From Micromonospora sp. FIMYZ51 (GTDB lineage Bacteria > Actinomycetota > Actinomycetes > Mycobacteriales > Micromonosporaceae), in NCBI RefSeq assembly GCF_038246755.1, contig NZ_CP134706.1:620001-684000 (forward strand): 64,000 nucleotides of DNA. Reading direction: 5' to 3'. The notes beneath the pieces are model-generated. The model saw nothing but the letters and a program-made list of their open reading frames with translations. It was not told where the DNA came from and ran no database searches. Positions 1-64,000 of this stretch are shown one piece after another; position 1 is the stretch's first letter; each line of letters opens with the position of its first letter. The translations under genes were made by a program, and so were the position numbers.

Positions 1-341
1 ACCAGACCCAGTTCCTCGCCAACGGCACCTTCGTGGACTGCGGCGACGAACAGGTCTGGGAGGCGTACCGGCGGCTGCGGTCGGACGACCAGGACGGCGT
101 CCCCGGCGACCTGCCGGCGGGCCGGCATCTGTTCCGCCGCGCCGACGGGCAGGTGTTCGCGCTGAACCGCAGCAGCCGGCTGTTCCTGGATCTCTTCACC
201 GCCCCGCTCACCCTGGCCGAGGCACAGCGCCGGCTCTGGATCGTCGAGCCGGCGGTCGCCGACCGGGTCTGGCGGACCTTCATCGGGCAGCGGCTGATCC
301 GCCGGCACCGCCTCCCGGCCCCCGCCGAACCCACCCGGTGA
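1..341 (+). CDS. C-terminal fragment of a protein ending in a PqqD-like domain (5' end outside window)
   Basis: The reading frame is open from the first bases of the window and ends with TGA at 339-341. A GTG lies at 33, but codons before it read as normal protein, so I treat the gene as truncated by the window edge. The last 70 or so residues have the pattern of a PqqD-like winged helix: a basic segment, then FRRADGQVFALN, then a helix SSRLFLDLF, then a helix-rich end. PqqD-like domains bind leader peptides of ribosomally made peptides, which fits the precursor and radical SAM genes downstream. The identity of the whole protein is unknown. The domain call is by eye and moderately sure. Confidence 0.5.
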   Translation, partial: QTQFLANGTFVDCGDEQVWEAYRRLRSDDQDGVPGDLPAGRHLFRRADGQVFALNRSSRLFLDLFTAPLTLAEAQRRLWIVEPAVADRVWRTFIGQRLIRRHRLPAPAEPTR

Positions 342-417
342 ACGCGACGCGGTGAACCGACCCGGTGAACCGAGGCGGTGGACGCGACGCGGCGAACCGA
401 GGCGGTGATCCGATCGC
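337..417 (+). repeat. Six tandem 13-14 bp repeats in the leader of the peptide operon
   Basis: Six units of the form GGTGAACCGAGGC follow one another at 337, 351, 364, 377, 391 and 404. Their lengths are 14, 13, 13, 14, 13 and 14 bp, with one to four changes between units. They begin inside the stop codon of the upstream gene and end about 60 bp before the first small reading frame of the operon. They could bind a regulator or be a neutral tandem expansion. Confidence 0.6.
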
Positions 418-478
418 CGCTTTTGCAGGTAAATGTTCCTTTCCTCGGTAGCATGAGTTGACTTCGGAGGGGCCCACG

Positions 479-577
479 ATGGCTCCGGAGGAGCGCTCAT
501 CACATCGCTCGACACCCGGCCTCAGGCGTACTTCCGCGTCGCGGCGGTGTCCGGAAGTGCCACTGGAGGAGAAGTGA
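479..577 (+). CDS. Possible 32-residue leader ORF coupled to the precursor gene
   Basis: An ATG at 479 has a good ribosome binding site (GGAGG, 466-470, eight bases away). It opens a 32-codon frame rich in Arg and Ser whose TGA (575-577) overlaps the GTG start of the precursor gene at 574 in a GTGA. That overlap is the usual sign of translational coupling. The peptide has no recognisable domain. It may be a leader ORF, or the ATG may be chance and the ribosome binding site decorative. Confidence 0.3.
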   Translation: MAPEERSSHRSTPGLRRTSASRRCPEVPLEEK

Positions 578-867
578 CCGCGCAGGAGAGCGAAGAAGCG
601 CCGTTGAGCCGGGTGCGGGACATCGGAAGCGCCGTCGGCAGAAACCTGCGGGAGCGGCTTGCGGAAATCGACCCTGAACTACTGGTGGTGGTGGCCAGCG
701 GCAATCCGGACTCGGCGCGGGCGCTCTCCGCCGCGTACGCCGAGACGTCGATACCCGGCTCGGACCTCGCGAATCTGGCGCGCTGGAACCAGTCGAGTTG
801 GAACAACGCCTTCCGCGACACCGGCACCTGGACCAACACCTGGGGCCAGTCTCCCCCGCCGAAGTAG
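574..867 (+). CDS. Precursor peptide of a putative multi-cyclophane RiPP (97 aa)
   Basis: The GTG at 574 is preceded by GGAGGAG; an in-frame GTG at 547 is a longer alternative. Residues 1-70 are a helical, charged leader. Residues 71-92 carry five aromatic-X-polar triads: W71-N-Q, W76-N-N, F80-R-D, W86-T-N and W90-G-Q, before a short PPPK tail. Three-residue cyclophanes made by radical SAM/SPASM enzymes join an aromatic ring to the third residue of just such triads, and two SPASM enzymes are encoded immediately downstream. From memory, actinobacterial AmcA-type precursors are described as multiple-cyclophane peptides; I cannot confirm membership. The role as substrate is inferred from position, size and core composition. 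Confidence 0.7.
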   Translation: MTAQESEEAPLSRVRDIGSAVGRNLRERLAEIDPELLVVVASGNPDSARALSAAYAETSIPGSDLANLARWNQSSWNNAFRDTGTWTNTWGQSPPPK

Positions 868-881
868 GGCGACGGCGACCC

Positions 882-2099
882 GTGAACGAAAGCATCCGCA
901 CGATGCTCGGCGCGCCGTCCGTCAGGCCCGCGTTGGTGATCCTTCAGCCGACCGCCCGATGCAACCTGAACTGCACCTACTGCTACCTCCCCGATCGGCA
1001 GGACCGGGCGCTGATGAGCGACGAGGTGCTGGACGCGGCGGTCTCGTTCGTGTTCGCGTGCGACCTCCCCGACGACGGGATCGAGTTTCTGTGGCATGCC
1101 GGCGAACCGCTTGCCGCCGGACCGGCTTTCTACGAGCGGGCCTTCGCCCTGATCGCCAAGCGTGCCCCGGTGGGGTTGCGGGTGCGGCACATCCTCCAGA
1201 TGAACGGCACCCTGCTGAACCAGTCCTGGTGTGACCTCTTCGTCAGGTACCAGGTGGACACGGGCCTGAGTGTGGACGGCCCGGCGGAGATCCACGATGC
1301 GAACCGGCGAACCTGGTCCGGTCGGGCGACCCACGCCAAGGTGATGCGGAGTTACCACCTGCTCCGCCGCAACGGGCTGTCACCCGGGGCGCTGTGCGTC
1401 CTGACGCCCGAGTCGCTGAGCTGGCCCGACCGGATGTACGAGTTCTTCCGGGACGCGGGATTCGGATCCGTCGGCTTCAACGTGGAGGAATCCGAGGGCG
1501 TCTACCACCACTCGCGACTGCGGGACATCGGCCCGGATCAGCTCCGGGCGTCCTATGACTCGTTCATGCGGCGGATGTGGCAGCGCTGGCGGGCCGACGG
1601 CTCGAAGATGATCATCCGGGAGTTCCACGAGATGCTTGGCGGCATCGTGCGGACGCGGCAGGAAGCCGCGCGAGTCCGGGAACCGCTGGAAGCAGTGCCG
1701 TTCTCGATCCTCACGATCCGCCGCGACGGGCGGCTGAGCACCTTCTCGCCGGAACTGGCATCGACGCCGAGCGGGGAGTACGGCGACTTCATCGTGGGCA
1801 ACGTGCTCGTCGACACACCTGCCGAGGTGGCGCGGAGCGCGGCGTTCGGGCGACTGCGCCGGGACGTGGCGATCGGGCAGGACCGTTGCCGAAGCGGCTG
1901 CCAGTATTACGCGCTGTGTGGCGGCGGGTTTCAGTCGAATCGGTTCACCGAGCACGGCAGCCTGCACGCCACGGAGACCCTGACCTGCCGGCTCCACCGG
2001 CAGACGCTGGCCGACGTCGTGGTCGGCGAGCTGGCATCGGAGAGCCGCCGGCTCCGGTCGGGCGGCGTGCAGCTGACCACCGGCGTGGGCGACAGCTAG
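882..2099 (+). CDS. Radical SAM/SPASM peptide maturase 1, putative cyclophane synthase (405 aa)
   Basis: The start is taken at GTG 882, 14 bases after the precursor stop; upstream codons in this frame overlap the precursor core and are unlikely. The cluster-binding motif CNLNCTYC (C27, C31, C34) lies in a PTARCNLNC context near the N-terminus. A SPASM-like cysteine-rich end follows, with CRSGCQYYALCGGG and a later TLTCRLH. Family members use S-adenosylmethionine and an iron-sulfur cluster to make a radical on a peptide substrate; the SPASM clusters help hold the peptide. Crosslinking of the aromatic triads of the adjacent precursor is inferred. Sequence and length closely match the next gene, so the two look like a tandem duplication. 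Confidence 0.88.
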   Translation: MNESIRTMLGAPSVRPALVILQPTARCNLNCTYCYLPDRQDRALMSDEVLDAAVSFVFACDLPDDGIEFLWHAGEPLAAGPAFYERAFALIAKRAPVGLRVRHILQMNGTLLNQSWCDLFVRYQVDTGLSVDGPAEIHDANRRTWSGRATHAKVMRSYHLLRRNGLSPGALCVLTPESLSWPDRMYEFFRDAGFGSVGFNVEESEGVYHHSRLRDIGPDQLRASYDSFMRRMWQRWRADGSKMIIREFHEMLGGIVRTRQEAARVREPLEAVPFSILTIRRDGRLSTFSPELASTPSGEYGDFIVGNVLVDTPAEVARSAAFGRLRRDVAIGQDRCRSGCQYYALCGGGFQSNRFTEHGSLHATETLTCRLHRQTLADVVVGELASESRRLRSGGVQLTTGVGDS

Positions 2100-2106
2100 G
2101 GCGCCG

Positions 2107-3297
2107 ATGAGTCTCGCCGTGCCGAAGGTGCAGCCCCGGACCGTGGTCGTCCAGCCGACCGCCCGCTGCAATCTGGACTGCGCCTACTGCTACGTACCGG
2201 ACCGCCGCGACCGGGCCGTGATGACCGCCGAGGTGCTCGACGCGAGCGCCGACTTCATCTTCGGATGTGACCTTCCGCCCGGTGAGATCGAGTTCCACTG
2301 GCACGCGGGCGAGCCGCTGGCCGCCGGTCTGGCGTTCTACCAGCGCGCGTTCGCCGTGCTCGCCGAACGCGCCCCGCCGGACGTGCGGCTCCGGCACGTC
2401 ATCCAGACCAATGGCACGCTGCTCACCCGCCGCTGGTGCGAACTGCTTGCCGAGTACGGGGTCCAGGTCGGGCTCAGCCTCGACGGGCCCGCCGATCTGC
2501 ACGACCGGAGCCGACGCACCCGGTCGGGCCGCGGCACGCACGCCCGGGTGATGGCGGGTTACCGCCGCTTGCGGGATCACGGGATCTCGCCGGGGGCGAT
2601 CTGCGTCCTACGGCGCGGATCGTTCGAGTTCCCGGACCGGATCTACGACTTCTTCGTCGAGGCCGGCTTCGCGTCGGTCGGCTTCAACGTCGAGGAGTCC
2701 GAGGGCGTGTACCTCCGCTCGGAACTGCTCCGGGCGGGCCTCGGTGAGATCCGTCAGTCCTACGTGGCGTTCATGAAACGGATCTGGCAAAGATGGTGGA
2801 CCGGTGGGTGCAGCATCGAGATCCGCGAGTTCCACCAGTTGCTGGGCTGCCTTGAGCGGCTGCGCCAGGACGCGGCCTTCGTCCGCGAGCCAGCGGAGAC
2901 CGTACCCTTCCGGATCCTCACCATCCGCCGCGACGGCGCCGTCGGCACCTTCTCGCCCGAACTGGCCGCCACGCCGAGCCGGGAGTACGAGTCGTTCGTG
3001 CTGGGCAACGTCCTGACCGACACGCCCGCTCAGGTGGCGCGCGGCGTCGCGTTCCAGCGACTGCACCGCGACATCGCGGTGGGACGGAGCCGCTGCCGGG
3101 AAGAGTGCAGCTACTTTCCGGTCTGCGGCGCGGCGTTCCAGTCCAACCGGTTCACCGAACATGGCACCTTCCGGGCCACCGAGACGCTCACCTGCCGCCT
3201 GCACCGGCAGGCCCTGACCGACGTCATCGTGGACGAGCTGAAAGATCATTTCGAGCCTTCCGGTCCGCCGGCCACGTCCGGCAGTAAACTCGACTAA
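2107..3297 (+). CDS. Radical SAM/SPASM peptide maturase 2, paralogue of the preceding gene (396 aa)
   Basis: ATG 2107 lies seven bases after the first maturase stop, with a weak ribosome binding site, suggesting coupled translation. The radical SAM motif CNLDCAYC places cysteines at 21, 25 and 28. The SPASM end has CREECSYFPVC and TLTCRLHRQ, with spacing like its neighbour. Blocks such as GFNVEESEGVYL, IREFHQ and PFRILTIRRDG are shared with paralogue 1. One of the three glycines after the last cysteine of the middle SPASM motif in paralogue 1 (CGGGFQSN) is followed here by two alanines (CGAAFQSN). Two enzymes for one precursor suggests division of labour over different triads, or that one of them acts on the second small protein at 5870-6313. 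Confidence 0.88.
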   Translation: MSLAVPKVQPRTVVVQPTARCNLDCAYCYVPDRRDRAVMTAEVLDASADFIFGCDLPPGEIEFHWHAGEPLAAGLAFYQRAFAVLAERAPPDVRLRHVIQTNGTLLTRRWCELLAEYGVQVGLSLDGPADLHDRSRRTRSGRGTHARVMAGYRRLRDHGISPGAICVLRRGSFEFPDRIYDFFVEAGFASVGFNVEESEGVYLRSELLRAGLGEIRQSYVAFMKRIWQRWWTGGCSIEIREFHQLLGCLERLRQDAAFVREPAETVPFRILTIRRDGAVGTFSPELAATPSREYESFVLGNVLTDTPAQVARGVAFQRLHRDIAVGRSRCREECSYFPVCGAAFQSNRFTEHGTFRATETLTCRLHRQALTDVIVDELKDHFEPSGPPATSGSKLD

Positions 3298-3321
3298 AGG
3301 GACAAAGGCGACACGTGACGG

Positions 3322-4368
3322 ATGGCGGTCATGGGGGTAGGCGCAACCGGGCAGGTCAGCTTACGGCCGGACCGTCGCGAGACCGGGCGGAGCCGGAACG
3401 ACGCGCTCTGGCTCTTCGCCGGGCACGGCGTCCGGGCGCGGCGGGGCGGAACCGGCCTCGCCGCCTTGCCGGCCCTGATGGCGCAGGCCCGGACGTTTGC
3501 GGAAGCCGCCAGCCGAGTCGCCACCGGCCCCTATCCGGCGTTCGACCAGCCCGCCATGCTGGCCGCCGCGGTCGCCACGGTCGCCGCCTGCCGGCGGCAG
3601 GGCGGCACGCCGGGCGGCGTCCTCGGCCACAGCTTCGGCGAGTACCCGGCACTCGTCGCAGCCGGGGCCTGGTCGTTCCGCGACGCGGTCCGGGTGGCCG
3701 TGGCCCGGGGGCAGGCGATGGCCGACGCCGCCGACGGCACCGGCGGGATGCTCGCCGTGATCGGGCTGGCCGAGGCGGCCGTCCGGGAGGTGTGCGAGGC
3801 CCGGGCCTCGGATCCACGACTGCTGACCGTCGCCGCCCACAACAGCCCCACCCAGACCGTGCTCACCGGCGAGCGTCGACTGCTGAGCGAGGTGGCCGGC
3901 GAGTGCCGGCGTCGCGGGGCACGACGAACCCGGTTGCTGCCGGTGCCGTTCGCCGCCCACTCCCCGGCCATGGCCGGGGTACGGGAGCGGGTGGCCGAGG
4001 TGGTGACACGAGTCCGGCTCCACCGGCCAGCGGTGCCGTACTACTCCACCGTGACCGGAGCACCGGTCGACGACCCGGACGAGCTACGCCGGCTGCTGGT
4101 TCGCGCGGTGACCGAGCCGGTGCGGTTCCGACAGGCCGTGACGAGGGCCCTCGCCGACGGCTATCGGCGGGTCCTGGAGGTGGGCACCGACTCGCCGCCA
4201 GCGTTGCTCGGCCTGCTGGCTGAGACCTGCCGGGTCGACCTGCCGGCGCTACCGATGCCCCGGTTGGCGGCGGTCGCCGCGGACGCCGACGCGCCGGCCG
4301 GTCGCCCCTACCACCCCGGCATCCCTCGCCACACCGAGCCGCACCAGACAAGGAGTCACCTGGAATGA
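3322..4368 (+). CDS. Acyltransferase of the malonyl-CoA:ACP transacylase (FabD) family (348 aa)
   Basis: The alpha/beta hydrolase nucleophile motif GHSFGEY places the catalytic serine near residue 104. The later FAAHSPAM supplies the catalytic histidine, and the total length suits a free-standing acyltransferase. Family members load malonyl or another acyl group from CoA onto an acyl carrier protein. The N-terminal oxyanion segment, normally FPGQG, here reads LFAGHG, with His in place of the conserved Gln. This may change substrate choice or activity. The stop overlaps the carrier-protein start as ATGA. The tail after about residue 320 is rich in Pro, Asp and His and looks disordered. Loading the carrier protein encoded next is the obvious role. 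Confidence 0.85.
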   Translation: MAVMGVGATGQVSLRPDRRETGRSRNDALWLFAGHGVRARRGGTGLAALPALMAQARTFAEAASRVATGPYPAFDQPAMLAAAVATVAACRRQGGTPGGVLGHSFGEYPALVAAGAWSFRDAVRVAVARGQAMADAADGTGGMLAVIGLAEAAVREVCEARASDPRLLTVAAHNSPTQTVLTGERRLLSEVAGECRRRGARRTRLLPVPFAAHSPAMAGVRERVAEVVTRVRLHRPAVPYYSTVTGAPVDDPDELRRLLVRAVTEPVRFRQAVTRALADGYRRVLEVGTDSPPALLGLLAETCRVDLPALPMPRLAAVAADADAPAGRPYHPGIPRHTEPHQTRSHLE

Positions 4369-4625
4369 CCCGCCCGACCTGTGCTCAGGAGGAGATCCTG
4401 GGCCACATCGTGGAGATCCTCGCCGAGGAACTCGCCGTACCTGCCGAGAGCGTCGTACCTGGCGCACACGTCTTCGACGACCTGGGTCTCGAGTCGCTCG
4501 ACCTGCTCACCCTGATCGCCATTCTGGAGGAACGGCTGGGCATCACCGTCCTGGACGAGGAGATCGGCCACATGGCGACCGTCCAGGGCGCGGTCGACGT
4601 GGTCGCCGGCAAGCTGACGCCGTGA
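4365..4625 (+). CDS. Acyl carrier protein (86 aa)
   Basis: Short acidic four-helix protein with the phosphopantetheine attachment motif DLGLESLDL, Ser 44. Size and motif are typical of carrier proteins of type II fatty-acid and polyketide systems. The ATG overlaps the acyltransferase stop and the TGA overlaps the ketosynthase GTG, so transferase, carrier and synthase should be made in similar amounts. No phosphopantetheinyl transferase is encoded in the window; a chromosomal one would be needed. Confidence 0.92.
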   Translation: MTRPTCAQEEILGHIVEILAEELAVPAESVVPGAHVFDDLGLESLDLLTLIAILEERLGITVLDEEIGHMATVQGAVDVVAGKLTP

Positions 4626-5842
4626 CCCGGCGGGCCGTCGTGACCGGCATCGGCCCGGTGACCCCGGTCGGTACCGGCCGTCGGGACTTCTGGGCGTCGC
4701 TCGTCGCCGGCCGGGCGGGCATCGGGCCGATCACCCGGTTCGACCCGTCGGTGCTTTCCTCCCGGATCGCCGGGCAGGTGGACCAGGCGTCACCTGCCGC
4801 CGTCCACCCGCCGGCCCGCCGAGCCGAGCGGTTCAGCCTGCTCGCCCACGAGGCGGCCCGGTTGGCGCTCGCCGACGCCCGGCTCGCCCCGGCCGACGTG
4901 GACGGCGACCGCGCCGCCGTCGTCCTCGGTAGCGCGTACGGAGGTCTGAGCCGGGTAGAGACCGATGCGGTGGCCCTGCGGACCCGTGGCGCCGGTGCCG
5001 TACTGCCCCACCTGAGCAGCTCCGGTTCCCTCAGCGCCGCCGCTGCCCTGGTGTCGATGGCGTTCGGTTTCACCGGCCCGGTCGAGTGCCCGGCCGGTGC
5101 CTGCGCCACTGGTGCCCAGGCGGTGGCACGCGGTCTCGACCTGATCCGGCTCGATGCAGCCGACGTCGTGGTGGCCGGCGGCACCGACGCCGCCCTGTCC
5201 CCGTTGTTCATGGCGTCGTTCTGCGCCGCCCGGGCGCTCTCCCGCCGCAACGACGACCCGGCGGCGGCGTCCCGGCCGTTCGACCGTGACCGGGATGGTT
5301 TCGTCTTCAGCGAAGGGGCGGTGGTCCTGGTGCTTGAGGAGTACGAGTTCGCGCGGGCCCGTGGTGCACCGGTGCTTGCCGAGGTCCTCGGCCACGGGGA
5401 GGCCGGGGACGCCTACAGCCCGGTGGCGCCCCACCCGCAGGGAGCGGGGATTCTGCGGGCCATGCAACGGGCGGTGCGGGCCGCCGGAGTCACCCCGGCC
5501 GAGATCGGCTACGTCAACGCGCACGCCGCCTCGACCCCGGTCGGGGACGTGGCCGAGGTCCACGCGATCCGGACGTTGTTCGGCGGCGCTCCGCCACCTG
5601 TCTCGTCGACCAAGTCCATGACCGGGCACCTGTTGGGGGCCGCCGGTGCGCTGGCGGCTGCGGTGGCGGTGCTCACCGTCGCCACCGGCTGGATCACCCC
5701 GACGATCAACCTTGAATCGCCCGATCCGCGCTGCGACATCGACGGTGTTCCACACCGGGCGCGTGAAAAGAAGACCGAGGTCGCGATGTCGAACGCGATC
5801 GGACTCGGCGGCATCAACTGCGCCCTGGTGTTCGGCCGGTAG
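4622..5842 (+). CDS. Beta-ketoacyl-ACP synthase of the FabF type (406 aa)
   Basis: The thiolase-fold triad is complete: Cys161 in GACATGAQ, His in VNAHAASTPVGD, and His in KSMTGHLLGAAG. Length matches FabF/KAS II. The enzyme condenses an acyl primer with malonyl-ACP. The usual VNAHGTSTP reads VNAHAASTP here, a small departure. No ketoreductase, dehydratase or enoyl reductase lies in the operon, so either the host FAS supplies reduction or only one condensation is needed. Its location between peptide maturases and another small peptide gene suggests that the operon makes a lipid or ketide part for a peptide product; this is inference. Confidence 0.9.
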   Translation: MTRRAVVTGIGPVTPVGTGRRDFWASLVAGRAGIGPITRFDPSVLSSRIAGQVDQASPAAVHPPARRAERFSLLAHEAARLALADARLAPADVDGDRAAVVLGSAYGGLSRVETDAVALRTRGAGAVLPHLSSSGSLSAAAALVSMAFGFTGPVECPAGACATGAQAVARGLDLIRLDAADVVVAGGTDAALSPLFMASFCAARALSRRNDDPAAASRPFDRDRDGFVFSEGAVVLVLEEYEFARARGAPVLAEVLGHGEAGDAYSPVAPHPQGAGILRAMQRAVRAAGVTPAEIGYVNAHAASTPVGDVAEVHAIRTLFGGAPPPVSSTKSMTGHLLGAAGALAAAVAVLTVATGWITPTINLESPDPRCDIDGVPHRAREKKTEVAMSNAIGLGGINCALVFGR

Positions 5843-5869
5843 GACGACAACTTTTTCCGGAGGAGAGAC

Positions 5870-6313
5870 ATGACGAAGAACCAACGCCGCTTCGGCCCCA
5901 GCGCACTCGTGGTGGAACTGAACGATCTCGCTGTTCAGGCCGCCCATCCGGAGCGCGGTGACCTGCTCGACGGTGACCTGACCTCGCTTATCGAACGGAA
6001 CTTCACCCTGACCTCGGATCAGCAAGCCGGGGTCGAGCGGCTCCGCGCCGACGAGGACGGGGTGGAGCTGCTCCGACGACTGATCCTCGAGGCGGCCCAG
6101 GACGGCGCGAACGGGCAGTTCGTGGTGGTCCACCAACCAGCGCCGAACAGTCGGCTCGGCTACGTCCACACCCTGCGCTACGAGCGGACGAACGCCGCTG
6201 CACCCGACGCCGACCGCCCGAGTCGCGAGCTGTCGGCGACCGAGGTCTCCACGATCGGCATCGCCCACTGCGACGCCGACTGCCGCAACTGGGGGTGGGG
6301 TCTACAGCGCTGA
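5870..6313 (+). CDS. Small protein with Cys/Trp-rich C-terminus, possible second precursor (147 aa)
   Basis: The start has the strongest ribosome binding site of the operon (GGAGGAG, 5857-5863, six bases before ATG), as expected for an abundant peptide. Residues 1-110 are soluble, acidic and helical. The end reads IAHCDADCRNWGWGLQR, with C134, C138, W141 and W143. A long leader-like region followed by a short Cys/Trp tail resembles ribosomal peptide precursors, and the radical SAM pair upstream could act on it. I do not recognise the family. It could instead be a structural or immunity protein. The reading frame continues open for 38 codons beyond its TGA. Confidence 0.6.
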   Translation: MTKNQRRFGPSALVVELNDLAVQAAHPERGDLLDGDLTSLIERNFTLTSDQQAGVERLRADEDGVELLRRLILEAAQDGANGQFVVVHQPAPNSRLGYVHTLRYERTNAAAPDADRPSRELSATEVSTIGIAHCDADCRNWGWGLQR

Positions 6314-6471
6314 CGGCGTACCTGGGCCGGTCAACCGGCGGAAAGCGTTGCGGCCCTGACCACCGCCATCGCCTGCGCGGCCACCGGCGCTGCCGGTTAT
6401 GCGTTGCGCGGCACCCGCCGGAACAGCTGACCCGACGCCCCTGCCGTGCCTTCGCGGCCTACTCTGCCCGG

Positions 6472-7206
6472 GTGGAACTACGCCTGGAATCCGCGTTCGT
6501 GGTCTTCGACGCCCAGGACTCCGGATGCGTCTCATACGGCGTCGAGGCGGCCGGGCGTCGCTGGTTCGTCAAGACAGCAACCACCGAGCCCGGCCGCCGT
6601 TCATTGCTGCGGGCCGCGACGTTCCACGCCGTGGTCCGGCATCCGGCCATCGTGCGCCCCGAGCACGTCCTCGACGGGCCGACGCTCGTCTACCCGTGGC
6701 ATGCCGGCAAGGTGTTGAACCACGCCACCGTCCACGGCTCGGACCGCAGCGCACTGGCTCGGTTTCAGCAACTGCCGTTGCCTGAGGTCGACCTGGCCAT
6801 CGACACCATCCTCGACGCTCACCTGACTGTCACCGCTGCCGGCTACGTGGCGGTCGACCTCTACGACGGCTGCTTCCTCTACGACTTCCGGGCCCGCCAG
6901 CTGCGCCTGATCGACCTCGACGAGTACCGTCCCGGCCCGTTCACCCTCGACACCGACCGCCTCCCCGGATCCCGCCGCTACATGGCCCCCGAGGAGTTCG
7001 TCCGCGGCGCGGTCATCGACAAGCGCACCACCGTCTACACCCTCGGCCGCATCATTCACCACCTTTTGGACTCCCCACTCGGCTGGCGCGGCTCCCGCCA
7101 CCAACACCAGGTCGCCGTACGCGCCACCGCCACGACACCCGCCGACCGATACCCCGACGTGGCGGCACTCACCGCCGCCTGGCGTACCACCCGGCCGAAC
7201 CCGTAA
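6472..7206 (+). CDS. Atypical serine/threonine protein kinase-like protein (244 aa)
   Basis: I chose GTG 6472; the frame is open further upstream but codons there look non-coding. A compact kinase fold is visible: an ATP lysine in RWFVKTA, a catalytic-loop equivalent YVAVDLYDGCFLYD, a metal-binding IDLDEY in place of DFG, an APEE segment in RRYMAPEEF, and a C-terminal helical lobe. The missing HRD and DFG and small size place it among divergent bacterial kinases; activity is likely but not certain. There is no transmembrane segment. It follows the peptide operon in the same direction after 158 bases, so it may regulate or modify that system, or be an independent gene. Confidence 0.7.
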   Translation: MELRLESAFVVFDAQDSGCVSYGVEAAGRRWFVKTATTEPGRRSLLRAATFHAVVRHPAIVRPEHVLDGPTLVYPWHAGKVLNHATVHGSDRSALARFQQLPLPEVDLAIDTILDAHLTVTAAGYVAVDLYDGCFLYDFRARQLRLIDLDEYRPGPFTLDTDRLPGSRRYMAPEEFVRGAVIDKRTTVYTLGRIIHHLLDSPLGWRGSRHQHQVAVRATATTPADRYPDVAALTAAWRTTRPNP

Positions 7207-7290
7207 GGCGCCAGAACCCGCCGCGCACCTCGACCATCCGCGCCTGACGCCGGTCGGTACCGACCCGGGTGTTCGGTCTGCGGCGGCGGC

Positions 7291-7959
7291 TCAGCCCAGG
7301 CTGCCCGGCCCGACCAGGCCGGTTTCGTAGGCGACGATCACCAGCTGCGCCCGATCCCGTACCGCCAGCTTGGTCAGCAACCGCCCGACGTGCGTCTTCA
7401 CGGTGGCAAGGCTGAGACCGAGGTGCTCGGCCAGTTCCGCGTTGGACAGGCCGCGGCCGATGAGCGTGAGCACCTCCCGTTCCCGCTCGGTCACCCCCGC
7501 CAGCCGTCGCGGCAGCGGCCGGGCCGGCGCGGGCCGACGCGCGAACTCGTCGATCAGCCGGCGGGTCACCGTCGGCGCGAGCAACCCCTCTCCGGCGGCC
7601 ACCACCCGGATGCCGGTCAGCAGGTCCGCTGGCGGGGTGTCCTTGAGCAGGAATCCGCTGGCTCCGGCGCGCAGTGCCCCGTAAACGTATTCGTCCAGGT
7701 CGAACGTGGTCAGGATGACGACCCGGGTGCGGGTTGTGGCCGGGGCGGCGCAAATCTGTCGGGTCGCCTCGATGCCGTCCATCTCCGGCATCCGCACGTC
7801 CATCAGCACCACGTCCGGCCGGTGCTGCGCGGTAAGCGCGACGGCCTGCACGCCGGTGCCCGCCTCACCGACCGTGGTGAGATCTTCGGCCGAATCGACA
7901 AGCAGCCGGAAACTGCCGCGCAGCAGCGCCTGGTCGTCAGCGATCAACACCCGGATCAC
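7291..7959 (-). CDS. NarL/LuxR-family response regulator (222 aa)
   Basis: The N-terminal receiver domain has the acidic pair ADD at 7-9, phosphorylation site D54 in VLMDVRMPEMDG, and conserved Thr and Lys (LLKDTPP). The C-terminal LuxR helix-turn-helix reads LTEREREVL-like, LSNAELAEHLGLSLATVKTHVGRLL. The start GTG overlaps the histidine kinase stop as GTGA, so this is a cognate pair. It probably controls the divergent ABC exporter at 9282-12457, by family habit and location. Confidence 0.93.
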   Translation of the reverse strand: MIRVLIADDQALLRGSFRLLVDSAEDLTTVGEAGTGVQAVALTAQHRPDVVLMDVRMPEMDGIEATRQICAAPATTRTRVVILTTFDLDEYVYGALRAGASGFLLKDTPPADLLTGIRVVAAGEGLLAPTVTRRLIDEFARRPAPARPLPRRLAGVTEREREVLTLIGRGLSNAELAEHLGLSLATVKTHVGRLLTKLAVRDRAQLVIVAYETGLVGPGSLG

Positions 7960-9113
7960 GCGGCCACCCGGTAGGGCAGGCTGGCGGTCACCGCGAAGCC
8001 GCCACCGGAGCGTGGCCCGGCGTGGAACTCGCCCCCGTGCAACGCCACCCGCTCCCGCATGCCGATCAGCCCATGCCCCTGCCCGCCGGTCAGGACCGGA
8101 CGGCGGCCATCGTCGGTCACCTCGACCCTGACCTCGTACGGCGTGACGGTCACCGTCGTCTCGCAGGCGGCCGGCGCCGCGTGCTTCACCACGTTCGTCA
8201 CCGCTTCCTGCACGATCCGGTAGACCGCCTGGCCCACCGACTCCGGCACCGCTGCGGCCGGTTCCTCCCGCCGCACGTCCAACCGGATGTCGACACCGCC
8301 GATCGCCGCCTGTCGGGCGAGCACGGGCAGCTCGTCCAGCCCGGGCGTCGGGGCGTACGGAGTGTCCTCGCGCAGTGCGCCGAGCACCCGGCGGATGTCG
8401 GTGAGCGCGGTGCGGCCAGTCCGCTCGATCACCCGTAGGGCGTCCCCCGCCTGACGCGGGTCGGCCTCGGCGACGTGGTTGGCGACGGCCGCTTTGACCA
8501 CGATGAGGCTCAGCGTGTGCGCGACGACGTCGTGCAGTTCCCGCGCCACCCGTAACCGCTCCTCGGCGGCGGCCTGGTGGACCAGGTGCTCGCTCTGACG
8601 GGCGGCGAGGGCGCGGCGCTCGCGGACCAACCAGCCGATCATCCAGGCCGGCGCGATCATGACGGCGGCGTAGCCGACCGCGCCGGTCCCCGACCAGAGA
8701 TCACTCTCGGTGAACACCAGGGCGACGCTCACCAGAGCGAGACAACCGGCGCCGCAGAGCAGTGACCGGCGCATCGCCGTCGACACCGCCACCGTGTAGA
8801 CGGACAGGCCGATGGCGAGCCCGGGCGCGGCGGCGGCATAGTTGGGAATCACGCCGGTGATCAGGGCGACGGTGGCGACGCAGCTGATCACGACCGCGAC
8901 GGTGATCGGCCACCGCCGCCGGACAGCCAACGGCAGCCCGAGGGCCATCCCGACGAGCACCGACACCCAGAGCGGCTCGCGTACGCCACCATGCAGCGGC
9001 GATTCCAGTGCCGCGTACGGGCCGAGCAGCCCGCCGACCGCCACCGAGAGCACGGCGTCCACGATGGCCAGCTCCGCTGGCCGCAGCCGCCGAGTCAGCA
9101 GAAGGGCGGTCAC
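7956..9113 (-). CDS. Membrane histidine kinase with HisKA_3/HATPase domains (385 aa)
   Basis: The start is taken at GTG 9113 (VTALLLTRRLRPAEL); upstream codons in the same frame are antisense to the ABC gene and not believable. The first 150 residues hold five or so transmembrane helices. The dimerisation box RELHDVVAHTLS carries the phospho-His, followed by an HATPase lid with GHGLIGMRERV. The architecture is that of NarL-partner kinases which sense envelope stress, often antibiotics. The divergent promoter region 9114-9281 is shared with the exporter operon. Confidence 0.92.
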   Translation of the reverse strand: MTALLLTRRLRPAELAIVDAVLSVAVGGLLGPYAALESPLHGGVREPLWVSVLVGMALGLPLAVRRRWPITVAVVISCVATVALITGVIPNYAAAAPGLAIGLSVYTVAVSTAMRRSLLCGAGCLALVSVALVFTESDLWSGTGAVGYAAVMIAPAWMIGWLVRERRALAARQSEHLVHQAAAEERLRVARELHDVVAHTLSLIVVKAAVANHVAEADPRQAGDALRVIERTGRTALTDIRRVLGALREDTPYAPTPGLDELPVLARQAAIGGVDIRLDVRREEPAAAVPESVGQAVYRIVQEAVTNVVKHAAPAACETTVTVTPYEVRVEVTDDGRRPVLTGGQGHGLIGMRERVALHGGEFHAGPRSGGGFAVTASLPYRVAA

Positions 9114-9281
9114 CTGTCGAAGCGTATCGGCCGGCCGGGCCGACCGCGTCCACCTGCGGGCGGTCATCCTCGGGCATGACGTCCGCAGCGATCCGGCCCC
9201 GGGATCCGCCCAGAGTCGGGCCGGCAAATGTCCACACCGGCACGACGCGCCGCACCTGCCGGAACCGGCACCCTGGCGGTC

Positions 9282-10046
9282 ATGACTACCCAGACGGTGG
9301 CCCTGACCGGGCTGCGGGCGGTGTACGGCACCGGAGCACGGCAGTTGACGGCGCTCGACGGCGTGACGACCAGCTTCGCGAGCGGCACGTTCACGGCGGT
9401 GATGGGCCCGTCGGGCTCGGGAAAGTCCACCCTGCTGCACTGCGCGGCCGGGCTGGACCGGCCGGTCGAGGGGACCGTCACGATCGACGGCAGACGCCTC
9501 GACGACCTGAACGAGGACCAGCTGACCCGGCTGCGCCGCGAGCGGATCGGCTTCGTCTTCCAGGCGTTCAACCTGGTGTCCACGCTGACCGCGGCGCAGA
9601 ACGTCGAGTTGCCGCTGCGCCTGGCAGGGCGTCGTCCCCCGGCCCGGGACGTCGCCGCCGCGCTCGACGCGGTGGGACTGGCAGACCGGGCCGGGCACCG
9701 ACCGAGCGAACTGTCCGGCGGTGAGCAGCAACGCGTCGCCGTGGCCCGAGCGTTGATCACCCGCCCGGCGGTGGTCTTCGCCGACGAACCGACCGGGGCC
9801 TTGGACAGCGCGGCATCCCGGCAGGTCCTCCGGCTGCTCCGGGCACTCGTCGACGACCACCGGCAGACGGTCGTGATGGTGACCCACGATCCGGCCGCCG
9901 CCGCGTACGCCGATCGGGTCCTGCTGCTCGCCGACGGTCGCGTGGTGGACGAGCTGACCGGTGGGATCACCGCCGCGGTCGTCGCCGCGCGGATCGCCGA
10001 CCGGGAGACGGTCCCGGCGGGAAGCGCCGTGGAGCCGTCGTGCTGA
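9282..10046 (+). CDS. ABC transporter ATPase, MacB/LolD type (254 aa)
   Basis: Walker A GPSGSGKST, Q-loop in FVFQAFNL, signature LSGGEQQR, Walker B VVFADEPTGALD and a final switch HD motif are all present. The longer in-frame extension to 9228 lacks codon-like sequence, and ATG 9282 gives the usual N-terminus. The stop overlaps the permease start by seven bases. With the two-component pair opposite, this is a standard peptide or drug efflux module and could export or give resistance to the peptide made upstream. That link is inferred. Confidence 0.93.
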   Translation: MTTQTVALTGLRAVYGTGARQLTALDGVTTSFASGTFTAVMGPSGSGKSTLLHCAAGLDRPVEGTVTIDGRRLDDLNEDQLTRLRRERIGFVFQAFNLVSTLTAAQNVELPLRLAGRRPPARDVAAALDAVGLADRAGHRPSELSGGEQQRVAVARALITRPAVVFADEPTGALDSAASRQVLRLLRALVDDHRQTVVMVTHDPAAAAYADRVLLLADGRVVDELTGGITAAVVAARIADRETVPAGSAVEPSC

Positions 10047-12457
10047 GCCTCCGGCGGTCGGCCGGCGCGTTCGTGGCCGTCGCCGTCGGCGTCACGCTTG
10101 TCACGGCGGCTACCCTGCTGCTCGCCTCCGGCCGTCCGCAGGTGCCCAACCGGCTGGCGTACGCGGCAGTCGTGGTGCAGAGCCCCGAGGCCGGTGCGCC
10201 GGCCGACACGTTCGCGCCGACCCGGCCCTGGTCCGCCGCCAGGACTGCGGAACTCACCAGCAGGCTGGCCGAGCTGCCGGGTGTCACGGCGGCGGTGCCG
10301 GACCGCACCTTCTACGCCCAGGCGCTCGTCAACGGCCGCCCTGCGGGCACCGGTGCGCAGCGGGAGGAGGCCCAGCAGGGACACGGCTGGTCCAGCGCCC
10401 GGTTGGGTGGATTCCGTCTCACGGCCGGAGAGCCGCCCCGGCAGGCCGGCGAGGTGGTCGTCGACCGTACGCTCGGGCTGCGTCCCGGCGGGGTGGTCAC
10501 CCTGCTCACGGCGGCGGGCCCGCAGCCGTACCTTGTCACCGGTCTGGTCGACGCGCCCGGCGTCTACGTCGCGGACGAGGTTGCCGCCGCGCTCGCACCC
10601 GGCGTCCGGGCCATCGGTCTGCTTCTCGCGTCGGGCGCTGACGTCGAGGAAGTCGCCGAGACAGCTCGCGGTGTCGTCGGCGGCGACGGACAGACGCTTA
10701 CCGGTGACGGCCGCGGCGCGTTGGAGCCTCGGGGTGACGCCCGAACCCGCTGGATCGGCATGCAGGTACTCACCGCCACGGCGGCTCTCGCCGGCTTCGT
10801 CACGGTCTTCGTGGTCGCCTCCACCTTCGCGTTCACCGTCGCGCAGCGCCGTCGCGAGCTGGGACTGCTGCGCGCTGTCGGCGCCACCGGCCGTCAGGTC
10901 CGCCGCATGGTCCACGCCGAGGCGCTCGTCGTCGGCGCCACGGCCGGGCTGGTCGGCGTCCTGGCCGGCGCGGCGCTCGCCCCGGGCCTGGGTCGGCTGC
11001 TTGTCGACGTCGGCTTTGAGCCGGCGACCTTCCACGTCCGGTACGAACCCTGGCCGGTCGCGGTCTCCTTCATCACCGGCCCGGTGATCGCGCTGCTGGC
11101 CGTCTGGTCGGCGTCGCGCCGGGCGGCACGCGTCCGCCCGCTTGAGGCGTTGCGCGAGGCGGCGGTGGAGCAGCGGCCGATCGGACGGCTGAGGATCGCC
11201 ACCGGGGTGCTCCTCGTCGCGGCTGGGGTCGCTCTCAGCCTCGGCACCGCGACGTCCGACGAGGCCCGCGACGCCGCCACGTTCGCCCTCTACGCGGTGA
11301 TGGCGCTGGTGGCCGGTGCCACCGTGCTGGCTCCGACGGCCATCGGCCCGCTGCTGCGGCTGCTGCGGTGGCCGGTGCGTCGAAAGGGCGGCGCGATCGG
11401 GATGCTGGTCCGGGCCGGGGCGTCGACCGCGACCCGGCGGACGGCTTCGATCGCCGCACCGGTGCTGCTCACTGTCGCGTTCGCGGTGCTGATCTCCGGG
11501 ATGGTACGCACGACCACGGCTGCCTACGCGGCGGCCCGGGCCGACAACGTAAACGCCGGCTGGGTCGTCGTACCCGACCGCGCACCGGGCCTGTCGGACC
11601 AGGCCGTCGCGGCGACCGGGGGCACCGCCCTGCTGCCGACGACGGTCTTCGAAGGCGACCCGGACTCCTCGCCGGAGAACCGGCCACTCACCGCGCTCGG
11701 CGTGGATCCGGCGGGCTTCGCCGCCGCGAACCGGGCGCTCACCGTCGTCGCCGGCTCGCTCGACGAGTTGCGCGGCGACGACACGGTGGTCCTGCCCGCC
11801 TCGGCGAACAGACAACCGACCGAACCGTACGCGCTTGTCTTCGCTGACGGTGAGGTGGTGTCGCTGCGCGTCGTCGCGGTCGTCACCGACGACTCGATCC
11901 CCGGCGACCTGCTCCTGCCCCGATCGGTGGTGCGGGCGCACGACCCCTCGGCGCTCACCTCCGCGGTGTACGTCTCCGACCGGATCGATCCGCCAACCGG
12001 AGCGCGGATCGTTGACGTATCCGGGTGGGCGGCCGAGGCGGACCGCGCCGAGGATCGCCTTGTCTGGCTCACCACGCTGCTGCTGATCGGAGTCTCGGCC
12101 GGCTACGGGGCTGTCGCGGTGGCGAACACGTTGCTGATGGCCGCCGCCGGCCGGGTGGCCGACCTGCGGCTGATCCGGCTGGCCGGTGCGACCCGCAGGC
12201 AGGTCATCTGGCTGGTCACGGCCGAGTCCGCCCTGGTCGTGCTGATCGGCGCACTGCTCGGAGGGGCTGTCGCGTTCGTCGGTCTGCTGAGTATCCGTGC
12301 CGGCCTCGCCGAGCAGGCTGGCGTACCGGTCGACCTGGTGCTGCCATGGTCCGTGGTCGGCGGGGTCGTGGGGCTCTGCCTGCTGCTGGCGGTGCTGGCC
12401 AGCGCGCTGCCCACCTGGCGGTCCCTACGCCACCGTCCCGCGCGGTCTGCGGGGTGA
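10040..12457 (+). CDS. FtsX-like ABC transporter permease (805 aa)
   Basis: A signal-anchor-like helix at the N-terminus is followed by a large extracytoplasmic domain, three transmembrane helices (about 240-360), a short coupling segment, a fourth helix, a second extracytoplasmic domain (about 480-660) and a final group of three helices. This two-FtsX-unit layout is typical of actinobacterial exporters paired with MacB-like ATPases. The segments RRRELGLLRAVGAT and VADLRLIRLAGATRRQ are the cytoplasmic coupling motifs of the two halves. Function: ATP-driven export from membrane or periplasm side, substrate unknown. Confidence 0.9.
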   Translation: MLSLRRSAGAFVAVAVGVTLVTAATLLLASGRPQVPNRLAYAAVVVQSPEAGAPADTFAPTRPWSAARTAELTSRLAELPGVTAAVPDRTFYAQALVNGRPAGTGAQREEAQQGHGWSSARLGGFRLTAGEPPRQAGEVVVDRTLGLRPGGVVTLLTAAGPQPYLVTGLVDAPGVYVADEVAAALAPGVRAIGLLLASGADVEEVAETARGVVGGDGQTLTGDGRGALEPRGDARTRWIGMQVLTATAALAGFVTVFVVASTFAFTVAQRRRELGLLRAVGATGRQVRRMVHAEALVVGATAGLVGVLAGAALAPGLGRLLVDVGFEPATFHVRYEPWPVAVSFITGPVIALLAVWSASRRAARVRPLEALREAAVEQRPIGRLRIATGVLLVAAGVALSLGTATSDEARDAATFALYAVMALVAGATVLAPTAIGPLLRLLRWPVRRKGGAIGMLVRAGASTATRRTASIAAPVLLTVAFAVLISGMVRTTTAAYAAARADNVNAGWVVVPDRAPGLSDQAVAATGGTALLPTTVFEGDPDSSPENRPLTALGVDPAGFAAANRALTVVAGSLDELRGDDTVVLPASANRQPTEPYALVFADGEVVSLRVVAVVTDDSIPGDLLLPRSVVRAHDPSALTSAVYVSDRIDPPTGARIVDVSGWAAEADRAEDRLVWLTTLLLIGVSAGYGAVAVANTLLMAAAGRVADLRLIRLAGATRRQVIWLVTAESALVVLIGALLGGAVAFVGLLSIRAGLAEQAGVPVDLVLPWSVVGGVVGLCLLLAVLASALPTWRSLRHRPARSAG

Positions 12458-12545
12458 ACCCGTGCCACCGCACGGCGGCAGCGTGGAGTGGCCCCGCTTA
12501 CCTCGCCGTGGTGCGGATGACTGGAAGCCGGCGTGGCATGTCCGG

Positions 12546-12956
12546 TCAGCGGGTCGGTGGTGTTCGTTCGTCGGCGAGGTGTTTGGTGATGCGTAGCAGC
12601 ACCTGGCCCGGTGGCCCGGTGACGAAGGTGGCCGTGTCGGCGAGTGCGGTGATCAAGGGCAGTCCACGACCACCGATGGTGAGCGGGGCGGGCAGGTCGG
12701 CGTCGAGGCCAGCGCCGTCGGGGGTGCGGCCGTGGTTGCCGACCTCGAGCAGGCAGACGTCGTCGTCGATGCTGATGGTGATGTCGACGTCGCTGTCGGC
12801 GTCGGCGTGTATCACCGCGTTGGCGCAGGCCTCGCTCATCAGCACGGCGAGGTGGCCCCCGATGTCCTCGTGGGCGTCGGTGAGGCTCAGCAGGGTGGCC
12901 AGGACATGGCGGGCACGGGTCACCGAGGACGGTTGGCGTGGGAGGGACAGCGTCAT
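12546..12956 (-). CDS. RsbW-like anti-sigma factor kinase (136 aa)
   Basis: A single HATPase_c domain with N-box SEACANAVIHA, G1-like EVGNHGRTPD and G2 GGRGLPLI, and no other domain. Such proteins bind a sigma factor and phosphorylate a STAS antagonist. ATG 12956 gives a typical start; GTG 12962 two codons upstream is possible. A STAS protein and a SpoIIE phosphatase are encoded next to it, giving a full partner-switch set apart from the sigma factor. Confidence 0.88.
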   Translation of the reverse strand: MTLSLPRQPSSVTRARHVLATLLSLTDAHEDIGGHLAVLMSEACANAVIHADADSDVDITISIDDDVCLLEVGNHGRTPDGAGLDADLPAPLTIGGRGLPLITALADTATFVTGPPGQVLLRITKHLADERTPPTR

Positions 12957-13185
12957 GCTCACCCGCACCGCGCGACTCCTCCCGACCCGTACCTGGCCCG
13001 CCGGACCACCGCTGACACCCTGAGGCGGGATGCTCCGGTTCTGATTAGCGCTACCCGCGGTCGCTGAGGTGAAACGGTTTGGGAGCGGCTGGGCGGGCAC
13101 CGGCCGGCGGTGGTTTGCCGGCCGGCGGTGGTTCGCTGGCCGGCAAAATAGGATAAGCGGGGATCATCGGCGTCGGGAGGTTGTG

Positions 13186-13548
13186 GTGGATCTGCAGTTG
13201 TCGGTCCGGCCGGGCCGTGGTTGCACCGTTCTCGAGGTGCACGGTGAGCTGGACATGGCGACGTCCCCGCAGTTGCGCGAGGGTCTGCAACGGGTGGCCG
13301 ACGCCGGTGACCGCCGGGTGGTGGTGGATCTGGCCGGGGTGGGATTCATGGACTCCAGCGGGCTGGGCGCGCTGGTGGTGATGTTCAAGGCGTTGCGCGA
13401 GGCCGGGGGGCGGTTGTGCCTGGCCGCGGTGCAGCCTGCCGTGCACAGCGTCCTGATGGTCACGTCGGTGGACCAGGTGATTGACGTCTATGGCAGCGTG
13501 CAGGCGGCCGAAGCGGACATGTCGTCGAGGGACGCGACAGCCAGCTAG
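13186..13548 (+). CDS. STAS-domain anti-sigma factor antagonist (120 aa)
   Basis: The start is GTG 13186, five bases after GGGAGG (13175-13180). The STAS fold is clear: HGELDMATSPQLREGL, then VVVDLAGVGFMDSSGLGALV, where the serine of DSSGLG is the usual phosphorylation site. It should release a sigma factor from the RsbW-like kinase when unphosphorylated. Its stop is immediately followed by the phosphatase stop on the other strand (13549), so the two genes are convergent without spacing. Confidence 0.92.
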   Translation: MDLQLSVRPGRGCTVLEVHGELDMATSPQLREGLQRVADAGDRRVVVDLAGVGFMDSSGLGALVVMFKALREAGGRLCLAAVQPAVHSVLMVTSVDQVIDVYGSVQAAEADMSSRDATAS

Positions 13549-14805
13549 TCAGCCGGGCAGCGCGGCGCTGGCGCGCGTCTGGTCTGCGCCGGCGCTGGTA
13601 CTCCGGTCCTCGCTGTGCCTGCCGTGCCAGTCGACGATGAACAGGGTGGCGTCGTCGGCCAGTGTCGGTCCGCTGACCTCGAGCACGGCGTCGGCCAGCG
13701 CCCGGACCGCCTCGCGCGGGTGCAGGCCAGCGATCGACCGCAGCATGGCCGGCAGATCCAGACTGGCGGCGTTGCGTTCCCGCACGCCGTCGGTGACGAC
13801 CACCAGGCGGTCGCCGGGTCGCAGCGTGACCTCACCGGCGCGGAAACCGGACTCGGCGAACATGCCCAGGGGGAGATTGCCCGGCAGGGGCAGCGCCCGG
13901 GTGTCCCCGTCGCGTACCAGCATCGGCGGCACGTGCCCGGCGTTGAGCAGCGCGCACACCCCGCTACGCAGATCGAGCCGGCCCAGCACCGCGGTGATGA
14001 AACTGCCACGCACCGTGCTGTGTGCGGCCACGTCGGCGTTCGCGGCCTCGGCCTGCGCCACCAGGCCCACCGCGCGGCGGCGGTTGTTGCGCAAGCTGCC
14101 CACACCCAGGGTGGCCGTCAGCGCGCTGGCCACCCCGTGGCCCATCGCGTCGGTGACGCTGAAGTGCAGCACGTCCCGGGCGAGGCTGTAGTCGAAGGTG
14201 TCCCCGCCGACGCTCGCGGCGGGCTCCAACCAGCCGGACAGCGTGAACGCGCTCGCCTCACACGTGAACGAACCCGGCAGCAGGCGCCGCTGGATTTCCC
14301 CGGACAGGGTGAACGGGGTCGTGCGCTGCCCCCACTCGAACAGGTCGGTGTGCCGCCGGTTGGCGATCACCACGAACGCCAACACGTGCGCCGTGCGGGA
14401 AATCTCCTCCAGATCACGGGCATCCGGCTCGCCCGGCAGGACCATCTCCAACAGGCCGATCGCCTCATCGCGGCCGGTCACCGGCGCCCACACCGTCCAC
14501 CCGTCGGGCTGCGCGACGACCTGCACCGTCTGGGTGCGCAGCGCCTGTTCGGCGGGGCCGCCGTCGAACGGCAGCACCGTGGCGACCTCGTCACCGTTCC
14601 GGCGTCCCTCATCGGCACCGTGGAGCGGCAGGTGGGCCAACCGGACCAGCGCCCGGCCGCTGAGGTCCGCGATCAGGAACGCGACGGCACGTGCCCTCAG
14701 CGCCGCACCGAGTTCCCGGGTGACCGCCTCGACCGCCTCGACCGGCGAGGCGTTCTCCGCCGCACCCAACATGTCAGCCATTGTCTGGCCCCGACTGCTC
14801 TCCAC
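13549..14805 (-). CDS. GAF plus SpoIIE-type PP2C serine phosphatase (418 aa)
   Basis: Residues from about 15 to 160 form a GAF-like sensor; residues 185-400 are a PP2C/SpoIIE domain with metal-binding motifs VGGDTFDY, VTDAMGHGVASA and LVVVTDGVRERN, and a final DDATLFIV. RsbU-like enzymes dephosphorylate STAS antagonists and so switch on a sigma factor. GTG 14805 is the longest start; ATG 14781 is equally plausible. The signal sensed by the GAF-like region is unknown. Confidence 0.88.
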   Translation of the reverse strand: MESSRGQTMADMLGAAENASPVEAVEAVTRELGAALRARAVAFLIADLSGRALVRLAHLPLHGADEGRRNGDEVATVLPFDGGPAEQALRTQTVQVVAQPDGWTVWAPVTGRDEAIGLLEMVLPGEPDARDLEEISRTAHVLAFVVIANRRHTDLFEWGQRTTPFTLSGEIQRRLLPGSFTCEASAFTLSGWLEPAASVGGDTFDYSLARDVLHFSVTDAMGHGVASALTATLGVGSLRNNRRRAVGLVAQAEAANADVAAHSTVRGSFITAVLGRLDLRSGVCALLNAGHVPPMLVRDGDTRALPLPGNLPLGMFAESGFRAGEVTLRPGDRLVVVTDGVRERNAASLDLPAMLRSIAGLHPREAVRALADAVLEVSGPTLADDATLFIVDWHGRHSEDRSTSAGADQTRASAALPG

Positions 14806-15457
14806 TGTCGGAGCCTACGAGACCCGGCCGGTCACCGCCGAGCACCACCACCGTCACCGCAGCGTCGACAACCCCGATGACCGGCGGCCAGGAAATCTAG
14901 GTTGGAACGGCTAGACATCTTCTGCGGCATGGCATAGTCTTCTTCGAGTCGAGAGGAAAGGACCGTCAAGACGCAGACGGGCCGTCCGGCCGTGAGGACA
15001 TGACGGGCGGCGAGGAGAGGAACATGCTTCACCGTTCCTCCCGAGAGGCAGTAAGAGCACGTCAGTTCCGGCGTGACACACGCCGGGTGCAGGTGGGGCC
15101 AAGGCTCTTTCAGGGCTCCAGCTGATGTTCGCCGCACGTGTCGGGGCTGTGAAGTCGCGTGGGTTCCGGCACCGGCGGACCGTACGACCGCAAGGGAAAG
15201 AAGTAGCAGAGGGAAAGGGAGGGCCGTACACCGTTGGATCGCCCGCCGTCGGCCGTCATGTCAGGCCGGGCGGACACCGCAGTTTCCATCGAACGAGAGG
15301 TGGTCTCCGGTCACGCATATGCGATCCTCGCACCCGAAGCCGTCAATGACGGCTGGTGCGGATACGACAAGCCGACGTTCCTGTCGGTAGATGGTGTTCT
15401 GACCCGTAACCCTGGGCCCCGGCGCTTACGCGCCGGGGCCCTCGACGTGGAGGTGAC
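14806..15457. other. 650-bp leader region before the MerR-like gene, no certain gene
   Basis: No reading frame here is convincing. A 33-codon frame at 15024-15125 has a good ribosome binding site (AGGAGAGG just upstream of its ATG) but no recognisable content. Another open frame begins at a TTG at 15234 behind AGGGAGGG and runs with GC-rich third positions into the MerR-like gene in a different frame. Its codon pattern is coding-like up to the hairpin at 15414, so it may be a short real ORF or a decayed gene. The stretch probably holds the promoter and leader of the MerR-like gene. Confidence 0.35.
15414..15441 (+). terminator. Perfect 12-bp stem hairpin just upstream of the MerR-like gene
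   Basis: GGGCCCCGGCGC (15414-15425) and GCGCCGGGGCCC (15430-15441) pair perfectly around a TTAC loop. There is no U-run. The hairpin ends 16 bases before the start codon at 15458, next to the ribosome binding site, so it could stop an upstream transcript or shape translation of the gene. Confidence 0.6.
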
Positions 15458-15754
15458 ATGGGGCAAAACCCCGACGACATGTTCGGCGATGAGAACTACC
15501 CGGCCTACACCATTGGCCAGGCCGCGGAGATGCTCAACACCACGCAGGACTTCCTGCGCCGCCTGGACGAGGCGAAATTGATCAACCCGCACCGCTCCAG
15601 CGGCGGGCACCGCCGCTACTCCCGCTACCAGCTGCGCCTGGCCGCCCGGGCCCGCCAAATGGTCGACGACGGCACCGCCCTGGAGGCCGCCTGCCGGATC
15701 ATCGTGCTGGAAGACCAACTCGAGGAAGCCCTCCGGCAGAACGAGAAGCAGTAG
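15458..15754 (+). CDS. Small MerR-family DNA-binding regulator (98 aa)
   Basis: A helix-turn-helix of the MerR type spans residues 16-60: YTIGQAAEMLNTTQDFLRRLDEAKL, then SSGGHRRYSRYQL. A short coiled helix ends the protein, and there is no effector domain. Small stand-alone MerR proteins such as BldC bind repeated operators. The ribosome binding site is GGAGG at 15449-15453. Targets are unknown; the cold-shock gene downstream is the nearest candidate. Confidence 0.85.
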   Translation: MGQNPDDMFGDENYPAYTIGQAAEMLNTTQDFLRRLDEAKLINPHRSSGGHRRYSRYQLRLAARARQMVDDGTALEAACRIIVLEDQLEEALRQNEKQ

Positions 15755-15948
15755 CGAGGGCCGCGGCGACAGGACCGACCAGCCCCACCCCTCGCACCTC
15801 TTCCCATCCCGACCGACGACCGGGACGCTGTGCGTGGCTGCCGGTCCGCGGCGTCGCGGTCTTACGCCGGCCGGCGTGCCCAGGACCGACGACGGATCAT
15901 GTGCTACGGTAGCCGGGTTGCAGTTTTGATTTCCGTAGACGTCTTCCG

Positions 15949-15994
15949 GCGCCTGATGGGGCATCTGAAACCCATTCAGGCGCTTTTCGTTTTT
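15949..15994 (+). terminator. Hairpin with U-tract in the region upstream of the cold-shock gene
   Basis: GCGCCTGA-TGGG (15949-15960) pairs with CCCATTCAGGCGC (15971-15983) with one bulge, followed by TTTTCGTTTTT. This is a good intrinsic terminator shape. It lies 84 bases before the cold-shock start codon, so it either ends the MerR transcript or acts as an attenuator or temperature-sensitive element in the cold-shock leader. Confidence 0.65.
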
Positions 15995-16077
15995 CGTGTC
16001 GTTTCGACGCGGGTAATCAACGCGGCGGCGTAAGGGTCCGCACAGTGCGGTCTCTAACAGCCTGCGAAGGAGCAGAC

Positions 16078-16281
16078 ATGACTACAGGTACCGTGAAGTG
16101 GTTCAACGCCGACAAGGGCTTCGGCTTCATCAGCCCGGACGACGGCGGCGCCGACGTCTTCGCCCACTTCTCCGCGATCTCGGCGAGCGGCTTCCGCAGC
16201 CTCGACGAGAACCAGAAGGTGGAGTTCGACATCACCCAGGGCCAGAAGGGCCCGCAGGCGGAGAACATCCGCCCGCTCTGA
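16078..16281 (+). CDS. cspA: CspA-family cold-shock protein (67 aa)
   Basis: The whole protein is one cold-shock domain with RNA-binding motifs KGFGFISPD (RNP1) and DVFAHFSAI (RNP2). It starts [16 protein letters not shown] as usual in actinobacteria. Ribosome binding site GAAGGAG (16066-16072). These proteins bind single-stranded RNA and melt structure. The long structured leader is described separately. Confidence 0.97.
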
Positions 16282-16297
16282 TCCACATGCTGTGAAC

Positions 16298-16325
16298 GGC
16301 GGCCCGACTGGTTCAGCGGGCCGCC
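16298..16325 (+). terminator. Terminator of the cold-shock gene
   Basis: GGCGGCCCG (16298-16306) and CGGGCCGCC (16317-16325) pair perfectly around a ten-base loop, 17 bases after the cold-shock stop codon. There is no U-run, as is common for GC-rich actinobacterial terminators. Confidence 0.65.
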
Positions 16326-16541
16326 CTTCGGCGTCTCATGCGCTCACCACGACATCGCAAACTCGTCCGATCGGCAGAAGGCCAGCCATCTCGGTGTGGA
16401 GCCAGCCCAGCATTGCCCCCGTGTCCTCCTCCTGGATCGATTCGGGCCTCGGCCGCCCCGGCCGGCCGGGACGGCGCAGGCCAACGCGGGCCACTCCCTG
16501 CCACCCCGGGCAACGCACAGGTCGCTAGACTGGGCCCTCGC

Positions 16542-16579
16542 GCCCTCGTAGCTCAGGGGATAGAGCATCGGTTTCCTAA
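16542..16579 (+). pseudogene. 5' half of a tRNA-Arg(CCT) gene
   Basis: Sequence 16518-16579 is identical to 23164-23225, covering the promoter region and the tRNA from the acceptor 5' strand through the anticodon CCT to the second A after it. After 16579 the match stops, and the 3' arm of the anticodon stem, the T arm and the acceptor 3' strand are absent. The breakpoint is in the anticodon loop. Upstream 16485-16517 is also similar to 23131-23163 with several changes. The gene cannot make a tRNA. Confidence 0.9.
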
Positions 16580-16598
16580 CCCGCCGCTCCATTTGTGT

Positions 16599-16619
16599 CC
16601 GCAGGCTGATGACCTGCGG
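16599..16619 (+). terminator. Hairpin terminator after the broken tRNA
   Basis: CCGCAGG (16599-16605) pairs perfectly with CCTGCGG (16613-16619) around a seven-base loop, followed by CTTTTCTCTTT. This is a classical intrinsic terminator, probably the original terminator of the tRNA-Arg gene that lost its 3' half. Confidence 0.75.
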
Positions 16620-16759
16620 CTTTTCTCTTTCCAGGGGTTCTGCGCCGGTCGCACGCGCGCCGCTGTGATCGCCTGCGGAAGCTCAGCGAAGTGCGTAAGT
16701 GCTGGTCAGCTCTACTTTTCCATCGACCGCTGTGGCGGTCTCCTGCGACGTGCTGCCCC

Positions 16760-17225
16760 GAGGCCCGGGACAAGGGTGACTTCGCGGGGCTGGTCGGGTT
16801 GGAGAAGACGTTCGCGTTCAACCTCTCCGGGCACGTGCTGCACTCGATGGAACAACCTGTCCCCGCACGGCGGCGACCGCCCCGACGGTGAGCTGGCTGC
16901 CGCGATCGACGAGCACTTCGGTTCCTTCGACGGCTTCGCCGGGCAGCTGTCGGTGGCGACGAAGAGCGTGCAGGGCTCCGGCTGGGGCGGCCTCGGCTGG
17001 GAGCCGCTGGGGCAGCGGCTGATCGTGGAGCAGGTCTACGACCACCACGGCAACGTCGGGCAGGGCTCCACCCCGCTGCTGGTCTTCGACGCCTGGGAGC
17101 ACGCCTACTAACTGCAGTACCGCAACGTACGCCCGGACTACGTCGACTGGTTGTGGAATCTCGTCGACTGGGCCGACGTGACCGCCCGCTTCGACGCCGC
17201 CCGCGCCGCCGCGCCGAAGCTCTGA
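16760..17225 (+). pseudogene. Broken Fe/Mn superoxide dismutase gene
   Basis: Recognisable SOD segments appear in order: [30 protein letters not shown] in one frame, then [24 protein letters not shown] and later VFDAWEHAY and LQYRNVRPDYVDWLWNLVDW in another. The N-terminal third of the family is missing. A frameshift follows HVLHSM where the family has FWNNLSP, consistent with loss of five bases. A TAA at 17109-17111 replaces the second Tyr codon of the metal-site AWEHAYYLQY motif. Three separate lesions make this a non-functional remnant. Confidence 0.9.
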
Positions 17226-17230
17226 CCGGC

Positions 17231-17491
17231 GTGACCGGCCCGGTTCCGGTCGCCGCCGACCTCGTGCAGCGCGCGGCCGGGGTCATCGCAGCCTGCCACC
17301 GCGGTGACCTCGCCGGTGCGGAGGCGCTGCTGGCCTCGTTCGACACCGACCAGGCCCGCACGCTCGGCTTCTACCTTCTCGCCGACCTCGCCCTCGGACT
17401 GGTCCGCGCGCAGACCGGTCAGTCCCTGGACGACCTGGTGCGGGAACTCGCCCTGCTCGTGGCCGCCACACCACCGCCCCCGCCCGGCTGA
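17231..17491 (+). CDS. Conserved hypothetical protein (86 aa)
   Basis: GTG 17231 starts five bases after the SOD remnant stop. The protein is helical with a leucine-rich pattern (RAAGVIAACHRGDLAGAEALL, YLLADLALGLVRAQ) and a Pro-rich end. It has no signal peptide, no membrane helix and no motif I can name. Codon use is typical of the chromosome, so it is probably expressed. Confidence 0.6.
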   Translation: MTGPVPVAADLVQRAAGVIAACHRGDLAGAEALLASFDTDQARTLGFYLLADLALGLVRAQTGQSLDDLVRELALLVAATPPPPPG

Positions 17492-17538
17492 GGGCATGCC
17501 CACTCTCATGGCGGCTGGGGAGCGGCTTGCGAGCGAGG

Positions 17539-18801
17539 TCAGTCTGCTGTCGAGGCGGAAACCTGCCATAGGGCGCTGACCGGCATGGCGCGGAGTCTGT
17601 CGCCGAACGGCAGCGTGGAGGTTCCGGTATAGAGGACGATGCCGACGATGAAGTCGTCGCCGAGGCGGTCGGCGAGTCGGCGTAGGCCGCGGAAGTCGTC
17701 GGGTCCGACGGTGCTGGCTGCTTTGACCTCGATCCCGACCACCTGACCAGCTCGGTTCTCGAGCACCGCGTCGACTTCGTACCTGCTCTGGTCGCGGTAG
17801 TGAGACAGGTCGACGAACTGCTCGGACCAGGTGAGCTGCCGGGACAGCTCGGACAGCACAAATGACTCGAGCAGCGGCCCGAACGGTGCGCCCGGCCGGA
17901 GCAGTGCCCGGGCGTCGGTCGCGATTTCGTTGGCGGCGATGCCCGAGTCGACGAAGATCAGCTTTGGCGCGGCGGTGGCACGGGTGCCGAGGTTGCGGGA
18001 CCAGCCGGGAATCCGTTTGATCAGGAAGATCTCTTCCAGGGCTTGGAGGTAGCGGACGATCGTCGGCCGGCTCAGTCCGAGGGCGGATTCGAGGGAGTTC
18101 GCGGCGATGATGGTCGCGGACCTGGCCGCGAGGAGGCGTACCAGCCTGCGTAGCTCGCCCTTGTGCTGGATGTCGGACAGCTGCCGGACGTCGCGGTCGA
18201 TGAGCGCCTGGACATAGGCGTCGAGGAACCGTTGGCGGCGGCGCGGGTCGGTGCGGGCGGTGGCCTCGGGTAGGCCGCCTCGCACGATCCTGGCCGCGTA
18301 GTCGGCGCGGGTCACGTCCGACTCGTGTCGCAGGTTCGGGCCGAGCGCGAAGACGGCGTCGATGAATCCGTCCAGGGCTCCGTCGAGTTCGCCTTGGGAA
18401 AATGGCCAGAGCTCGACGGTTTCCATCCGACCGGGCAGCGCGTCCGGCGCAGCCACCATGCCGAACAGCCGAGACGATCCGGTGAGCAGGTACCGGCCAG
18501 GACGGGGATCCTCGTCGACGGCAGCCTTGATGGCCAACAGGAGCTCCGGAGCGCGCTGGATCTCGTCGATGACCAGGAGTTCGGAGGAGTCCACGAACCC
18601 GACCGGATCGGCGATCGCCGCTGCCCGGTCCTGAGCCCGATCAAGATCGCGGCGCTCGGCCAGACGATCGCCGGCAACGAGGCGGACCAGGGTGCTCTTG
18701 CCCGCCTGGCGTGCCCCGCTGATCAAGACGACGCGGGTGTCCGCCAGAGCAGCGTTGACCTGCGCGGCAGCGTGGCGGGGGACTAGATGCGGTGTGGGCA
18801 C
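17539..18801 (-). CDS. AAA ATPase with DUF4143 (420 aa)
   Basis: Walker A GARQAGKST lies near residue 30 and Walker B ELLVIDEIQ near residue 77, followed by an arginine sensor region LLTGSSRL. The C-terminal half has the DUF4143 endonuclease-like pattern: LESFVLSEL, a DLSHYRDQSRYEVDAVLEN core and VGIEVKAAST. Start GTG 18801. This AAA_14/DUF4143 family is widespread and variable; members are suspected stress, toxin-like or defence ATPases, but no reaction is firmly assigned. It is intact. Confidence 0.85.
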   Translation of the reverse strand: MPTPHLVPRHAAAQVNAALADTRVVLISGARQAGKSTLVRLVAGDRLAERRDLDRAQDRAAAIADPVGFVDSSELLVIDEIQRAPELLLAIKAAVDEDPRPGRYLLTGSSRLFGMVAAPDALPGRMETVELWPFSQGELDGALDGFIDAVFALGPNLRHESDVTRADYAARIVRGGLPEATARTDPRRRQRFLDAYVQALIDRDVRQLSDIQHKGELRRLVRLLAARSATIIAANSLESALGLSRPTIVRYLQALEEIFLIKRIPGWSRNLGTRATAAPKLIFVDSGIAANEIATDARALLRPGAPFGPLLESFVLSELSRQLTWSEQFVDLSHYRDQSRYEVDAVLENRAGQVVGIEVKAASTVGPDDFRGLRRLADRLGDDFIVGIVLYTGTSTLPFGDRLRAMPVSALWQVSASTAD

Positions 18802-18991
18802 GGCGTCATCATAACCGCCGCATTTCCGATCTGCGAGGCCCCTTGCTTTCGATTTGCGGCACCCGAATCGTTCGATACGCGGTCATTTGATGTTCGATCT
18901 GCGGGCCAGGCGAACGGGGCGGTTCGTGGAAGGGGCCCACCGCTACGTCGCGTTGCTGCGGGTCGCGGCGAGTTCGGGGAAGGCGTCCTCC

Positions 18992-19991
18992 CAGTGCGGC
19001 GGGGGTGAGTTGTCTGGCGTCGATGCTCAGCCCGGCACCGGCCTGCGCGTGGACCACCGGAGGGAGCGGAGGATGGACCTGGGTCGCGGCGGACCGGTTC
19101 ATCGTGGCGATGTCGGCACCGGTGACTGCTTGTTTGGCCTGCCGGGCGACGTGATCGGCGTCGCCGGGGCTGAGGCGGTCCAGCGTCGACAGGAATGCCC
19201 ACTGGTCGGCGTACGGCTCGAGGGTGCCGAGGTCGAGGAAGGTGGTCAGTCCGTCCTTGCGGCGGCGTCCCTGCAGGGGTGCGGCGATGAGGTTGCCGAA
19301 GCCGCCCTCGGGCAGCACGTCCTGGTTGGGGAACAATCGGTCGTACGAGCGCAGGTCCATCGATCCGCGTAGCACCATCGCCTCACGCAGCAGGACCGTG
19401 CCCACGGCCCGCGCGGTGGCTGCGAAAACGGCGCCGGTGAAGAAGATCCACACGTGGGCGCCGCGGCCTGACTGGGAGATCTCCAACGCGGCCGGCACCG
19501 CGTTGACTCGTGCCCTTCACGTACGCGAGGGCGTCGAGCATCGCCGTCGGCCCGTCGAAGTCGGCCACGAGGAAGTGGCAGGTGTTGCCGGGCATCAGCG
19601 GGTACAGGCCCATGAACACGTCGCCGACCAGATGCGCCGCGACGACCTCCGCCGTGCGTGGCAGGTGGGTGGCACCCCGCCGGTCCATACCCTTACGCCA
19701 ACCCCCGGCGACCGCGGGCATCCACCCGGCAGCGCCGGTACGGGCGTTCTCCCACCGCACGGCGTACACGTCAGCCCGGGCCCGGAACCGGTCGGCGAAC
19801 AACGCCAGCTTGTCCCGGGTCGGCGAGGCCATGGTGACCAGCCCCGGCGGCTCCACCGGCGCGGACAACTGCTCCGGCGCCGCAGACGTGTCCGCACCGC
19901 GCAGCTGCAGCAGACGCGCCAGCCGGGCGTTCTCCGCCCGTAACCGCTCCACCTCCCGCCGAAGATCGACGAACTCCGCCACCGAACCCAT
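18992..19991 (-). pseudogene. TOTE-type primase fragment, frameshifted and truncated
   Basis: From ATG 19991 the frame encodes an N-terminal coiled coil (FVDLRREVERLRAENARLARLL) and the archaeo-eukaryotic primase-like domain of TOTE conflict systems: LFADRFRARADVYAVRWENA, GLYPLMPGNTCHFLVADFDG. At about 19510 one extra G shifts the frame; the rest continues as PAALEISQSGRGAHVWIFF, LREAMVLRGSMDLRSYDRLFPNQDVLPEGGFGN. Similarity stops near 18992, before the helicase and nuclease parts that full TOTE proteins carry. It is a dead remnant of a defence or conflict gene. Confidence 0.8.
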
Positions 19992-20051
19992 GCGACCATC
20001 CTCGCGCATCGGGCTTCAAAGGCCGCGACACCGGTCCGCTATCCTCCGCCG

Positions 20052-20363
20052 ATGGCATCGAAGGGGACCGCCGCGCTGGAGGCGATGATCGAGGAAGCCA
20101 CCGTCGACGCGTACGGCGACGACGAACAGCTCACCGGCCTGTTCACCATGATCGAGGAACATCTCGCGGTGCCGTTCACCACCACCGTCCTCGGCGTCGA
20201 GGTCACCGTGCGGACGATCGACCTGACCGCGAACACCATCGTCGCGCTCTGCGCCCGAGGCCACCACCGGCAGCGGATCGGCCTACTCGACCTGCCGCTC
20301 CCCACCCCGCCACCCGACGGCGCCGGATGGATCGACGCTTACCGGCACTGGGCCGGAAGGTAG
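20052..20363 (+). CDS. Small conserved protein, calcium-binding-like family (103 aa)
   Basis: The pattern EEHLAVPFTTTVLGVEVTVRTIDLTAN...CARGHHRQRIGLLDLPLP...WIDAYRHWAGR recalls the short Pfam family called Calcium binding (PF11535), named from memory. It is followed after six bases by the next gene, with which it forms a likely two-gene unit. Role unknown. Confidence 0.65.
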   Translation: MASKGTAALEAMIEEATVDAYGDDEQLTGLFTMIEEHLAVPFTTTVLGVEVTVRTIDLTANTIVALCARGHHRQRIGLLDLPLPTPPPDGAGWIDAYRHWAGR

Positions 20364-20369
20364 GCCACG

Positions 20370-21521
20370 ATGAGCGAGTACCAGCACTACGAGTTCACCG
20401 CCGTCGACCGGCCTCTCACCGGCCGGGAGCGGGCCGAGTTGCGGTCGCTGTCGACCCGGGCCGACATCACCGCCACCAGCTTCGTCAACACCTACGAGTG
20501 GGGCGACTTCAAGGGCGACCCGCGAAAGCTGATGGAACGGTACTTCGACGCGCACCTGTACCTGGCGAACTGGGGCACCCGCCAGCTCATGCTGCGGCTA
20601 CCGAAACACGTGCTCGACCCCGCCACGGTGGCCCGGTACTGCCAGGGTGACAGCGCGGCCATGTGGACCGCTGGCACGCACGTCATCATCGACCTGCATG
20701 ACGAGGACGAGGACGGCTTCGACGAGTGGGAGCTCGACGGCCACGGTCTGCTCACCTCCATCATCCCGGTCCGGGCCAGCCTCGCCGCGGGCGACCTGCG
20801 CCTGCTCTACCTGGCCTGGCTGCGCTGCGTACAGTCCGAGGACATCGCCGACGACGAGCCCGAACCACCCGTCCCGGCCGGACTGGGCGCCCTCGACGCG
20901 CCGCTCACCGCCGCCGCCGAATTCCTGCGCATCGACCCCGACCTGATCGCGGCCGCAGCGGCCGGGTCGACGCCGGACGCCTCCGGCGAACCGACCGCCG
21001 CGCAACTACGCACCTGGGTCATCGGACTGCCCGCAAGGGACAAGGACACCATCCTGACCGACCTGATCACCAGCGGAGACAGCCACCTACGCAACCGACT
21101 GCTGCGCCGCTACCGCGACGCACACCTCACCGATACCCCGGCACCGGCAGCCCTCCGCACCGCCGGGAACCTGCTCGCCACCGCTGCGGACCTGCGCGCC
21201 GAAAGGGAACGACGGGACGCCGAGCAGCGCGAACGCGACCGGATTCGCCGGGAACGGTCCGCCGCAACCGCCCGGCAACGGCACCTCGACACCCTCGCAG
21301 TCGACCAACCCGCCGCCTGGCAGCGGGTCGACGAACTCATCGCCACGAAGAGACCCCGCGAGTACGACAGCGCCGTTCAACTCCTCGTCGACCTGCGCGA
21401 CCTCGCCGAACGCGACGGAGACAGCGGGCTGTTCCAACAGCGGCTGACCGAGCTACGGGCAGTGCACGCCCGCAAGCCCAGCCTGCTCGAACGCCTCAAC
21501 CTCGCAGGCCTCGACACCTGA
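20370..21521 (+). CDS. Conserved hypothetical protein with coiled-coil middle (383 aa)
   Basis: Residues 1-150 form a conserved alpha/beta region (QHYEFTAVDRPLTGRERAELRSLS, YEWGDFKGDP, YDAHLYLANWGTRQLMLRLP), followed by an acidic stretch, a helical repeat region and a strongly charged coiled coil at about 265-310 (ERERRDAEQRERDRIRRERSA). No catalytic motif is visible. The spacing to the upstream gene suggests one operon. I recall this pattern next to SWIM-type zinc-finger proteins but could not check; no function is assigned. Confidence 0.65.
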   Translation: MSEYQHYEFTAVDRPLTGRERAELRSLSTRADITATSFVNTYEWGDFKGDPRKLMERYFDAHLYLANWGTRQLMLRLPKHVLDPATVARYCQGDSAAMWTAGTHVIIDLHDEDEDGFDEWELDGHGLLTSIIPVRASLAAGDLRLLYLAWLRCVQSEDIADDEPEPPVPAGLGALDAPLTAAAEFLRIDPDLIAAAAAGSTPDASGEPTAAQLRTWVIGLPARDKDTILTDLITSGDSHLRNRLLRRYRDAHLTDTPAPAALRTAGNLLATAADLRAERERRDAEQRERDRIRRERSAATARQRHLDTLAVDQPAAWQRVDELIATKRPREYDSAVQLLVDLRDLAERDGDSGLFQQRLTELRAVHARKPSLLERLNLAGLDT

Positions 21522-21877
21522 CGCATGGTTCGCCACCCGGTGACCATCACCGAGGCGCGCAAGATCGTAGGCCGCTCGGCGTCCCCGGCGCGACGTCCCT
21601 GACAGGGGCGGCTTGGGCTCCGGGTGTCCGTCGGGACCTGCAACCGGACATAGAACCGTGTCGTTTGGCGGGGTGGACCCGGAGGGTCGGGTGACTGTCT
21701 GGGTGTGTGCTGCCGATGTCATGGCCAGCTAGGAGTAGGACGCCCCGACCCTCGCTGACGACCGCTGTATCAGCACTGGATGGAGACTTGCGACCGATCG
21801 CCCTTTCCGAAGTTGTGGCTACTGAACCGCGGCGGGTCCACGCCCCTTGACCAGACAACCGAAGAGGGTGATGCCCG
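21522..21877. other. Non-coding left flank of the IS110 copy
   Basis: No credible gene is visible in these 356 bases. IS110 elements usually carry a non-coding stretch before the transposase, which in some members encodes a guide RNA, and lack terminal inverted repeats. The left end of the element must lie somewhere here, but I cannot place it without an alignment. Confidence 0.4.
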
Positions 21878-23084
21878 ATGGGCAGCCTGTGGGCCGGCGT
21901 CGACGTCGGCAAGACCCACCACCACGTGTGCGTCATTGACGACGACGGCACCGTGGTGGTGTCCGAGAAGATTCCGAACGACCAGCAGGCCATCTCCGGC
22001 ATCGCCGGGCGGCTCGGCAAACGCCGCAAGCCGATCCGCTGGGCCGTCGACCTGCGCGGCGGACCAGCGGCGCTGCTGTTGGCGGTCCTGTTCGACCGGA
22101 ATGCGGACGTGCGCTACGTCAGCGGCACGGTCACCTCACGGATGGCGGAGGCGTTCCACGGCGAACGCAAGACCGACGCCCACGACGCCTACGTCATCGC
22201 CCAGACCCTGCGCATGCGCGGCGACCTACCGACCCTCACCCTCGCCGACGGGGTTGCAGCAGCAGTTGAAGCTGCTCGTCTCCCGCCGCCTCGACCTGGT
22301 CGCCGACCGGGTCCGCCTTACCGCCCGCATCCAGGACCTGCTGGCCATGATCAGCCCAGCGCTCGAGAAGACGCTGAACCTGCGCAGCAAGGGCGCGCTG
22401 CGGCTCCTCGCGCAGTGGCAGACACCCGCCGGACTGCGCCGCGCCGGTGAAGCCCGCATCCTGGACTACCTGCGCCAGCACGGCGTCCGGGCCGCCAGGG
22501 CACTCACCGCCAAGGTTCTCACCGCCGCACGGACGCAGACCATCGCCGTCGCCGGAGAGGCCACCGTGGCCGGGATCGTGGCGCAGATGGCCACCGACCT
22601 GGAAGCGGTCAACGACCGCATCACCGCCATCGAAGAAACCATCGCCGTGATTGTCGCCGAGCACGAGCTGGGAGAGATCGTCACCAGCCTGCCCGGCATC
22701 GGCACCACCCTCGCCGCCGAGTTCCTCGCCCACGCAGGCACCCTCACCACCTACCCGAGCGCCGCCGCACTCGCCGCGCACGCCGGGCTCGCGCCGATCT
22801 CCCGCGACTCCGGCCGCAGGCAGGGTCACCAGGTCCGGCCCCACCGCTACCACCGCGGGCTACGCCGGGTGTTCAGCATGTCCAGCTTCACCGCCCTGAC
22901 CCACTGCCCACGATCCCGCGCCTACTACGACAAGAAGAGAGCTGAGGGTAAGACCCACCGCCAAGCCACCGCCGCCCTGTCCAGACAACGCCTCAACGTC
23001 CTCTGGGCCTGCATCCGCGACAAGACCCCCTACCAGCCCAAACAACCAAGATCAGCAGAGGTGGCGCTGCGCGAACTCGCGTAG
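21878..23084 (+). mobile_element. IS110-family insertion sequence with frameshifted transposase
   Basis: ATG 21878 opens MGSLWAGVDVGKTHHHVCVID, the DEDD RuvC-like N-terminus of IS110 transposases. The second half carries the Transposase_20 domain with LPGIGTTLAAEFLAHAG and APISRDSGRRQG, which contains the conserved serine region. The two halves are in different frames. The switch occurs at a GGGG run near 22250; removing one G gives DGLQQQLKLL and restores one protein of about 400 residues. So a single G insertion disrupts the gene, unless it is a sequencing error or a frameshifting site. Confidence 0.85.
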
Positions 23085-23163
23085 AGACTCCCTGGGCTGC
23101 GACAACAGCGGTCCGGGGAACGTGGGTGAACGTGGGCCACTCCCTGCCACCCCAGAGGAACCC

Positions 23164-23225
23164 CAGGTCGCTAGACTGGGCCCTCGCGCCCTCGTAGCTC
23201 AGGGGATAGAGCATCGGTTTCCTAA
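23164..23225 (+). repeat. 62-bp direct repeat shared by the two tRNA-Arg copies
   Basis: This segment is identical to 16518-16579, exactly 6,646 bases upstream. It spans the region before the tRNA, including the likely -10 box TAGACT (23172-23177), and the tRNA 5' half through the anticodon. The match ends inside the anticodon loop in the upstream copy, so it marks a recombination or integration breakpoint. Confidence 0.95.
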
Positions 23226-23263
23226 ACCGTGTGTCGCAGGTTCGAATCCTGCCGGGGGCACCA
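23188..23263 (+). tRNA. tRNA-Arg, anticodon CCT, with encoded CCA
   Basis: A full cloverleaf folds. Acceptor strand GCCCTCG (23188-23194) pairs with CGGGGGC (23253-23259) with one G-U. The D stem is GCTC/GAGC. The anticodon stem CGGT/ACCG encloses TTCCTAA, giving anticodon CCT (23221-23223). The T arm is GCAGG-TTCGAAT-CCTGC. Discriminator A is followed by an encoded CCA. tRNA-Arg(CCT) genes are common integration sites for actinobacterial elements, and an integrase lies 4 kb downstream, so the 3' end is probably an attachment site. Confidence 0.96.
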
Positions 23264-23840
23264 ACGTTATGCTTTGAGCAGCCAAAACACGGCAAGTTCA
23301 TTGATGCCCATCGGTGTTATTTTGAATCGTCCCCCGAAAACCCCTCGGTAACGCGTGTGGGCGATCAGGTTGCGGCAGGTGTCGTTGCAGGACATCAGTG
23401 GCTGCGTCATCACGACACGGCGCGCACAGCCGTGGAGGCTTATCGAGCTGTTGCATGGGCGATTCGGCCACGGGCTATACCGCCGTGCCTGACTGACTGT
23501 GTCTGCCAGGGGGCCCTGCTCGTGCTGCAACAAGTCTCGGCTGGCAAGATAGAAATCCTGCGATGGCTCGGGCCGGGGCGGGTGTGGCCCGCCCAGGTCG
23601 CATTCTCCCATTCAAGTGCTGACCTAAATCAGCCCAGGCGACTGCTCTCGGCCGTCGCGCTTGAGGGTGAGTAGTGGATAATTCGGTAAATATGCGCGAA
23701 CCACTAGAACTCGACCGCTACGGCAAAGAGGCACCACGAAGGCCAGCCGCAAAACTTTGGCGAGTCGTGCCCGTATGGCAAAATCACCTAGGGTGGCGGC
23801 TCTGTAACGGCACGGTTCTTTGGGCCCGCAAGGGGGACGC
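23264..23840. other. 577-bp low-GC stretch after the tRNA, no certain gene
   Basis: The GC content drops visibly here, as expected just inside a foreign element. A 147-codon frame starting inside the tRNA (23231) and another from 23674 that overlaps the next gene out of frame both look like chance. If the tRNA is the attachment site, the core att sequence sits at the left edge of this stretch. A promoter for the gene at 23841 is likely near 23757-23800 but I see no clear -10. Confidence 0.4.
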
Positions 23841-24545
23841 ATGGCAGGAAGCGGGCCGAACTGGTATGCACCTACCGACAACTGGCCTCAGCACCCTTAC
23901 CCATGGTTCCGCAGCGCCCTCAACAAGGCCCGCACGGCTGGGTGGTGGTACCGGAAGGGAGCCAACGCCAGTCACATCCACGGCACTGCCTACTGTCAGG
24001 GGCCTGAGAAACGAGTGGGAGCCTGCAAGTTCCCGATCTACTCGACGGGCAAGGCCGGCGAGACGGCCGCGATGGAGTTTGAGCGGCTAATACGCCGCTG
24101 CCCCCACGAGAAGGCTGAGGCCGGCCCTCTGGCCGCGGCGTCAGTCCACATGGACAAGGTCGACCTGCTTTGCAGCGGTGCCGAAGCCCTCCTTGATCAG
24201 CACGACTACGACCAGGGCTCCGCGAGCTTCTTCGACCAAGCAGAGCAACTGCTCGACGAGGCTGGAGAGGGTACTGGTGTGGTCGACGACCTGCTGCAGT
24301 CGGCCATAGATCGAGAGATGGAGGCCCGAGCTGCCGGCGATGAGGCCGAACGGGCGCTGGCTCTGGCAGGTACCGATCTTCGTGATCCAGGGCAGGTCTT
24401 GGACGTCGCGGAAGAGGCCAGCAGTCAGGTCAGGGCTGTCCTCATCGAAGAGGAGCCATCCCCGGATGTTCGAAACCTCAAAGCTCGGGTACGTCACGCA
24501 CGTATAAAGATTAAGTCGCTTCGGTCCCGTTTGCCCCAAAGGTGA
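23841..24545 (+). CDS. Cargo protein of unknown function, helical C-terminus (234 aa)
   Basis: ATG 23841 is chosen over the in-frame upstream start at 23820 because the conserved-looking part begins there. Residues 1-85 form a compact domain (HPYPWFRSALNKARTAGWWYRKGANASHIHGTAYC...CKFPIYSTGKAGETAAMEF...RRCPH) with a short-protein, HicA-like or RNA-binding flavour; residues 100-230 are acidic helices, likely coiled. I do not recognise the family. Its lower GC and place between tRNA and integrase suggest cargo, perhaps defence-related. It is followed by a separate promoter for the next gene. Confidence 0.55.
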   Translation: MAGSGPNWYAPTDNWPQHPYPWFRSALNKARTAGWWYRKGANASHIHGTAYCQGPEKRVGACKFPIYSTGKAGETAAMEFERLIRRCPHEKAEAGPLAAASVHMDKVDLLCSGAEALLDQHDYDQGSASFFDQAEQLLDEAGEGTGVVDDLLQSAIDREMEARAAGDEAERALALAGTDLRDPGQVLDVAEEASSQVRAVLIEEEPSPDVRNLKARVRHARIKIKSLRSRLPQR

Positions 24546-24571
24546 CACACCGGAGCGGTTGGTTGACCTAG

Positions 24572-24604
24572 AGTGTTGGCAAGTGCCAACACTACCACTA
24601 TGCT
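24572..24604 (+). promoter_or_regulatory. Promoter with a perfect palindromic operator over its -35 box
   Basis: AGTGTTGGCA (24572-24581) and TGCCAACACT (24584-24593) are exact reverse complements separated by two bases. TTGGCA (24576-24581) and TATGCT (24599-24604) form -35 and -10 boxes with a 17-base spacer, so the palindrome covers the -35 and part of the spacer. The start codon is at 24638, after GGGAGAGG. The arrangement is that of an autorepressed gene, and the encoded protein has a helix-turn-helix. Confidence 0.75.
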
Positions 24605-24637
24605 GGAGTCTCAGATGACGTATGGCGGGAGAGGCCG

Positions 24638-25378
24638 ATGATCCGCATCCCCCTTCGTGTCAGCGGTGTGGACCTTGACGACGACGTCACCCTTGAGGTG
24701 CTGGGTGAGCATCTCTCCGACTTGGCATGGTCCGAATTTGACGGTGCTGTTATAGCAACGCTATACACAGCGGCCAAAGATCCTGTAGCCACAGCTCTAG
24801 AGGCCGCTCGGCGAATTTGCCACGTTCTCCCGGACGCCAAAGTTATTGAGGTTGACCCAGAAGTAGTTTCCATTTCGGACATCGCCTTCCGCCTTGGCGT
24901 CTCTCGTGAGGCCGTCAGGCTTTGGGTGGAGGGCCGGCGCGGGCCAGGGAACTTTCCGCTCCCAATGGGCACGGTTGGCGGCGGGAAGTCAAAGATCTGG
25001 CAATGGGCGCAGGTTCACCGCTGGGTTCGGCAGCACTACGGCATCGGCGAAAAAGAACGTCACCTGACCCCCGAGCAGGTCGCCGAGTTGAACGGGTGTT
25101 TGTTGCGTATCAAACATCCAATTGACAATGCGTGGGAGACGGTTTCCTCATTCGAACGGCGGGTTCGACCGCCAGCCGAAAATAGGGACGACCTGCATGA
25201 ACTACTGGCGGAACTCACAGGGAAGATCCTCACCGCTAGCGCTAAACGACACATGGCTTTAGCGCTATACATGGTCGAGGGATCATCGTCCTGGGTTGCG
25301 CGTTATGGTCACCAGCAAGCCCCAGATGGATACATCGAGGTATCTCCGGAAGCTGCCCAGGTTGAGGAACTAGCGTGA
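24638..25378 (+). CDS. Helix-turn-helix protein, probable autorepressor of a two-gene unit (246 aa)
   Basis: Residues 1-75 form an alpha/beta domain with no clear relatives. A helix-turn-helix at about 85-140 (VVSISDIAFRLGVSREAVRLWVEGRR, then a wing GGGKSKIWQWAQVHRWV) resembles MerR/AlpA-type DNA binding. The C-terminal third is helical. The gene follows the palindromic operator and its stop overlaps the start of the SecB-like gene (GTGA, 25375-25378), so the two are coupled. Antitoxin-like regulator of a toxin-antitoxin-chaperone arrangement is a reasonable reading, not proven. Confidence 0.6.
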   Translation: MIRIPLRVSGVDLDDDVTLEVLGEHLSDLAWSEFDGAVIATLYTAAKDPVATALEAARRICHVLPDAKVIEVDPEVVSISDIAFRLGVSREAVRLWVEGRRGPGNFPLPMGTVGGGKSKIWQWAQVHRWVRQHYGIGEKERHLTPEQVAELNGCLLRIKHPIDNAWETVSSFERRVRPPAENRDDLHELLAELTGKILTASAKRHMALALYMVEGSSSWVARYGHQQAPDGYIEVSPEAAQVEELA

Positions 25379-25917
25379 GCGATACGGTTGAGGCTGGTAG
25401 GGGGGCCAAGAGCGGTGGCCAGGCAGGCGACCGGGATGATGCCCTCAAAGCCTTGGTCGCTCAAGCTGATCTTACTGACATTCGCGTGACGAAGTGGCAT
25501 GCAGAGCTTCTGTCTGATACTCCCGCAGAAGTCGGCGAACTTGATCTGAAGGTTGCGAGTGCCTTCAGATTGAGTGATGAGGGCTTCGACACCCGGTTCA
25601 GTGTAGACGCGCCATTGGTTTCCCGGGGCGGTGGCGAGAGGGTTGCGAGTGTGCAGGTGGTGATCGTCGCGTCGTTCACGCTTGCGAATCAAGAGAAACC
25701 CGACAAGGAGCTTTTAAGTGCCTTTATGGATCAAGTGGCCTTCTTCGTGGTAATGCCGTTCATTCGGGAGGGCTTACACTCGCTTTCTATGCGAATCGGC
25801 CTTGAGCCCATCACGATCGGCCTCCTGCACCAGGGGAAGGCTACGCCCACGACAGCTTGGACGAGCACTCGCCAGTTTCATGGCGTGTCGGCGCGGGACG
25901 AGCCAGCCGGAAGATGA
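25375..25917 (+). CDS. SecB-like protein (180 aa)
   Basis: The central 125 residues fit the SecB fold pattern: long alternating strands (ELDLKVASAFRLSDE, GFDTRFSVDAPL, ERVASVQVVIVASFTLAN) followed by an acidic helix and AFFVVMPFIREGLHSLSMRIGLEPITIGLLHQG, matching the SecB stretch with LFPYARE and a glycine-proline turn. Gram-positive genomes lack a general SecB, and SecB-like proteins there often act as dedicated chaperones of toxin-antitoxin systems (Rv1957 of Mycobacterium tuberculosis). The call is by pattern only. It is translationally coupled to the HTH gene. Confidence 0.5.
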   Translation: MSDTVEAGRGAKSGGQAGDRDDALKALVAQADLTDIRVTKWHAELLSDTPAEVGELDLKVASAFRLSDEGFDTRFSVDAPLVSRGGGERVASVQVVIVASFTLANQEKPDKELLSAFMDQVAFFVVMPFIREGLHSLSMRIGLEPITIGLLHQGKATPTTAWTSTRQFHGVSARDEPAGR

Positions 25918-25960
25918 CAGCTGTTAGTAACCAAAGGGGCTGGTCAATCAGTAATTAATC

Positions 25961-25990
25961 GGGGCGTGGCCTAGTGCCACGCCCCGTTTC
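25961..25990. terminator. Bidirectional terminator between convergent genes
   Basis: GGGGCGTGGC (25961-25970) and GCCACGCCCC (25976-25985) pair perfectly around CTAGT, with GTTTC after on the plus strand. It lies between the SecB-like gene and the convergent PIN gene, 31 bases before the latter's stop. Confidence 0.75.
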
Positions 25991-26016
25991 GATCGGGAGA
26001 AACTGCAGCCCGCTTC

Positions 26017-26778
26017 CTATCCTCGCCGCTCAATAACCTGCCAGCTCCGGTTGACGTATCCTTTGCTTTCGATCGGCTGCCGACGGTTGGAGGCGCCTCC
26101 GTCGAAGTCTATGCATAAGGCGTGAGATGCGACTCTCTTGAACGGGGCTCGATAGAAGTCCGCTGCGAAGCGGTTCAGGGCCTCATCCTTGGAAAAAAGG
26201 CTTGCCCGCCCTTCTAGTGCTGTCGAGAGAACCAGCATGTCGTTAATCGTGTTGCGGAAATTCTTCTTCGGATTGTTGGTCCGCGAGAACTCGTTTAGCA
26301 GCGGAAACATGCTCTCAACTGTCTTAGGGGTGAGCGCCACGCATTTCACGCGGTTATGCACCAGGAACGTGAAGCGACCAAGCAAATCCCGCCGAAGTTG
26401 CCTGTCGAGATCGCGTATACAAGTTTCGTAGTATTGGATCTCTCCACCGTTGATCGCGCCGGCTAGCCTATTGTGACCATATTCGAAGATTGTTGGGTGG
26501 TCGCTGGCGAAATCGATGAACAACCGGTCGGTGTACTTCCTTCGGCGGGCGTGCTGCTGCGGACCGGACAAGCCCTTCTCGCCGACCCTCAGCAGGCTGG
26601 GCCCCTGAGACCTCAAGTGAGGGGGCCGTGGCATGTAATAACGAGGCGTCTTAAGGTCCTTGGTATGAACTAGGAGGAACTCCTGTGCCGCAACGGAGCT
26701 TAAAGTCCTGCCGTCGATCGCGTACCCGGATACACCCTTCCAGGCGTAGGACACGATCATGGTGTCGACATGTTCCAC
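26017..26778 (-). CDS. PIN-domain-like nuclease, possible toxin (253 aa)
   Basis: Start GTG 26778 sits behind AGGAG. The N-terminus EHVDTMIVSYAW has the first PIN aspartate in a VDTMIVSYA strand. The C-terminal part has NTINDMLVLSTALEGRASLFSKDEALNRF, which gives the later acidic residues of the PIN site. Between them lie about 150 residues with basic character. PIN proteins cut RNA and are often toxins. The gene faces the HTH/SecB-like pair across a terminator, shares their lower GC and probably arrived with them. Full domain assignment needs a profile search. Confidence 0.6.
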   Translation of the reverse strand: MEHVDTMIVSYAWKGVSGYAIDGRTLSSVAAQEFLLVHTKDLKTPRYYMPRPPHLRSQGPSLLRVGEKGLSGPQQHARRRKYTDRLFIDFASDHPTIFEYGHNRLAGAINGGEIQYYETCIRDLDRQLRRDLLGRFTFLVHNRVKCVALTPKTVESMFPLLNEFSRTNNPKKNFRNTINDMLVLSTALEGRASLFSKDEALNRFAADFYRAPFKRVASHALCIDFDGGASNRRQPIESKGYVNRSWQVIERRG

Positions 26779-27119
26779 AGCAGCTCCTCTCCCAGCCCGC
26801 TTACCATCCTGGACGGTTGAGGCGGAAACTCATACTGGCCCCCCAGCTTCCTTCATCCGTCTCAGGGAATCCAGATCGCGGACTCTTCGCAGGGAGGCGC
26901 CCGCTAGCTAGGCGGTCATGTCGCTGACGATGGCGTTGAGTCGGCCTGGGAAACGAGCCTAAGTGGTCAGCCGCTAGACCGCGTGACCGCAACCCTCTGG
27001 GCCGGTCGGCGGATGCCGACCGGCCCAGAAGGCCGTTCCTGACCGGCGAGCAGGGAGCGAAGCGTGTCCTGCGCCGCCGGCAGTGATCAGTCGGGCTTGG
27101 CGTTGGATGGCGCTGGAAA
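26779..27119. other. 341-bp intergenic region with a strong hairpin
   Basis: No gene is visible. GGGCCGGTCGGC (26999-27010) and GCCGACCGGCCC (27015-27026) form a perfect 12-bp stem with a GGAT loop, about 95 bases beyond the integrase stop, so it may end the integrase transcript. No U-run follows in either direction. The rest shows nothing I can name. Confidence 0.5.
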
Positions 27120-28340
27120 CTACGACCCGCCCGTTCGAGGTGGATTGTGGCCGCGCTCGGAACTGGTCACTGCCCGGCCAACGCCGAGTTGTTCGAGGAT
27201 GTCGGAGCTGTCTGGGGCGAGGGCGGGTTTGACGATGTAGTGCTTGTTGGTGACCTGTTCGGTGGCGTGTCCGAGCTGGGCTGCGGCGTGCTTGGCATCG
27301 GCCTCCTTGTCGATCAGGGTGGCGACCGTTTTGCGGAAGGTGTGTGGCGTGACCCATTCGAGGCCAGCGTCGGCGCGGGCTTGACGCCACTGGCGGCGCA
27401 CGTTCTGCGGAGACAGCCAGGTGCCGCGCCGGGAGGCGAAGATCGCATCGTGGGGGTTGTCGGCGGCGTTGAGCTTTCGGGCCATCAGCATTCCGACTGC
27501 GAAGCGAGGAAGGACAACGGTTCGGAAGCCGGCGTCGGATTTCGTCCAGTCCTGCCGGAAGAAGCCCTTGCCCTTGAGGTAGACGATCGTGCCGCAGATA
27601 GTCAGTGTCGGGCGTTCGGCGGCAAGGTCGAGGTCTTCCCAACGGGTTGCCAGGATCTCGCCGATGCGGGCGCCGGTGGCGAGCATGAGGTCGACGATGT
27701 CGCCCAGATCGCCGGTGTGCCGAGGCCCGGGTTTACCGGGGGTGGCCTGCTGCCACCGCTGGATCGCCGCACGGACGCCCTCCAACTGCTCCGTCTCCAA
27801 GGCGACTACCTTGCGGCGCGGGTTGCGTAGTCGGCCGGTGTCGCGGACGGGGTTGGTCGTTAGTGCGCCACGGCGTACGGCCAGGGCGAGCATCTGCGTG
27901 AGGACGACCTTCGCGAGCCTGGCGGCTGTCGGGCGGTCCTCGGCGACCTTGCGTAGGAACTTGTCGATGCGGCCGACGGTGGCCTCCCGGATACGAAGGT
28001 TGCCCAGGGCGGGCACGACCGAGACGCGCACGCTGACTTCGTACTGGCTGATGGTTTGCGGCGCGAGACGCTCCTCTGCGGTGATCTCGTCGAGCCACAG
28101 GCTGGCGAGTTTGCTGATGTGGGTCTCCCGGGTGATCTCGTCGTCGTTGGGAGCGGCGCGGTCGCGAAGTTTGACCTTGAGTGCCCGGATGGCGGCGGGG
28201 CCGGTGGTGTCGGTGGCCTCGACGTCGCGGGTGCTGCCGTCGTAGTCGCGGAATCGGGCTCGGGCGCAGTACCGGTTGGGGCCGAGCTTTTCGGTGCGGA
28301 TGTTGCCCCAGGTGCCGATGGGTAGTGGAGGTCGGGCCAT
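27120..28340 (-). CDS. int: Tyrosine-type site-specific integrase (406 aa)
   Basis: A SAM-like N-terminal arm and core-binding domain (residues 75-180) precede the catalytic domain. Catalytic residues are visible: Arg in ATGARIGEI, HTFRK for His/Arg, LGHATEQVTNKHY for the second His and the nucleophile Tyr. Such enzymes insert elements at tRNA genes. The excisionase gene ends three bases upstream, as in many actinobacterial integrative elements. The nearest tRNA-Arg is 3.9 kb away, separated by cargo, which is a longer gap than usual. Confidence 0.95.
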   Translation of the reverse strand: MARPPLPIGTWGNIRTEKLGPNRYCARARFRDYDGSTRDVEATDTTGPAAIRALKVKLRDRAAPNDDEITRETHISKLASLWLDEITAEERLAPQTISQYEVSVRVSVVPALGNLRIREATVGRIDKFLRKVAEDRPTAARLAKVVLTQMLALAVRRGALTTNPVRDTGRLRNPRRKVVALETEQLEGVRAAIQRWQQATPGKPGPRHTGDLGDIVDLMLATGARIGEILATRWEDLDLAAERPTLTICGTIVYLKGKGFFRQDWTKSDAGFRTVVLPRFAVGMLMARKLNAADNPHDAIFASRRGTWLSPQNVRRQWRQARADAGLEWVTPHTFRKTVATLIDKEADAKHAAAQLGHATEQVTNKHYIVKPALAPDSSDILEQLGVGRAVTSSERGHNPPRTGGS

Positions 28341-28343
28341 GGC

Positions 28344-28553
28344 TCAGCGCTCCGGGTCGGTGTGGGCGTCGAGCCAGTGTTCGACCTCGCTGCGCCGGTA
28401 GCGCAGGGTGTTGCCGACCCGGATGGCGCGTGGTCCCTTGCCTCGGCTGTGCCAGGCGTAGAGGGTGTTTTTCGGCTTGCCCAGCCAGGTCGCTACGTCA
28501 TCGATGGTCAGGAGGGGGTCGGGTCGCCACTCGGCTGCCGTCGGGGTGCTCAT
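28344..28553 (-). CDS. xis: Excisionase / AlpA-like DNA-binding protein (69 aa)
   Basis: A winged helix of the HTH_17 type: LLTIDDVATWLGKPKNTLYAWHSRGKGPRAIRVGNTLRYRRSEVEHWLD. ATG 28553 overlaps the methylase stop as ATGA. Size and position directly before the integrase identify an excisionase that bends DNA for excision. An upstream in-frame extension to 28676 lies inside the methylase and is rejected. Confidence 0.92.
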   Translation of the reverse strand: MSTPTAAEWRPDPLLTIDDVATWLGKPKNTLYAWHSRGKGPRAIRVGNTLRYRRSEVEHWLDAHTDPER

Positions 28554-29794
28554 TGCCGGCCCCGAGTAGTAGGTGGACCGAGTTGTGGGCGTGGCCCGTG
28601 GGGGTCGCCGGACCGCCGGTGGGCGGTGGGGTCGGGCCGTACGTCCCCTGGCGTGGGGTGCGGATAGGGCGGGCACGGATCGGATGTCCTTTCACCGTCC
28701 CGGTCCGGGTGGGACCGGGGATCGATGGCGCTGCCGCCGGTATTGGCGTTTCCGGGGGGCATCGCCTGTGCACGTCGATCCACGCGGTGGGGGGTGAAGG
28801 CATCAAGCCGGTCGGCGTTCGCTGTGGTGCGCGCTGACCGGCTCTCGGCGTCGTGTGGGACGGAACTCGTCGGGGCTCTCAGGACCACCACATCTTCATG
28901 CTGGACGAGCCATTGCGGGTCGCCGGTGGCGATGGCGTCTCGGGTGTTCTTCTGCTGGAAGAACGAGGCGCGGGGGATGGTCACGCCGTCGCGGACGCCG
29001 CAGATGAGGGCGATGCACTCCTCGACCAGTTCGAGGCCGGCGTTGATGCCGGCGGCGACGACCATGCCGGGGATGTCGATGAGTTCGCCATGGCGGCGAT
29101 AGGGCCGCGCGGTGACCACGACGTGCCCGCCGGGACGCAGCAGAGCCCGGCAGCCGGCGAGGATCGCGGTGAACCCGTCAGCCAGCTCGCCGTGACTGCG
29201 GTACGCGAGGTTGTCCCCATCGCCGTACTTGTGGTTGATCTTGCGGACCTTGCCGCGTATCGGGCCGGGCGTGCGGACATGGCCGTGGGTGGACGGCCCG
29301 TACGGCGGTGAGGTGATGACCAGCGAGACCTGCCCGTGCAGAGTTGCCGGCAGCAGGGACGGCAGCGTGGTCGAGTCGCCGTGGTAGATCTCGCCCCGGC
29401 CCGTTGCACCAGCTTGGACGGTGTGGCGGATGTTGTCGGCTGCTTTGGCGACCCATTCGGCTTCGTACTCGACCCCGACGCCGTGACGGCCGAGGTGCAT
29501 GGCCTCGATGACGGTCGTGCCGATGCCGGCCATCGGGTCGAGCACCACGTCGCCGGGGTTGGTGTAGGTGCGGATGGCGTACCGGGGAATGGTCGGCAGC
29601 ATCTTGCCGGGATGCGTCAACGACTCCGGGGTGTACCGGCCGCGCCGCAGGTCGCGCGATGCGGTTTGACCGGTAAGCCAGACCGCACCGAGGTAGCCCT
29701 CGGCGAGCACGGCGGCCAAGCCGGACGCGTCGGGGTGCGGCGATTCGAGGCCGTGGGAGTCGCCGATGTAAAGCGGAGGACGGGGCTCAGGCAC
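28550..29794 (-). CDS. DNA adenine/cytosine-N4 methyltransferase (414 aa)
   Basis: The start is GTG 29794, five bases after GAGGAGA; GTG 29809 is possible. Motif I is DPMAGIGTTVIEA and motif IV is TSPPYGPS, the SPPY form common in N4-cytosine and some N6-adenine enzymes. A methyltransferase core (residues 60-290) is followed by a disordered tail of about 110 residues rich in Pro, Arg and Asp. No restriction partner is seen, so it is a solitary modification enzyme, perhaps protecting the element on entry or tuning excision. It is coupled to the gene above and the excisionase below. Confidence 0.82.
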   Translation of the reverse strand: MPEPRPPLYIGDSHGLESPHPDASGLAAVLAEGYLGAVWLTGQTASRDLRRGRYTPESLTHPGKMLPTIPRYAIRTYTNPGDVVLDPMAGIGTTVIEAMHLGRHGVGVEYEAEWVAKAADNIRHTVQAGATGRGEIYHGDSTTLPSLLPATLHGQVSLVITSPPYGPSTHGHVRTPGPIRGKVRKINHKYGDGDNLAYRSHGELADGFTAILAGCRALLRPGGHVVVTARPYRRHGELIDIPGMVVAAGINAGLELVEECIALICGVRDGVTIPRASFFQQKNTRDAIATGDPQWLVQHEDVVVLRAPTSSVPHDAESRSARTTANADRLDAFTPHRVDRRAQAMPPGNANTGGSAIDPRSHPDRDGERTSDPCPPYPHPTPGDVRPDPTAHRRSGDPHGPRPQLGPPTTRGRQ

Positions 29795-30524
29795 GGGCGT
29801 TCTCCTCACCGGTGGCGGTGGTGCCGAACGCGAGCAGGTCCCGGAACGTCGGCAGGTGACGGCCGGCGAGCAGGCGGCGGTCGTCGTCGGCCTCGTCGGG
29901 GTGTTCCGGGGCGGTGCGCGGTTCGTGTTCGGGCAGCGGGACGAGGACGGCGGGGATGTGCTGGTGGTAGAAGAATCCGGCGGTGCGGGCGGCGGCGATG
30001 ACCGTGGCGCGCTGGCTGACCTCGCCCGGCTGAGACTGTCGGCTGGTGAGTCCGATAAGCAGGAAGCCGCCGGGGCGTAGCAGAGGCCGCCAGGTGCTCA
30101 TCGCCGTGGCCGCGTCGTCCCGGCCGAGGCCCTGTGCGCCCTTCGGCACGGTCGCCAGCATCAGGTCGACACGTGGACCGGGATGGCGCATGGCGCGGCG
30201 CTTCCGGCGGTCGGGAGTGGGCGGCAGGAGTCGCACGTGCAGACCGTGGCGACCGGTGAACAGCCGGGCCGGTACCCGGTCCAGGTAGGCGCTCGCGGCG
30301 ATGGCGGCGGGGTGCGCGTCGAGGTCGAGTACCACGTCACCGACGTGGGTGTAGCGGCGGATGAGGTAGGCGAGGTGGTTCGGGGACAGTCCGTGCCAGT
30401 CCGGCACACCCCGGCGGGGCGTGCGTGGGACGCGGGTACGGGCGAGGAGCAGGCCGACCGGTGCCGGCTGAGGCCGGTCACCGGGGGCGGTGGAACTGGG
30501 CTTCGGCATGGGCGTGTGGGCCAC
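29787..30524 (-). CDS. Degenerate methyltransferase-like protein (245 aa)
   Basis: The layout parallels the methylase next to it: HLAYLIRRYTHVGDVVLDLDAHPAAIAASAYL corresponds to a Rossmann motif I in which the DPMAGIGTT glycine pattern is lost, and MLATVPKGAQG stands where an SPPY motif would be; LLRPGGFLLIG is kept. It is likely a catalytically inactive partner or specificity subunit of the adjacent enzyme. First gene of the minus-strand operon to the integrase; its start lies 20 bases from the left 38-bp element at 30544. Confidence 0.55.
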   Translation of the reverse strand: MAHTPMPKPSSTAPGDRPQPAPVGLLLARTRVPRTPRRGVPDWHGLSPNHLAYLIRRYTHVGDVVLDLDAHPAAIAASAYLDRVPARLFTGRHGLHVRLLPPTPDRRKRRAMRHPGPRVDLMLATVPKGAQGLGRDDAATAMSTWRPLLRPGGFLLIGLTSRQSQPGEVSQRATVIAAARTAGFFYHQHIPAVLVPLPEHEPRTAPEHPDEADDDRRLLAGRHLPTFRDLLAFGTTATGEENARA

Positions 30525-30543
30525 GTCCGCCGACGAGCGCTGA

Positions 30544-30581
30544 CACTAGGGGATTACAAATCCGAGCCCCGGATTGGAAGC
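30544..30581 (-). repeat. Left copy of a 38-bp inverted element, upstream of the methylase-integrase operon
   Basis: This copy matches the reverse complement of 31978-32016 with two mismatches and one inserted base. Each copy has an inner dyad of AATCCG and CGGATT. Read toward the gene at 30524 it has the same orientation as the right copy reads toward the secretion operon, so both may be one promoter/operator used twice. Confidence 0.9.
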
Positions 30582-30696
30582 CCCGCCGCGCGCCGACCTC
30601 GACACGCTGCCCGACACCGAGGGCTTGAGCAAGATCATCGACAGGTTGAACACGCAGGTCAAGGCCGCCGAGAAGCCCACCGTTCACATCACCTGA
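30574..30696 (+). pseudogene. Possible remnant of a gene C-terminus (40 codons)
   Basis: A coding-like frame runs from a TTG inside the left 38-bp element to a TGA at 30694-30696, reading ADLDTLPDTEGLSKIIDRLN and ending KAAEKPTVHIT. Codon third positions are GC-rich and the amphipathic helix looks real, but there is no convincing start. It may be the 3' end of a gene cut off when the element was rearranged, or a small protein. Confidence 0.35.
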
Positions 30697-31057
30697 CCGG
30701 TAGGGGGCCGGCGACGGAGCCGTGACCGGTTGAACAAGATCCTCGTCTGCTTGAACGCGACCTGGCTCACCGCCTTAAGGCTTGAACACGCCCGCGCCGG
30801 GTGCGTTCCGTGGCCTCTCCTGGCCCTCCGGCTACATCGGTACGGGTGGATCTGCTGCGGGCGTGTTCAAACCGGCTGCCTCGAAGCGGCTACGGCCGGC
30901 GCGGAGGGCATTGAACAGCCTGACCACGGGTTGGACACCCCGACTCGGAGCGTCGGCTGGTTGCCGCCGAGGCGAATCGACGGACATCGGCAACGGCCGG
31001 GTTGAACACGCGTCGAGACGCCTTGAACAAGATCAGCAGTGTTCATGATCTGTTCAA
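30646..31057 (+). repeat. Array of about ten TTGAACA iteron-like repeats
   Basis: TTGAACA or close variants occur on the plus strand at 30646, 30730, 30751, 30782, 30911, 30931 (TTGGACA), 31002 and 31023, and inverted at 30862 and 31051. Units at 30730/30751 and 31002/31023 are 21 bases apart, two helical turns; 30911/30931 are 20. The 12-mer TTGAACAAGATC occurs twice (30730, 31023). The stretch has no other gene and precedes the sigma-like gene. It looks like a binding array for a replication initiator, transfer-origin protein or regulator. Confidence 0.8.
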
Positions 31058-31136
31058 AGGCTCTGGTGGCGTGGTGGCACAGCGCCGACCGGCACTCCCG
31101 CCGGACGGCTCACGGTCATCACGAGGGAGCACCACC

Positions 31137-31958
31137 ATGGACTGTCGTACCCCTACCGCCGAGCCGGCCGCCGCACGGCGGGGTGAGACGCTGCTCAATG
31201 ACATCGAGTACCGGTTCCGGCTGATGGGGCAGGGACCGAGCCCGTTGTCGGTGGACGGCCGCAGCCTCGGTCACGGCCTGCCCCGCCGGGCCATCGCCCT
31301 GCCCGAGCTGTCGGCGATCCTGATGCACCCGTCCTGCGGCTACACGGCCCGGGATGCGGCGTGGCGACTGCTCGTGCAGCACGCCCGTAGCGGCGACCCG
31401 GCATGGCGTGCCGGTGCCGTTGGTGTCGCGTTGCCGGGTCTGCGGTTCAAGGCGTACCTGCTGGCCAAGCTGTTCACCGGTGACGTGCAGGCCGCCATCG
31501 TCGAGCACTTCCTTCGGGCACTCGGCACGGTCGACGTGGCCAAGCCGGGCGTGGTGGGAAACCTGCTGTCCGCCGCGTTCTCCAAAGCCCGTACGGAGCT
31601 GCGGGATCTGGAGCCGGCGTCGGCCGGGGCACCGAACCACGCTCCGGGTGCGGTGTTGCCGCCGGCCCCGTACGGCCATCCGGATCTCGTCCTGGCCCGC
31701 GCGGTGACCGCCGGGGCCATCACCGTCGAGGAGGCTGAGTTGATCGGCGCGACGTACCTGGAAGAGGTCAGCCTCATCGCCTACGCCGAACGTACCGGCC
31801 AGGCCCGCTGGAACCTCTACAAGCGGCGCACCGCCGCTATCGCCCGGTTGAAGGCTGCGATCGAGTCCGGTGTCCTGTCCGACCCGTACGCCGATGTGGT
31901 CACCGAGGCCACCTCGACCCTGGTCCTCGACGCCCCGACCGCCCGCAAGCGTCCGTGA
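31137..31958 (+). CDS. Sigma-70-like or HTH regulatory protein of the element (273 aa)
   Basis: ATG 31137 follows GAGGGAG by seven bases; the longer frame from TTG 31002 runs through iterons and is rejected. The middle of the protein (AYLLAKLFTGDVQAAIVEHFLRALGTV...GNLLSAAFSKARTELRDLE) is helical, and the C-terminal part (ITVEEAELIGATYLEEVSLIAYAERTGQARWNLYKRRTAAIARLKAAI) resembles sigma region 4, with a helix-turn-helix and a following arginine-rich helix. It lies alone between the two 38-bp elements. A dedicated regulator of the integrase and transfer operons is likely; true sigma activity is uncertain. Confidence 0.6.
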   Translation: MDCRTPTAEPAAARRGETLLNDIEYRFRLMGQGPSPLSVDGRSLGHGLPRRAIALPELSAILMHPSCGYTARDAAWRLLVQHARSGDPAWRAGAVGVALPGLRFKAYLLAKLFTGDVQAAIVEHFLRALGTVDVAKPGVVGNLLSAAFSKARTELRDLEPASAGAPNHAPGAVLPPAPYGHPDLVLARAVTAGAITVEEAELIGATYLEEVSLIAYAERTGQARWNLYKRRTAAIARLKAAIESGVLSDPYADVVTEATSTLVLDAPTARKRP

Positions 31959-31977
31959 GCAGCCTGCCTGAGCTGCG

Positions 31978-32016
31978 GCTTTCCAATCCGAGGCCCGGAT
32001 TTGTAATCCCCTAGTG
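31978..32016 (+). repeat. Right copy of the 38-bp inverted element, upstream of the secretion operon
   Basis: It starts 20 bases after the sigma-like gene stop. The inner dyad AATCCG (31985-31990) / CGGATT (31996-32001) could also form a small RNA hairpin. The mate is at 30544-30581. The pilin gene starts 230 bases downstream, with no other gene between; the intervening 230 bases hold no further structure I can name. Confidence 0.9.
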
Positions 32017-32245
32017 CGGGACTCTTCCGCGCAGGTGACCCTCCCCGACCGGACCCGCTGACGGCGCTGACACCCCGCACGGTCCCCGGCCCACCCGCCG
32101 CTTCTGGTGAGGAGGACGGCCGCGCCGGTCGGCATTCGAGGTCACCTCATCAAGCGCATCGTCCGGTCCCGCCTTCGCCAGCCACTCGCGCACCCACGCC
32201 CCGCTGCGGGCTGCCTGGGCGTGCGCACCGGAGGTGCCCCATCCC

Positions 32246-32692
32246 ATGAATCCCAACCTCTCTGCGCGTCCCGAGGCGGCGGCTCGCCGTCGCCTCGGGA
32301 TCGCCGGGCGGCGACGGCAGTTCGTCCGCCGTCCCCGCCGAGACCTTTCTCGTACGGCCCCCGCTTCGCTGAGGCTGCTCGGTGTCGCCGCGGTGACGGT
32401 CGCCCTCGTCGTCGCGCCGCATGCGGCCTACGCGGCCGGGCCCGCTTCGGTGGTGCTGGCCGTCGAGTCTATTGAGGAGGTCGCCAACAACATCCGTGCC
32501 TGGCTCGTCGGCATCCTCGTCGCCGTCGCCACGCTGTTCCTGACCGTCGGCGGCCTGCGGTATTTGGCCGCCAACGGTGACCCCGGCGAGGTGGAGAAGG
32601 CCAAGCTCGCGTTGCGGTCCGCCGCGATCGGCTACGCCCTCGCGCTGCTCGCGCCGCTGTTCGTGACCATCGTCGACGCATGGGTGGCCTGA
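32246..32692 (+). CDS. VirB2/TrbC-like pilin-type membrane protein (148 aa)
   Basis: ATG 32246 lies 11 bases after GGAGG. A long Arg-rich N-terminus is followed by a signal-type hydrophobic helix ending APHAAYAAG, then two transmembrane helices (AWLVGILVAVATLFLTVGGLRYLA and IGYALALLAPLFVTIVDAWV) joined by a short charged loop GDPGEVEKAK. This is the VirB2 pilin pattern. It heads the type IV secretion operon and its TGA overlaps the next ATG by one base. Confidence 0.8.
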   Translation: MNPNLSARPEAAARRRLGIAGRRRQFVRRPRRDLSRTAPASLRLLGVAAVTVALVVAPHAAYAAGPASVVLAVESIEEVANNIRAWLVGILVAVATLFLTVGGLRYLAANGDPGEVEKAKLALRSAAIGYALALLAPLFVTIVDAWVA

Positions 32693-34698
32693 TGTCCATC
32701 TTCGCGATCCGACCCCGCCGTGTGATGCGGCTGGTGGCATGGCTGCTGCTCGGCATGGTGATCTTCGCTGGTCTGACCTTCGCCTGGGCCGGGCCAGTGC
32801 ACGCCCAGCCGGGTCCCGCACCTGGGCCGCCCGCCACCGCGCCTGGCGTGCCTGACCCGGGCGTCCGCCCGCCCGGCGCGGAACCATCTCCCTCCACCCC
32901 GGCGCCCGCGCCCGGCCCGACCCCGGCTCCCGGACAGCCGTCACAGGGAGTCGATAACGATCCAGCCTGGTACGACATCGGGGGCCAGATCCGCAAGGCC
33001 GTGGTGGACCTGGTCGTGTGGGCCGCTGAGCAGGCTCTCCAGCCGGTGATGGAAGCCCTTGGCGCGTCGTGGCTGTCCACGCCGGACCTCACCAACAACG
33101 AGCACGTGAAGGCGATCTGGACGACCAGCCTGATCGTCGCCAACGGCATCATTGTGCTGTTCATCGTGGCCGGAGGGTTCCTGGTCACCGCGAGGGAGAC
33201 CCTGCAAACCTCCTACGGCCTCAAGCAGGTGCTACCCCGCATCGCCGTGGGCGTGGTCCTGGCCAATTGCAGCCTGATCATCGGGCAGAAGGCCGTCGAG
33301 CTGACCAATGCGCTGACCGTGGCCATCGCCGGCAACACGATCGACGGCCCGAGTGCCGCGACCGCGATCCGGCAGGTCGTGGACGACGCCCTGCGAGGCG
33401 GCGGGTTCTTGATGGCGTTGCTGGCCATCGCGGTGATCGTGATGTGCCTGGTCCTGGAGTTCACGTTCGTCCTGCGTCTGGCGGCGCTGGTCATCCTGCT
33501 CGGGGTCGCCCCGGCGGCGCTGATCTGCCACGCCAGCCCGCTCACCGAGGGAGTAGCCCACCTGTGGTGGCGCTGCTTCCTGGCCTGCCTCGGCCTGCAA
33601 CTCGGCCAGGCCATCGTCGTCATGGCCGCCGTCAAGGTGTTCCTCACCCCCGCCGGACCGACCGTCATGGGCATACCCGCGACCGGGCACGGGCTCCTCG
33701 GCATCGTGGTCTGCCTGACAATGCTGTGGCTGCTGATCAAACTGCCGGGCTGGATGCGACAGTTCGTCCTCGGACCGCTCGGGCAGCGCAACGGCCGAGG
33801 ACTGATCGGTCAACTCGTCCACGCCTTCATCATGATCAAAACGCTTGGTGCGGCGGCCGGAGTCCTGGGCGGCGCGAGCGCGGCGCGGACGGCTGGACGG
33901 ACGGCTCCTCGTCCGCCCGGTCGCCGTCCGCCCGGTCCCCGTCCGTCACCGGGTGGACCCCGTCCGCCCCGTCCACCGCGCCCGCCCCGTCCGGGGACGG
34001 CTCCCGTCCCGCCGTCCCCGCCGGGACCGGTGGCCTTCAGCCACGCCCCGGCCAGCCACACGCCGCTGCCCGCGCCGTCCGGGACGAACGCCGCCCCGAC
34101 CTTCAGCCACCGGGCGGCCCCGTCCACGCCGCCGCCTGCGCCGTCCCGTAGTGCCCCGGCCGTGCAGTTCTCTTACCCGGACCCGGCCCAGCCGAGTCCG
34201 CCCTCCCCGGCCGCACCACCGGCGCGAGTCGCCTTCAGCGACGCCACCACCACGACGCCGAAAACCGCACCCCGTGGCGCGGCACGGGCGGTGACATTCT
34301 CGGCGGCACCAGCGCGGCAGAGCGCGCCGCGTCGGCCACCTGCGCCGGTCACGCCGGTGTTCTCCGCAGCTCCGGTGGCATCAACGGCCGGCGGGCCACG
34401 ACGTGCCTCGACCCCGGCGACGCGGCCCACAGCGGCGCGGCGCGCCACCCCGAGTGGGCACGCCGCCGCGAACGCGCGAGCCCCGTCCGTACCGCCGTCC
34501 CCGGAAGGGCGGCGGTCGGCAACTCCGTCGCCACGCCCGTCCCCGTCCCCGGCGGCGAGGCCGTCCCCGGTGGCCGGTGCGACCTCGGTGGGTCCGACCG
34601 CCGTCCGTCCCGGAGGGTTCCCGTCGTCCCCGCCGCCGGCTCGGTCGTCCGCTCCGGTGCGGCGCCCGTCCCCGAAACCGAGGGGTGATCAGCGATGA
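32692..34698 (+). CDS. TrbL/VirB6-like polytopic membrane protein with long Pro/Ser tail (668 aa)
   Basis: ATG 32692 follows the pilin stop in TGATG. A signal-like helix and a Pro-rich linker precede about six transmembrane helices (residues 140-390), including VKAIWTTSLIVANGIIVLFIVAGGF and FVLRLAALVILLGVAPAALI, as in TrbL/VirB6 inner-membrane channel components. Residues 400-668 are a low-complexity tail of Pro, Ser, Arg and Ala with short recurring FS motifs. The tail probably sits in the cytoplasm or cell wall and may bind other transfer proteins. Confidence 0.8.
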   Translation: MSIFAIRPRRVMRLVAWLLLGMVIFAGLTFAWAGPVHAQPGPAPGPPATAPGVPDPGVRPPGAEPSPSTPAPAPGPTPAPGQPSQGVDNDPAWYDIGGQIRKAVVDLVVWAAEQALQPVMEALGASWLSTPDLTNNEHVKAIWTTSLIVANGIIVLFIVAGGFLVTARETLQTSYGLKQVLPRIAVGVVLANCSLIIGQKAVELTNALTVAIAGNTIDGPSAATAIRQVVDDALRGGGFLMALLAIAVIVMCLVLEFTFVLRLAALVILLGVAPAALICHASPLTEGVAHLWWRCFLACLGLQLGQAIVVMAAVKVFLTPAGPTVMGIPATGHGLLGIVVCLTMLWLLIKLPGWMRQFVLGPLGQRNGRGLIGQLVHAFIMIKTLGAAAGVLGGASAARTAGRTAPRPPGRRPPGPRPSPGGPRPPRPPRPPRPGTAPVPPSPPGPVAFSHAPASHTPLPAPSGTNAAPTFSHRAAPSTPPPAPSRSAPAVQFSYPDPAQPSPPSPAAPPARVAFSDATTTTPKTAPRGAARAVTFSAAPARQSAPRRPPAPVTPVFSAAPVASTAGGPRRASTPATRPTAARRATPSGHAAANARAPSVPPSPEGRRSATPSPRPSPSPAARPSPVAGATSVGPTAVRPGGFPSSPPPARSSAPVRRPSPKPRGDQR

Positions 34699-35618
34699 GC
34701 CGCAGCGAAGAGGCCCCGATGCGGGCTCGGGTGCCCGCCGACATCGAGCGCTCTGATCGGATCGCGTTCGGCATGTCGGGACGGCAGTTGGTGATCCTCG
34801 CCGTGGCGGGTCTGCTGCTGTACGCGGCGTGGACGGCGGTGGCGACTCTCGTGCATCCGTTGGTGTTCCTCGCGGGGGCGATGCCGCCCGCCGCTGGGGC
34901 GTTCCTGCTCGCGGTCGGCCGCAGGGACGGCATCAGTCTCGACGCCTGGGTCCTCGCGGCACTGCGGCACCGCCGCAGTCCGCGTCGGCTCGTGCCGGCC
35001 GACGGGCCGGTCATCCCGGCTCCGGCGTGGGTTTCCACTACCGCTGGGCTGGGTGACCGGCTCCCGCTGCCCGGGCCGCTGCGGCTGCCCGCGAAGGGCA
35101 TCACGCCGGAGGGTCTGATCGATCTCGGGGCGGACGGCACCACCGGCCTGGTCGCCGCCTCGACGGTGGCGTTCGGATTGCGCACCCCCGGGGAGCAGAA
35201 CGGCCTGGTGGCCGGGTTCGCGCGGTGGCTACACAGCCTCGACGGGCCGGCGCAGATCGTGGTGCGGGCGCAGCGGGTCGACCTGACCTACCTCGCCGAT
35301 CGGTTTCTCGCCGCCGCCCCCGGGCTGCCGCATCCCGCGTTGGAAGAGGCCGCCCGCGCTCACGTGGCGTTCCTCGATGACCTGGCCGCGCGGCGGGAGC
35401 TGCTGCACCGGCAGGTCACCGTCGCCGTGCGGAGCCGACGCGGCGCGCACCACACCGCCCACACAGCGGCCGATGCGGTGCGTGCCCTCGCCGGCTGCGA
35501 GGTGCCCGCCCGGGTCCTCGATGGACCGGACGCGGCGGTGCGGCTCGCGGCCAGCCTCGACCCCACCGCCCCACCTCTCGTGTCCTACACCCCATCTGTC
35601 GGAGGTGACGACCGGTGA
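34695..35618 (+). CDS. PrgI-family / SCO6881-like transfer membrane protein (307 aa)
   Basis: The N-terminal 90 residues carry IERSDRIAFGMSGRQLVILAVAGLLLYAAW and a second helix VHPLVFLAGAMPPAAGAFLLA, the PrgI pattern found before VirB4 in Gram-positive conjugation systems. The cytoplasmic part (100-300) is an alpha/beta domain with AAHTAADAVRALAGCEVPARVLDG. The start overlaps the previous stop in ATGA and the end overlaps the VirB4 start in GTGA. It probably anchors VirB4 at the membrane. Confidence 0.82.
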   Translation: MSRSEEAPMRARVPADIERSDRIAFGMSGRQLVILAVAGLLLYAAWTAVATLVHPLVFLAGAMPPAAGAFLLAVGRRDGISLDAWVLAALRHRRSPRRLVPADGPVIPAPAWVSTTAGLGDRLPLPGPLRLPAKGITPEGLIDLGADGTTGLVAASTVAFGLRTPGEQNGLVAGFARWLHSLDGPAQIVVRAQRVDLTYLADRFLAAAPGLPHPALEEAARAHVAFLDDLAARRELLHRQVTVAVRSRRGAHHTAHTAADAVRALAGCEVPARVLDGPDAAVRLAASLDPTAPPLVSYTPSVGGDDR

Positions 35619-37408
35619 GCCTGTTCTCCGCACTGCTGCCGAGGCGGCGGCGTGCCGTGCCCGAGGCGACGGCGATCCTGCCCGGCTCCCCGGATGCCGT
35701 TGAGGTCGACGGCCGATTCGTGCGGGTCGGGAACGGCTACACCGCCACCCTGGCCGTCGTCGGCTACCCGGCCGAGGTCGGCCCGGGATGGGCCGAGCCG
35801 CTCTTGTCCTACCCGGGCCTGGTCGACGCCGCCTTCCACATCGAGCCCGTCGCGCCGGCGGTGGCCGCTGAGCGGCTGCGCAAGCAGCGCGGCCGGTTCG
35901 AGTCCTCCCGTCGGCAGGACGCGGCCAAGGGCCGCCTCGACGATCCAGAACTCGACGCCGCCGCAGGCGACGCCGCCGAGCTGGCCGCCCGTGTCGCCCG
36001 AGGCGAAGCCCGACTCTTCCGCCTCGGCCTGTACCTGACCATCCACGGCACCGACCCGGATGACCTCGCCGATCGGGTGGCCGAGGTGCGGTCCCTGGCC
36101 TCCTCGTTGCTGCTGGACACCGCGCCGGTGACGTGGCGGCAGTTGCAGGGCTGGATCAGCGGCCTACCCCTCACCTTCGACGCGCTCGGGATGAAACGGG
36201 TCTTCGACACCGACGCCCTCGCCGCAGCCTTTCCGTTCACCAGCCCCGACCTTCCCGACACCGCAGGCGACAGCGGCATGGGCGTGCTGTTCGGGCTCAA
36301 CCTGCACTCGGCCGGAGTCGTCGTCTGGGACAGGTGGGCGCAGTCCAACTACAACGCCGTCATCCTCGCCCGCTCCGGGGAAGGCAAGTCATACCTGGCC
36401 AAGCTCGACCTGCTGCGCAACCTGTGCCTCGGGGTGGAGGCGTTCGTCATCGACCCCGAGGACGAATACCTGCGGCTGGCCGACGCGGTCGGCGGCACCG
36501 TCATCCGTCCCGGCGCGCCAGGGGTGAAGATCAACCCTCTCGACCTGCCGTCCGGTGACGATGACGCCCTCAACGACCGGGCACGGTTCCTGCACACCCT
36601 TGTCACAGTCATGGGCAGCGGAGACACCGCCGTCAGCGCCCCGCTGCCCGGCGACGAAGCCCGCTCCCTCGACGTGGCGGTACTGGCCGCCTACAGGCGC
36701 AAGGGCATCACCACCGACCCGCGCACCTGGAGGAGGCCGGCACCGCTCCTCGGTGACGTGATGGCCGCGCTGGAGGACACCGACGACGCCGGCCGCCGAG
36801 TCGCCGCCCGCCTGCACCCCTACGTGGCCGGGAGCATGAAGGGCCTGTTCGACGGGCCAACCACCACCGCCCCGCAGGGGCACCTCGTGGTGTTCGCCAT
36901 CAAGGACCTTCCCGAACAGCTTCACCCGGTCGGGACGCTGCTCACCCTGGACACGATCTGGCGCACCGTACGCGGCGCAACAGCCTCGGGCGCTCGTCCC
37001 GAGGTGCTGCGGATGGTGCTGGTGGACGAGGCGTGGAAGCTGCTCTCCGGCGGGCGCGGCGGCGTGTTCCTGGAGACCCTGGCCAAGTCCGCCCGCAAGT
37101 ACGGCGTGGGCCTGACCGTCGTGACTCAGGACGCCGCTGACGTGCTCGCCACCAAGACCGGCCGCGCCGTCGTTTCCAACGCCGCCACGCAGGTGTTGCT
37201 GCGGCAGGCACCGCAAGCGATCGACGCCGTGGCCGAGGCGTTCGGACTCACCGACGGCGAGCGGGCATTCCTGCTGTCCTGCCAACGCGGAGACGCCCTG
37301 CTCGCGGCGGGGTCGGCGCGGGTGGCCTTCCACAGCCACGCCTCGGCCACCGAGCACGAGTTGATCGTCACTGGCCTGGAGTTCGCCGATTCTCAAGGAA
37401 ATTTGTGA
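35615..37408 (+). CDS. VirB4/TrbE-type conjugation ATPase (597 aa)
   Basis: The N-terminal domain (residues 1-230) is the CagE/TrbE region; the ATPase domain has Walker A ARSGEGKSY near residue 255 and Walker B MVLVDEAWKLL near 470, plus TQDAADVL in the sensor region. It energises pilus assembly or DNA transfer. The protein ends ten residues after VTGLEFADSQ, where the tyrosine-recombinase cassette begins, so the natural C-terminus may have been replaced by the insertion. Confidence 0.92.
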   Translation: MSLFSALLPRRRRAVPEATAILPGSPDAVEVDGRFVRVGNGYTATLAVVGYPAEVGPGWAEPLLSYPGLVDAAFHIEPVAPAVAAERLRKQRGRFESSRRQDAAKGRLDDPELDAAAGDAAELAARVARGEARLFRLGLYLTIHGTDPDDLADRVAEVRSLASSLLLDTAPVTWRQLQGWISGLPLTFDALGMKRVFDTDALAAAFPFTSPDLPDTAGDSGMGVLFGLNLHSAGVVVWDRWAQSNYNAVILARSGEGKSYLAKLDLLRNLCLGVEAFVIDPEDEYLRLADAVGGTVIRPGAPGVKINPLDLPSGDDDALNDRARFLHTLVTVMGSGDTAVSAPLPGDEARSLDVAVLAAYRRKGITTDPRTWRRPAPLLGDVMAALEDTDDAGRRVAARLHPYVAGSMKGLFDGPTTTAPQGHLVVFAIKDLPEQLHPVGTLLTLDTIWRTVRGATASGARPEVLRMVLVDEAWKLLSGGRGGVFLETLAKSARKYGVGLTVVTQDAADVLATKTGRAVVSNAATQVLLRQAPQAIDAVAEAFGLTDGERAFLLSCQRGDALLAAGSARVAFHSHASATEHELIVTGLEFADSQGNL

Positions 37409-37450
37409 GGGAACTCCGGGATGTTCGAGTGGTGGTTGGGTCGTGGAGGG

Positions 37451-38989
37451 TCAGTTCGAGGAAGTCAAGGGTGCGTCGTGATCGGTGACCTGGTTGACGG
37501 TGCTGGCGTAGCGGGCAGCGCTGGCGATCGACAGGCCGAATAGGTCGCAGAGGGCGCGCATGTCGCCGCCGTTGGCGTGGGCTTCGTCGAGGATGCGGTC
37601 TTGGCGGATGCGGTCACCGGAGGTGCCGAGTTGTTTGCGGATCCACCAGTTGGTGCAGGGCCGGGCGTTGGTCCAGTTGCGGGCGTGGATGAACATGTGC
37701 GGGTTGACGCTGGTCGGCCAGGTGTTGTGTCGGTGCTCGAGGTAGGTGTTGAGGCGTTCTCGGGCGGGTTCGGCGAGCAGGATGACGCGGTCGTTGATGT
37801 GCAGCCGGCCGTCGTGCAGGTCGGTGAGTTTCAGCTCGGCGAGCTGGTAGATGCGAACGGCATGGAAGGCGAGCAAGGCGGTGAGGGCTTCGGTCGCGGG
37901 ACGCCCGTCGACGAGGTTCGCGCGGACCTGGGCGAGGTCGATGGCGATCGGCGCGGTCCTGATGTTGGACGGGTTCCGGATCCGGGCGGTGGGGTTGACG
38001 AAGACGGCCTTGCGGGCCTTGAGGATCCGGAAGATCGACCGGAGGCCTTGCAGCATGGTGGCGCGTGGTGTGCCGCCGGTGGGCAGGACCGCGTGGACGT
38101 GCTTGGCGTCAATCTCGCGCAGGGACTGGTGGTCGGTGGCCCAGTGGCGGATGGCGGGCAACGCCCACCGCAGCTGGGTGCCGGTGGTGCCGTCGTGCCG
38201 AGGGCGCCGTCGCGGGGCGGTGACCGAGCCGTGCCGCATGACGTCGAACCAGATGCCGAGTTCATCGCGCATGGGTGCAGGCAGGTCGCCGGTGGCGGCC
38301 AGGAACCATCGCTCGATCGCGGGGGTGCGGTCTTCCTCGAGCATGCCTGCCTCGTGCAGGACGTCCGCGACGACCTGGGCGGAGTGTTTGATCCGGCTCA
38401 GCAGTGCGACGTCGCTGCGAAGGATCGGCGCGCCGGGGGTGTCCTGGATCGCGAGCATGATCCGCACGGCGCGGCGGGTGCGGTCGGCCTTGGTGCGGGG
38501 CCAGCCGTGGCGGTGGGCGTGATCACCGACGAACTGCATCAGGGCCGCTTCCAAACCAGGGAGCGGCGGTGGTAGCAGCTGCAGGCCGGGATGGGCGGCG
38601 AGATCACGGTGGGCGTCGAAGAAGACCAGCTGGCGATGCCCGACCGGACGCAGCAGGCTCATGTCGGCCGCGACGGTCGTCTTGACGTAGGGCTTGCGGG
38701 GCCCGGAACCGGTCCACATGCCGGCGAAGAACAGTTGCTGGCCGTGGCGGTTGGCGTCGGCCATGCTCACCCGGTCGGGACGCTCGCCGTGCAGACGGGC
38801 GATCATGCTGCGTTGCCGGAAGCAGAGCCGGCAGTGTCCGGCTTCGCCCAGGTGGGCGCGCCGCCGGCAGGTCGGGCAGTCCCCGAGTTGCGGGAACTTC
38901 TCCGCCCAACTGCGGCAGGCCGCGCACTGCCAGCCGTAGGTTCGAGTGACACCCCACCCGAAGCAGTATGGGCAGGAGTCAATGATCAC
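37451..38989 (-). CDS. Large zinc-ribbon recombinase-like protein (TnpB-like), 512 aa
   Basis: The start is set at GTG 38989, overlapping the stop of the zinc-ribbon gene in GTGA. The N-terminus has two zinc ribbons (SCPYCFGWG...CAACRSW and CPTCRRR...CRLCFR). The rest has the helical layout of a phage-integrase core-binding and catalytic region: Arg in FHAVRIYQLAEL, and a final GLSIASAARYAST with a possible nucleophile Tyr. The usual LGH motif reads LFG, so activity alone is doubtful. In Tn554-type elements both recombinases are needed. The longer frame to 39280 runs through other genes and is rejected. Confidence 0.7.
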   Translation of the reverse strand: MIIDSCPYCFGWGVTRTYGWQCAACRSWAEKFPQLGDCPTCRRRAHLGEAGHCRLCFRQRSMIARLHGERPDRVSMADANRHGQQLFFAGMWTGSGPRKPYVKTTVAADMSLLRPVGHRQLVFFDAHRDLAAHPGLQLLPPPLPGLEAALMQFVGDHAHRHGWPRTKADRTRRAVRIMLAIQDTPGAPILRSDVALLSRIKHSAQVVADVLHEAGMLEEDRTPAIERWFLAATGDLPAPMRDELGIWFDVMRHGSVTAPRRRPRHDGTTGTQLRWALPAIRHWATDHQSLREIDAKHVHAVLPTGGTPRATMLQGLRSIFRILKARKAVFVNPTARIRNPSNIRTAPIAIDLAQVRANLVDGRPATEALTALLAFHAVRIYQLAELKLTDLHDGRLHINDRVILLAEPARERLNTYLEHRHNTWPTSVNPHMFIHARNWTNARPCTNWWIRKQLGTSGDRIRQDRILDEAHANGGDMRALCDLFGLSIASAARYASTVNQVTDHDAPLTSSN

Positions 38990-39222
38990 CGGAGTGCTGG
39001 CCAGCGGGCCGGCTTCTCGCCAGACTGGCGACCGCTGGCCGGGGCGTGCCGATGGCAGCGGGCGCACAACCCGCTGGTGTAGTAGTCCTCGGCCGAGCCA
39101 CATCTGCGGCAGGGCGGCGGACAGACCGGGCCGCCGGGCCAGCACTGGAAGCAGAACGGCACCTCTCGCATCGCCGGCGGCCGGACCCGGCAGACCGTGC
39201 ACGGCTTCGGACGTCGCGTCAT
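38986..39222 (-). CDS. Small zinc-ribbon protein (78 aa)
   Basis: Four CxxC-type knuckles are visible: CTVC, CFQC, CRRC and CARC, in a 78-residue basic protein beginning MTRRPKP. ATG 39222 overlaps the stop of the XRE gene and the TGA overlaps the recombinase start. In related cassettes this region could be fused to the following protein, which begins with more zinc ribbons; here the two are separate frames joined by GTGA, so I read them as coupled genes, not as a frameshift. Confidence 0.65.
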   Translation of the reverse strand: MTRRPKPCTVCRVRPPAMREVPFCFQCWPGGPVCPPPCRRCGSAEDYYTSGLCARCHRHAPASGRQSGEKPARWPALR

Positions 39223-39530
39223 GCCGGCGGTGTGCTGCGTTGCCGGCCCAGCCGCACCACCGGGGCGGGTGCCTGGTCACCGACCGCCTGCTCGCGGCGC
39301 GGCCGTCGCGCCGCGACCTTATCCGGCTCGCGGATCAGCAACTCGGCCGGGCTGCAGTCGAGGACCGCGCAAATCACGTCAAGGTCATCGAGCCGGATGG
39401 TTGTCGGCGTTCCGGTCCAGAGCCCGGACATCTTTCCCGAGCTGATCTCCAGACCGGCTTCGGCCAGGAGCCGACGCATCTCGGTGGACTTCCAAATGCC
39501 CTTTCGGCGGCGCGCAGCCGCAGATTCCAC
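39219..39530 (-). CDS. XRE-family helix-turn-helix regulator (103 aa)
   Basis: A Cro/C1-type domain spans residues 15-70: STEMRRLLAEAGLEISSGKMSGLWTGTPTTIRLDDLDVICAVLDCSPAELLI. GTG 39530 starts nine bases after the integrase stop. It probably controls the cassette. The Arg-rich C-terminal 30 residues have no domain. Confidence 0.82.
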   Translation of the reverse strand: MESAAARRRKGIWKSTEMRRLLAEAGLEISSGKMSGLWTGTPTTIRLDDLDVICAVLDCSPAELLIREPDKVAARRPRREQAVGDQAPAPVVRLGRQRSTPPA

Positions 39531-39539
39531 CGCATCGTT

Positions 39540-40667
39540 TCAGCCTCCCAACCCCGCGAGCCGCGCTGCGGTCCGCTCGTTCGCCGCGACCCACGCCCGT
39601 TCCACGTGTTGCGCGGGCACATGCACATAATGCGTCGTCGTCGACAGCCAGGAATGGCCCAACAGTTCCTGGATCGCTTTCAGATCGACGCCCTGGCGAT
39701 ACAACGACGACGCGCAGAAATGCCGTAACACGTGCGGTGTCAGCCGGCCCTTCCATTGCGGCAGCCATCGCGCCACCGCCTCGGCAAGCCCGTCACGCAA
39801 CACCTGATCCCCAGCCCGGCGGCACAGCCCGGTCACAGGGTCCGGCTGACGCTCGGTCGGCAGCAGCGGCGCATCAAGGCGCTGGTAGTCATCACCAAAT
39901 TGATGCCGGACATCGGCTACCCACCAATCCAGCAGCGCCCCGGCTGAGTTGATCGCCGGTATCAACCGCGTCTTCGGGCCCCGACCACGGCTGCCCTTAC
40001 CGAACCGCACATGCACAGACCCGAACTCACCCAGATCTCTACGCCAGTCCCGAAGGTCGAGCATCCGCGTTTCCTGGATCCGTAAACCCACCCGCCGCCA
40101 CAACGACGCCGCCAGATAACACCGCGCCGCCGGCAAATACTTGCGGGCGCTCGGCAACCAATCGCGCCACGCACCGAAAAGCTCATCGATTTCGTCTTCG
40201 CTGGGCGGCACCCGGGCAGCGCCGTAGTCCGAGCGGCCCGGCCTGTTGAACTCATCGATCACCTGCGCCACGACCACGCCGGTCAACGCCACGATGTCGC
40301 CCTGATACCGCTCGATGACGAAGTCGAAGAACCTGCCGATCGAGCTGGCCTTGTGCTCCACCGTCAGCCGGGCCCGCCCCAGCGACCGCTGCTGCGCCAG
40401 GAACCTGTCGGCATCACTCGCCTGCGCCGTCCACACCGGACGACCCAGGAAACGGATGAACTCGAACAACGCATACCGGTCCGCCGACACCGTGCTGTCG
40501 CACGAACCGGCAGCGACGCCGCACAGCAGGAACTGATCCACCAACTCCTGCTCGAAGTCTTCCGCGTCCTGCTCCGTCGCAAGGCGCCGCGGCCCATGCA
40601 ACGACCGCACTGCCGCGAGCCCCATGAGCACCTCGGATCCGAGAACTCGACCAACCACCACGAACAT
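39540..40667 (-). CDS. Tyrosine recombinase of the inserted cassette (375 aa)
   Basis: Core-binding domain about 40-150, catalytic domain 165-370 with Arg in RVGLRIQETRMLDL, HVLRHFCAS, LLGHSWLSTTTHYVHV and nucleophile Tyr in THYVHV. ATG 40667 or ATG 40625 (MGLAAVRSL, behind GAGGTG) may be the start. It is complete and likely able to move the cassette. It is not closely similar to the element integrase at 27120. Confidence 0.9.
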   Translation of the reverse strand: MFVVVGRVLGSEVLMGLAAVRSLHGPRRLATEQDAEDFEQELVDQFLLCGVAAGSCDSTVSADRYALFEFIRFLGRPVWTAQASDADRFLAQQRSLGRARLTVEHKASSIGRFFDFVIERYQGDIVALTGVVVAQVIDEFNRPGRSDYGAARVPPSEDEIDELFGAWRDWLPSARKYLPAARCYLAASLWRRVGLRIQETRMLDLRDWRRDLGEFGSVHVRFGKGSRGRGPKTRLIPAINSAGALLDWWVADVRHQFGDDYQRLDAPLLPTERQPDPVTGLCRRAGDQVLRDGLAEAVARWLPQWKGRLTPHVLRHFCASSLYRQGVDLKAIQELLGHSWLSTTTHYVHVPAQHVERAWVAANERTAARLAGLGG

Positions 40668-40862
40668 CGGAGATCGTTCATGAATCCCGACGCCAAGTCA
40701 ACAAGACCCCGGCAACCAAACCCCCACCCACGAGCTCACCAAAGGCCCCAACACCACACCGCGCGACCCAAGGAACTTCAGACAAGTCCGGTAACTGGCC
40801 CGGTCACCGGCGCACCGGCCCGCCGCCGCTGAGCCTCTTCCGTCCGCTGATCGGAGTCCCCG

Positions 40863-42224
40863 ATGGTTCCCATCCCTGTCCTGTCTCCATCCCCGCCCTC
40901 GCCGCCTCTGGAGCCTGCCGGGTGTGTGCCTGGTCAGGGCGGCGTGCCCGACTCCGTTGCGGGCGAGCTGCTGTGCGGCTCCTGGGGCGACGACGCCACC
41001 GACGCCGTGTGGCATCTCGTCCGTGACCGGTGGCCGCTGCTCCTCGCCGCCCTGGCGGCGCTCATCACCATCCGAGTCCTCTGGGCGCTGTGGCGGCGGC
41101 GCGTCTGGCGGCGGCACGCCACCGGAGCGCGATGGCTGCAGATCACCCCGCCGGTGACCGCCACGCCGGCCGCGACGATCGGCCTGTGGCGGCTGCTCGC
41201 CACCGCGCTGCCCGCGCCGCGCCGGTGGGCGCTGCGCCCAGCCCGCCTCGTCTGGGAGGTCACCGCCGACCCCGACGGGATGCACTGCGGACTGTGGCTG
41301 CCACCCGGGGTCAACCCCACCGCCGTGGTGCGGCTGCTGCAACGCGGCTGGCCCGGCGTCCGCGCCGAACAGACCTGCCCACCGGCCGTCCCGACGACCG
41401 GGGCCGTGGCTGCCCTCGCCGTCTGGCCCACCCGGCCGGACTGGCTGCCCCTGGTCGAGAACACCACACCGGCCCCGCGCCGAGGCATGGACGCGGGCGC
41501 CCCCGAAGAGGACCGGCTTCGCGCGGTCTACGGCGGGCTCGCCTCAGCCGGGCGCACCGGCGGTGGGCTCCTGCAAGTCCACCTCGGCCGGGCACCCGCC
41601 CACCGCCTGCGGCTGCTGCGCCGCGCGATGACCAACCCGCCACGCGCCCGCTGCCCCCGAGGGACTGCCCGCGCCGCCGGGCTGCTCGCCGATGGGCTCC
41701 GAGCGCTGTTCCTCGGCGTTCTGAACATCGTCACCCCCGGACCGTCGAGCACGAGGCGGCGCGTCAGCCCGACCGACCCGTACACCGCCGAGCTGGCCCG
41801 GCAGGCGCGGGCGAAGCACGCCGACGCACCCCACCTGCTCGTCGCCGTGCACACCGTCGCCACCGGCCCGACCAAGGCCGCCGCCGTCGCGGCTGTGGCT
41901 GATGTCAGCTCCGGGTTCGGGCTGCTGTCGGCGCACTTCACCCGCCGCCGGCTCCGCCGTGGCGCGGTCGCGGCGGCCGACCGGTGGGTGCCGCAGGCCC
42001 GGATGAGCCTCGTCTCCGTCGCGGAAGCCGCCGCCTTCGCAGGGCTGCCCGCCGAACCGGCCGCCTACGGCCTACCCGGTGCGGCGTCCCGGCGTCGGCC
42101 TGCCACCCGCGACATCTTCCGCGCCGTCCCTGCCCCGCGCCAGCGCCCGCTCGCCGACCCACCAGCGCCGTCGCATCGGCGCGACGAGCACGGCGAGCCG
42201 CCGACCGTCTGGAGCACACCTTGA
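40863..42224 (+). CDS. Transfer-operon membrane protein paired with the coupling protein (453 aa)
   Basis: One clear transmembrane helix (RWPLLLAALAALITIRVLWALW) follows a Pro-rich N-terminus. The remaining 380 residues form a soluble alpha/beta region with RLVWEVTADPDGMHCGLWLPPGV and a disordered Arg/Pro end. Proteins of this type lie directly before VirD4-like genes in actinobacterial integrative elements; exact role unknown, perhaps the membrane anchor for the coupling ATPase. Its stop overlaps the TTG start of the next gene. Before the cassette arrived it would have followed VirB4 directly. Confidence 0.7.
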   Translation: MVPIPVLSPSPPSPPLEPAGCVPGQGGVPDSVAGELLCGSWGDDATDAVWHLVRDRWPLLLAALAALITIRVLWALWRRRVWRRHATGARWLQITPPVTATPAATIGLWRLLATALPAPRRWALRPARLVWEVTADPDGMHCGLWLPPGVNPTAVVRLLQRGWPGVRAEQTCPPAVPTTGAVAALAVWPTRPDWLPLVENTTPAPRRGMDAGAPEEDRLRAVYGGLASAGRTGGGLLQVHLGRAPAHRLRLLRRAMTNPPRARCPRGTARAAGLLADGLRALFLGVLNIVTPGPSSTRRRVSPTDPYTAELARQARAKHADAPHLLVAVHTVATGPTKAAAVAAVADVSSGFGLLSAHFTRRRLRRGAVAAADRWVPQARMSLVSVAEAAAFAGLPAEPAAYGLPGAASRRRPATRDIFRAVPAPRQRPLADPPAPSHRRDEHGEPPTVWSTP

Positions 42225-43819
42225 ACAAGATCGAAGCCAGGGCTGCCGTGTCGAAGTCCCGTCCGGAGAGCCGCAGGCTGAACCTGGTGCCGCTCGACCA
42301 GCGGCACGGCCTGGGCGGCAAGGTTATCGGTGTTGCCAACGCCGGGCCGCCGATGCGGGTCGGGATCTCCTTGACCGATTGCCGGTACCACGTCCACGCT
42401 CTCGGGCCGACCGGCACGGGCAAGACGACCTTGCTGATGCGGATGATCCTGGACGACGTGGAGGCCGGGCGCGGCGTGGCCGCGTTCGATCCGGCCAAGG
42501 GTGACCTGATCCGTGACCTGCTGGCCCGGCTGCCCACGTCGTGCGGTGACCGGCTGGTCCTGATCGATCCGGACGAGCGGACCGCGCCCCCGGCGATCAA
42601 CCTGCTTGACCCGGCCGTGCACGGCGGCAGCGCGCACGACGTGGCCGCGAACCTCACGGCGGTGATGGCGAAGGTGTGGTCGCGGTGGTGGGGTCACCGG
42701 ACCGCCGACATCTGCTACCACGGCCTGCTCACCCTCGCCCACGTCGAAGGCGCCACCCTCGCCCAACTACCGCGGCTGCTGTCCGACTCCAAATGGCGAG
42801 CCGAACGGATCGCTACCGCCACCAGCAAGCTGAACGCCTGGGAAGGCAACACCCTCGGCGAATTCTGGGAAGGGTTCAACGAGCTGCCCACCGCGCAGCG
42901 CTCCGGCCTCGTGGCCCCGCTGTTGTCCCGGCTGCGCCTGGTGCTGGCGCACCCGATGGCGAACAGTCTGTTTGGGGTGCCGGCCACCACGTTCTCCTTC
43001 GCGGACATCCTCGACGGCGGCGTCCTGCTCGCGCGGCTGCCTAAGGGTGTGCTCGGTGAGGACGGCACCCGCCTGGTCGGCTCCCTGCTGCTGGCGGGGT
43101 TGTGGCAGGCCACCACCGCCCGCGCCCGCATCCCCGAAGATGAGCGTCCCGACGCGATGATCGTGTTGGACGAGTGCCACAACTTCCTGCACCTGCCGAT
43201 CGGGATCGATGACGCTCTCGCCGAGGCCCGCGGCTTGCACACCTCGTTCGTCCTCGCCCATCAGTACCTTGGTCAGTTGTCCGGGGACATGGTGGAGGCG
43301 ATCGACGCCAACGCCCGCAACAAGGTGTACTTCGCCCTCGCCCCCCGCGATGCCATCGACCAAGCCCGGCATCTGCGGCCGTATCTCGATGACGGGGACC
43401 TGATCCGTCTCGGCGGCTACGAAGTCGTCCTCCGCCCTGTTGCCGGTGGCCGGGTCGTCCTACCGGTCACCGCCGACACCGAGCCGCCACCGCCGGCCGT
43501 CGCGGGGCGTGCCGGCGAGCTGCGCCGCGCGGCCCGAGAGCACACCGGCCTGCCAGTGAAGCAGCGCCGGCGGCTGCTCAGCGAAGCCGCTACCGCCACG
43601 GCCACCGCCGACTCTTCCGTCCCTGTCGACGCTGCGGTCAGTGACCTGGTGGGTCGCAACACTTTCGCTGTTCAGGGCGAGGGCTCTAACGAGAGTTCTA
43701 ACGAGCGATCCAACGAGGAACGCAACGACCACGAACAGCCGGGTGAACACGCCCCCTTGAACACGCCATACGCGCACGTGGACGGCGGTGAGGAGGACCC
43801 GTGGACCGGAACCGACTGA
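42221..43819 (+). CDS. VirD4/TraG-like coupling ATPase (532 aa)
   Basis: The start is TTG 42221, overlapping the previous stop in TTGA; the first residues read LNKIEARAAVSKSRPESRRLN. Walker A GPTGTGKTT near residue 67 and Walker B AMIVLDECHNFL near 315 identify a TraG/TraD-type motor that brings the nucleoprotein to the channel. No transmembrane helix is present, which fits the membrane-anchored neighbour. The C-terminal tail has a repeated Ser-Asn-Glu run at about 43,685-43,725. Its initiation sequence contains the same 12-mer, TTGAACAAGATC, as the iteron array. Confidence 0.88.
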   Translation: MNKIEARAAVSKSRPESRRLNLVPLDQRHGLGGKVIGVANAGPPMRVGISLTDCRYHVHALGPTGTGKTTLLMRMILDDVEAGRGVAAFDPAKGDLIRDLLARLPTSCGDRLVLIDPDERTAPPAINLLDPAVHGGSAHDVAANLTAVMAKVWSRWWGHRTADICYHGLLTLAHVEGATLAQLPRLLSDSKWRAERIATATSKLNAWEGNTLGEFWEGFNELPTAQRSGLVAPLLSRLRLVLAHPMANSLFGVPATTFSFADILDGGVLLARLPKGVLGEDGTRLVGSLLLAGLWQATTARARIPEDERPDAMIVLDECHNFLHLPIGIDDALAEARGLHTSFVLAHQYLGQLSGDMVEAIDANARNKVYFALAPRDAIDQARHLRPYLDDGDLIRLGGYEVVLRPVAGGRVVLPVTADTEPPPPAVAGRAGELRRAAREHTGLPVKQRRRLLSEAATATATADSSVPVDAAVSDLVGRNTFAVQGEGSNESSNERSNEERNDHEQPGEHAPLNTPYAHVDGGEEDPWTGTD

Positions 43820-44697
43820 TAAGAGATATCCCTCCTACCCGCACACCTGCCACCGGCAGTCTCCGCCTGACGGCGTCCGTCGTGGCCGCCGAACTCGGCC
43901 GACTCACGCCCCGAGACCGGCTCCTGCTGGACCTGCTCGACCAGCACCGAACCTTTACCACCGATCAGCTCGTCGACCTGGCCTTCGGGTCGGTCGGTCG
44001 TGCCCGCAACCGCCTCAACACCCTTTACAGCAGGGACATCCTCGACCGGTTCCGGCACTACCAGCGGCCCGGGTCGCAAGCGTGGAGGTGGACCCTCGGA
44101 CCGGTCGGCGCGGCACTGCTGGCGGCCGGACGAGGCGAGACGCTGCCCCGTCCGGCGGCCGTACGTGACGCTACGGCCCGGCTCGCCATGTCCCCGACCC
44201 TTTCCCACCTGCTCACGGTGAACGGGTTCTTCGTCGCACTCACCGGCCACGCCCGCACGCACCCTGGTGCGCGGTTGGTGCGGTGGTGGAACGAGGCACG
44301 CTGCCGGGAGGCGTGCGGCAACCTGGTCCGCCCGGACGGACACGGCGTGTGGGCCGACAACGGCCCGGCGGTGCCGTTCTGGGTCGAGGCCGACCTCGGC
44401 ACCGAAACCCTGGGCCGGGTGGTGGGCAAGCTGACCGGCTACGCCGCGCTACCGCCCCGCCGGGCGTATCCGGTGCTGTTCTGGTTGCCTACGGTCGCCC
44501 GTGAGGCCAACCTGCACAACCACCTCCGGCGGGCCGGGGTGCCGGACGGGCTGACCGTGGCCACCGCCGCCGCCGACCACGCCGCCGCGTCTGGCGGCCC
44601 GGCGGGGCCGGTCTGGCGCATTCTGGGGCACCCCGACCGGGTGCGTCTGGCTGACCTATCTACGCCGACCGGGGGCGGTGCGTCGTGGGACGGGTAG
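43801..44697 (+). CDS. Replication-relaxation family protein (298 aa)
   Basis: The N-terminal winged helix (LTPRDRLLLDLLDQHRTFTTDQLVDLAFGSVGRARNRLNTLY) and following domain with LSHLLTVNGFFVALTGHAR...WVEADLGTETLGRVVGKLTGYA match the Replic_Relax family (PF13814) of actinobacterial plasmids and elements. The family is proposed to act in plasmid replication initiation or DNA relaxation, with a nuclease-like core (D, ExD pattern). Its start overlaps the coupling-protein end. As no MobF or MobP relaxase appears in the window, this is the best candidate for nicking at the transfer origin. Confidence 0.82.
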   Translation: MDRNRLIRDIPPTRTPATGSLRLTASVVAAELGRLTPRDRLLLDLLDQHRTFTTDQLVDLAFGSVGRARNRLNTLYSRDILDRFRHYQRPGSQAWRWTLGPVGAALLAAGRGETLPRPAAVRDATARLAMSPTLSHLLTVNGFFVALTGHARTHPGARLVRWWNEARCREACGNLVRPDGHGVWADNGPAVPFWVEADLGTETLGRVVGKLTGYAALPPRRAYPVLFWLPTVAREANLHNHLRRAGVPDGLTVATAAADHAAASGGPAGPVWRILGHPDRVRLADLSTPTGGGASWDG

Positions 44698-45725
44698 CCC
44701 TGTGGGTCGCGACCGGGGTAGCCGTGGGGCTGCTGCTGCTCACCTCGGCTACCGCCGGTGTCGTCTCGTCCGTTTTCGGTGGCGGCGGAGGTGGGGGTAG
44801 CTGCGTCGGGGCGGTCACCGCGCCGGGCGCGATCCCGGCGGGGTTGTCGGCTGAGCAGGCCCGTAACGCCTCGGTGATCGTGACCGTGGGTGAGCGGACG
44901 CGGGTACCGGTGCGCGGGTGGGTGATCGCCGTTGCGACCGCCTTCCAGGAATCCTCGTTGATCAACCACGGTGACCTCGGCCCGGCCAACGATCATGACT
45001 CGTTGGGGCTGTTCCAACAGCGACCGTCGCAAGGATGGGGCACCCCGCAACAGATCATGAACCCCGAGTACGCCGCCGCGACGTTCTACGAGGCGTTGTT
45101 GCGGGTGCCCGGGTGGGAACGGCTACCGCTCACCGATGCGGCACAGAAGGTGCAACGGTCGGCGTACCCGGACGCCTACGCCAAACACGAGACGCGGGCA
45201 ACCGAGATCGTGACGGCGTACACCGGCGGGACGCTGCCGGTCTGCGACGGTGCGCCGATCAGTGCCGCCGGGTGGACCCGCCCGGTGGTGGGCACGGCGG
45301 GCTCCGGTTTCCGTACCAGCGACCGGCCCGGCCACGACGGAGTCGACATCATGGCTCCGAAAGGCACTGTCATCCGTGCCGCGTCCGGTGGCGTGGTGGT
45401 GCGCGTACGGTGCAACGTCGGCGGTGAGTCGTGGGAACCCACCGGCGCGCCGTTGCCGTGCGACAGCGACGGATACCCCGGCCTCGGCGGGTGCGGCTGG
45501 TACGCCGACATCCGGCACTCCGGCGACACCATTTCGCGCTACTGCCACATGGTCCGGCAACCGACCGTAACGGTCGGGCAAACCGTGATCGCCGGACAAC
45601 CGATAAGCCACGTCGGAAGCTCCGGAAACTCCTCCGGCCCCCATTTGCACTACGAGATCCACGAAGGCGGCAACAATGCGGTCGACCCGGTGCCGTTCAT
45701 GCGCCAAAGAGGCGTAGCGCTGTAA
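44685..45725 (+). CDS. Bifunctional peptidoglycan hydrolase: lytic transglycosylase-like plus M23 peptidase (346 aa)
   Basis: A signal-anchor helix (residues 3-27) and a Gly-rich linker precede a lysozyme-like domain with ATAFQESSLINHG and SLGLFQQRPSQGWGT, where Glu of FQESS is the likely catalytic acid. The C-terminal M23 domain has GHDGVDIMAP and HLHYEIH, the zinc ligands of LytM-type endopeptidases. This VirB1-like enzyme opens the cell wall for the transfer channel. It is the last gene of the secretion operon. Confidence 0.92.
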   Translation: MGRVALWVATGVAVGLLLLTSATAGVVSSVFGGGGGGGSCVGAVTAPGAIPAGLSAEQARNASVIVTVGERTRVPVRGWVIAVATAFQESSLINHGDLGPANDHDSLGLFQQRPSQGWGTPQQIMNPEYAAATFYEALLRVPGWERLPLTDAAQKVQRSAYPDAYAKHETRATEIVTAYTGGTLPVCDGAPISAAGWTRPVVGTAGSGFRTSDRPGHDGVDIMAPKGTVIRAASGGVVVRVRCNVGGESWEPTGAPLPCDSDGYPGLGGCGWYADIRHSGDTISRYCHMVRQPTVTVGQTVIAGQPISHVGSSGNSSGPHLHYEIHEGGNNAVDPVPFMRQRGVAL

Positions 45726-46156
45726 AGTCGTGAAGTGATTTCCCGCACAATATGAACGAGCTTTCCGTGGAGTGCGGTGACCGCCGCGCGTCTGGCCTAC
45801 CGGACGCACGGCGTCATCGTTGACATCCCGAAAACCGGCACCCCGTAAGGCGGCGCATACGGGTCGCACCCTGCCGGCCCTATGCAGGGTAGGGAGGTGC
45901 GCCGAACGTGGCGCACCGTCGAATAGGGGCCGTTTAATGACGCGTCGTGCGGCGATAGGGGTTCCCCGATGGGAGGATAAAAGCGGCGCGGTGTCGCCCC
46001 CGTTAAAGAGTCTTGGACGGCGGGGTTGACAACCATCGGGCATCGAGCGTCCATGGACGTGGGCAACAAAAACCGCCCCGGCGAAACCGCAAACAATACG
46101 CATTGCGCGTACGCGGAATCGCTATTTGTCCATCCCTTCTTCGGAGGTGTATTGCC
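45726..46156. other. 430-bp intergenic region, candidate transfer origin or regulatory hub
   Basis: No gene is supported. The region is less GC-rich than its surroundings. It has an inverted repeat GGTGCGCC (45896-45903) / GGCGCACC (45910-45917), two copies of ATAGGGG about 45 bases apart, and a TTGACA at 46026-46031 that could be a -35 box for the gene at 46157, although no good -10 follows. Transfer origins often sit in such gaps beside transfer genes; this is a suggestion only. Confidence 0.4.
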
Positions 46157-47296
46157 ATGACCGCGAACATCGTTCTGACCCCCGGCACCGACGAGGCCCG
46201 GTCCGCCGTCGCCGAGGCGCTGCGCGACCACCCCGGCGTCACCGCCCGCAAGCTGGCCGGAACGGCGAACCTGCCGCTACCGGTCGTCACCGAGGCGCTC
46301 ACTGCCATGGAAACCGCCGGGACCGCCACCCGCACCCCCGACCCGACCAAGGGCAACCGCAAGAGCGCCGACACGTTCGAACTCGCCACCACGACCGACG
46401 CGACGCCGGACCCGGCCAGCGAGCCGACGCCCGCCGACGACGCCCCGGCCACCACTGACGCCACGCCGGACCCGGCCAGCGAGCCGACTTCCGCCGACGA
46501 CGCGAACGGGGCCGATGAGGCGGACGAGTCGACGCTGCCGGAGGCCCCGGTGTCCGGTGCGCCTGTGTCCGGCGTGCCGGTGTCGGGGGCACCGGTCGGG
46601 CCGCGCCAGCCCGACCTGAAGGTGTTGATCATGGCTGGGGTGTTGGGTGGGCACCCGGACGGCATCACGGCCGACGCGGCGATCGGCGAGAGCGGCCTGT
46701 CGGTGGCGATGGGTGACACGATCCTCGCCGCGATGGAGGTTGCCGGTGCCGCCCGTCGCCTGCCGGTCACCGAGGATGGTGACGAACTGTGGGTCATCGG
46801 GGACGGTGACCTCGCCACGGTGGACCCGGCGAACGCGCCGACGCACTCGACGTGCCCGACGTGCGGTCACACCCGCAAGATCCGCCGTCCCTCGGCCCGC
46901 CGTACCAACGGCACCGGTCGCACCACGGGTGAGATCAACAGCGACGGTTCCGCCAAGTTGGGCAAGAACGAGTTGCGTAACCGGGTCGAGGCGTTCATGC
47001 GTGACCTCGGCCCCGGCCACGACGTGACCCCCGGCACCGTCGCCCGTGAGATCGGCGGACGTAGCCCCGGGGCGGTCCGCAACGGCATGGAGAAGCTGAC
47101 CGGGTTCGGGGTGCTGGTCCTGACCCGTGAGGCCCCGGAAACCTACGCCCTCGCCGACAACCCGCCCGCCCCGACCGCCGAGGTTCGCGCGTTCATGGCC
47201 CCGCCGCAGACCGACACCACCCTGCCAGCCGGTGACGAGAGCAGCGCCGACGAGGCCGGCACCGACGAGGCCACCGCCGCGCCGGTCCCGGCCTGA
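46157..47296 (+). CDS. Winged-helix protein with internal repeats and zinc ribbon (379 aa)
   Basis: ATG 46157 lies nine bases after GGAGG. The N-terminus (EARSAVAEALRDHPGVTARKLAGTANLPLPVVTEALTAMETAGTA) is a MarR-like winged helix; similar helices recur at about 155-200 and 270-330. Between them are two 20-residue copies of a TTDATPDPASEPTPADDA unit, encoded by a 60-bp direct repeat, and PVSGA/PVSGV pentapeptides. A zinc ribbon CPTCGH lies near 235. It may bind DNA of the element; no homologue is recognised. It heads a run of small accessory genes. Confidence 0.65.
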   Translation: MTANIVLTPGTDEARSAVAEALRDHPGVTARKLAGTANLPLPVVTEALTAMETAGTATRTPDPTKGNRKSADTFELATTTDATPDPASEPTPADDAPATTDATPDPASEPTSADDANGADEADESTLPEAPVSGAPVSGVPVSGAPVGPRQPDLKVLIMAGVLGGHPDGITADAAIGESGLSVAMGDTILAAMEVAGAARRLPVTEDGDELWVIGDGDLATVDPANAPTHSTCPTCGHTRKIRRPSARRTNGTGRTTGEINSDGSAKLGKNELRNRVEAFMRDLGPGHDVTPGTVAREIGGRSPGAVRNGMEKLTGFGVLVLTREAPETYALADNPPAPTAEVRAFMAPPQTDTTLPAGDESSADEAGTDEATAAPVPA

Positions 47297-47381
47297 CCTA
47301 CCGCCCCCGCCGGGGTCGGGCACCCATGCCCGGCCCCGGCACCCGCACGCCCACCCACAAGCGCCACGGAAGGAACGGACC

Positions 47382-48023
47382 ATGACCACCCCCCACGACC
47401 ATGACCATCACGCCCACGGCCCGGCGGTTGCGCCGGGGTCGCTGCGCTGCCCCGAATGCGGCGAACCCGCCCGGCCCGTGCCGCCGCGCCGCTGGCCCCT
47501 CGACGGATTCGCCTCGCGCCCGGCCACGTCCCACCACGACGGCACCCCGCTATGCCCGGTGCCCGGCCCCCACGGCTCACAACCGGCCGAACCGATCGGC
47601 CCACTGGCACGGCTGACCATGTGGCAGGCCGTCCGGCAGTCCTGGCTCATCCACCCCGATTGGACGGTCGCCGATCACCTCGCATGGCTCGATGACGAGG
47701 CGTACGACACCAGCACGCTGACCGGCGACCCGGCGGAGGTGGTCGGCCGATGGCTGGCCGAGCACCGCCGTACCGCCCCGCTGTCGCGGCCCGCCGACGA
47801 GGCGCGCGTGCACATGGTTGCCGGTGGCGACCGGGTGGCCGTGTGCGACTCGGCGGACGAGGCGGACGTCATGGCCGCGACGATGACCGGCGCGAACCTC
47901 GAACCGGTGACCCTGTGCCTGACCGAGGCGCAATGGGAACAGGCACACGCGGTATTACGGTCGGAATTTCCGTACGTCACCGTGATCGACGCCCGGACCG
48001 ATCGTGCGGCCGGTGCGTCGTGA
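47382..48023 (+). CDS. Hypothetical zinc-ribbon protein (213 aa)
   Basis: Start ATG 47382 after AAGGAA. A His-rich N-terminus (HDHDHHAHGP) precedes a CPECGEPA half-ribbon; the middle has a helical stretch (RLTMWQAVRQSWLIHPDWTVADHLAWLDDEAYD) and the end a small alpha/beta domain with VHMVAGGDRVAVCDSADEADVMAATM. The TGA overlaps the next GTG in GTGA. Function unknown; typical of accessory genes in actinobacterial integrative elements. Confidence 0.6.
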   Translation: MTTPHDHDHHAHGPAVAPGSLRCPECGEPARPVPPRRWPLDGFASRPATSHHDGTPLCPVPGPHGSQPAEPIGPLARLTMWQAVRQSWLIHPDWTVADHLAWLDDEAYDTSTLTGDPAEVVGRWLAEHRRTAPLSRPADEARVHMVAGGDRVAVCDSADEADVMAATMTGANLEPVTLCLTEAQWEQAHAVLRSEFPYVTVIDARTDRAAGAS

Positions 48024-48592
48024 CCGGCACCTCGCCCACCGGCCCGGCCACTGACCGGCCCGACCTCCCCGCGTCGCTGGCCGCGCGTCCCCACGACGCG
48101 CGGCGCGGCCTACCCATCCCGCCGGTCAACATCCACCCCGACTCGACCGGCGGCGGGTCGCATGTGGACTTCACCACGATCAATACCACCGTCTCGACCC
48201 GCCTCGCTGTCGAACGGCGGTGTTCGTTGTGTGGTGAGCCGATGGGGTATTGGGTGGCGTTCCTCGGCGGACCGCGCGCGGCTGAGTTGATGCGCTACTC
48301 GGACCCGCCGGGGCACCCCGAGTGCATGGCCGCCGCCGTGTCGCTGTGTCCGCATCTTGCGCTCGGTCGGCACCGCCGAGCCCGTGCCGACCGGCCCGGG
48401 GCGGGCATGATCCCGCCGGGGTCGCACGGCGACAAACCCGACCGGTACCTGTTGGGCATCACCCGCGACTATCGGACCCGGTTCATCCCCGAACACGGAT
48501 TCACCATCTATCTGCCAGCCCCGTTCAAAACCGTCCGCGCGTACGTGTACGGCCCGGACGGGCGGCTACGCCCGGCGACCGATACCCGGTAG
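48020..48592 (+). CDS. Hypothetical protein with treble-clef-like CxxC region (190 aa)
   Basis: GTG 48020 overlaps the preceding stop. The conserved part is RRCSLCGEPMGYWVAFLGG...DPPGHPECMAAAVSLCPHLA, a zinc-binding arrangement of Cys and His. The end (YLLGITRDYRTRF...FKTVRAYVYG) is beta-rich. No enzyme motif is seen. It forms a coupled pair with the gene before it. Confidence 0.6.
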   Translation: MTGTSPTGPATDRPDLPASLAARPHDARRGLPIPPVNIHPDSTGGGSHVDFTTINTTVSTRLAVERRCSLCGEPMGYWVAFLGGPRAAELMRYSDPPGHPECMAAAVSLCPHLALGRHRRARADRPGAGMIPPGSHGDKPDRYLLGITRDYRTRFIPEHGFTIYLPAPFKTVRAYVYGPDGRLRPATDTR

Positions 48593-48690
48593 GCCACGCC
48601 GCACGGCGGGCGTCAGATTCGCCGCAGAAACCTCCATCGACTCCACCCGATCGCCTTGATCGACGCGTAGAGGTAGGAAACATTGTTGTT

Positions 48691-48729
48691 GGCGGCGCGG
48701 CCCGGGGTCGCAACCCCCGGCCCGCCGCC
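48691..48729 (+). promoter_or_regulatory. GC-rich hairpin before the DUF932 gene
   Basis: The arms 48691-48707 and 48714-48729 pair along 14 or so bases with one bulge around a TCGCAA loop. It ends 34 bases before the next start codon. It may terminate the upstream transcript or act in the leader of the following gene; there is no U-run. Confidence 0.5.
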
Positions 48730-48763
48730 CACCTGAACACCACAACTGGGAAGGGGTGCCACC

Positions 48764-49750
48764 GTGGCACACGAACTCGAAACCCTGGCGAACGGTCAGA
48801 CGGCGTTCGCCTCCGCGCGGCTGACCGCCTGGCATCAGCTCGGCACGGTCACCGACTCGTGCATGACCGCGCAGGAGGTCATGAGCAAGGCGTGGCTCGG
48901 CGGCTGGGAGGTCCGCAAGATCGCCCTTCAGGGCATCGAGGTCACCGAGCGGGGGGTGACGAAGGTCGACTGCCCCGACAAGTACATGACCGTGCGGACC
49001 AACCCCGTCACGGGTGAGACCGAGTACCTCGGCGTGGTCGGCGAGGACTACTCGGTGGTGCAGAACGAGCAGGTCGCCGAGACTCTCAACCTCCTGGTCG
49101 ACGCGTCCGGCGCGCACTTCGAGACCGCCGGCTCGATGCGCAAGGGCCGGTCGGTGTTCGTGACCATGAAGCTGCCGCAGGCTATGCGGATCGCCGGGGT
49201 GGACGACATGGACCTGTACCTCGCGGCCACCACCAGCCACGACGGCACGGCAGCTCTTCGCCTCGACGCGACCCCGGTGCGGATCGTGTGCGCGAACACG
49301 CAGGCCCTCGCCTACCAGCGGTCGCGTAGCTCGTACACGTTCCGGCACACCTCGAACGTGACCAGCAAGATCGCCGAGGCGCGGCAGGCCCTCGGCCTGA
49401 TGTGGAAGGCGTTCGCCGACTTCGAGGCCGACGCCGAGAAGATGATCAACGAGTCGTTGACCATGGGTGAGTTCGAGAAGATCGTCGCCCAGGTGTGGCC
49501 GCTCGCCGACGACGCCTCCGACGTCGCGAAGAACAACGCGAAGCAGCGCACGAACACGTTGCGGTATCTCATCCGGGACGCGGACACGCAGAAGGCGATC
49601 AAGGGCACCCGGTGGGCCGGCTACCAGGCCATCACCGAGTACGTCGACCACTTCGCCCCCGCCAAGACCGACCGAGTGCGGGCGACGCGGGCGCTGACCG
49701 GTGCCGGTGCGGACCTGAAGGCCCGCGCGTTCGAGTTGCTGGCGGTCTGA
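48764..49750 (+). CDS. DUF932 phage/plasmid-like protein (328 aa)
   Basis: GTG 48764 after AAGGGGTG. The N-terminal AHELETLANGQTAFASARLTAWHQLGTV and the middle GEDYSVVQNEQVAETLNLLVD, MKLPQAMRI and LYLAATTSHDGTAALRLDATPVRIVCANT are hallmarks of DUF932 (TIGR03299). The family is common on plasmids, phages and integrative elements. Its role is unknown, with DNA metabolism or anti-defence suggested. Intact and of full length. Confidence 0.85.
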   Translation: MAHELETLANGQTAFASARLTAWHQLGTVTDSCMTAQEVMSKAWLGGWEVRKIALQGIEVTERGVTKVDCPDKYMTVRTNPVTGETEYLGVVGEDYSVVQNEQVAETLNLLVDASGAHFETAGSMRKGRSVFVTMKLPQAMRIAGVDDMDLYLAATTSHDGTAALRLDATPVRIVCANTQALAYQRSRSSYTFRHTSNVTSKIAEARQALGLMWKAFADFEADAEKMINESLTMGEFEKIVAQVWPLADDASDVAKNNAKQRTNTLRYLIRDADTQKAIKGTRWAGYQAITEYVDHFAPAKTDRVRATRALTGAGADLKARAFELLAV

Positions 49751-49751
49751 G

Positions 49752-50393
49752 GTGGGCCGGCATTGGGGCCGGGCCACCGCGCCCGACTCCGGTACCGGCG
49801 GAAACCCCGCCACCGGTACCGCATCTGTCCCTACCGAGCCCGCCGCTCCGGTTCCACCGGAACCGGAGCCCGCTACGCCTCTGCACGCTCCGGCGCCGAC
49901 GGCCACCTCGATGATCGCGCTGGCCAACCGAGTGTGTGCTCACTTCGCGGCGGCCGAGGTCGCCCGCGCGATGGCCGAACACTCCGCGACCCACGCCGAA
50001 CACGCCGCCCACACGACTCGCGCCGAGCAGTGGGAAGCCCTCGTCAATGAGCAGTGGAACGAACTCTCCTCGGCGATCTGGGCGACGGCACCCGAAGGCG
50101 CGCAGGTCGAGCGGTTCCTGCCGGTGCGGCCACTGAACAACGGCCACGTCGAGCTGCACGTCCACGACAGGCAGGCCCGTCGCCTCGTCGTGCTGCTCAC
50201 CGGCGCGCAGGCCCTCGCCGTGGGCGCGCACCTGACCGCGTACGGGGCGATCAGCCTCGACCGCAGCGGCCAGAAACTCGACCCCGGCCTGCCCCACGTG
50301 AAGGCCGCCCCACCGTTCCCCACTGACGGGGGAACGGCATGGCCACCGGCCACCCCTGACGGTGCCGCCGGGCCACCGGCCGACCATCCCTGA
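49752..50393 (+). CDS. Hypothetical accessory protein (213 aa)
   Basis: GTG 49752 starts one base after the DUF932 stop. A Pro/Thr-rich N-terminus precedes a helical, Ala-rich segment (ANRVCAHFAAAEVARAMAEHSATHAEHAAH) and a small beta domain (GHVELHVHDRQARRLVVLLTGAQALAVGAHLTAYG). The middle and end resemble the gene at 50489 in layout (Ala/His-rich helices then a small domain ending in a disordered acidic tail). Unknown function. Confidence 0.6.
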   Translation: MGRHWGRATAPDSGTGGNPATGTASVPTEPAAPVPPEPEPATPLHAPAPTATSMIALANRVCAHFAAAEVARAMAEHSATHAEHAAHTTRAEQWEALVNEQWNELSSAIWATAPEGAQVERFLPVRPLNNGHVELHVHDRQARRLVVLLTGAQALAVGAHLTAYGAISLDRSGQKLDPGLPHVKAAPPFPTDGGTAWPPATPDGAAGPPADHP

Positions 50394-50488
50394 CCGCCGC
50401 AACGGGTACCGCGCGGCCCCACGGTCCTACCCCGGGCCGCGCGGCACCCGCAGGCGACAACCCCTCGACTCGCTGACGGAGTACCCGC

Positions 50489-50968
50489 ATGAATCCAGAC
50501 CGACTGTTCGACCTTGCCGCCGAGTTCGCTCACGCCACCGGCAACGCCGAGCGTTTCCACGCCCGCGCGGCGGTCGCGACCGGCGATACCCGCGCGGCCC
50601 ACGAGAACGCGGCGTCGAAGTGGGAGGCCACCGCCGCCCGCCGCCGCGAGCACCTGCGCGTCGCACTCCGCGAGGCGCTGCGCGGCACCGTCAACGCGGT
50701 GCCGGACGAGCGGCTGCCGGTCGCGACCTGGCAGGGAGGCCGCGTCGAGGTCCGCGCCACCACCTCGGACGGCACCCGCACCGTGCGCGTGCGGTACACC
50801 CCGGCGCAAGCCGCCGCTGCCGGAGTCGCGCTCATCGCCTGCGCCGCCATCACCGACGACCCGAGTGGCAGCACCCTCGCCAGCATCCTCCCCGCCTTCC
50901 CACCCACCCCGCCCGGCGACGAGCCCGCAACCGACGAGCCCGCGACCGACGAGGGGAGGCCGGCATGA
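50489..50968 (+). CDS. Hypothetical accessory protein, paralogous layout to the preceding gene (159 aa)
   Basis: Residues 1-60 are Ala/His/Arg-rich helices (AAEFAHATGNAERFHARAAVATGDTRAAHENAASKWEA). Residues 70-130 form a small alpha/beta domain (VEVRATTSDGTRTVRVRYTPAQAAAAGVALIACAAI). The end repeats EPATDE twice. The TGA overlaps the next ATG. No motif of known function. Confidence 0.6.
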   Translation: MNPDRLFDLAAEFAHATGNAERFHARAAVATGDTRAAHENAASKWEATAARRREHLRVALREALRGTVNAVPDERLPVATWQGGRVEVRATTSDGTRTVRVRYTPAQAAAAGVALIACAAITDDPSGSTLASILPAFPPTPPGDEPATDEPATDEGRPA

Positions 50969-51297
50969 CGCCCGGGGTCGCCCCATCGGAGAACATCGAC
51001 GGACTCGGCGACGGACAACGCATCCTCAGCGGCCCGCAACTCGCGGACGCGCTGGCCCTGCTCGGCTCGGTCGACCCCGTCTGCGCCGAGGTGATCGGCC
51101 GGCTCAACCTGCGTGTCTACCCCGGCGAGCCCGGGGACCGCACCGCGTACGTGGTGCTCGACGTGCACGGCGTCTCCATCGGTGTGAAACGCCGCGCCGG
51201 TGACCTCTACCTGCACGCCGACACCACCGAGACCGACGACCGCCTCATCGCCTTCGAGGTCAACGGCGGCGGCGAGATCGACCACCGCACCAGCTAG
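50965..51297 (+). CDS. Hypothetical small protein (110 aa)
   Basis: ATG 50965 overlaps the previous stop as ATGA. The protein is a small alpha/beta domain (LADALALLGSVDPVCAEVIGRLNLRVY, TAYVVLDVHGVSIGVKRRAGDLYLHADTT). No recognised family. Overlap with its neighbour indicates co-translation. Confidence 0.6.
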   Translation: MTPGVAPSENIDGLGDGQRILSGPQLADALALLGSVDPVCAEVIGRLNLRVYPGEPGDRTAYVVLDVHGVSIGVKRRAGDLYLHADTTETDDRLIAFEVNGGGEIDHRTS

Positions 51298-51321
51298 CCC
51301 TCACCCTTGAACGGAGTTGTG

Positions 51322-51741
51322 ATGTACCGATCCCTGGAGTACGGCGACACCGCCCGGGTGATCAAGCCGACCGACCCGGTCGAGTACCGCCTCGGCACCG
51401 TCACCGACGTCGACTATTCCACCCCGCACACCACCTATGCCCGCAGCTACACCCTCCGGTTCCCCAACGGGGCCGAGCGCACCTACCCGGCCGCGAAGGT
51501 CAAGCGAGTCACCCGGGCCGACGACCGCGCCGCGATGGAGGCCGCGCTCACCGCCGCGTGCGTGGCGTTGCGCTTCGCCTGCCGCATCGCCCACGACTAC
51601 GACGCCGACCTCAGCAGCGGAACCGCGAGCCTGCTGCGGCGGCTGGTCGACCTCGCGAGTCTGCGCCTCGGGCTGACCCTCGACCCCGCCAACCCCGCCT
51701 GGCCGCAGCGCACCCGCAACCAGAACGGAGGCGACAAGTAA
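51322..51741 (+). CDS. Hypothetical protein with SH3-like N-terminus (139 aa)
   Basis: ATG 51322, six bases after GGAG; a TTG at 51307 is less likely. Residues 1-60 read like a small beta-barrel (EYGDTARVIKPTDPVEYRLGTVTDVDYS...YTLRFPNGAERTYPAAKVKRV), the rest is helical. The TAA overlaps the next ATG (TAATG). Function unknown. Confidence 0.6.
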   Translation: MYRSLEYGDTARVIKPTDPVEYRLGTVTDVDYSTPHTTYARSYTLRFPNGAERTYPAAKVKRVTRADDRAAMEAALTAACVALRFACRIAHDYDADLSSGTASLLRRLVDLASLRLGLTLDPANPAWPQRTRNQNGGDK

Positions 51742-52406
51742 TGCCACCGCACTTCCCGCGCCCCGAGGACTCCGCCCAACCCACCGAGGCGGCAGCCCTG
51801 GACGCGAGCAGGGCGCCGGTCCCGGAGCCGTTCTACTGCCGCCGCTGCCGTCGAGCACTCAACATCCGCCTCAACGACCTGGGCATGATCGTCGAGTACC
51901 TGCACGCGGCCGAGCAGCGCGGCCAGCGCAGCGACCACCGCCCCGAGCCCGCACCGGTCACCGAGATCCCGGACCCGATCATCGAGTGCGACTTCTGCTC
52001 CGCACCCGACGCCGCCTGGATCTACCGGTGCGCTAACCAGGTCACCGACGCGCGTCGCGTCACCGCACGGGTGGTCGCCGTGGGCGACTACCAGGCGCGG
52101 TACCACGCGGCACGGGTACGCCGCACCGACACCGAGCACGCCTTCACCCAGGCATGGGGCGAACGGTGGTCGGCCTGCGAGGGCTGCGCTCACCTCATCG
52201 AGGACCGGGACCTGTATGGGCTGATCGGCCGGGTAGCCGACGCCATGCCCGCGAAGCTCACCCGAGGCAAACACCTGATGCGCACCCGGGGCCAACTCCA
52301 CGAACGGTACTCCGACGTGTTCGACACCCTCGCCCCCGGCCGAGGCCGCATCGCCCCCGGCCACCCACTCGGCATCTGGACCCACCCGACGGGAGAAGCG
52401 CCATGA
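51741..52406 (+). CDS. Hypothetical protein with three zinc knuckles (221 aa)
   Basis: Cys pairs occur as YCRRCRRAL, CDFCSAPDAAW...CAN and CEGCAHLIEDRDLYGLIGRV. The stretch CDFCSAP...WIYRC and the final CEGC block resemble small zinc-binding proteins common in Micromonospora and Streptomyces elements. The TGA overlaps the next ATG. No enzymatic motif. Confidence 0.6.
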   Translation: MPPHFPRPEDSAQPTEAAALDASRAPVPEPFYCRRCRRALNIRLNDLGMIVEYLHAAEQRGQRSDHRPEPAPVTEIPDPIIECDFCSAPDAAWIYRCANQVTDARRVTARVVAVGDYQARYHAARVRRTDTEHAFTQAWGERWSACEGCAHLIEDRDLYGLIGRVADAMPAKLTRGKHLMRTRGQLHERYSDVFDTLAPGRGRIAPGHPLGIWTHPTGEAP

Positions 52407-52798
52407 CCGACAACACGGGGCGGCACGGGTGGCCCGCCTTCACTCACGTGAAGGCCCGCCGCCGGATGGGGCCGGTGTGCGGCACAGATGGCGTGCCGTT
52501 GAGCCGTGTCACCGAGGACCCGCACCTCGTGACCTGCCCCGACTGCGAAGGGCTGGCCGACATCGACGCGCTTCCCGACGACGCGACAGCGGGTGACCCA
52601 CGGGTGATCGAGTTGCTGCGGGAGGCGAAGCGTGGCAACTGCCGCAAGATCGACGGGGTGCTGGTGGACGCGACCACCGCCGCCGCGATCCTGACCGTGT
52701 ACGACGCGCTGAAACCCGCCACCCGCGCGAAACTGGCCGCGCTGCGCATCGACCACATGGCGCAAGTGGCATGGAAGGTACTGCGCCCACAGGAGTAA
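52403..52798 (+). CDS. Hypothetical protein (131 aa)
   Basis: ATG 52403 overlaps the previous TGA. One CPDCEGLADID knuckle lies near residue 45; the C-terminal half is helical (GVLVDATTAAAILTVYDALKPATRAKLAALRIDHMAQVAWKVL). Last gene of the tightly coupled run that begins at 50489. Function unknown. Confidence 0.6.
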   Translation: MTDNTGRHGWPAFTHVKARRRMGPVCGTDGVPLSRVTEDPHLVTCPDCEGLADIDALPDDATAGDPRVIELLREAKRGNCRKIDGVLVDATTAAAILTVYDALKPATRAKLAALRIDHMAQVAWKVLRPQE

Positions 52799-52990
52799 CG
52801 AGGTGGGCGGTGGCCGGCGGGCACACCCGAGGGTGCGCGCAACCCCGACCGGCCACCTCGCCCACCCGGGTCACCTGCGGACCACACGGCCGCTCCTACC
52901 CGAGCCAGGCGTAGGGCGATCCTACGGCCCGAGTCACACTCACCTCGACCACGCGGACCTGACCAGCTATCCGGAGGGGAGGATGAACAC

Positions 52991-53647
52991 GTGGCACGAC
53001 AGGTCATCAACGGGCGGACCGCACTCGACCGGGCCGGAGTCGCCGCGCACACCGGCGCGGCCTACACCACCGTCAACCACTGGCACCGCCACCGCGCCCG
53101 CTTCGGCTTCCCACACGGCTTCGCGCACGACGGCAAGGAGTGGTTCTGGCTCGACGACATCGAGGCGTTCCACCTCGCGCACCAGGCCGCAAAGCGCGCC
53201 GAGCTGACCAAGGTCGACCGCCGCGGCGACCCCGAAGACCTCATCGGCTCAGGCGCGGCGGCGAGAGTCCTCGGTTACGGCTCGTACCGCAACCTGCCCG
53301 ACACCCTGTACGACCACCCCGACCGAGTCGAGATGCTGCCGGACGGGCGGCTGCGCCGCCTGTGGTTCCGGCGCACCGTGTGGGCCGTCGCCGACGCCCG
53401 CACGGGCCGCCAGTCCACCGGCCGCACCCCCGGCACCACCGGTGCCCGCAAACCGCACCCCTACGCCGACGACCCTCGGCTTCCCGCCGCCATCGCGCTC
53501 CTGGCCGGGGCCGACCGCACCGGACGCGACCGGCGCGGCCTCGGCGTCGCGCTCGCTCAGCAGCTCGGCATCACTCAACGCACGGCGCAACGACTGCTTG
53601 CCGCCGCAGGCACGGAGAGCGGTACCTCTGCCGGGCAAACGGCCTGA
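52991..53647 (+). CDS. Helix-turn-helix protein (218 aa)
   Basis: GTG 52991 follows GGAGGGGAGG at some distance. The N-terminus GRTALDRAGVAAHTGAAYTTVNHWHRHRARFGFP is an HTH of the MerR/AlpA kind, and a similar motif appears at 82-125 (GSGAAARVLGYGSYRNLPDTLY). The C-terminal end has LGVALAQQLGITQRTAQRLLAAAG, a third HTH. So the protein may carry three DNA-binding helices, as in element regulators. The 190 bases before it hold no gene. Confidence 0.65.
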   Translation: MARQVINGRTALDRAGVAAHTGAAYTTVNHWHRHRARFGFPHGFAHDGKEWFWLDDIEAFHLAHQAAKRAELTKVDRRGDPEDLIGSGAAARVLGYGSYRNLPDTLYDHPDRVEMLPDGRLRRLWFRRTVWAVADARTGRQSTGRTPGTTGARKPHPYADDPRLPAAIALLAGADRTGRDRRGLGVALAQQLGITQRTAQRLLAAAGTESGTSAGQTA

Positions 53648-53651
53648 GTAC

Positions 53652-53698
53652 GACAGGTGCCGCCGAGTCGGATCAGCCCGACCTCGGCGGCACCTGTC
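53652..53698. terminator. Bidirectional terminator, 16-bp perfect stem
   Basis: GACAGGTGCCGCCGAG (53652-53667) and CTCGGCGGCACCTGTC (53683-53698) are exact reverse complements, extended inside by TCGG/CCGA. It sits between convergent genes ending at 53647 and 53710. Confidence 0.85.
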
Positions 53699-53709
53699 TT
53701 GCAAGCTGG

Positions 53710-53877
53710 TCAGTCTTCGTCGTCGTCCTCAGCAGCAGTCCGAGGCGTCGGAACCTCGATCAGATAGCGCAGCGCGCCGTTGATGTCCGTACCTCGGCTG
53801 TCGGCGGTGCGCTTCAGCACCTCGTACACGTCGTCAGCGACCTCGATCGTGTGGAGGCCGGGCATGGTGTCGGTCAT
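53710..53877 (-). CDS. Small ribbon-helix-helix-like protein (55 aa)
   Basis: ATG 53877 with AAGGGA upstream opens 55 codons to TGA 53710-53712. The sequence HTIEVADDVYEVLKRTADSRGTDINGALRYLIE has the strand-helix-helix pattern of small MetJ/Arc-type repressors or antitoxins, followed by an acidic tail. No toxin gene is adjacent. It is short but its codon usage and terminator context support it. Confidence 0.6.
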   Translation of the reverse strand: MTDTMPGLHTIEVADDVYEVLKRTADSRGTDINGALRYLIEVPTPRTAAEDDDED

Positions 53878-54042
53878 GTGTGGTCCCTTCTGGCAGCGTT
53901 CGGCGTGGTGGCCCGTTTCGGGCAGCCGTGCCTATCCACGCTGACCTCGACGGCGCGATCAAGACCGCCGCTGGCCCCAGACCGGGTTACGGCTGACGCC
54001 TCTGTTCGAGGGCGGAGCGTCGTCGTTCGCGTTCGGTGTGCG

Positions 54043-54432
54043 TCATCGAGGGGCGCCACCTCGAATGGCCGCGTCGGCGGTGTCGGCGGCGCGGAGCAGG
54101 GCGGCGGCGAGGCCGCGAGCGTGCTCCGGGTTGAGGCTTAGTTGTAGGCCGTCCTCGGTTGGGACGCTGAACTCGACGGAGGGGTGTTTCAGGTCGGCGG
54201 GGTCGCTGCCGATCCAGCTCGGGGCCTTGTCCCAGAACGCGACCCGCACGTGTGCCTCAACCAGGAGGCACGCCTGGTTGTTGAGGTGCACGGTGTCCGT
54301 CACACCTTGGTGCAGGAGCGCCCGGGGTGAGAAGGGATCGGCGTCGTCGTGGCGGCAGTCGATACACCAGGGTGGGCAGTGCTGCGGGTGGGGTGGGCGG
54401 GTGGCGCTGGCCGCTCGGGCGGGCTCGCTCAC
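54043..54432 (-). CDS. Conserved hypothetical element protein with CxxC...C motif (129 aa)
   Basis: GTG 54432 lies six bases after GAGGAGG. The N-terminal CPPWCIDCRHDDAD motif and the end VEFSVPTEDGLQLSLNPEHARGLAAALLRAADTADAA recur together in actinobacterial element proteins of unknown function. One domain, soluble. Between 53,878 and 54,042 there is no gene. Confidence 0.65.
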   Translation of the reverse strand: MSEPARAASATRPPHPQHCPPWCIDCRHDDADPFSPRALLHQGVTDTVHLNNQACLLVEAHVRVAFWDKAPSWIGSDPADLKHPSVEFSVPTEDGLQLSLNPEHARGLAAALLRAADTADAAIRGGAPR

Positions 54433-54483
54433 GTGCGGCCTCCTCACGCGTCTGATCGTGTGTGGTGAGCGGTCGAATGCACG

Positions 54484-55407
54484 TTATACCGATGTGGTGG
54501 GGCGAGAGCCGTCGAGCGAACGCCCCTCCTGGCGCAGCGTGGCGAGTAGTTTCGACACGGCACTGTTGCGGATCGAGTGGCCGTTCTGGCGTATGCGGCG
54601 TGCGAGGGCGTCTCGGCTGACGGTCTGGCCTTCGCGGATTAGCTCGTCACGGGCGGCGCGGGCGGCGGGTAGCAGCGGTACGAGGTCTGGGGCGAGGTTC
54701 ACATCGGCCTCGTCTGTGTCGTCGGACGAGTCGTCATTGTGAGATTCCGTGTCGAGGTCATGTCCAGCCTCATCGGCGTCTGATTCGTGGTCGCCCTCCG
54801 GGCGTTCAGCGGTGTCAGCAGCCTCATCAAGGCCCGACTTGCCGACATCCACATCGACGTCGATGTTGACGGGAGGGCGCTCGGTTAGCGGTCTCCGATC
54901 GGGTGGCGGAAATCTGCCGGTGCCGGGCGACGGCTTGGCAGGTGCCGCAGCGGCCCGCTCGGCCGGTGACGGTGCCGGTGGTGCCTCGGCCGGCGCGGCG
55001 CGCGGTTCGCGTTCGGCTTCGCGGCGGCGGGCGGCGAGTTCCACGAGCGATACCGACGCGACGATGATCAACCCGTCCACCGAGAGCGGCAGAAGGTAGG
55101 GCACGGTGCCGGTCTCGCCGTATCGGGCGACGACGCCGACCATGTGGTGATAGCTGATCCACGCCGCGATGGCGGCGATGGCCGAAGCGGCGACGACTCG
55201 GATGACGCCGAGTGCACGCCGGTGAACGGGTACGCGGGTGACCAGCTCGACGGTGATCAGCAACGCGAGGGGTGGCCATGCCGCGATGGCTTGGGAGATC
55301 GGGTTCGGTTGGGCGTGCAGGATGTTCGCGGTGACCGAGGCGGCCACGCCGAGGGCCAGGGTTGCCCGCACGGCCCACTGCATCCGCCGGAGCCGCTTGT
55401 CGGTCAT
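54484..55407 (-). CDS. DUF2637 / SpdB-like membrane spread protein (307 aa)
   Basis: Four transmembrane helices fill residues 10-125 (WAVRATLALGVAASVTANILHA, WPPLALLITVELVTRV, a third, and GTVPYLLPLSVDGLIIVASVSLVEL), the DUF2637 pattern of spread proteins on actinobacterial plasmids and integrative elements. A long acidic linker leads to a C-terminal helix-turn-helix (GQTVSRDALARRIRQNGHSIRNSAVSKLLATLRQEG). Spd proteins assist spread of the element within mycelium. The start overlaps the BTAD gene stop in ATGA. Confidence 0.85.
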   Translation of the reverse strand: MTDKRLRRMQWAVRATLALGVAASVTANILHAQPNPISQAIAAWPPLALLITVELVTRVPVHRRALGVIRVVAASAIAAIAAWISYHHMVGVVARYGETGTVPYLLPLSVDGLIIVASVSLVELAARRREAEREPRAAPAEAPPAPSPAERAAAAPAKPSPGTGRFPPPDRRPLTERPPVNIDVDVDVGKSGLDEAADTAERPEGDHESDADEAGHDLDTESHNDDSSDDTDEADVNLAPDLVPLLPAARAARDELIREGQTVSRDALARRIRQNGHSIRNSAVSKLLATLRQEGRSLDGSRPTTSV

Positions 55408-58196
55408 GGCCGTCCTCCGGGAGCGGTGCCGGCGGGTCGGAGTTGGCGTTCGGCGACGCGGCGGGTGGCCTGGGACGGTTCGGCGTCGCCGAGGTCCGCG
55501 AGACGTTCCTCCAGCCGGCGCAGGGTGCGTCGCACGGCGTCGGGGCGTTGCTGTCGGCCGTGGATGCGCATGATTCGCTGGTACAGCTCTTCGTTGACGG
55601 GGTCGAGGTCGGCGGCGTGTTCGAGGGCGGCAACCGCTTGGTCGGGGTGGTCGGGTTCGAGGATCTCGGCGATGCGGGCGTAGGTGGTGAGGATCTGGTG
55701 GCGGTAGCTGGTGGCGTAGTCGGTGGCCCAGGGGTGGTCGTGGCCTTCGGCGAAGTCACCTGCGTACAGCTCCGTGGCCCGGCGTAGCGCGGCGAGGATC
55801 GTTGTCTCGTCGTTGGTGCGGGTGGCTTGGTCGATGGCGGTGTGCATCTGCCAGAGGTCCACGGTGACGGTATGGGGGTCCAACTGGTATCGGCCGGTGG
55901 CGGGGTCGTAGACGATGAACATGGGCTCCTCGTGGCCGGTGGCGGCGCGTAGCACCCGCCGGGCGGAGGTGATGTCGGTGCGCACGCGTTTGACGGCGGC
56001 GGCCGGGTCGGCGTTGGGGTGCAGGTCGGCGGCGAGTTGGTCGAGGGTGCGGCCGGCGGGGTGAGCGGCGAGGACGGCGAGCGCGGTGTAGGAGCCGCTG
56101 CGCATTCCGGTGGCGATCGGACCGGCGTCGGTGGCGACGGTGACCGGGCCGAGGACCCGGAGGCGGACCAGGGCCGCCGCATCGTCGGCCTGCACCGGCA
56201 CGGCCTCGTTCGGCTCGACGGTCACCGCGGCCGGCGCGATCTCGGCGGGCGGGTCGTCAACGTCGATACCGGCCTCGGGACGGGCTATCGCGTCGGTGAG
56301 CATGGAGAGAATGGCGGCGAGGTCATCCGCGCCGAGGGCGGACAGCCGTCCCACCGAATGCGGTTGATTGCCGGTTACGGTGCCCTCGGCGCTGATCTCG
56401 ATGGTGGGGATGCCGTCGTGCGGGCCGAGGATGACGGGGTGCAGGTTCAGGGCGGCGCGGTGGGTGGCGACGGCTCGGAGGCGGGCGGCGTGCCGTGGGC
56501 TGGAGTCGATGAGCAGGACGTACGGGGGCTGGGTTTCGGCGTGGTCGGTGCGGGCGTTGAGGTCGGTGATCGTCTCGGCGTCGAAGGTGTCCAGCAGCCG
56601 GCGGCGGCTGATCATTTCCTCCTCGGCGTGGGTGATGGCGGCGGCGGTGTCGGCGAGCACGACGAGTCGTTCTCCGTCGTAGGCGGTGCCGTCGGGGTCC
56701 AGTCCAACCGCCGGGGCATCCTCGGGCAGAAGCTGGGCGAGTAGGTCGGCGGTGGTGACGACCACGGGCCGCAGGACGGCGGTCTCGGTCGCGTTGGTGG
56801 TGAGGACGGCGGCGAGGATGGCGCGGGCTGCCGGGATGGCTCCGGGACCGTGCAGGGCGATACCGGGGCCGGGCAGGTGGAACAGGCTCACCTCGGTCGC
56901 GTCGGCGTCGACACCAACTGGTGCGGGCACCGGCGGTGTGGCGGGCCGGTGCTCGCGGCTGGCGGTTCCGATGATGTCGACTCCGGCCAGGGTCGGCGAC
57001 ATCGGGGAGGAGCGTGGCGCGATGCCGGGGGACGCCGGGACGGTGAGTCGGGCATGGCGGCGTCGTTGCAGGCGTAGCAGTGCGGCGACGGCGGCGATGG
57101 CGGTGGCCAAGCCGAGGCTGATCCAGCCCTGCGCAGGCAGAGCGATCCCGGCTTCTTTATCAGTCTCGTCCGGGGACGTATCGGTGTCCGGAACGGGCGT
57201 GGGCTCATCGGATTGGTCGTCGGGCGCGCTCGGCACGGTGGTGCTCGACGGTAGCGGGCTCGGTTCTGCACTGCTGGGGGCCTGCGTGGCGCTGGGCGGC
57301 ATTGTCGGTGGGGCAGACTCGGTGGCCTCCGGTGAGCTGGCGTCGGGGCTGCCGGCGGCAGGGGCTTCGGAGTCGGGCGTCGGGGTGGCCTGGCGGGCGG
57401 GCAGAGCAAGGACCCAGCCGACGTGGATCTCGTCGGGGTCGGTGAGGGCATAGCCGTTGGCCTGAGGGCGTCCCTCGTTGAGGGTGTATATCTCCCGCCA
57501 CCGGGGCGCGTCATCGAGGTGGGTGGCCGCGAGGTCCCACAGGGTGTCTCCGGCGACGACCCGAATGGTCTCCCCGGGGTCCCAGGCCGCGTCACGAGCG
57601 TCGGCGCGGTCACGGACGAGGGCGGGCGGTGAGGCAGGGCGGACGGAGCGCGTCTCGCTGTCCAGGGTTTCTGGAATCAGTACGCCGGTGGTTGTCGTGG
57701 GCGAGGTGACGGTGAGTCCTGGTCGGGAGGGTGCGGAGCAGGTCGGCGGTGTGTGAGGTGGGGCATCGTGGATCGGGGTGCCGTCGACTGGTGGTGGTGT
57801 CACGGCAGGGGATTCGGTATCGGTTGTGGTGTGGCCGTGCGCGGCGGCGGGAAGGGCGGCGGTGGTGACGGCCGTGGTGCCGAGCAGCGTCGCCGCGAGC
57901 GCTTGCAGCGGGCCGGGTAGGCGCAGGGTGAGACGCCACCGCAGGCGGGCGGCGAGGTACCGGTGGGCATGATCGGTGACGGCGGTCATGAGCAGTACCC
58001 ACAGCAGCCATGCACCGGTGCACGCCAGCAGGGTGACGAAGCCGGCCGTTAGTGGCTGGCGCACCCACGCCTGGAGTTGGTCTGTGGATAGGTCGGTGGT
58101 GGTGAGCCAGCCGGCCTGGTAGAGCAGCGCTGGTGGTGCCAGCGCGAGGACAGCGGTGGCGGTGTGTACGACTGCTGTCGAGGCGCGTTTCGCCAT
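55404..58196 (-). CDS. Membrane-bound LysM and BTAD transcriptional regulator-like protein (930 aa)
   Basis: ATG 58196 is behind GGAGGGAG. Two or three N-terminal transmembrane helices, a Thr/Pro linker, a LysM domain at about 215-270 (IRVVAGDTLWDLAATHLDD...EIHVGWVLALP), a long disordered stretch, another helix (QGWISLGLATAIAAVAALL), and a final part with a bacterial transcriptional activation domain (LRVLGPVTVATD...AVKRVRTDITSARRVLRA...TVDLWQMHTAIDQA...NEELYQRIMRIHG). Such LysM-BTAD membrane proteins are common in actinobacterial elements. The winged helix that would normally bind DNA precedes the BTAD but looks weak. Confidence 0.82.
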   Translation of the reverse strand: MAKRASTAVVHTATAVLALAPPALLYQAGWLTTTDLSTDQLQAWVRQPLTAGFVTLLACTGAWLLWVLLMTAVTDHAHRYLAARLRWRLTLRLPGPLQALAATLLGTTAVTTAALPAAAHGHTTTDTESPAVTPPPVDGTPIHDAPPHTPPTCSAPSRPGLTVTSPTTTTGVLIPETLDSETRSVRPASPPALVRDRADARDAAWDPGETIRVVAGDTLWDLAATHLDDAPRWREIYTLNEGRPQANGYALTDPDEIHVGWVLALPARQATPTPDSEAPAAGSPDASSPEATESAPPTMPPSATQAPSSAEPSPLPSSTTVPSAPDDQSDEPTPVPDTDTSPDETDKEAGIALPAQGWISLGLATAIAAVAALLRLQRRRHARLTVPASPGIAPRSSPMSPTLAGVDIIGTASREHRPATPPVPAPVGVDADATEVSLFHLPGPGIALHGPGAIPAARAILAAVLTTNATETAVLRPVVVTTADLLAQLLPEDAPAVGLDPDGTAYDGERLVVLADTAAAITHAEEEMISRRRLLDTFDAETITDLNARTDHAETQPPYVLLIDSSPRHAARLRAVATHRAALNLHPVILGPHDGIPTIEISAEGTVTGNQPHSVGRLSALGADDLAAILSMLTDAIARPEAGIDVDDPPAEIAPAAVTVEPNEAVPVQADDAAALVRLRVLGPVTVATDAGPIATGMRSGSYTALAVLAAHPAGRTLDQLAADLHPNADPAAAVKRVRTDITSARRVLRAATGHEEPMFIVYDPATGRYQLDPHTVTVDLWQMHTAIDQATRTNDETTILAALRRATELYAGDFAEGHDHPWATDYATSYRHQILTTYARIAEILEPDHPDQAVAALEHAADLDPVNEELYQRIMRIHGRQQRPDAVRRTLRRLEERLADLGDAEPSQATRRVAERQLRPAGTAPGGRP

Positions 58197-58285
58197 GGCC
58201 TGTCTCCCTCCGGTGTCGCGGCGGTTGGTGAGTCAGACCGTAGGAGCGTTATGCGCCGTCTCGGTGGGTGAAGGACCTGACAGCA

Positions 58286-58315
58286 CCTCACACTTCCTCA
58301 CACGACCTCACAACC
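58286..58315 (-). promoter_or_regulatory. Three 10-bp direct repeats CCTCACAnnn upstream of the LysM-BTAD gene
   Basis: CCTCACA occurs three times in register at 58286, 58296 and 58306, each followed by three variable bases. The array lies 90 bases upstream of the start at 58196 in a 292-bp gap without other genes. Regulators of the SARP/BTAD class bind heptamer direct repeats near one helical turn apart, close to the -35 region, so self-regulation or cross-regulation is plausible. Confidence 0.6.
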
Positions 58316-58488
58316 GCAGGTCACAGCGTTGCGAGGCACGCGGGGCAACTTCAGCGGAGCGGGTATCGGGGAGGCCGACATGAGATTCGGTCGTGCGCGG
58401 GAGCGAGCCGCGCGTTGCTCGGTGATCCCGCGTTTCTCGGTCCCGGGTGGCAGGGAAGTCCGCGAGCGTCACGGCGGGAGCGGACGGG

Positions 58489-60546
58489 CTACTGCCGGAT
58501 GGTGGTGGACGAGAGATGGCGGGAGGCGGTGTCATTGATGCCCGCGCGCATGAGGGTTTGCCGGTAGCGGTCATGTAGTTCGGTGGCGGCCTCGTGGTCG
58601 CCGAGGGCGGTGAGGGCGCGGCTGGCGTGCTTGTGCAGATCGGCGTTGTAGGGGTCGATACGGATTCCGGCCTGCAGCAGTTGGAAGGCGTGGCGAGACT
58701 CAGGTGCCGCGGTGGCGAGGGAGACGCAGAGGTCGATGATCTGCCGGCGGGTTGCTTCGCGGATGGGGTCGAGCCACGGCCAGGTCCGCGCTTCGGCGAG
58801 GTCGGCGGGGTACGCGTCGAGGACGGCCTGCCAAGCAGGGTGGGTGTTGGTGAGCGTGCTGGTGGCAGCGTGGTGAATGGCGGCGTTCAGGTGCCATAGG
58901 TCGACGTCGACGTGGGCGGCATTGAGGCGGTAGCGATTATCGACGTGGTCGATGGCGTGCAGGCCGGAGGCTGCCCGGATGGTGCCGCGTAGGTCGCTGA
59001 GGGCGGTGTAGAGCCGTCCGGTGAGGGATCGGCGGGGCAGACCTGGCCAGATGGCATCGGTGAGTTGTGCGGTGTCGGCACCGGCGGGGTGGGTGGCGAG
59101 GTAGACGAGGATTTGGAGGGCGGCGGTGCGGCGGATGGCGAGGGGTTCACCGTCGACGAGCAGTTGGGGATCGCCGAGGACGCGCAGGTGTAGCCGCTGG
59201 CGGGACGTGGGGCACTGGAGGCGGGGTTCGTGTCCGGTGGCCTGTCGTGGCAGCCGCAGGTCCGGTGACCCTGCATGGGGCAGGAGAGAGCCCGAAATGG
59301 CCGGGTCGGGTGGTGCCGGGTCGGGCAGGGCGATGATGGCGAGCAGGTCGGTGGCCGCAACCTGGTCCAAGACGCACAGCCGTGGTCCGGTCACCTCGGG
59401 GTGATGTGGGTCGTGCAGGTGGCCCGCCGAGTCGGCATGCCAGGTCGCGCCGGCCCGCCACTGCCCCAACGCAACCACCACGGTAGCGGTGGCGACGCTC
59501 GCTTCGACAAGACGCTTCAACTGAGGTTCGTCGCCGTCGTGTTCACCGAGGAGCACGATCCGCCGCTGGCCTGCCGCACTGGACGGGGCGTCTGGACGCT
59601 GCTTGCTGGCGTGCGCATCAGCTTCGTAGACGAGCTGCGCTGCTTCGTCGATGTTGTCGACGATCGTCAGCGGTAGACGCGGGCCGAGTGCTTCTGCGGC
59701 TGGTCCGAGGAGACTGGCGAGGGCTGCCTTGGTGGTGATCAGGGATCTCGCGGATTGATGATGCCCGGCGAGGAGGGCGGTGACCAGCAGTCCTCGACCG
59801 ACGGGCAGCGCACCTGGTCCGGTGAAGCCCACGCCACTGGCCGGCAGGACTTCGACGAGGGCAGACATCCCGCTCGACGGCATGGGTGCGGCCGGTGGGG
59901 TGGGGACGTCAGCGAGTGCGGCCTGCACGGCGGCGACGGTGGGAGGCAGCGGGGCGAGGTCTGCATCGTCGCGGCTGGCGGAACTGGGTTGGTAGTCGCG
60001 GCGGCGGCGTAGCCAAACCAGGGCTGCGGCGGCAACGACCTGCTCGGCGACATCACGGGGCAGCCAGCCACCGGACACAACGATCCCGTCATCGTGTATG
60101 GCATCGCCGTGCTCGTCAGGACTGGCCCCGTCCTGAAGCGCGACCGCGCCCGACGCCAGGTGTGGTGGTTGCGGTGGGGTGGTGGGGAGGGCGTTGGTGG
60201 TGACGCCGAAGACAGCCGCGCCGGCCATTCCGCTGGCCGTCGCCTGCAACGGCGTCGGCAGTGGCAGCCGCCGCAGCCATGCCGAGGTCTCGCGAAGGCG
60301 GATCAGTATCCGGACGGCGACGGTGTAGGCGAGCATCAACCAGACCAGCCATGCCGCGATCGTCAGCGCGGCGGTGAGTGTCTGCTCGGTCAACGGCTGC
60401 TGCACCCATGCCCGCACCTGCGCCGTGCTGGGCAAGCCGCTGATGGGTGGCCCGACCAGGGTCAGCAACAGCAGCGGCGGGCCAGCCAACAGCACGAGTA
60501 CGAACAGCAGCGCCATCAGCTGCCGTGGCCAGCGCACCTTATCCAC
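58489..60546 (-). CDS. Second membrane BTAD-type protein, lacking LysM (685 aa)
   Basis: Three N-terminal transmembrane helices (MALLFVLVLLAGPPLLLLTLVG, LTAALTIAAWLVWLMLAYTVAV, MAGAAVFGVT) are followed by a P-loop-free alpha/beta region and a C-terminal winged helix plus BTAD (LRVLGDPQLLVDG...LYTALSDLRGTIRAASG...DVDLWHLNAAIHHA...YNADLHKHASRALTAL). It is a shorter relative of the LysM-BTAD gene, and the two share the helices-then-BTAD plan. The start overlaps the Hsp70-like stop by eight bases. Confidence 0.78.
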   Translation of the reverse strand: MDKVRWPRQLMALLFVLVLLAGPPLLLLTLVGPPISGLPSTAQVRAWVQQPLTEQTLTAALTIAAWLVWLMLAYTVAVRILIRLRETSAWLRRLPLPTPLQATASGMAGAAVFGVTTNALPTTPPQPPHLASGAVALQDGASPDEHGDAIHDDGIVVSGGWLPRDVAEQVVAAAALVWLRRRRDYQPSSASRDDADLAPLPPTVAAVQAALADVPTPPAAPMPSSGMSALVEVLPASGVGFTGPGALPVGRGLLVTALLAGHHQSARSLITTKAALASLLGPAAEALGPRLPLTIVDNIDEAAQLVYEADAHASKQRPDAPSSAAGQRRIVLLGEHDGDEPQLKRLVEASVATATVVVALGQWRAGATWHADSAGHLHDPHHPEVTGPRLCVLDQVAATDLLAIIALPDPAPPDPAISGSLLPHAGSPDLRLPRQATGHEPRLQCPTSRQRLHLRVLGDPQLLVDGEPLAIRRTAALQILVYLATHPAGADTAQLTDAIWPGLPRRSLTGRLYTALSDLRGTIRAASGLHAIDHVDNRYRLNAAHVDVDLWHLNAAIHHAATSTLTNTHPAWQAVLDAYPADLAEARTWPWLDPIREATRRQIIDLCVSLATAAPESRHAFQLLQAGIRIDPYNADLHKHASRALTALGDHEAATELHDRYRQTLMRAGINDTASRHLSSTTIRQ

Positions 60547-62425
60547 CTCCCGCCGGAGGGAGGGCGGATGCCGCGGTGGCGGTCGTGGGGTGGACGATGC
60601 GTGTCCACACTCGGGCCGCCCACCACACCGCGACGGCCACGGCGTAGCAGACGGCGAGGATGCCGGTGGACTGCGAGTTGACGATCGCGGCGCTGATCAC
60701 GGCGATCGGTGCGGCCAGGATGATGCGGAACATCAGCGGCGTGACGAGTGCCATGACGATCCCGGCACCTAGGAGCAGCCCGCCGACCCGACCGGCGAGG
60801 TCGACCCACATCATCACGTGCGGCCATCGGGGAGCCGTCAGCGAATATTGGATCAACACCATGCCCAGGGCAGCAGCGACCACGGAGCCGGTCGGTGCCG
60901 ACAACAGCGCCGACCAGCCGCCGTGCGGCGTACGCCACTGCCGGGCGGCAACTACCGCCATTCCCATCGCCAACACCGCGATGGGGACGATCGGCCACAA
61001 CGCCCAACGCAGGAAGCCACCCACCGGCAGGGTGAAGTATTGGCTGGTGACCACCGCGTACAGGCCCGCGATGGCGGCCCCGAGGGAGACGGCCGCGAGA
61101 ATGCCGATACTGACCTTCCCGCCCTCGGTTCGCACGTCCGGTGTCGGACTGCGCGCAGCAATCAGGGAGCCGAGGACGGTTCCCGCAGCGAGGCATGCCA
61201 GCAGGGCGAACACGGCCGCCATCGCCAGCCCACCCCAGTTGAAATCGACCCAGTAGTGCACGCTCAAGGCACCGTTGCGCTCGGCGGTCACGATGCACTG
61301 CCAGAACAGCGCCAGAGACGCAAAACCTGGCACCGCGATCCCAACAGCTCTGCGCACCGGCGGCACCGGCACGTCCACCGCAGCCGCCGCGCCGACGTTC
61401 GCGGAGCCAACCTCCGCAGCGCCGAGCGCCGCGACAAGCTGCGGCTCAACCACAACAGTCGGCGTGATCCCGGTGCGCTCGGCGATCGCCTCGCCCAGGT
61501 GCGGTAGACGAGCGCTGCCTCCCACGCAGTAAATCCCCGCCAAGTCGCTGGGAGCCAGTTCAGCGGCGGCGATAGTCTGCTGCGTCAGGTCCGCGACGCG
61601 TCGCACCACGGGTCGGACAGCCTCGTCGAGCATGGCGCGGTTCGCGATCACCGGAGTCTGACCAGCCAGCGGTACCGTGACCGCCGGGTAAGAGATCAAA
61701 GCCTCTTTCGCCACGCGTACGCTCTCCGCCGTCGCCCAGGGTGCCGTGCCGCTCGCAGCCATGTCCCGGCCGTTTGTCAGCGCCGCTGTCAGCGTCGAGT
61801 CGACGCTGGTGCCGCCGGCCGCCTGGTCAGCCAGAGTCGCGAGCACCTCGAAACCTGCCGACCGCCGACGCAGGACCGTTACCTCAGCTCCTGCGCCCAC
61901 GTCACACACGACAACGGACGACCCCACCGGCAGCCGCACACCAGTCGCCGCCAAGTGTTCGGCCACCGCCACCGGAGCCTCCACCAGACGCGGCTGCGCA
62001 AGACCTGCCCGATGGGCGACCTGCCTTATCCAGGTACGCCGACGCGGCCCCCACCCCGCCGGCACCACCAACTGCACATCCCGCACCGGCTCACCAGCGA
62101 CCCGTTCGGCTTCCGCAGCCGCCCGACGCAGCGGCGCCGCAGCAAGCTCCACCGCCTCCACCCGCGTCCTGTCGACCACCAGATCCCCGTCAGCGGAACG
62201 ACGCGGACTCGGCACCAACCTGCCCGGCTGCTCCTCGGCGGCCTGCCAAGCCTGCTGTCCCGTCCACACCCGCCCATCGCCCGCCACATATACGGCGCTC
62301 GGCAGAAACGGCATACCGTCGAACGACAGCACCGACGCACGACCGTCGGCCCACGTCAACACCGCCACGGTGCTGGCACTACCGCAGTCAATCGACAGCC
62401 GGACTCCCACCGCACCCATCGACAT
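60539..62425 (-). CDS. Hsp70-like ATPase fused to a multi-helix membrane domain (628 aa)
   Basis: ATG 62425 or 62419 is the start. Residues 1-330 follow the actin/Hsp70 fold: phosphate-1 loop LSIDCGSASTVAVL, VVVCDVGAGAEVTVL, and adenosine motif YCVGGSARLPHL, ending about residue 330. The C-terminal 290 residues have about eight hydrophobic helices (AMAAVFALLACLAAGTVLGSLI and others). There is no substrate-binding domain. Hsp70-membrane fusions of this kind occur beside BTAD genes in actinobacteria; function unknown. Confidence 0.8.
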   Translation of the reverse strand: MSMGAVGVRLSIDCGSASTVAVLTWADGRASVLSFDGMPFLPSAVYVAGDGRVWTGQQAWQAAEEQPGRLVPSPRRSADGDLVVDRTRVEAVELAAAPLRRAAAEAERVAGEPVRDVQLVVPAGWGPRRRTWIRQVAHRAGLAQPRLVEAPVAVAEHLAATGVRLPVGSSVVVCDVGAGAEVTVLRRRSAGFEVLATLADQAAGGTSVDSTLTAALTNGRDMAASGTAPWATAESVRVAKEALISYPAVTVPLAGQTPVIANRAMLDEAVRPVVRRVADLTQQTIAAAELAPSDLAGIYCVGGSARLPHLGEAIAERTGITPTVVVEPQLVAALGAAEVGSANVGAAAAVDVPVPPVRRAVGIAVPGFASLALFWQCIVTAERNGALSVHYWVDFNWGGLAMAAVFALLACLAAGTVLGSLIAARSPTPDVRTEGGKVSIGILAAVSLGAAIAGLYAVVTSQYFTLPVGGFLRWALWPIVPIAVLAMGMAVVAARQWRTPHGGWSALLSAPTGSVVAAALGMVLIQYSLTAPRWPHVMMWVDLAGRVGGLLLGAGIVMALVTPLMFRIILAAPIAVISAAIVNSQSTGILAVCYAVAVAVWWAARVWTRIVHPTTATAASALPPAGGG

Positions 62426-62634
62426 AGTCAAACATGAGGATCACATTCACGTCACCTGTCGATCACTCACGGAAAGCGGAGGTCTTAGTTGACGCCGCGA
62501 GGCTGGCCTCTTCACGAGAGCGTCCGCGCTGGGGGCGGCGAGCATTGCTCGGTCCTCCGCCGCTGCGCTCAGCAGGCTCACGGCAACCGTGCTGGACTGA
62601 CGGCACGTAGTCATCCAGCGGAACCGAATGCTGC

Positions 62635-62853
62635 CTATTGATCGTCCGGCCCAACCCAGAACAGACCCCGCTCGGCACCATTCTCATTGTATTCGAGCAC
62701 GATGAGCCAGCCGGGCCGCGTATCGGGAGGGCGGATTCCCAGCGTCAGGGCGTATGCGGTCAGTGCGGCGGTGTCGAGGCTGTGGGCCCGCTCGTGCAGG
62801 TCCGCCACGGCGGCTTCATCGCCCTGTACGGGGTGCTCGTCAGCCTGGATCAT
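62635..62853 (-). CDS. Candidate immunity protein for the deaminase (72 aa)
   Basis: ATG 62853 follows AAGGAA. The C-terminal part (DTRPGWLIVLEYNENGAERGLFWVGPDDQ) resembles the end of Imm1-type immunity proteins, which are known partners of SCP1.201/DddA-like deaminases. At 72 residues it is short for that family. It overlaps the deaminase stop by 14 bases on the same strand, the usual toxin-immunity order. The acidic charge (HERAHSLD, EHPVQGDEAAVADL) fits binding of a basic toxin. Call is tentative. Confidence 0.5.
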   Translation of the reverse strand: MIQADEHPVQGDEAAVADLHERAHSLDTAALTAYALTLGIRPPDTRPGWLIVLEYNENGAERGLFWVGPDDQ

Positions 62854-63565
62854 CGGTGATTCCTTCCCCGGTTCCATCGAACAGCCAAGCGCGTACGCCC
62901 CCGTTGGGGCGAACCTGGTACACGGTCAACCTATAGCCTGCCGGCAGGGTGGCCTTGATGTTCTGGGTGCAGCCGTCCTCGCCGAGGCAGGGGCGCATGT
63001 TCGTGTAGAGGACAGCGTGCCGGATGCGGTGTCGACGCATGTGCGCGGTGGCGTTGGACTCGATATGCGTGATGAACCGAAGTGACGGTAGGGGAGCGGT
63101 GAGTCCGGTGCCGGCTCCGGTGTCCCCAGGCCCGACCAATGGCGTCAACGGCCGCCCGTCGGCGTCGTACAACCGTCCTGTGGCGACATCGCGTCCGACG
63201 TGGGGTCGGATCTCGTCGACTGCCGCCTTCTGTGGCCGGGTCGGGGCCACAGCGGGTGCGACCGAGTTGGCGGCTTCGTCGCTGGCGACAGCGGCTTTGG
63301 TCCCGGTGATGATGTCGACGTAAGACGCGACGGCTTCCTCGGCATCGTGGGCAAGTTGCGCCCCCTCACGTAGCCGCTGTGTCCCGGCGGCGAGGCGGGC
63401 GAGGGCCGCTCGGGCGTACGGGTTGGTGGAGGCGCCGATCACTGCGGTCAGACGATGAGTGGCCTGATCGACTTGGTCGGCAAGGCTCAGGGTGCGCTTC
63501 CGTTGCTTGCTCAAGTCGACGCGGACCGCGTTGAGCCGCGCGACGACATCGGCGATCAAGGACAA
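62840..63565 (-). CDS. SCP1.201/DddA-like cytidine deaminase toxin (241 aa)
   Basis: TTG 63565 sits seven bases after GGAGG. Residues 1-90 are helical, like a WXG100-type or ESX-associated N-terminus, with no signal peptide. Residues 100-160 are a linker with GRLYDADGRPLTPLVGPGD. The C-terminal domain has the deaminase signature HIESNATAHMRRHRI (His and Glu of HxE) and MRPCLGEDGCTQN (two zinc cysteines), followed by LPAGYRLTVYQV. DddA-like toxins deaminate cytosine in double-stranded DNA; substrate here is unproven. The partner immunity gene follows. Confidence 0.72.
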   Translation of the reverse strand: MSLIADVVARLNAVRVDLSKQRKRTLSLADQVDQATHRLTAVIGASTNPYARAALARLAAGTQRLREGAQLAHDAEEAVASYVDIITGTKAAVASDEAANSVAPAVAPTRPQKAAVDEIRPHVGRDVATGRLYDADGRPLTPLVGPGDTGAGTGLTAPLPSLRFITHIESNATAHMRRHRIRHAVLYTNMRPCLGEDGCTQNIKATLPAGYRLTVYQVRPNGGVRAWLFDGTGEGITDDPG

Positions 63566-63663
63566 CCCACTACCTCCCCGCGTCCTGCTTACATGCTGTC
63601 GAGATTCGCGAGCTGGAATAATGGTCGAGTAAAAGTCATTCTGTGGCGGCGTTGTGGGTGCTT

Positions 63664-64000
63664 CTATAGCTTAGCGGCGGCATTGTTCGCCGCGAGCCAA
63701 CCGGTGACGTTGCCGCAGTCGTAGTAGCTGCCGGTGGTGGGTGAGACGAGGACTTCGTGTTCGGTGGCGTACGCCTCGATGGCGTCGGTCGTCTGGTATT
63801 CGCCGTTGACGGGGTTCGGCGCGAGTTGGTCGAAGTAGCTGGTGATTTCGCCGGGTAGTAGGTAGCGGCTGATGTTGATGTAGCAGACGGGCTTCTGCCA
63901 GTCCTGGGGTTTCTCGATCATGCCGGTGAGGATGTGCGTGTCGGCGTCGTGGTTGCGGGTGGACAGGACGCCGTATCGGTGGGCTTGGCTGCCGTCGACG
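63664..64000 (-). CDS. Nucleotidyltransferase (GalU-like) C-terminal part, cut by window edge
   Basis: The frame is open to the last base of the window. It reads RYGVLSTRNHDADTHILTGMIEKPQDW, then INISRYLLPGEI, EYQTTDAIEAYA and YYDCGNVTGWLAANNAA. This matches the C-terminal half of UTP-glucose-1-phosphate uridylyltransferases and related sugar nucleotidyltransferases, whose conserved EKP lysine is visible. The N-terminal nucleotide-binding half lies outside the window. Role in the element unknown; it may be chromosomal. Confidence 0.75.
   Translation of the reverse strand, partial: VDGSQAHRYGVLSTRNHDADTHILTGMIEKPQDWQKPVCYINISRYLLPGEITSYFDQLAPNPVNGEYQTTDAIEAYATEHEVLVSPTTGSYYDCGNVTGWLAANNAAAKL

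Follow-up and report, generated by a model that had tools for sequence, protein, structure and literature searches.

The 64,000-nucleotide stretch of Micromonospora sp. FIMYZ51 DNA analysed here (the window) contains seven plus-strand genes arranged in a tight series at positions 574–6313 (open-reading-frame coordinates, Table 1). They encode a precursor peptide, two radical SAM (rSAM) maturases, an acyltransferase (AT), an acyl carrier protein (ACP), a ketosynthase (KS), and an orphan small protein. The intergenic gaps measure 14 bp between the precursor and maturase 1, 7 bp between the two maturases, 24 bp between maturase 2 and the AT, and 27 bp between the KS and the orphan protein, and the AT–ACP and ACP–KS junctions are 4-base overlaps. 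The row of peptide-maturation and fatty-acid-type genes that an earlier note described, joined by 4-base overlaps or gaps under 30 bp, is confirmed, and no gap exceeds 27 bp.

The reading frames of all seven genes are open, and GC3 is 0.84–0.90 across the eight genes at 574–7206, which is host-like. An SD-like GGAGGAG lies upstream of both small genes (574–867 and 5870–6313). A simple scan detected neither a sigma-70-type promoter nor a terminator for the row, so a single transcript can only be presumed. No tRNA was found in window positions 1–20000. The kinase that the earlier note included in the operon is present downstream, within the genome-specific segment, but begins 158 bp past the orphan protein, outside the tight spacing of the row, and because of this gap it is probably separate from it.

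Table 1. Features of the locus (window coordinates)
Feature	Position	Strand	Basis
Genome-specific segment between two genus-conserved modules	345..7285 (about)		Comparative mapping
Triceptide-type precursor peptide	574..867	+	97 aa, GTG start, SD-like GGAGGAG upstream; likeness to precursor-like ORFs of L007 and L008
SPASM radical SAM maturase 1, GrrM/OscB family (TIGR04261)	882..2099	+	377.6 bits, cutoff 310
SPASM radical SAM maturase 2, GrrM/OscB family (TIGR04261)	2107..3297	+	352.7 bits, cutoff 310
Discrete acyltransferase, FabD/PKS-AT type	3322..4368	+	Acyl_transf_1, 129.4 bits
Acyl carrier protein	4365..4625	+	PP-binding, 40.6 bits
FabF-type ketosynthase	4622..5842	+	ketoacyl-synt N and C domains
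Orphan 147-aa protein, candidate second precursor or acyl acceptor	5870..6313	+	SD-like GGAGGAGAGAC before ATG, tail STIGIAHCDADCRNWGWGLQR
Small protein-kinase-like gene	6472..7206	+	Weak Pkinase match, 22.6 bits against cutoff 31.7

Precursor peptide and tandem maturases

The precursor can be divided into a leader, which contains LRERLAEIDPELL, and a core, RWNQSSWNNAFRDTGTWTNTWGQSPPPK. Five aromatic-X-[N/D/Q] triplets, WNQ, WNN, FRD, WTN, and WGQ, are all located within the last 28 residues, a number reached by 37 of 200,000 shuffles of these residues. The third position is Asn or Asp in three triplets and Gln in two. The C-terminal residue is the only lysine of the peptide. The precursor matches no Pfam or NCBIfam family except at chance level (E 0.089), and no curated precursor model of the Gly-rich GrrA/OscA class in either collection. 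As in triceptide loci, the precursor is adjacent to a maturase and carries aromatic-X-X3 triplets with mostly Asn or Asp at X3, and both rSAM enzymes are SPASM proteins that score above the curated cutoff of the GrrM/OscB family.

The two maturases are 62% identical to each other and form a sister pair in the rSAM tree with support 100/99. The CNLNCTYC motif and four C-terminal cysteines are kept across the 12 rows of the alignment. The rows of the tree are best tblastn pieces rather than whole proteins, one of them containing 24 X and another a stop, and several long branches are flagged; the tree was used solely for the pairing of the window enzymes and for their nearest rows. By path, these are from Herbidospora sakaeratensis (L007), Dyella tabacisoli (L008), and Geodermatophilus obscurus (L015), with best-segment identities to the window enzymes of 48%, 45%, and 36%, respectively. 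The IDP motif of the precursor leader, within a leader of the L..L..IDP kind, recurs beside the enzymes of L007 and L008, as do repeated aromatic-X-D motifs, and the precursor-like ORF at L015 has a looser likeness in leader and core. Unlike the window, none of the three loci has an AT, ACP, or KS match at 1e-3 in the flanking DNA examined.

According to an excerpt of PMC11002830, OscB links C7 of Trp to the Cβ of Asn or Asp, and C4 of Phe to the Cβ of Asn. This chemistry matches the WNN and WTN triplets of the precursor and nearly matches FRD. The family of the enzymes and the five triceptide-like motifs of the precursor lend good support, at the level of sequence, to the cyclophane-RiPP half of the earlier proposal.

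Acyl machinery and the second small protein

The catalytic residues of the AT are kept in GHSFGEY (Ser), VARGQAM (Arg), and VPFAAH (His), and the best PDB matches of the protein are malonyl-CoA-ACP transacylases. Near its N terminus, AGHG occupies the position of the usual GQG motif. The predicted phosphopantetheine site of the ACP is assigned by motif to the Ser of LGLESLDLL. The KS retains the Cys-His-His and Lys residues, has Leu in place of the Phe that precedes the C-terminal GG in FabF, and is most similar in the PDB to ketoacyl-ACP synthase II. The best KS paralogue in the same genome is 45% identical, and a discrete AT located close to it (5494552–5495298) is 35% identical to the window AT. 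The best AT matches of the genome are very long, PKS-like ORFs with up to 37% identity. On the basis of these low identities (45% for the KS, 35–37% for the AT), recent copying of the host FAS genes and duplication of a FAS-II operon were rejected. The proteins scanned from the segment include no GNAT, thioesterase, KR, DH, ER, protease, or exporter, and the scan likewise yielded nothing resembling FabH, FabG, FabZ, or FabI.

The orphan protein has a Cys/Trp tail, a Lys at position 3 only, and a single triplet, HCD, that fits the triceptide pattern. Searches of Pfam, NCBIfam, and plasmids gave no match to it, and 300 family genomes yielded the protein itself and one weak chance-level match (8.6e-5, internal stop), which tblastn at E 10 did not reproduce, at a locus with transporter-like ORFs. 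The AT, ACP, and KS may act on this protein only, as an acyl acceptor or second precursor, with the triceptide as its partner in a two-component product. The strong SD-like site, the distinct tail, and the position directly after the KS agree with such a role, as does the orphan status, which is common for precursors. However, 147 residues are long for a precursor, position 3 would offer its single Lys, and there are no homologues to separate core from leader; we regard this arrangement as distinctly unlikely.

A genome-specific segment

The gene row is located between two modules that are conserved in the genus. The upstream module is a thiazole/thioamide-type RiPP cluster that ends at position 341 and contains NHLP-like precursors, YcaO, TfuA, a B12-rSAM, and its own RiPP exporters. 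In 11 of the 12 congeneric genomes fetched, homology ends at window 314–344, where the B12-rSAM gene finishes, and other ORFs follow; therefore, the cluster exists without the segment. This argues against a larger hybrid in which the upstream cluster and the segment belong together, a reading that we disfavour as highly improbable even though the two lie on the same strand, 232 bp apart, and the cluster has RiPP exporters. The downstream module, with two-component, ABC, and permease genes, starts near 7290 and is genus-wide, its permease occurring in 43 of 121 genomes, a count that includes the present genome. Of the 42 other genomes that gave a match, 13 loci were fetched, and homology begins at window 7281–7295 in all of them. 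These genes were rejected as part of the row because they form a genus-wide module with its own homology start. Since the segment has sharp borders with an unrelated conserved module at either end, its genes look as if they were gained or lost together. The spacing and the sharp boundaries support the assignment of the AT, ACP, and KS to the same unit as the precursor and maturases.

Relatives of the rSAM enzymes were sought in GTDB genomes with two peptide patterns, and the best 80 of 305 were fetched. The nearest is 48% identical, and one of the 80 loci contains two rSAM matches longer than 250 residues. At E 1e-3, an AT, ACP, KS, or second small protein was found in the DNA around the rSAM gene at none of the 80. 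The earlier note had named rSAM loci lacking AT-ACP-KS as evidence against its proposal, and this result, from relatives at most 48% identical, counts against the link. The rSAM pair (1e-75) was detected in one of 160 congeneric genomes and maturase 1 (1e-90) in one of 300 family genomes, in both cases the genome studied here. Among 394 class genomes, the AT (1e-32) matched itself and one AT that is part of an open frame of 2464 aa; among 384, the KS matched itself only at the strict cutoff of 1e-108, below which ordinary FabF proteins score. Plasmid matches to the AT, rSAM, and KS are all below 60% identity, and the AT has no match in viral contigs. The second genome with the same set, for which the earlier note suggested a search, did not appear, and no close relative of the set was found in the GTDB rSAM (best 80 of 305), class and family AT, KS, and orphan-protein, plasmid, or viral (AT) searches. 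Because the row is seen in one genome only, conservation cannot show that its genes share a function.

Occurrence in one genome among the samples searched would also fit a remnant of horizontal transfer that is decaying or not expressed, but seven open genes, intact rSAM, AT, and KS catalytic motifs, and host-like GC3 make this very unlikely. The result from the 80 loci (best of 305) indicates that triceptide loci do not generally need the AT, ACP, and KS, and it favours a row with two functions, in which a plain triceptide pathway is followed, past the 24-bp gap, by genes for an unrelated acyl or ketide molecule and the products never meet. Streptomyces plasmid clusters that combine a FabF-type KS with an ACP, or FabD with an ACP and a KS, point in the same direction, with no rSAM annotated in the stretches shown. 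However, all three of these stretches contain ketoreductase or dehydratase genes. The proteins scanned here include neither, so an independent acyl product would be hard to complete. Furthermore, the gene that follows the KS at 27 bp encodes a small protein, not a tailoring enzyme. Two separate products are thus possible, if doubtful.

Proposed pathway and known systems

The DNA itself shows which genes are present, their catalytic motifs and close packing, the repeated motifs of the precursor, and the segment boundaries. To explain them we tentatively favour, at somewhat below even probability, an operon for a triceptide, a three-residue cyclophane RiPP, that is equipped with dedicated acyl machinery based on a carrier protein; the chemistry, single transcript, shared product, and transfer step of this reading are put forward conditionally. 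The IDP leader of the precursor would be the binding handle for the maturases, and both of these duplicated GrrM/OscB-type enzymes would join Trp or Phe to the Asn, Asp, or Gln two positions further along, at as many as five sites, which they perhaps divide between them. The AT would charge the ACP with a malonyl-type unit, which the FabF-type KS would condense with an acyl group from primary metabolism to give a beta-ketoacyl-ACP, which housekeeping FAS enzymes might reduce. Finally, the acyl group would be transferred to a peptide amine, either that of the lone lysine at the C terminus of the precursor or one in the second small protein, a step that the KS or the AT might carry out. Judged from one gene row, a cyclophane peptide with a lipid or ketide tag is a plausible product. 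In its most specific form, the product would be a RiPP-ketide hybrid, a multiply cyclophane-stapled peptide acylated or extended by the AT, ACP, and FabF-type KS, with the KS or AT transferring the group to an amine such as that of the C-terminal Lys without a GNAT; we consider this form unlikely. The lipid-modified cyclophane system of the earlier note thus stands in part: the cyclophane genes are present and the AT, ACP, and KS are associated with them by spacing and boundaries, but there is no GNAT among the scanned proteins, no second genome, and no such association at the 80 related loci.

If the AT, ACP, and KS act on the peptide, radical C–C cyclophane stapling would be joined to carrier-protein acyl assembly, a pairing not met in the literature found, and the question of non-GNAT acyl transfer to a RiPP would arise. 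No paper on a cyclophane RiPP with a ketosynthase was found among the openly licensed matches listed, judged by title and the start of the abstract. Should the acyl part prove separate, the diverged maturase pair and the five-motif precursor would still be a good case for studying division of labour between triceptide enzymes. A heterologous-expression test would be simple because the row is only ~5.7 kb long.

Lipolanthines, goadvionins, lipoavitides, selidamides, and nostolysamides, described in excerpts of PMC13060382 and PMC10435860 as lanthipeptides acylated by GNATs, share with the proposed product the idea of a RiPP carrying a fatty-acyl or polyketide chain. The nine proteins scanned (window 3–7206) include neither the class III lanthipeptide synthetase and GNAT of lipolanthines and goadvionins nor the GNAT that acylates Lys or Orn side chains in selidamides. 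The FabD-ACP-FabF set of bacterial FAS-II comprises the same three kinds of protein as the row, whereas the window KS is 45% identical to its best own-genome paralogue and is accompanied by no FabH-, FabG-, FabZ-, or FabI-like gene among the proteins scanned. With the OscB/GrrM-type triceptides, as presented in the excerpt of PMC11002830, the window has in common a TIGR04261 maturase and an adjacent precursor with aromatic-X-[N/D/Q] triplets; it differs from them in its two tandem maturases, a core that is not Gly-rich, the AT, ACP, and KS genes, and the second small gene.

Gene row, precursor and maturases

The gene list of the earlier note was correct. Seven plus-strand genes within 574–6313 are joined by 4-base overlaps or gaps of 7–27 bp, and a kinase-like gene, the eighth, begins 158 bp past the seventh. 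Both radical SAM enzymes score above the curated cutoff of 310 bits for TIGR04261, the model of the cyclophane-forming GrrM/OscB family, and fall under the cutoffs of the remaining models among the matches listed (best 25 of 52 and best 25 of 58). The gene row is real, unusual, and known from one genome; it is a variant of known loci for triceptides (three-residue cyclophane RiPPs), combined with acyl-assembly genes.

Genes of the row and end of the adjoining cluster (window coordinates)
Feature	Position	Strand	Assignment
Upstream RiPP cluster (L087:1-15341, directly upstream of 342)	ends at 341		
Precursor P0001	574–867	+	
rSAM1	882–2099	+	TIGR04261, 377.6 bits
rSAM2	2107–3297	+	TIGR04261, 352.7 bits
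AT	3322–4368	+	Acyl_transf_1
ACP	4365–4625	+	PP-binding
KS	4622–5842	+	two ketosynthase domains
147-aa protein	5870–6313	+	no family match
Kinase-like protein	6472–7206		GTG start

P0001 has five aromatic residues in its C-terminal 28-residue stretch, each with N, Q or D two positions later (WNQ, WNN, FRD, WTN, and WGQ). Five triplets arose in 37 of 200,000 shuffles of this end, and at least five in 8 of 20,000 shuffles of the whole protein. According to a review (PMC11002830), OscB joins Trp through C7 to the Cbeta of Asn or Asp, and Phe through C4 to the Cbeta of Asn. WNN and WTN thus match the described links as they stand; FRD and the two Gln sites would be unproven variants of the pattern. 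The P0001 leader, LRERLAEIDPELL, is similar to leaders adjoining the closest radical SAM enzymes. Similar leaders occur in precursor-like ORFs of Herbidospora sakaeratensis (L007; LLEKLRSIDPRNL, then FRD/FTD/FYD/FSD/FGD repeats) and Dyella tabacisoli (L008; LLGYLRGIDPAVA, then FSD and repeated FTD). Very long precursor-like ORFs adjoin GrrM-type enzymes at L038 9191–9805, L043 9139–9768, and L046 5758–6360; their C-terminal 60 residues consist of WGDWADW-type repeats with 20 aromatic-X-N/D/Q matches.

The two maturases are 62% identical and are sisters in a tree of 84 rows (support 100/99), so a duplication within this lineage is their most likely origin. Both keep the CxxxCxxC motif and the four C-terminal cysteines common to 12 aligned rows. 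Judged by their sequences, both look functional; they may divide sites or linkage types. Two radical SAM matches of more than 250 residues occur in one of 80 related loci. In Geodermatophilus obscurus (L015 8446–15868), two small precursor-like ORFs accompany two GrrM-type matches; about 4.6 kb separates these matches, and the second lies close to a contig end. A distant homologue in the window's own genome (G000:C1:1166026-1167123, L004) has one in-frame TGA listed and a very long tree branch.

Boundaries and distribution

The scanned genes of the upstream cluster encode two NHLM-type exporters (one above cutoff, one just below), a MerR-type regulator, YcaO, TfuA-like, and B12 radical SAM proteins, and two NHLP-like precursors, both below the NHLP cutoff, ending in SSCACCCPCCCT and GGVPPAADNNVNIIAVLII. 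Extra YcaO-like and SagB-like genes, read from translations only, lie ahead of this set. The B12 radical SAM gene is present in 23 of 250 family genomes, the window's own included, and its downstream flank was compared in 20 of the 22 others (12 congeneric, eight from other genera). DNA homology past this gene ends at window 314–344 in 11 of the 12 congeneric loci, at −48 in the more diverged twelfth, and at −46 to 318 in the eight others. The first ORFs beyond, by eye, differ from the window's and among the 12 congeneric loci; L143 and L144 have common genes further downstream. The ABC permease downstream of the gene row is found in 43 of 121 genus genomes, and homology on that side begins at 7281–7295 in all 13 loci fetched from the 42 others. 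None of the eight proteins had a tblastn match at 1e-3 in these 33 flank loci, while the control gave a match. The boundaries on both sides thus place the gene row in a segment of its own, about 6.9 kb long and distinct from the upstream cluster.

In L138, from a congeneric genome (G229; 3074–5130, reverse complement), a homologue of window 13149–14859 comes immediately after the upstream cluster, and window 345–13149 is missing at this junction, which therefore marks a variable site. L182 (G725) lacks the part of the two-component/ABC module that corresponds to window 7689–9832, and its homologues of 7289–7688 and 9833–12481 abut.

The radical SAM pair profile was found at 1e-75 in one of 160 genus genomes, and rSAM1 at 1e-90 in one of 300 family genomes. 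In a pattern-based scan of GTDB species genomes, the best 80 of 305 radical SAM relatives were retained; the scan may miss relatives that lack the two peptide patterns used, as well as records very close to the genome of the window. None of these 80 loci (44 of at least 20 kb, the rest shorter) contained homologues of AT, ACP, KS, the 147-aa gene, or the kinase at 1e-3. The earlier note had named the absence of AT-ACP-KS genes from homologous loci as refuting its proposal of an acyl- or ketide-bearing peptide; taken to the letter, this result thus speaks against that proposal, but the relatives are at most 48% identical and include no close orthologue. The gene set is an orphan among the genomes searched.

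Second small gene and acyl-assembly proteins

The 147-aa product had no match in plasmids and insignificant matches in the PDB (best E 0.58). A search of 300 family genomes gave the gene itself and a single weak match (8.6e-5, internal stop), which tblastn did not reproduce. By eye, GGAGGAG precedes both small genes and AGGAG the ACP gene, with nothing as strong upstream of the radical SAM, AT, and KS genes. These features would fit a putative second precursor or acceptor.

In alignment to the malonyl-CoA-ACP transacylase 1mla (E. coli FabD), the AT keeps Ser, Arg, and His. By eye, it has PVRF at the place of PVQW in 1mla, and its N-terminal region carries AGHG instead of the usual GQG. The alignment of the KS with the Thermus ketoacyl-ACP synthase II 1j3n spans the full length; Cys, both His, and Lys are kept, and Leu replaces the Phe before the C-terminal GG, which is the FabF gate. 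The ACP keeps Ser in LGLESLDLL. The best other KS in the same genome is 45% identical, and the closest ATs, inside very long ORFs, reach 37%; the trio therefore did not arise by recent copying of the host's FAS genes.

Proposed chemistry

The cyclophane step is likely. For the acyl step, we hypothesize that AT would load malonyl, KS would perform one condensation, and the product would be transferred onto an amine of the peptide. P0001 has a single Lys, its C-terminal residue, which is a natural candidate acceptor. Domain-family scans of nine proteins found no KR, DH, ER, TE, or GNAT. Known lipidated lanthipeptides, in contrast, are acylated via GNATs (PMC13060382), so the acyl hypothesis would need a new transfer step, which is its weak point and also what makes it interesting.
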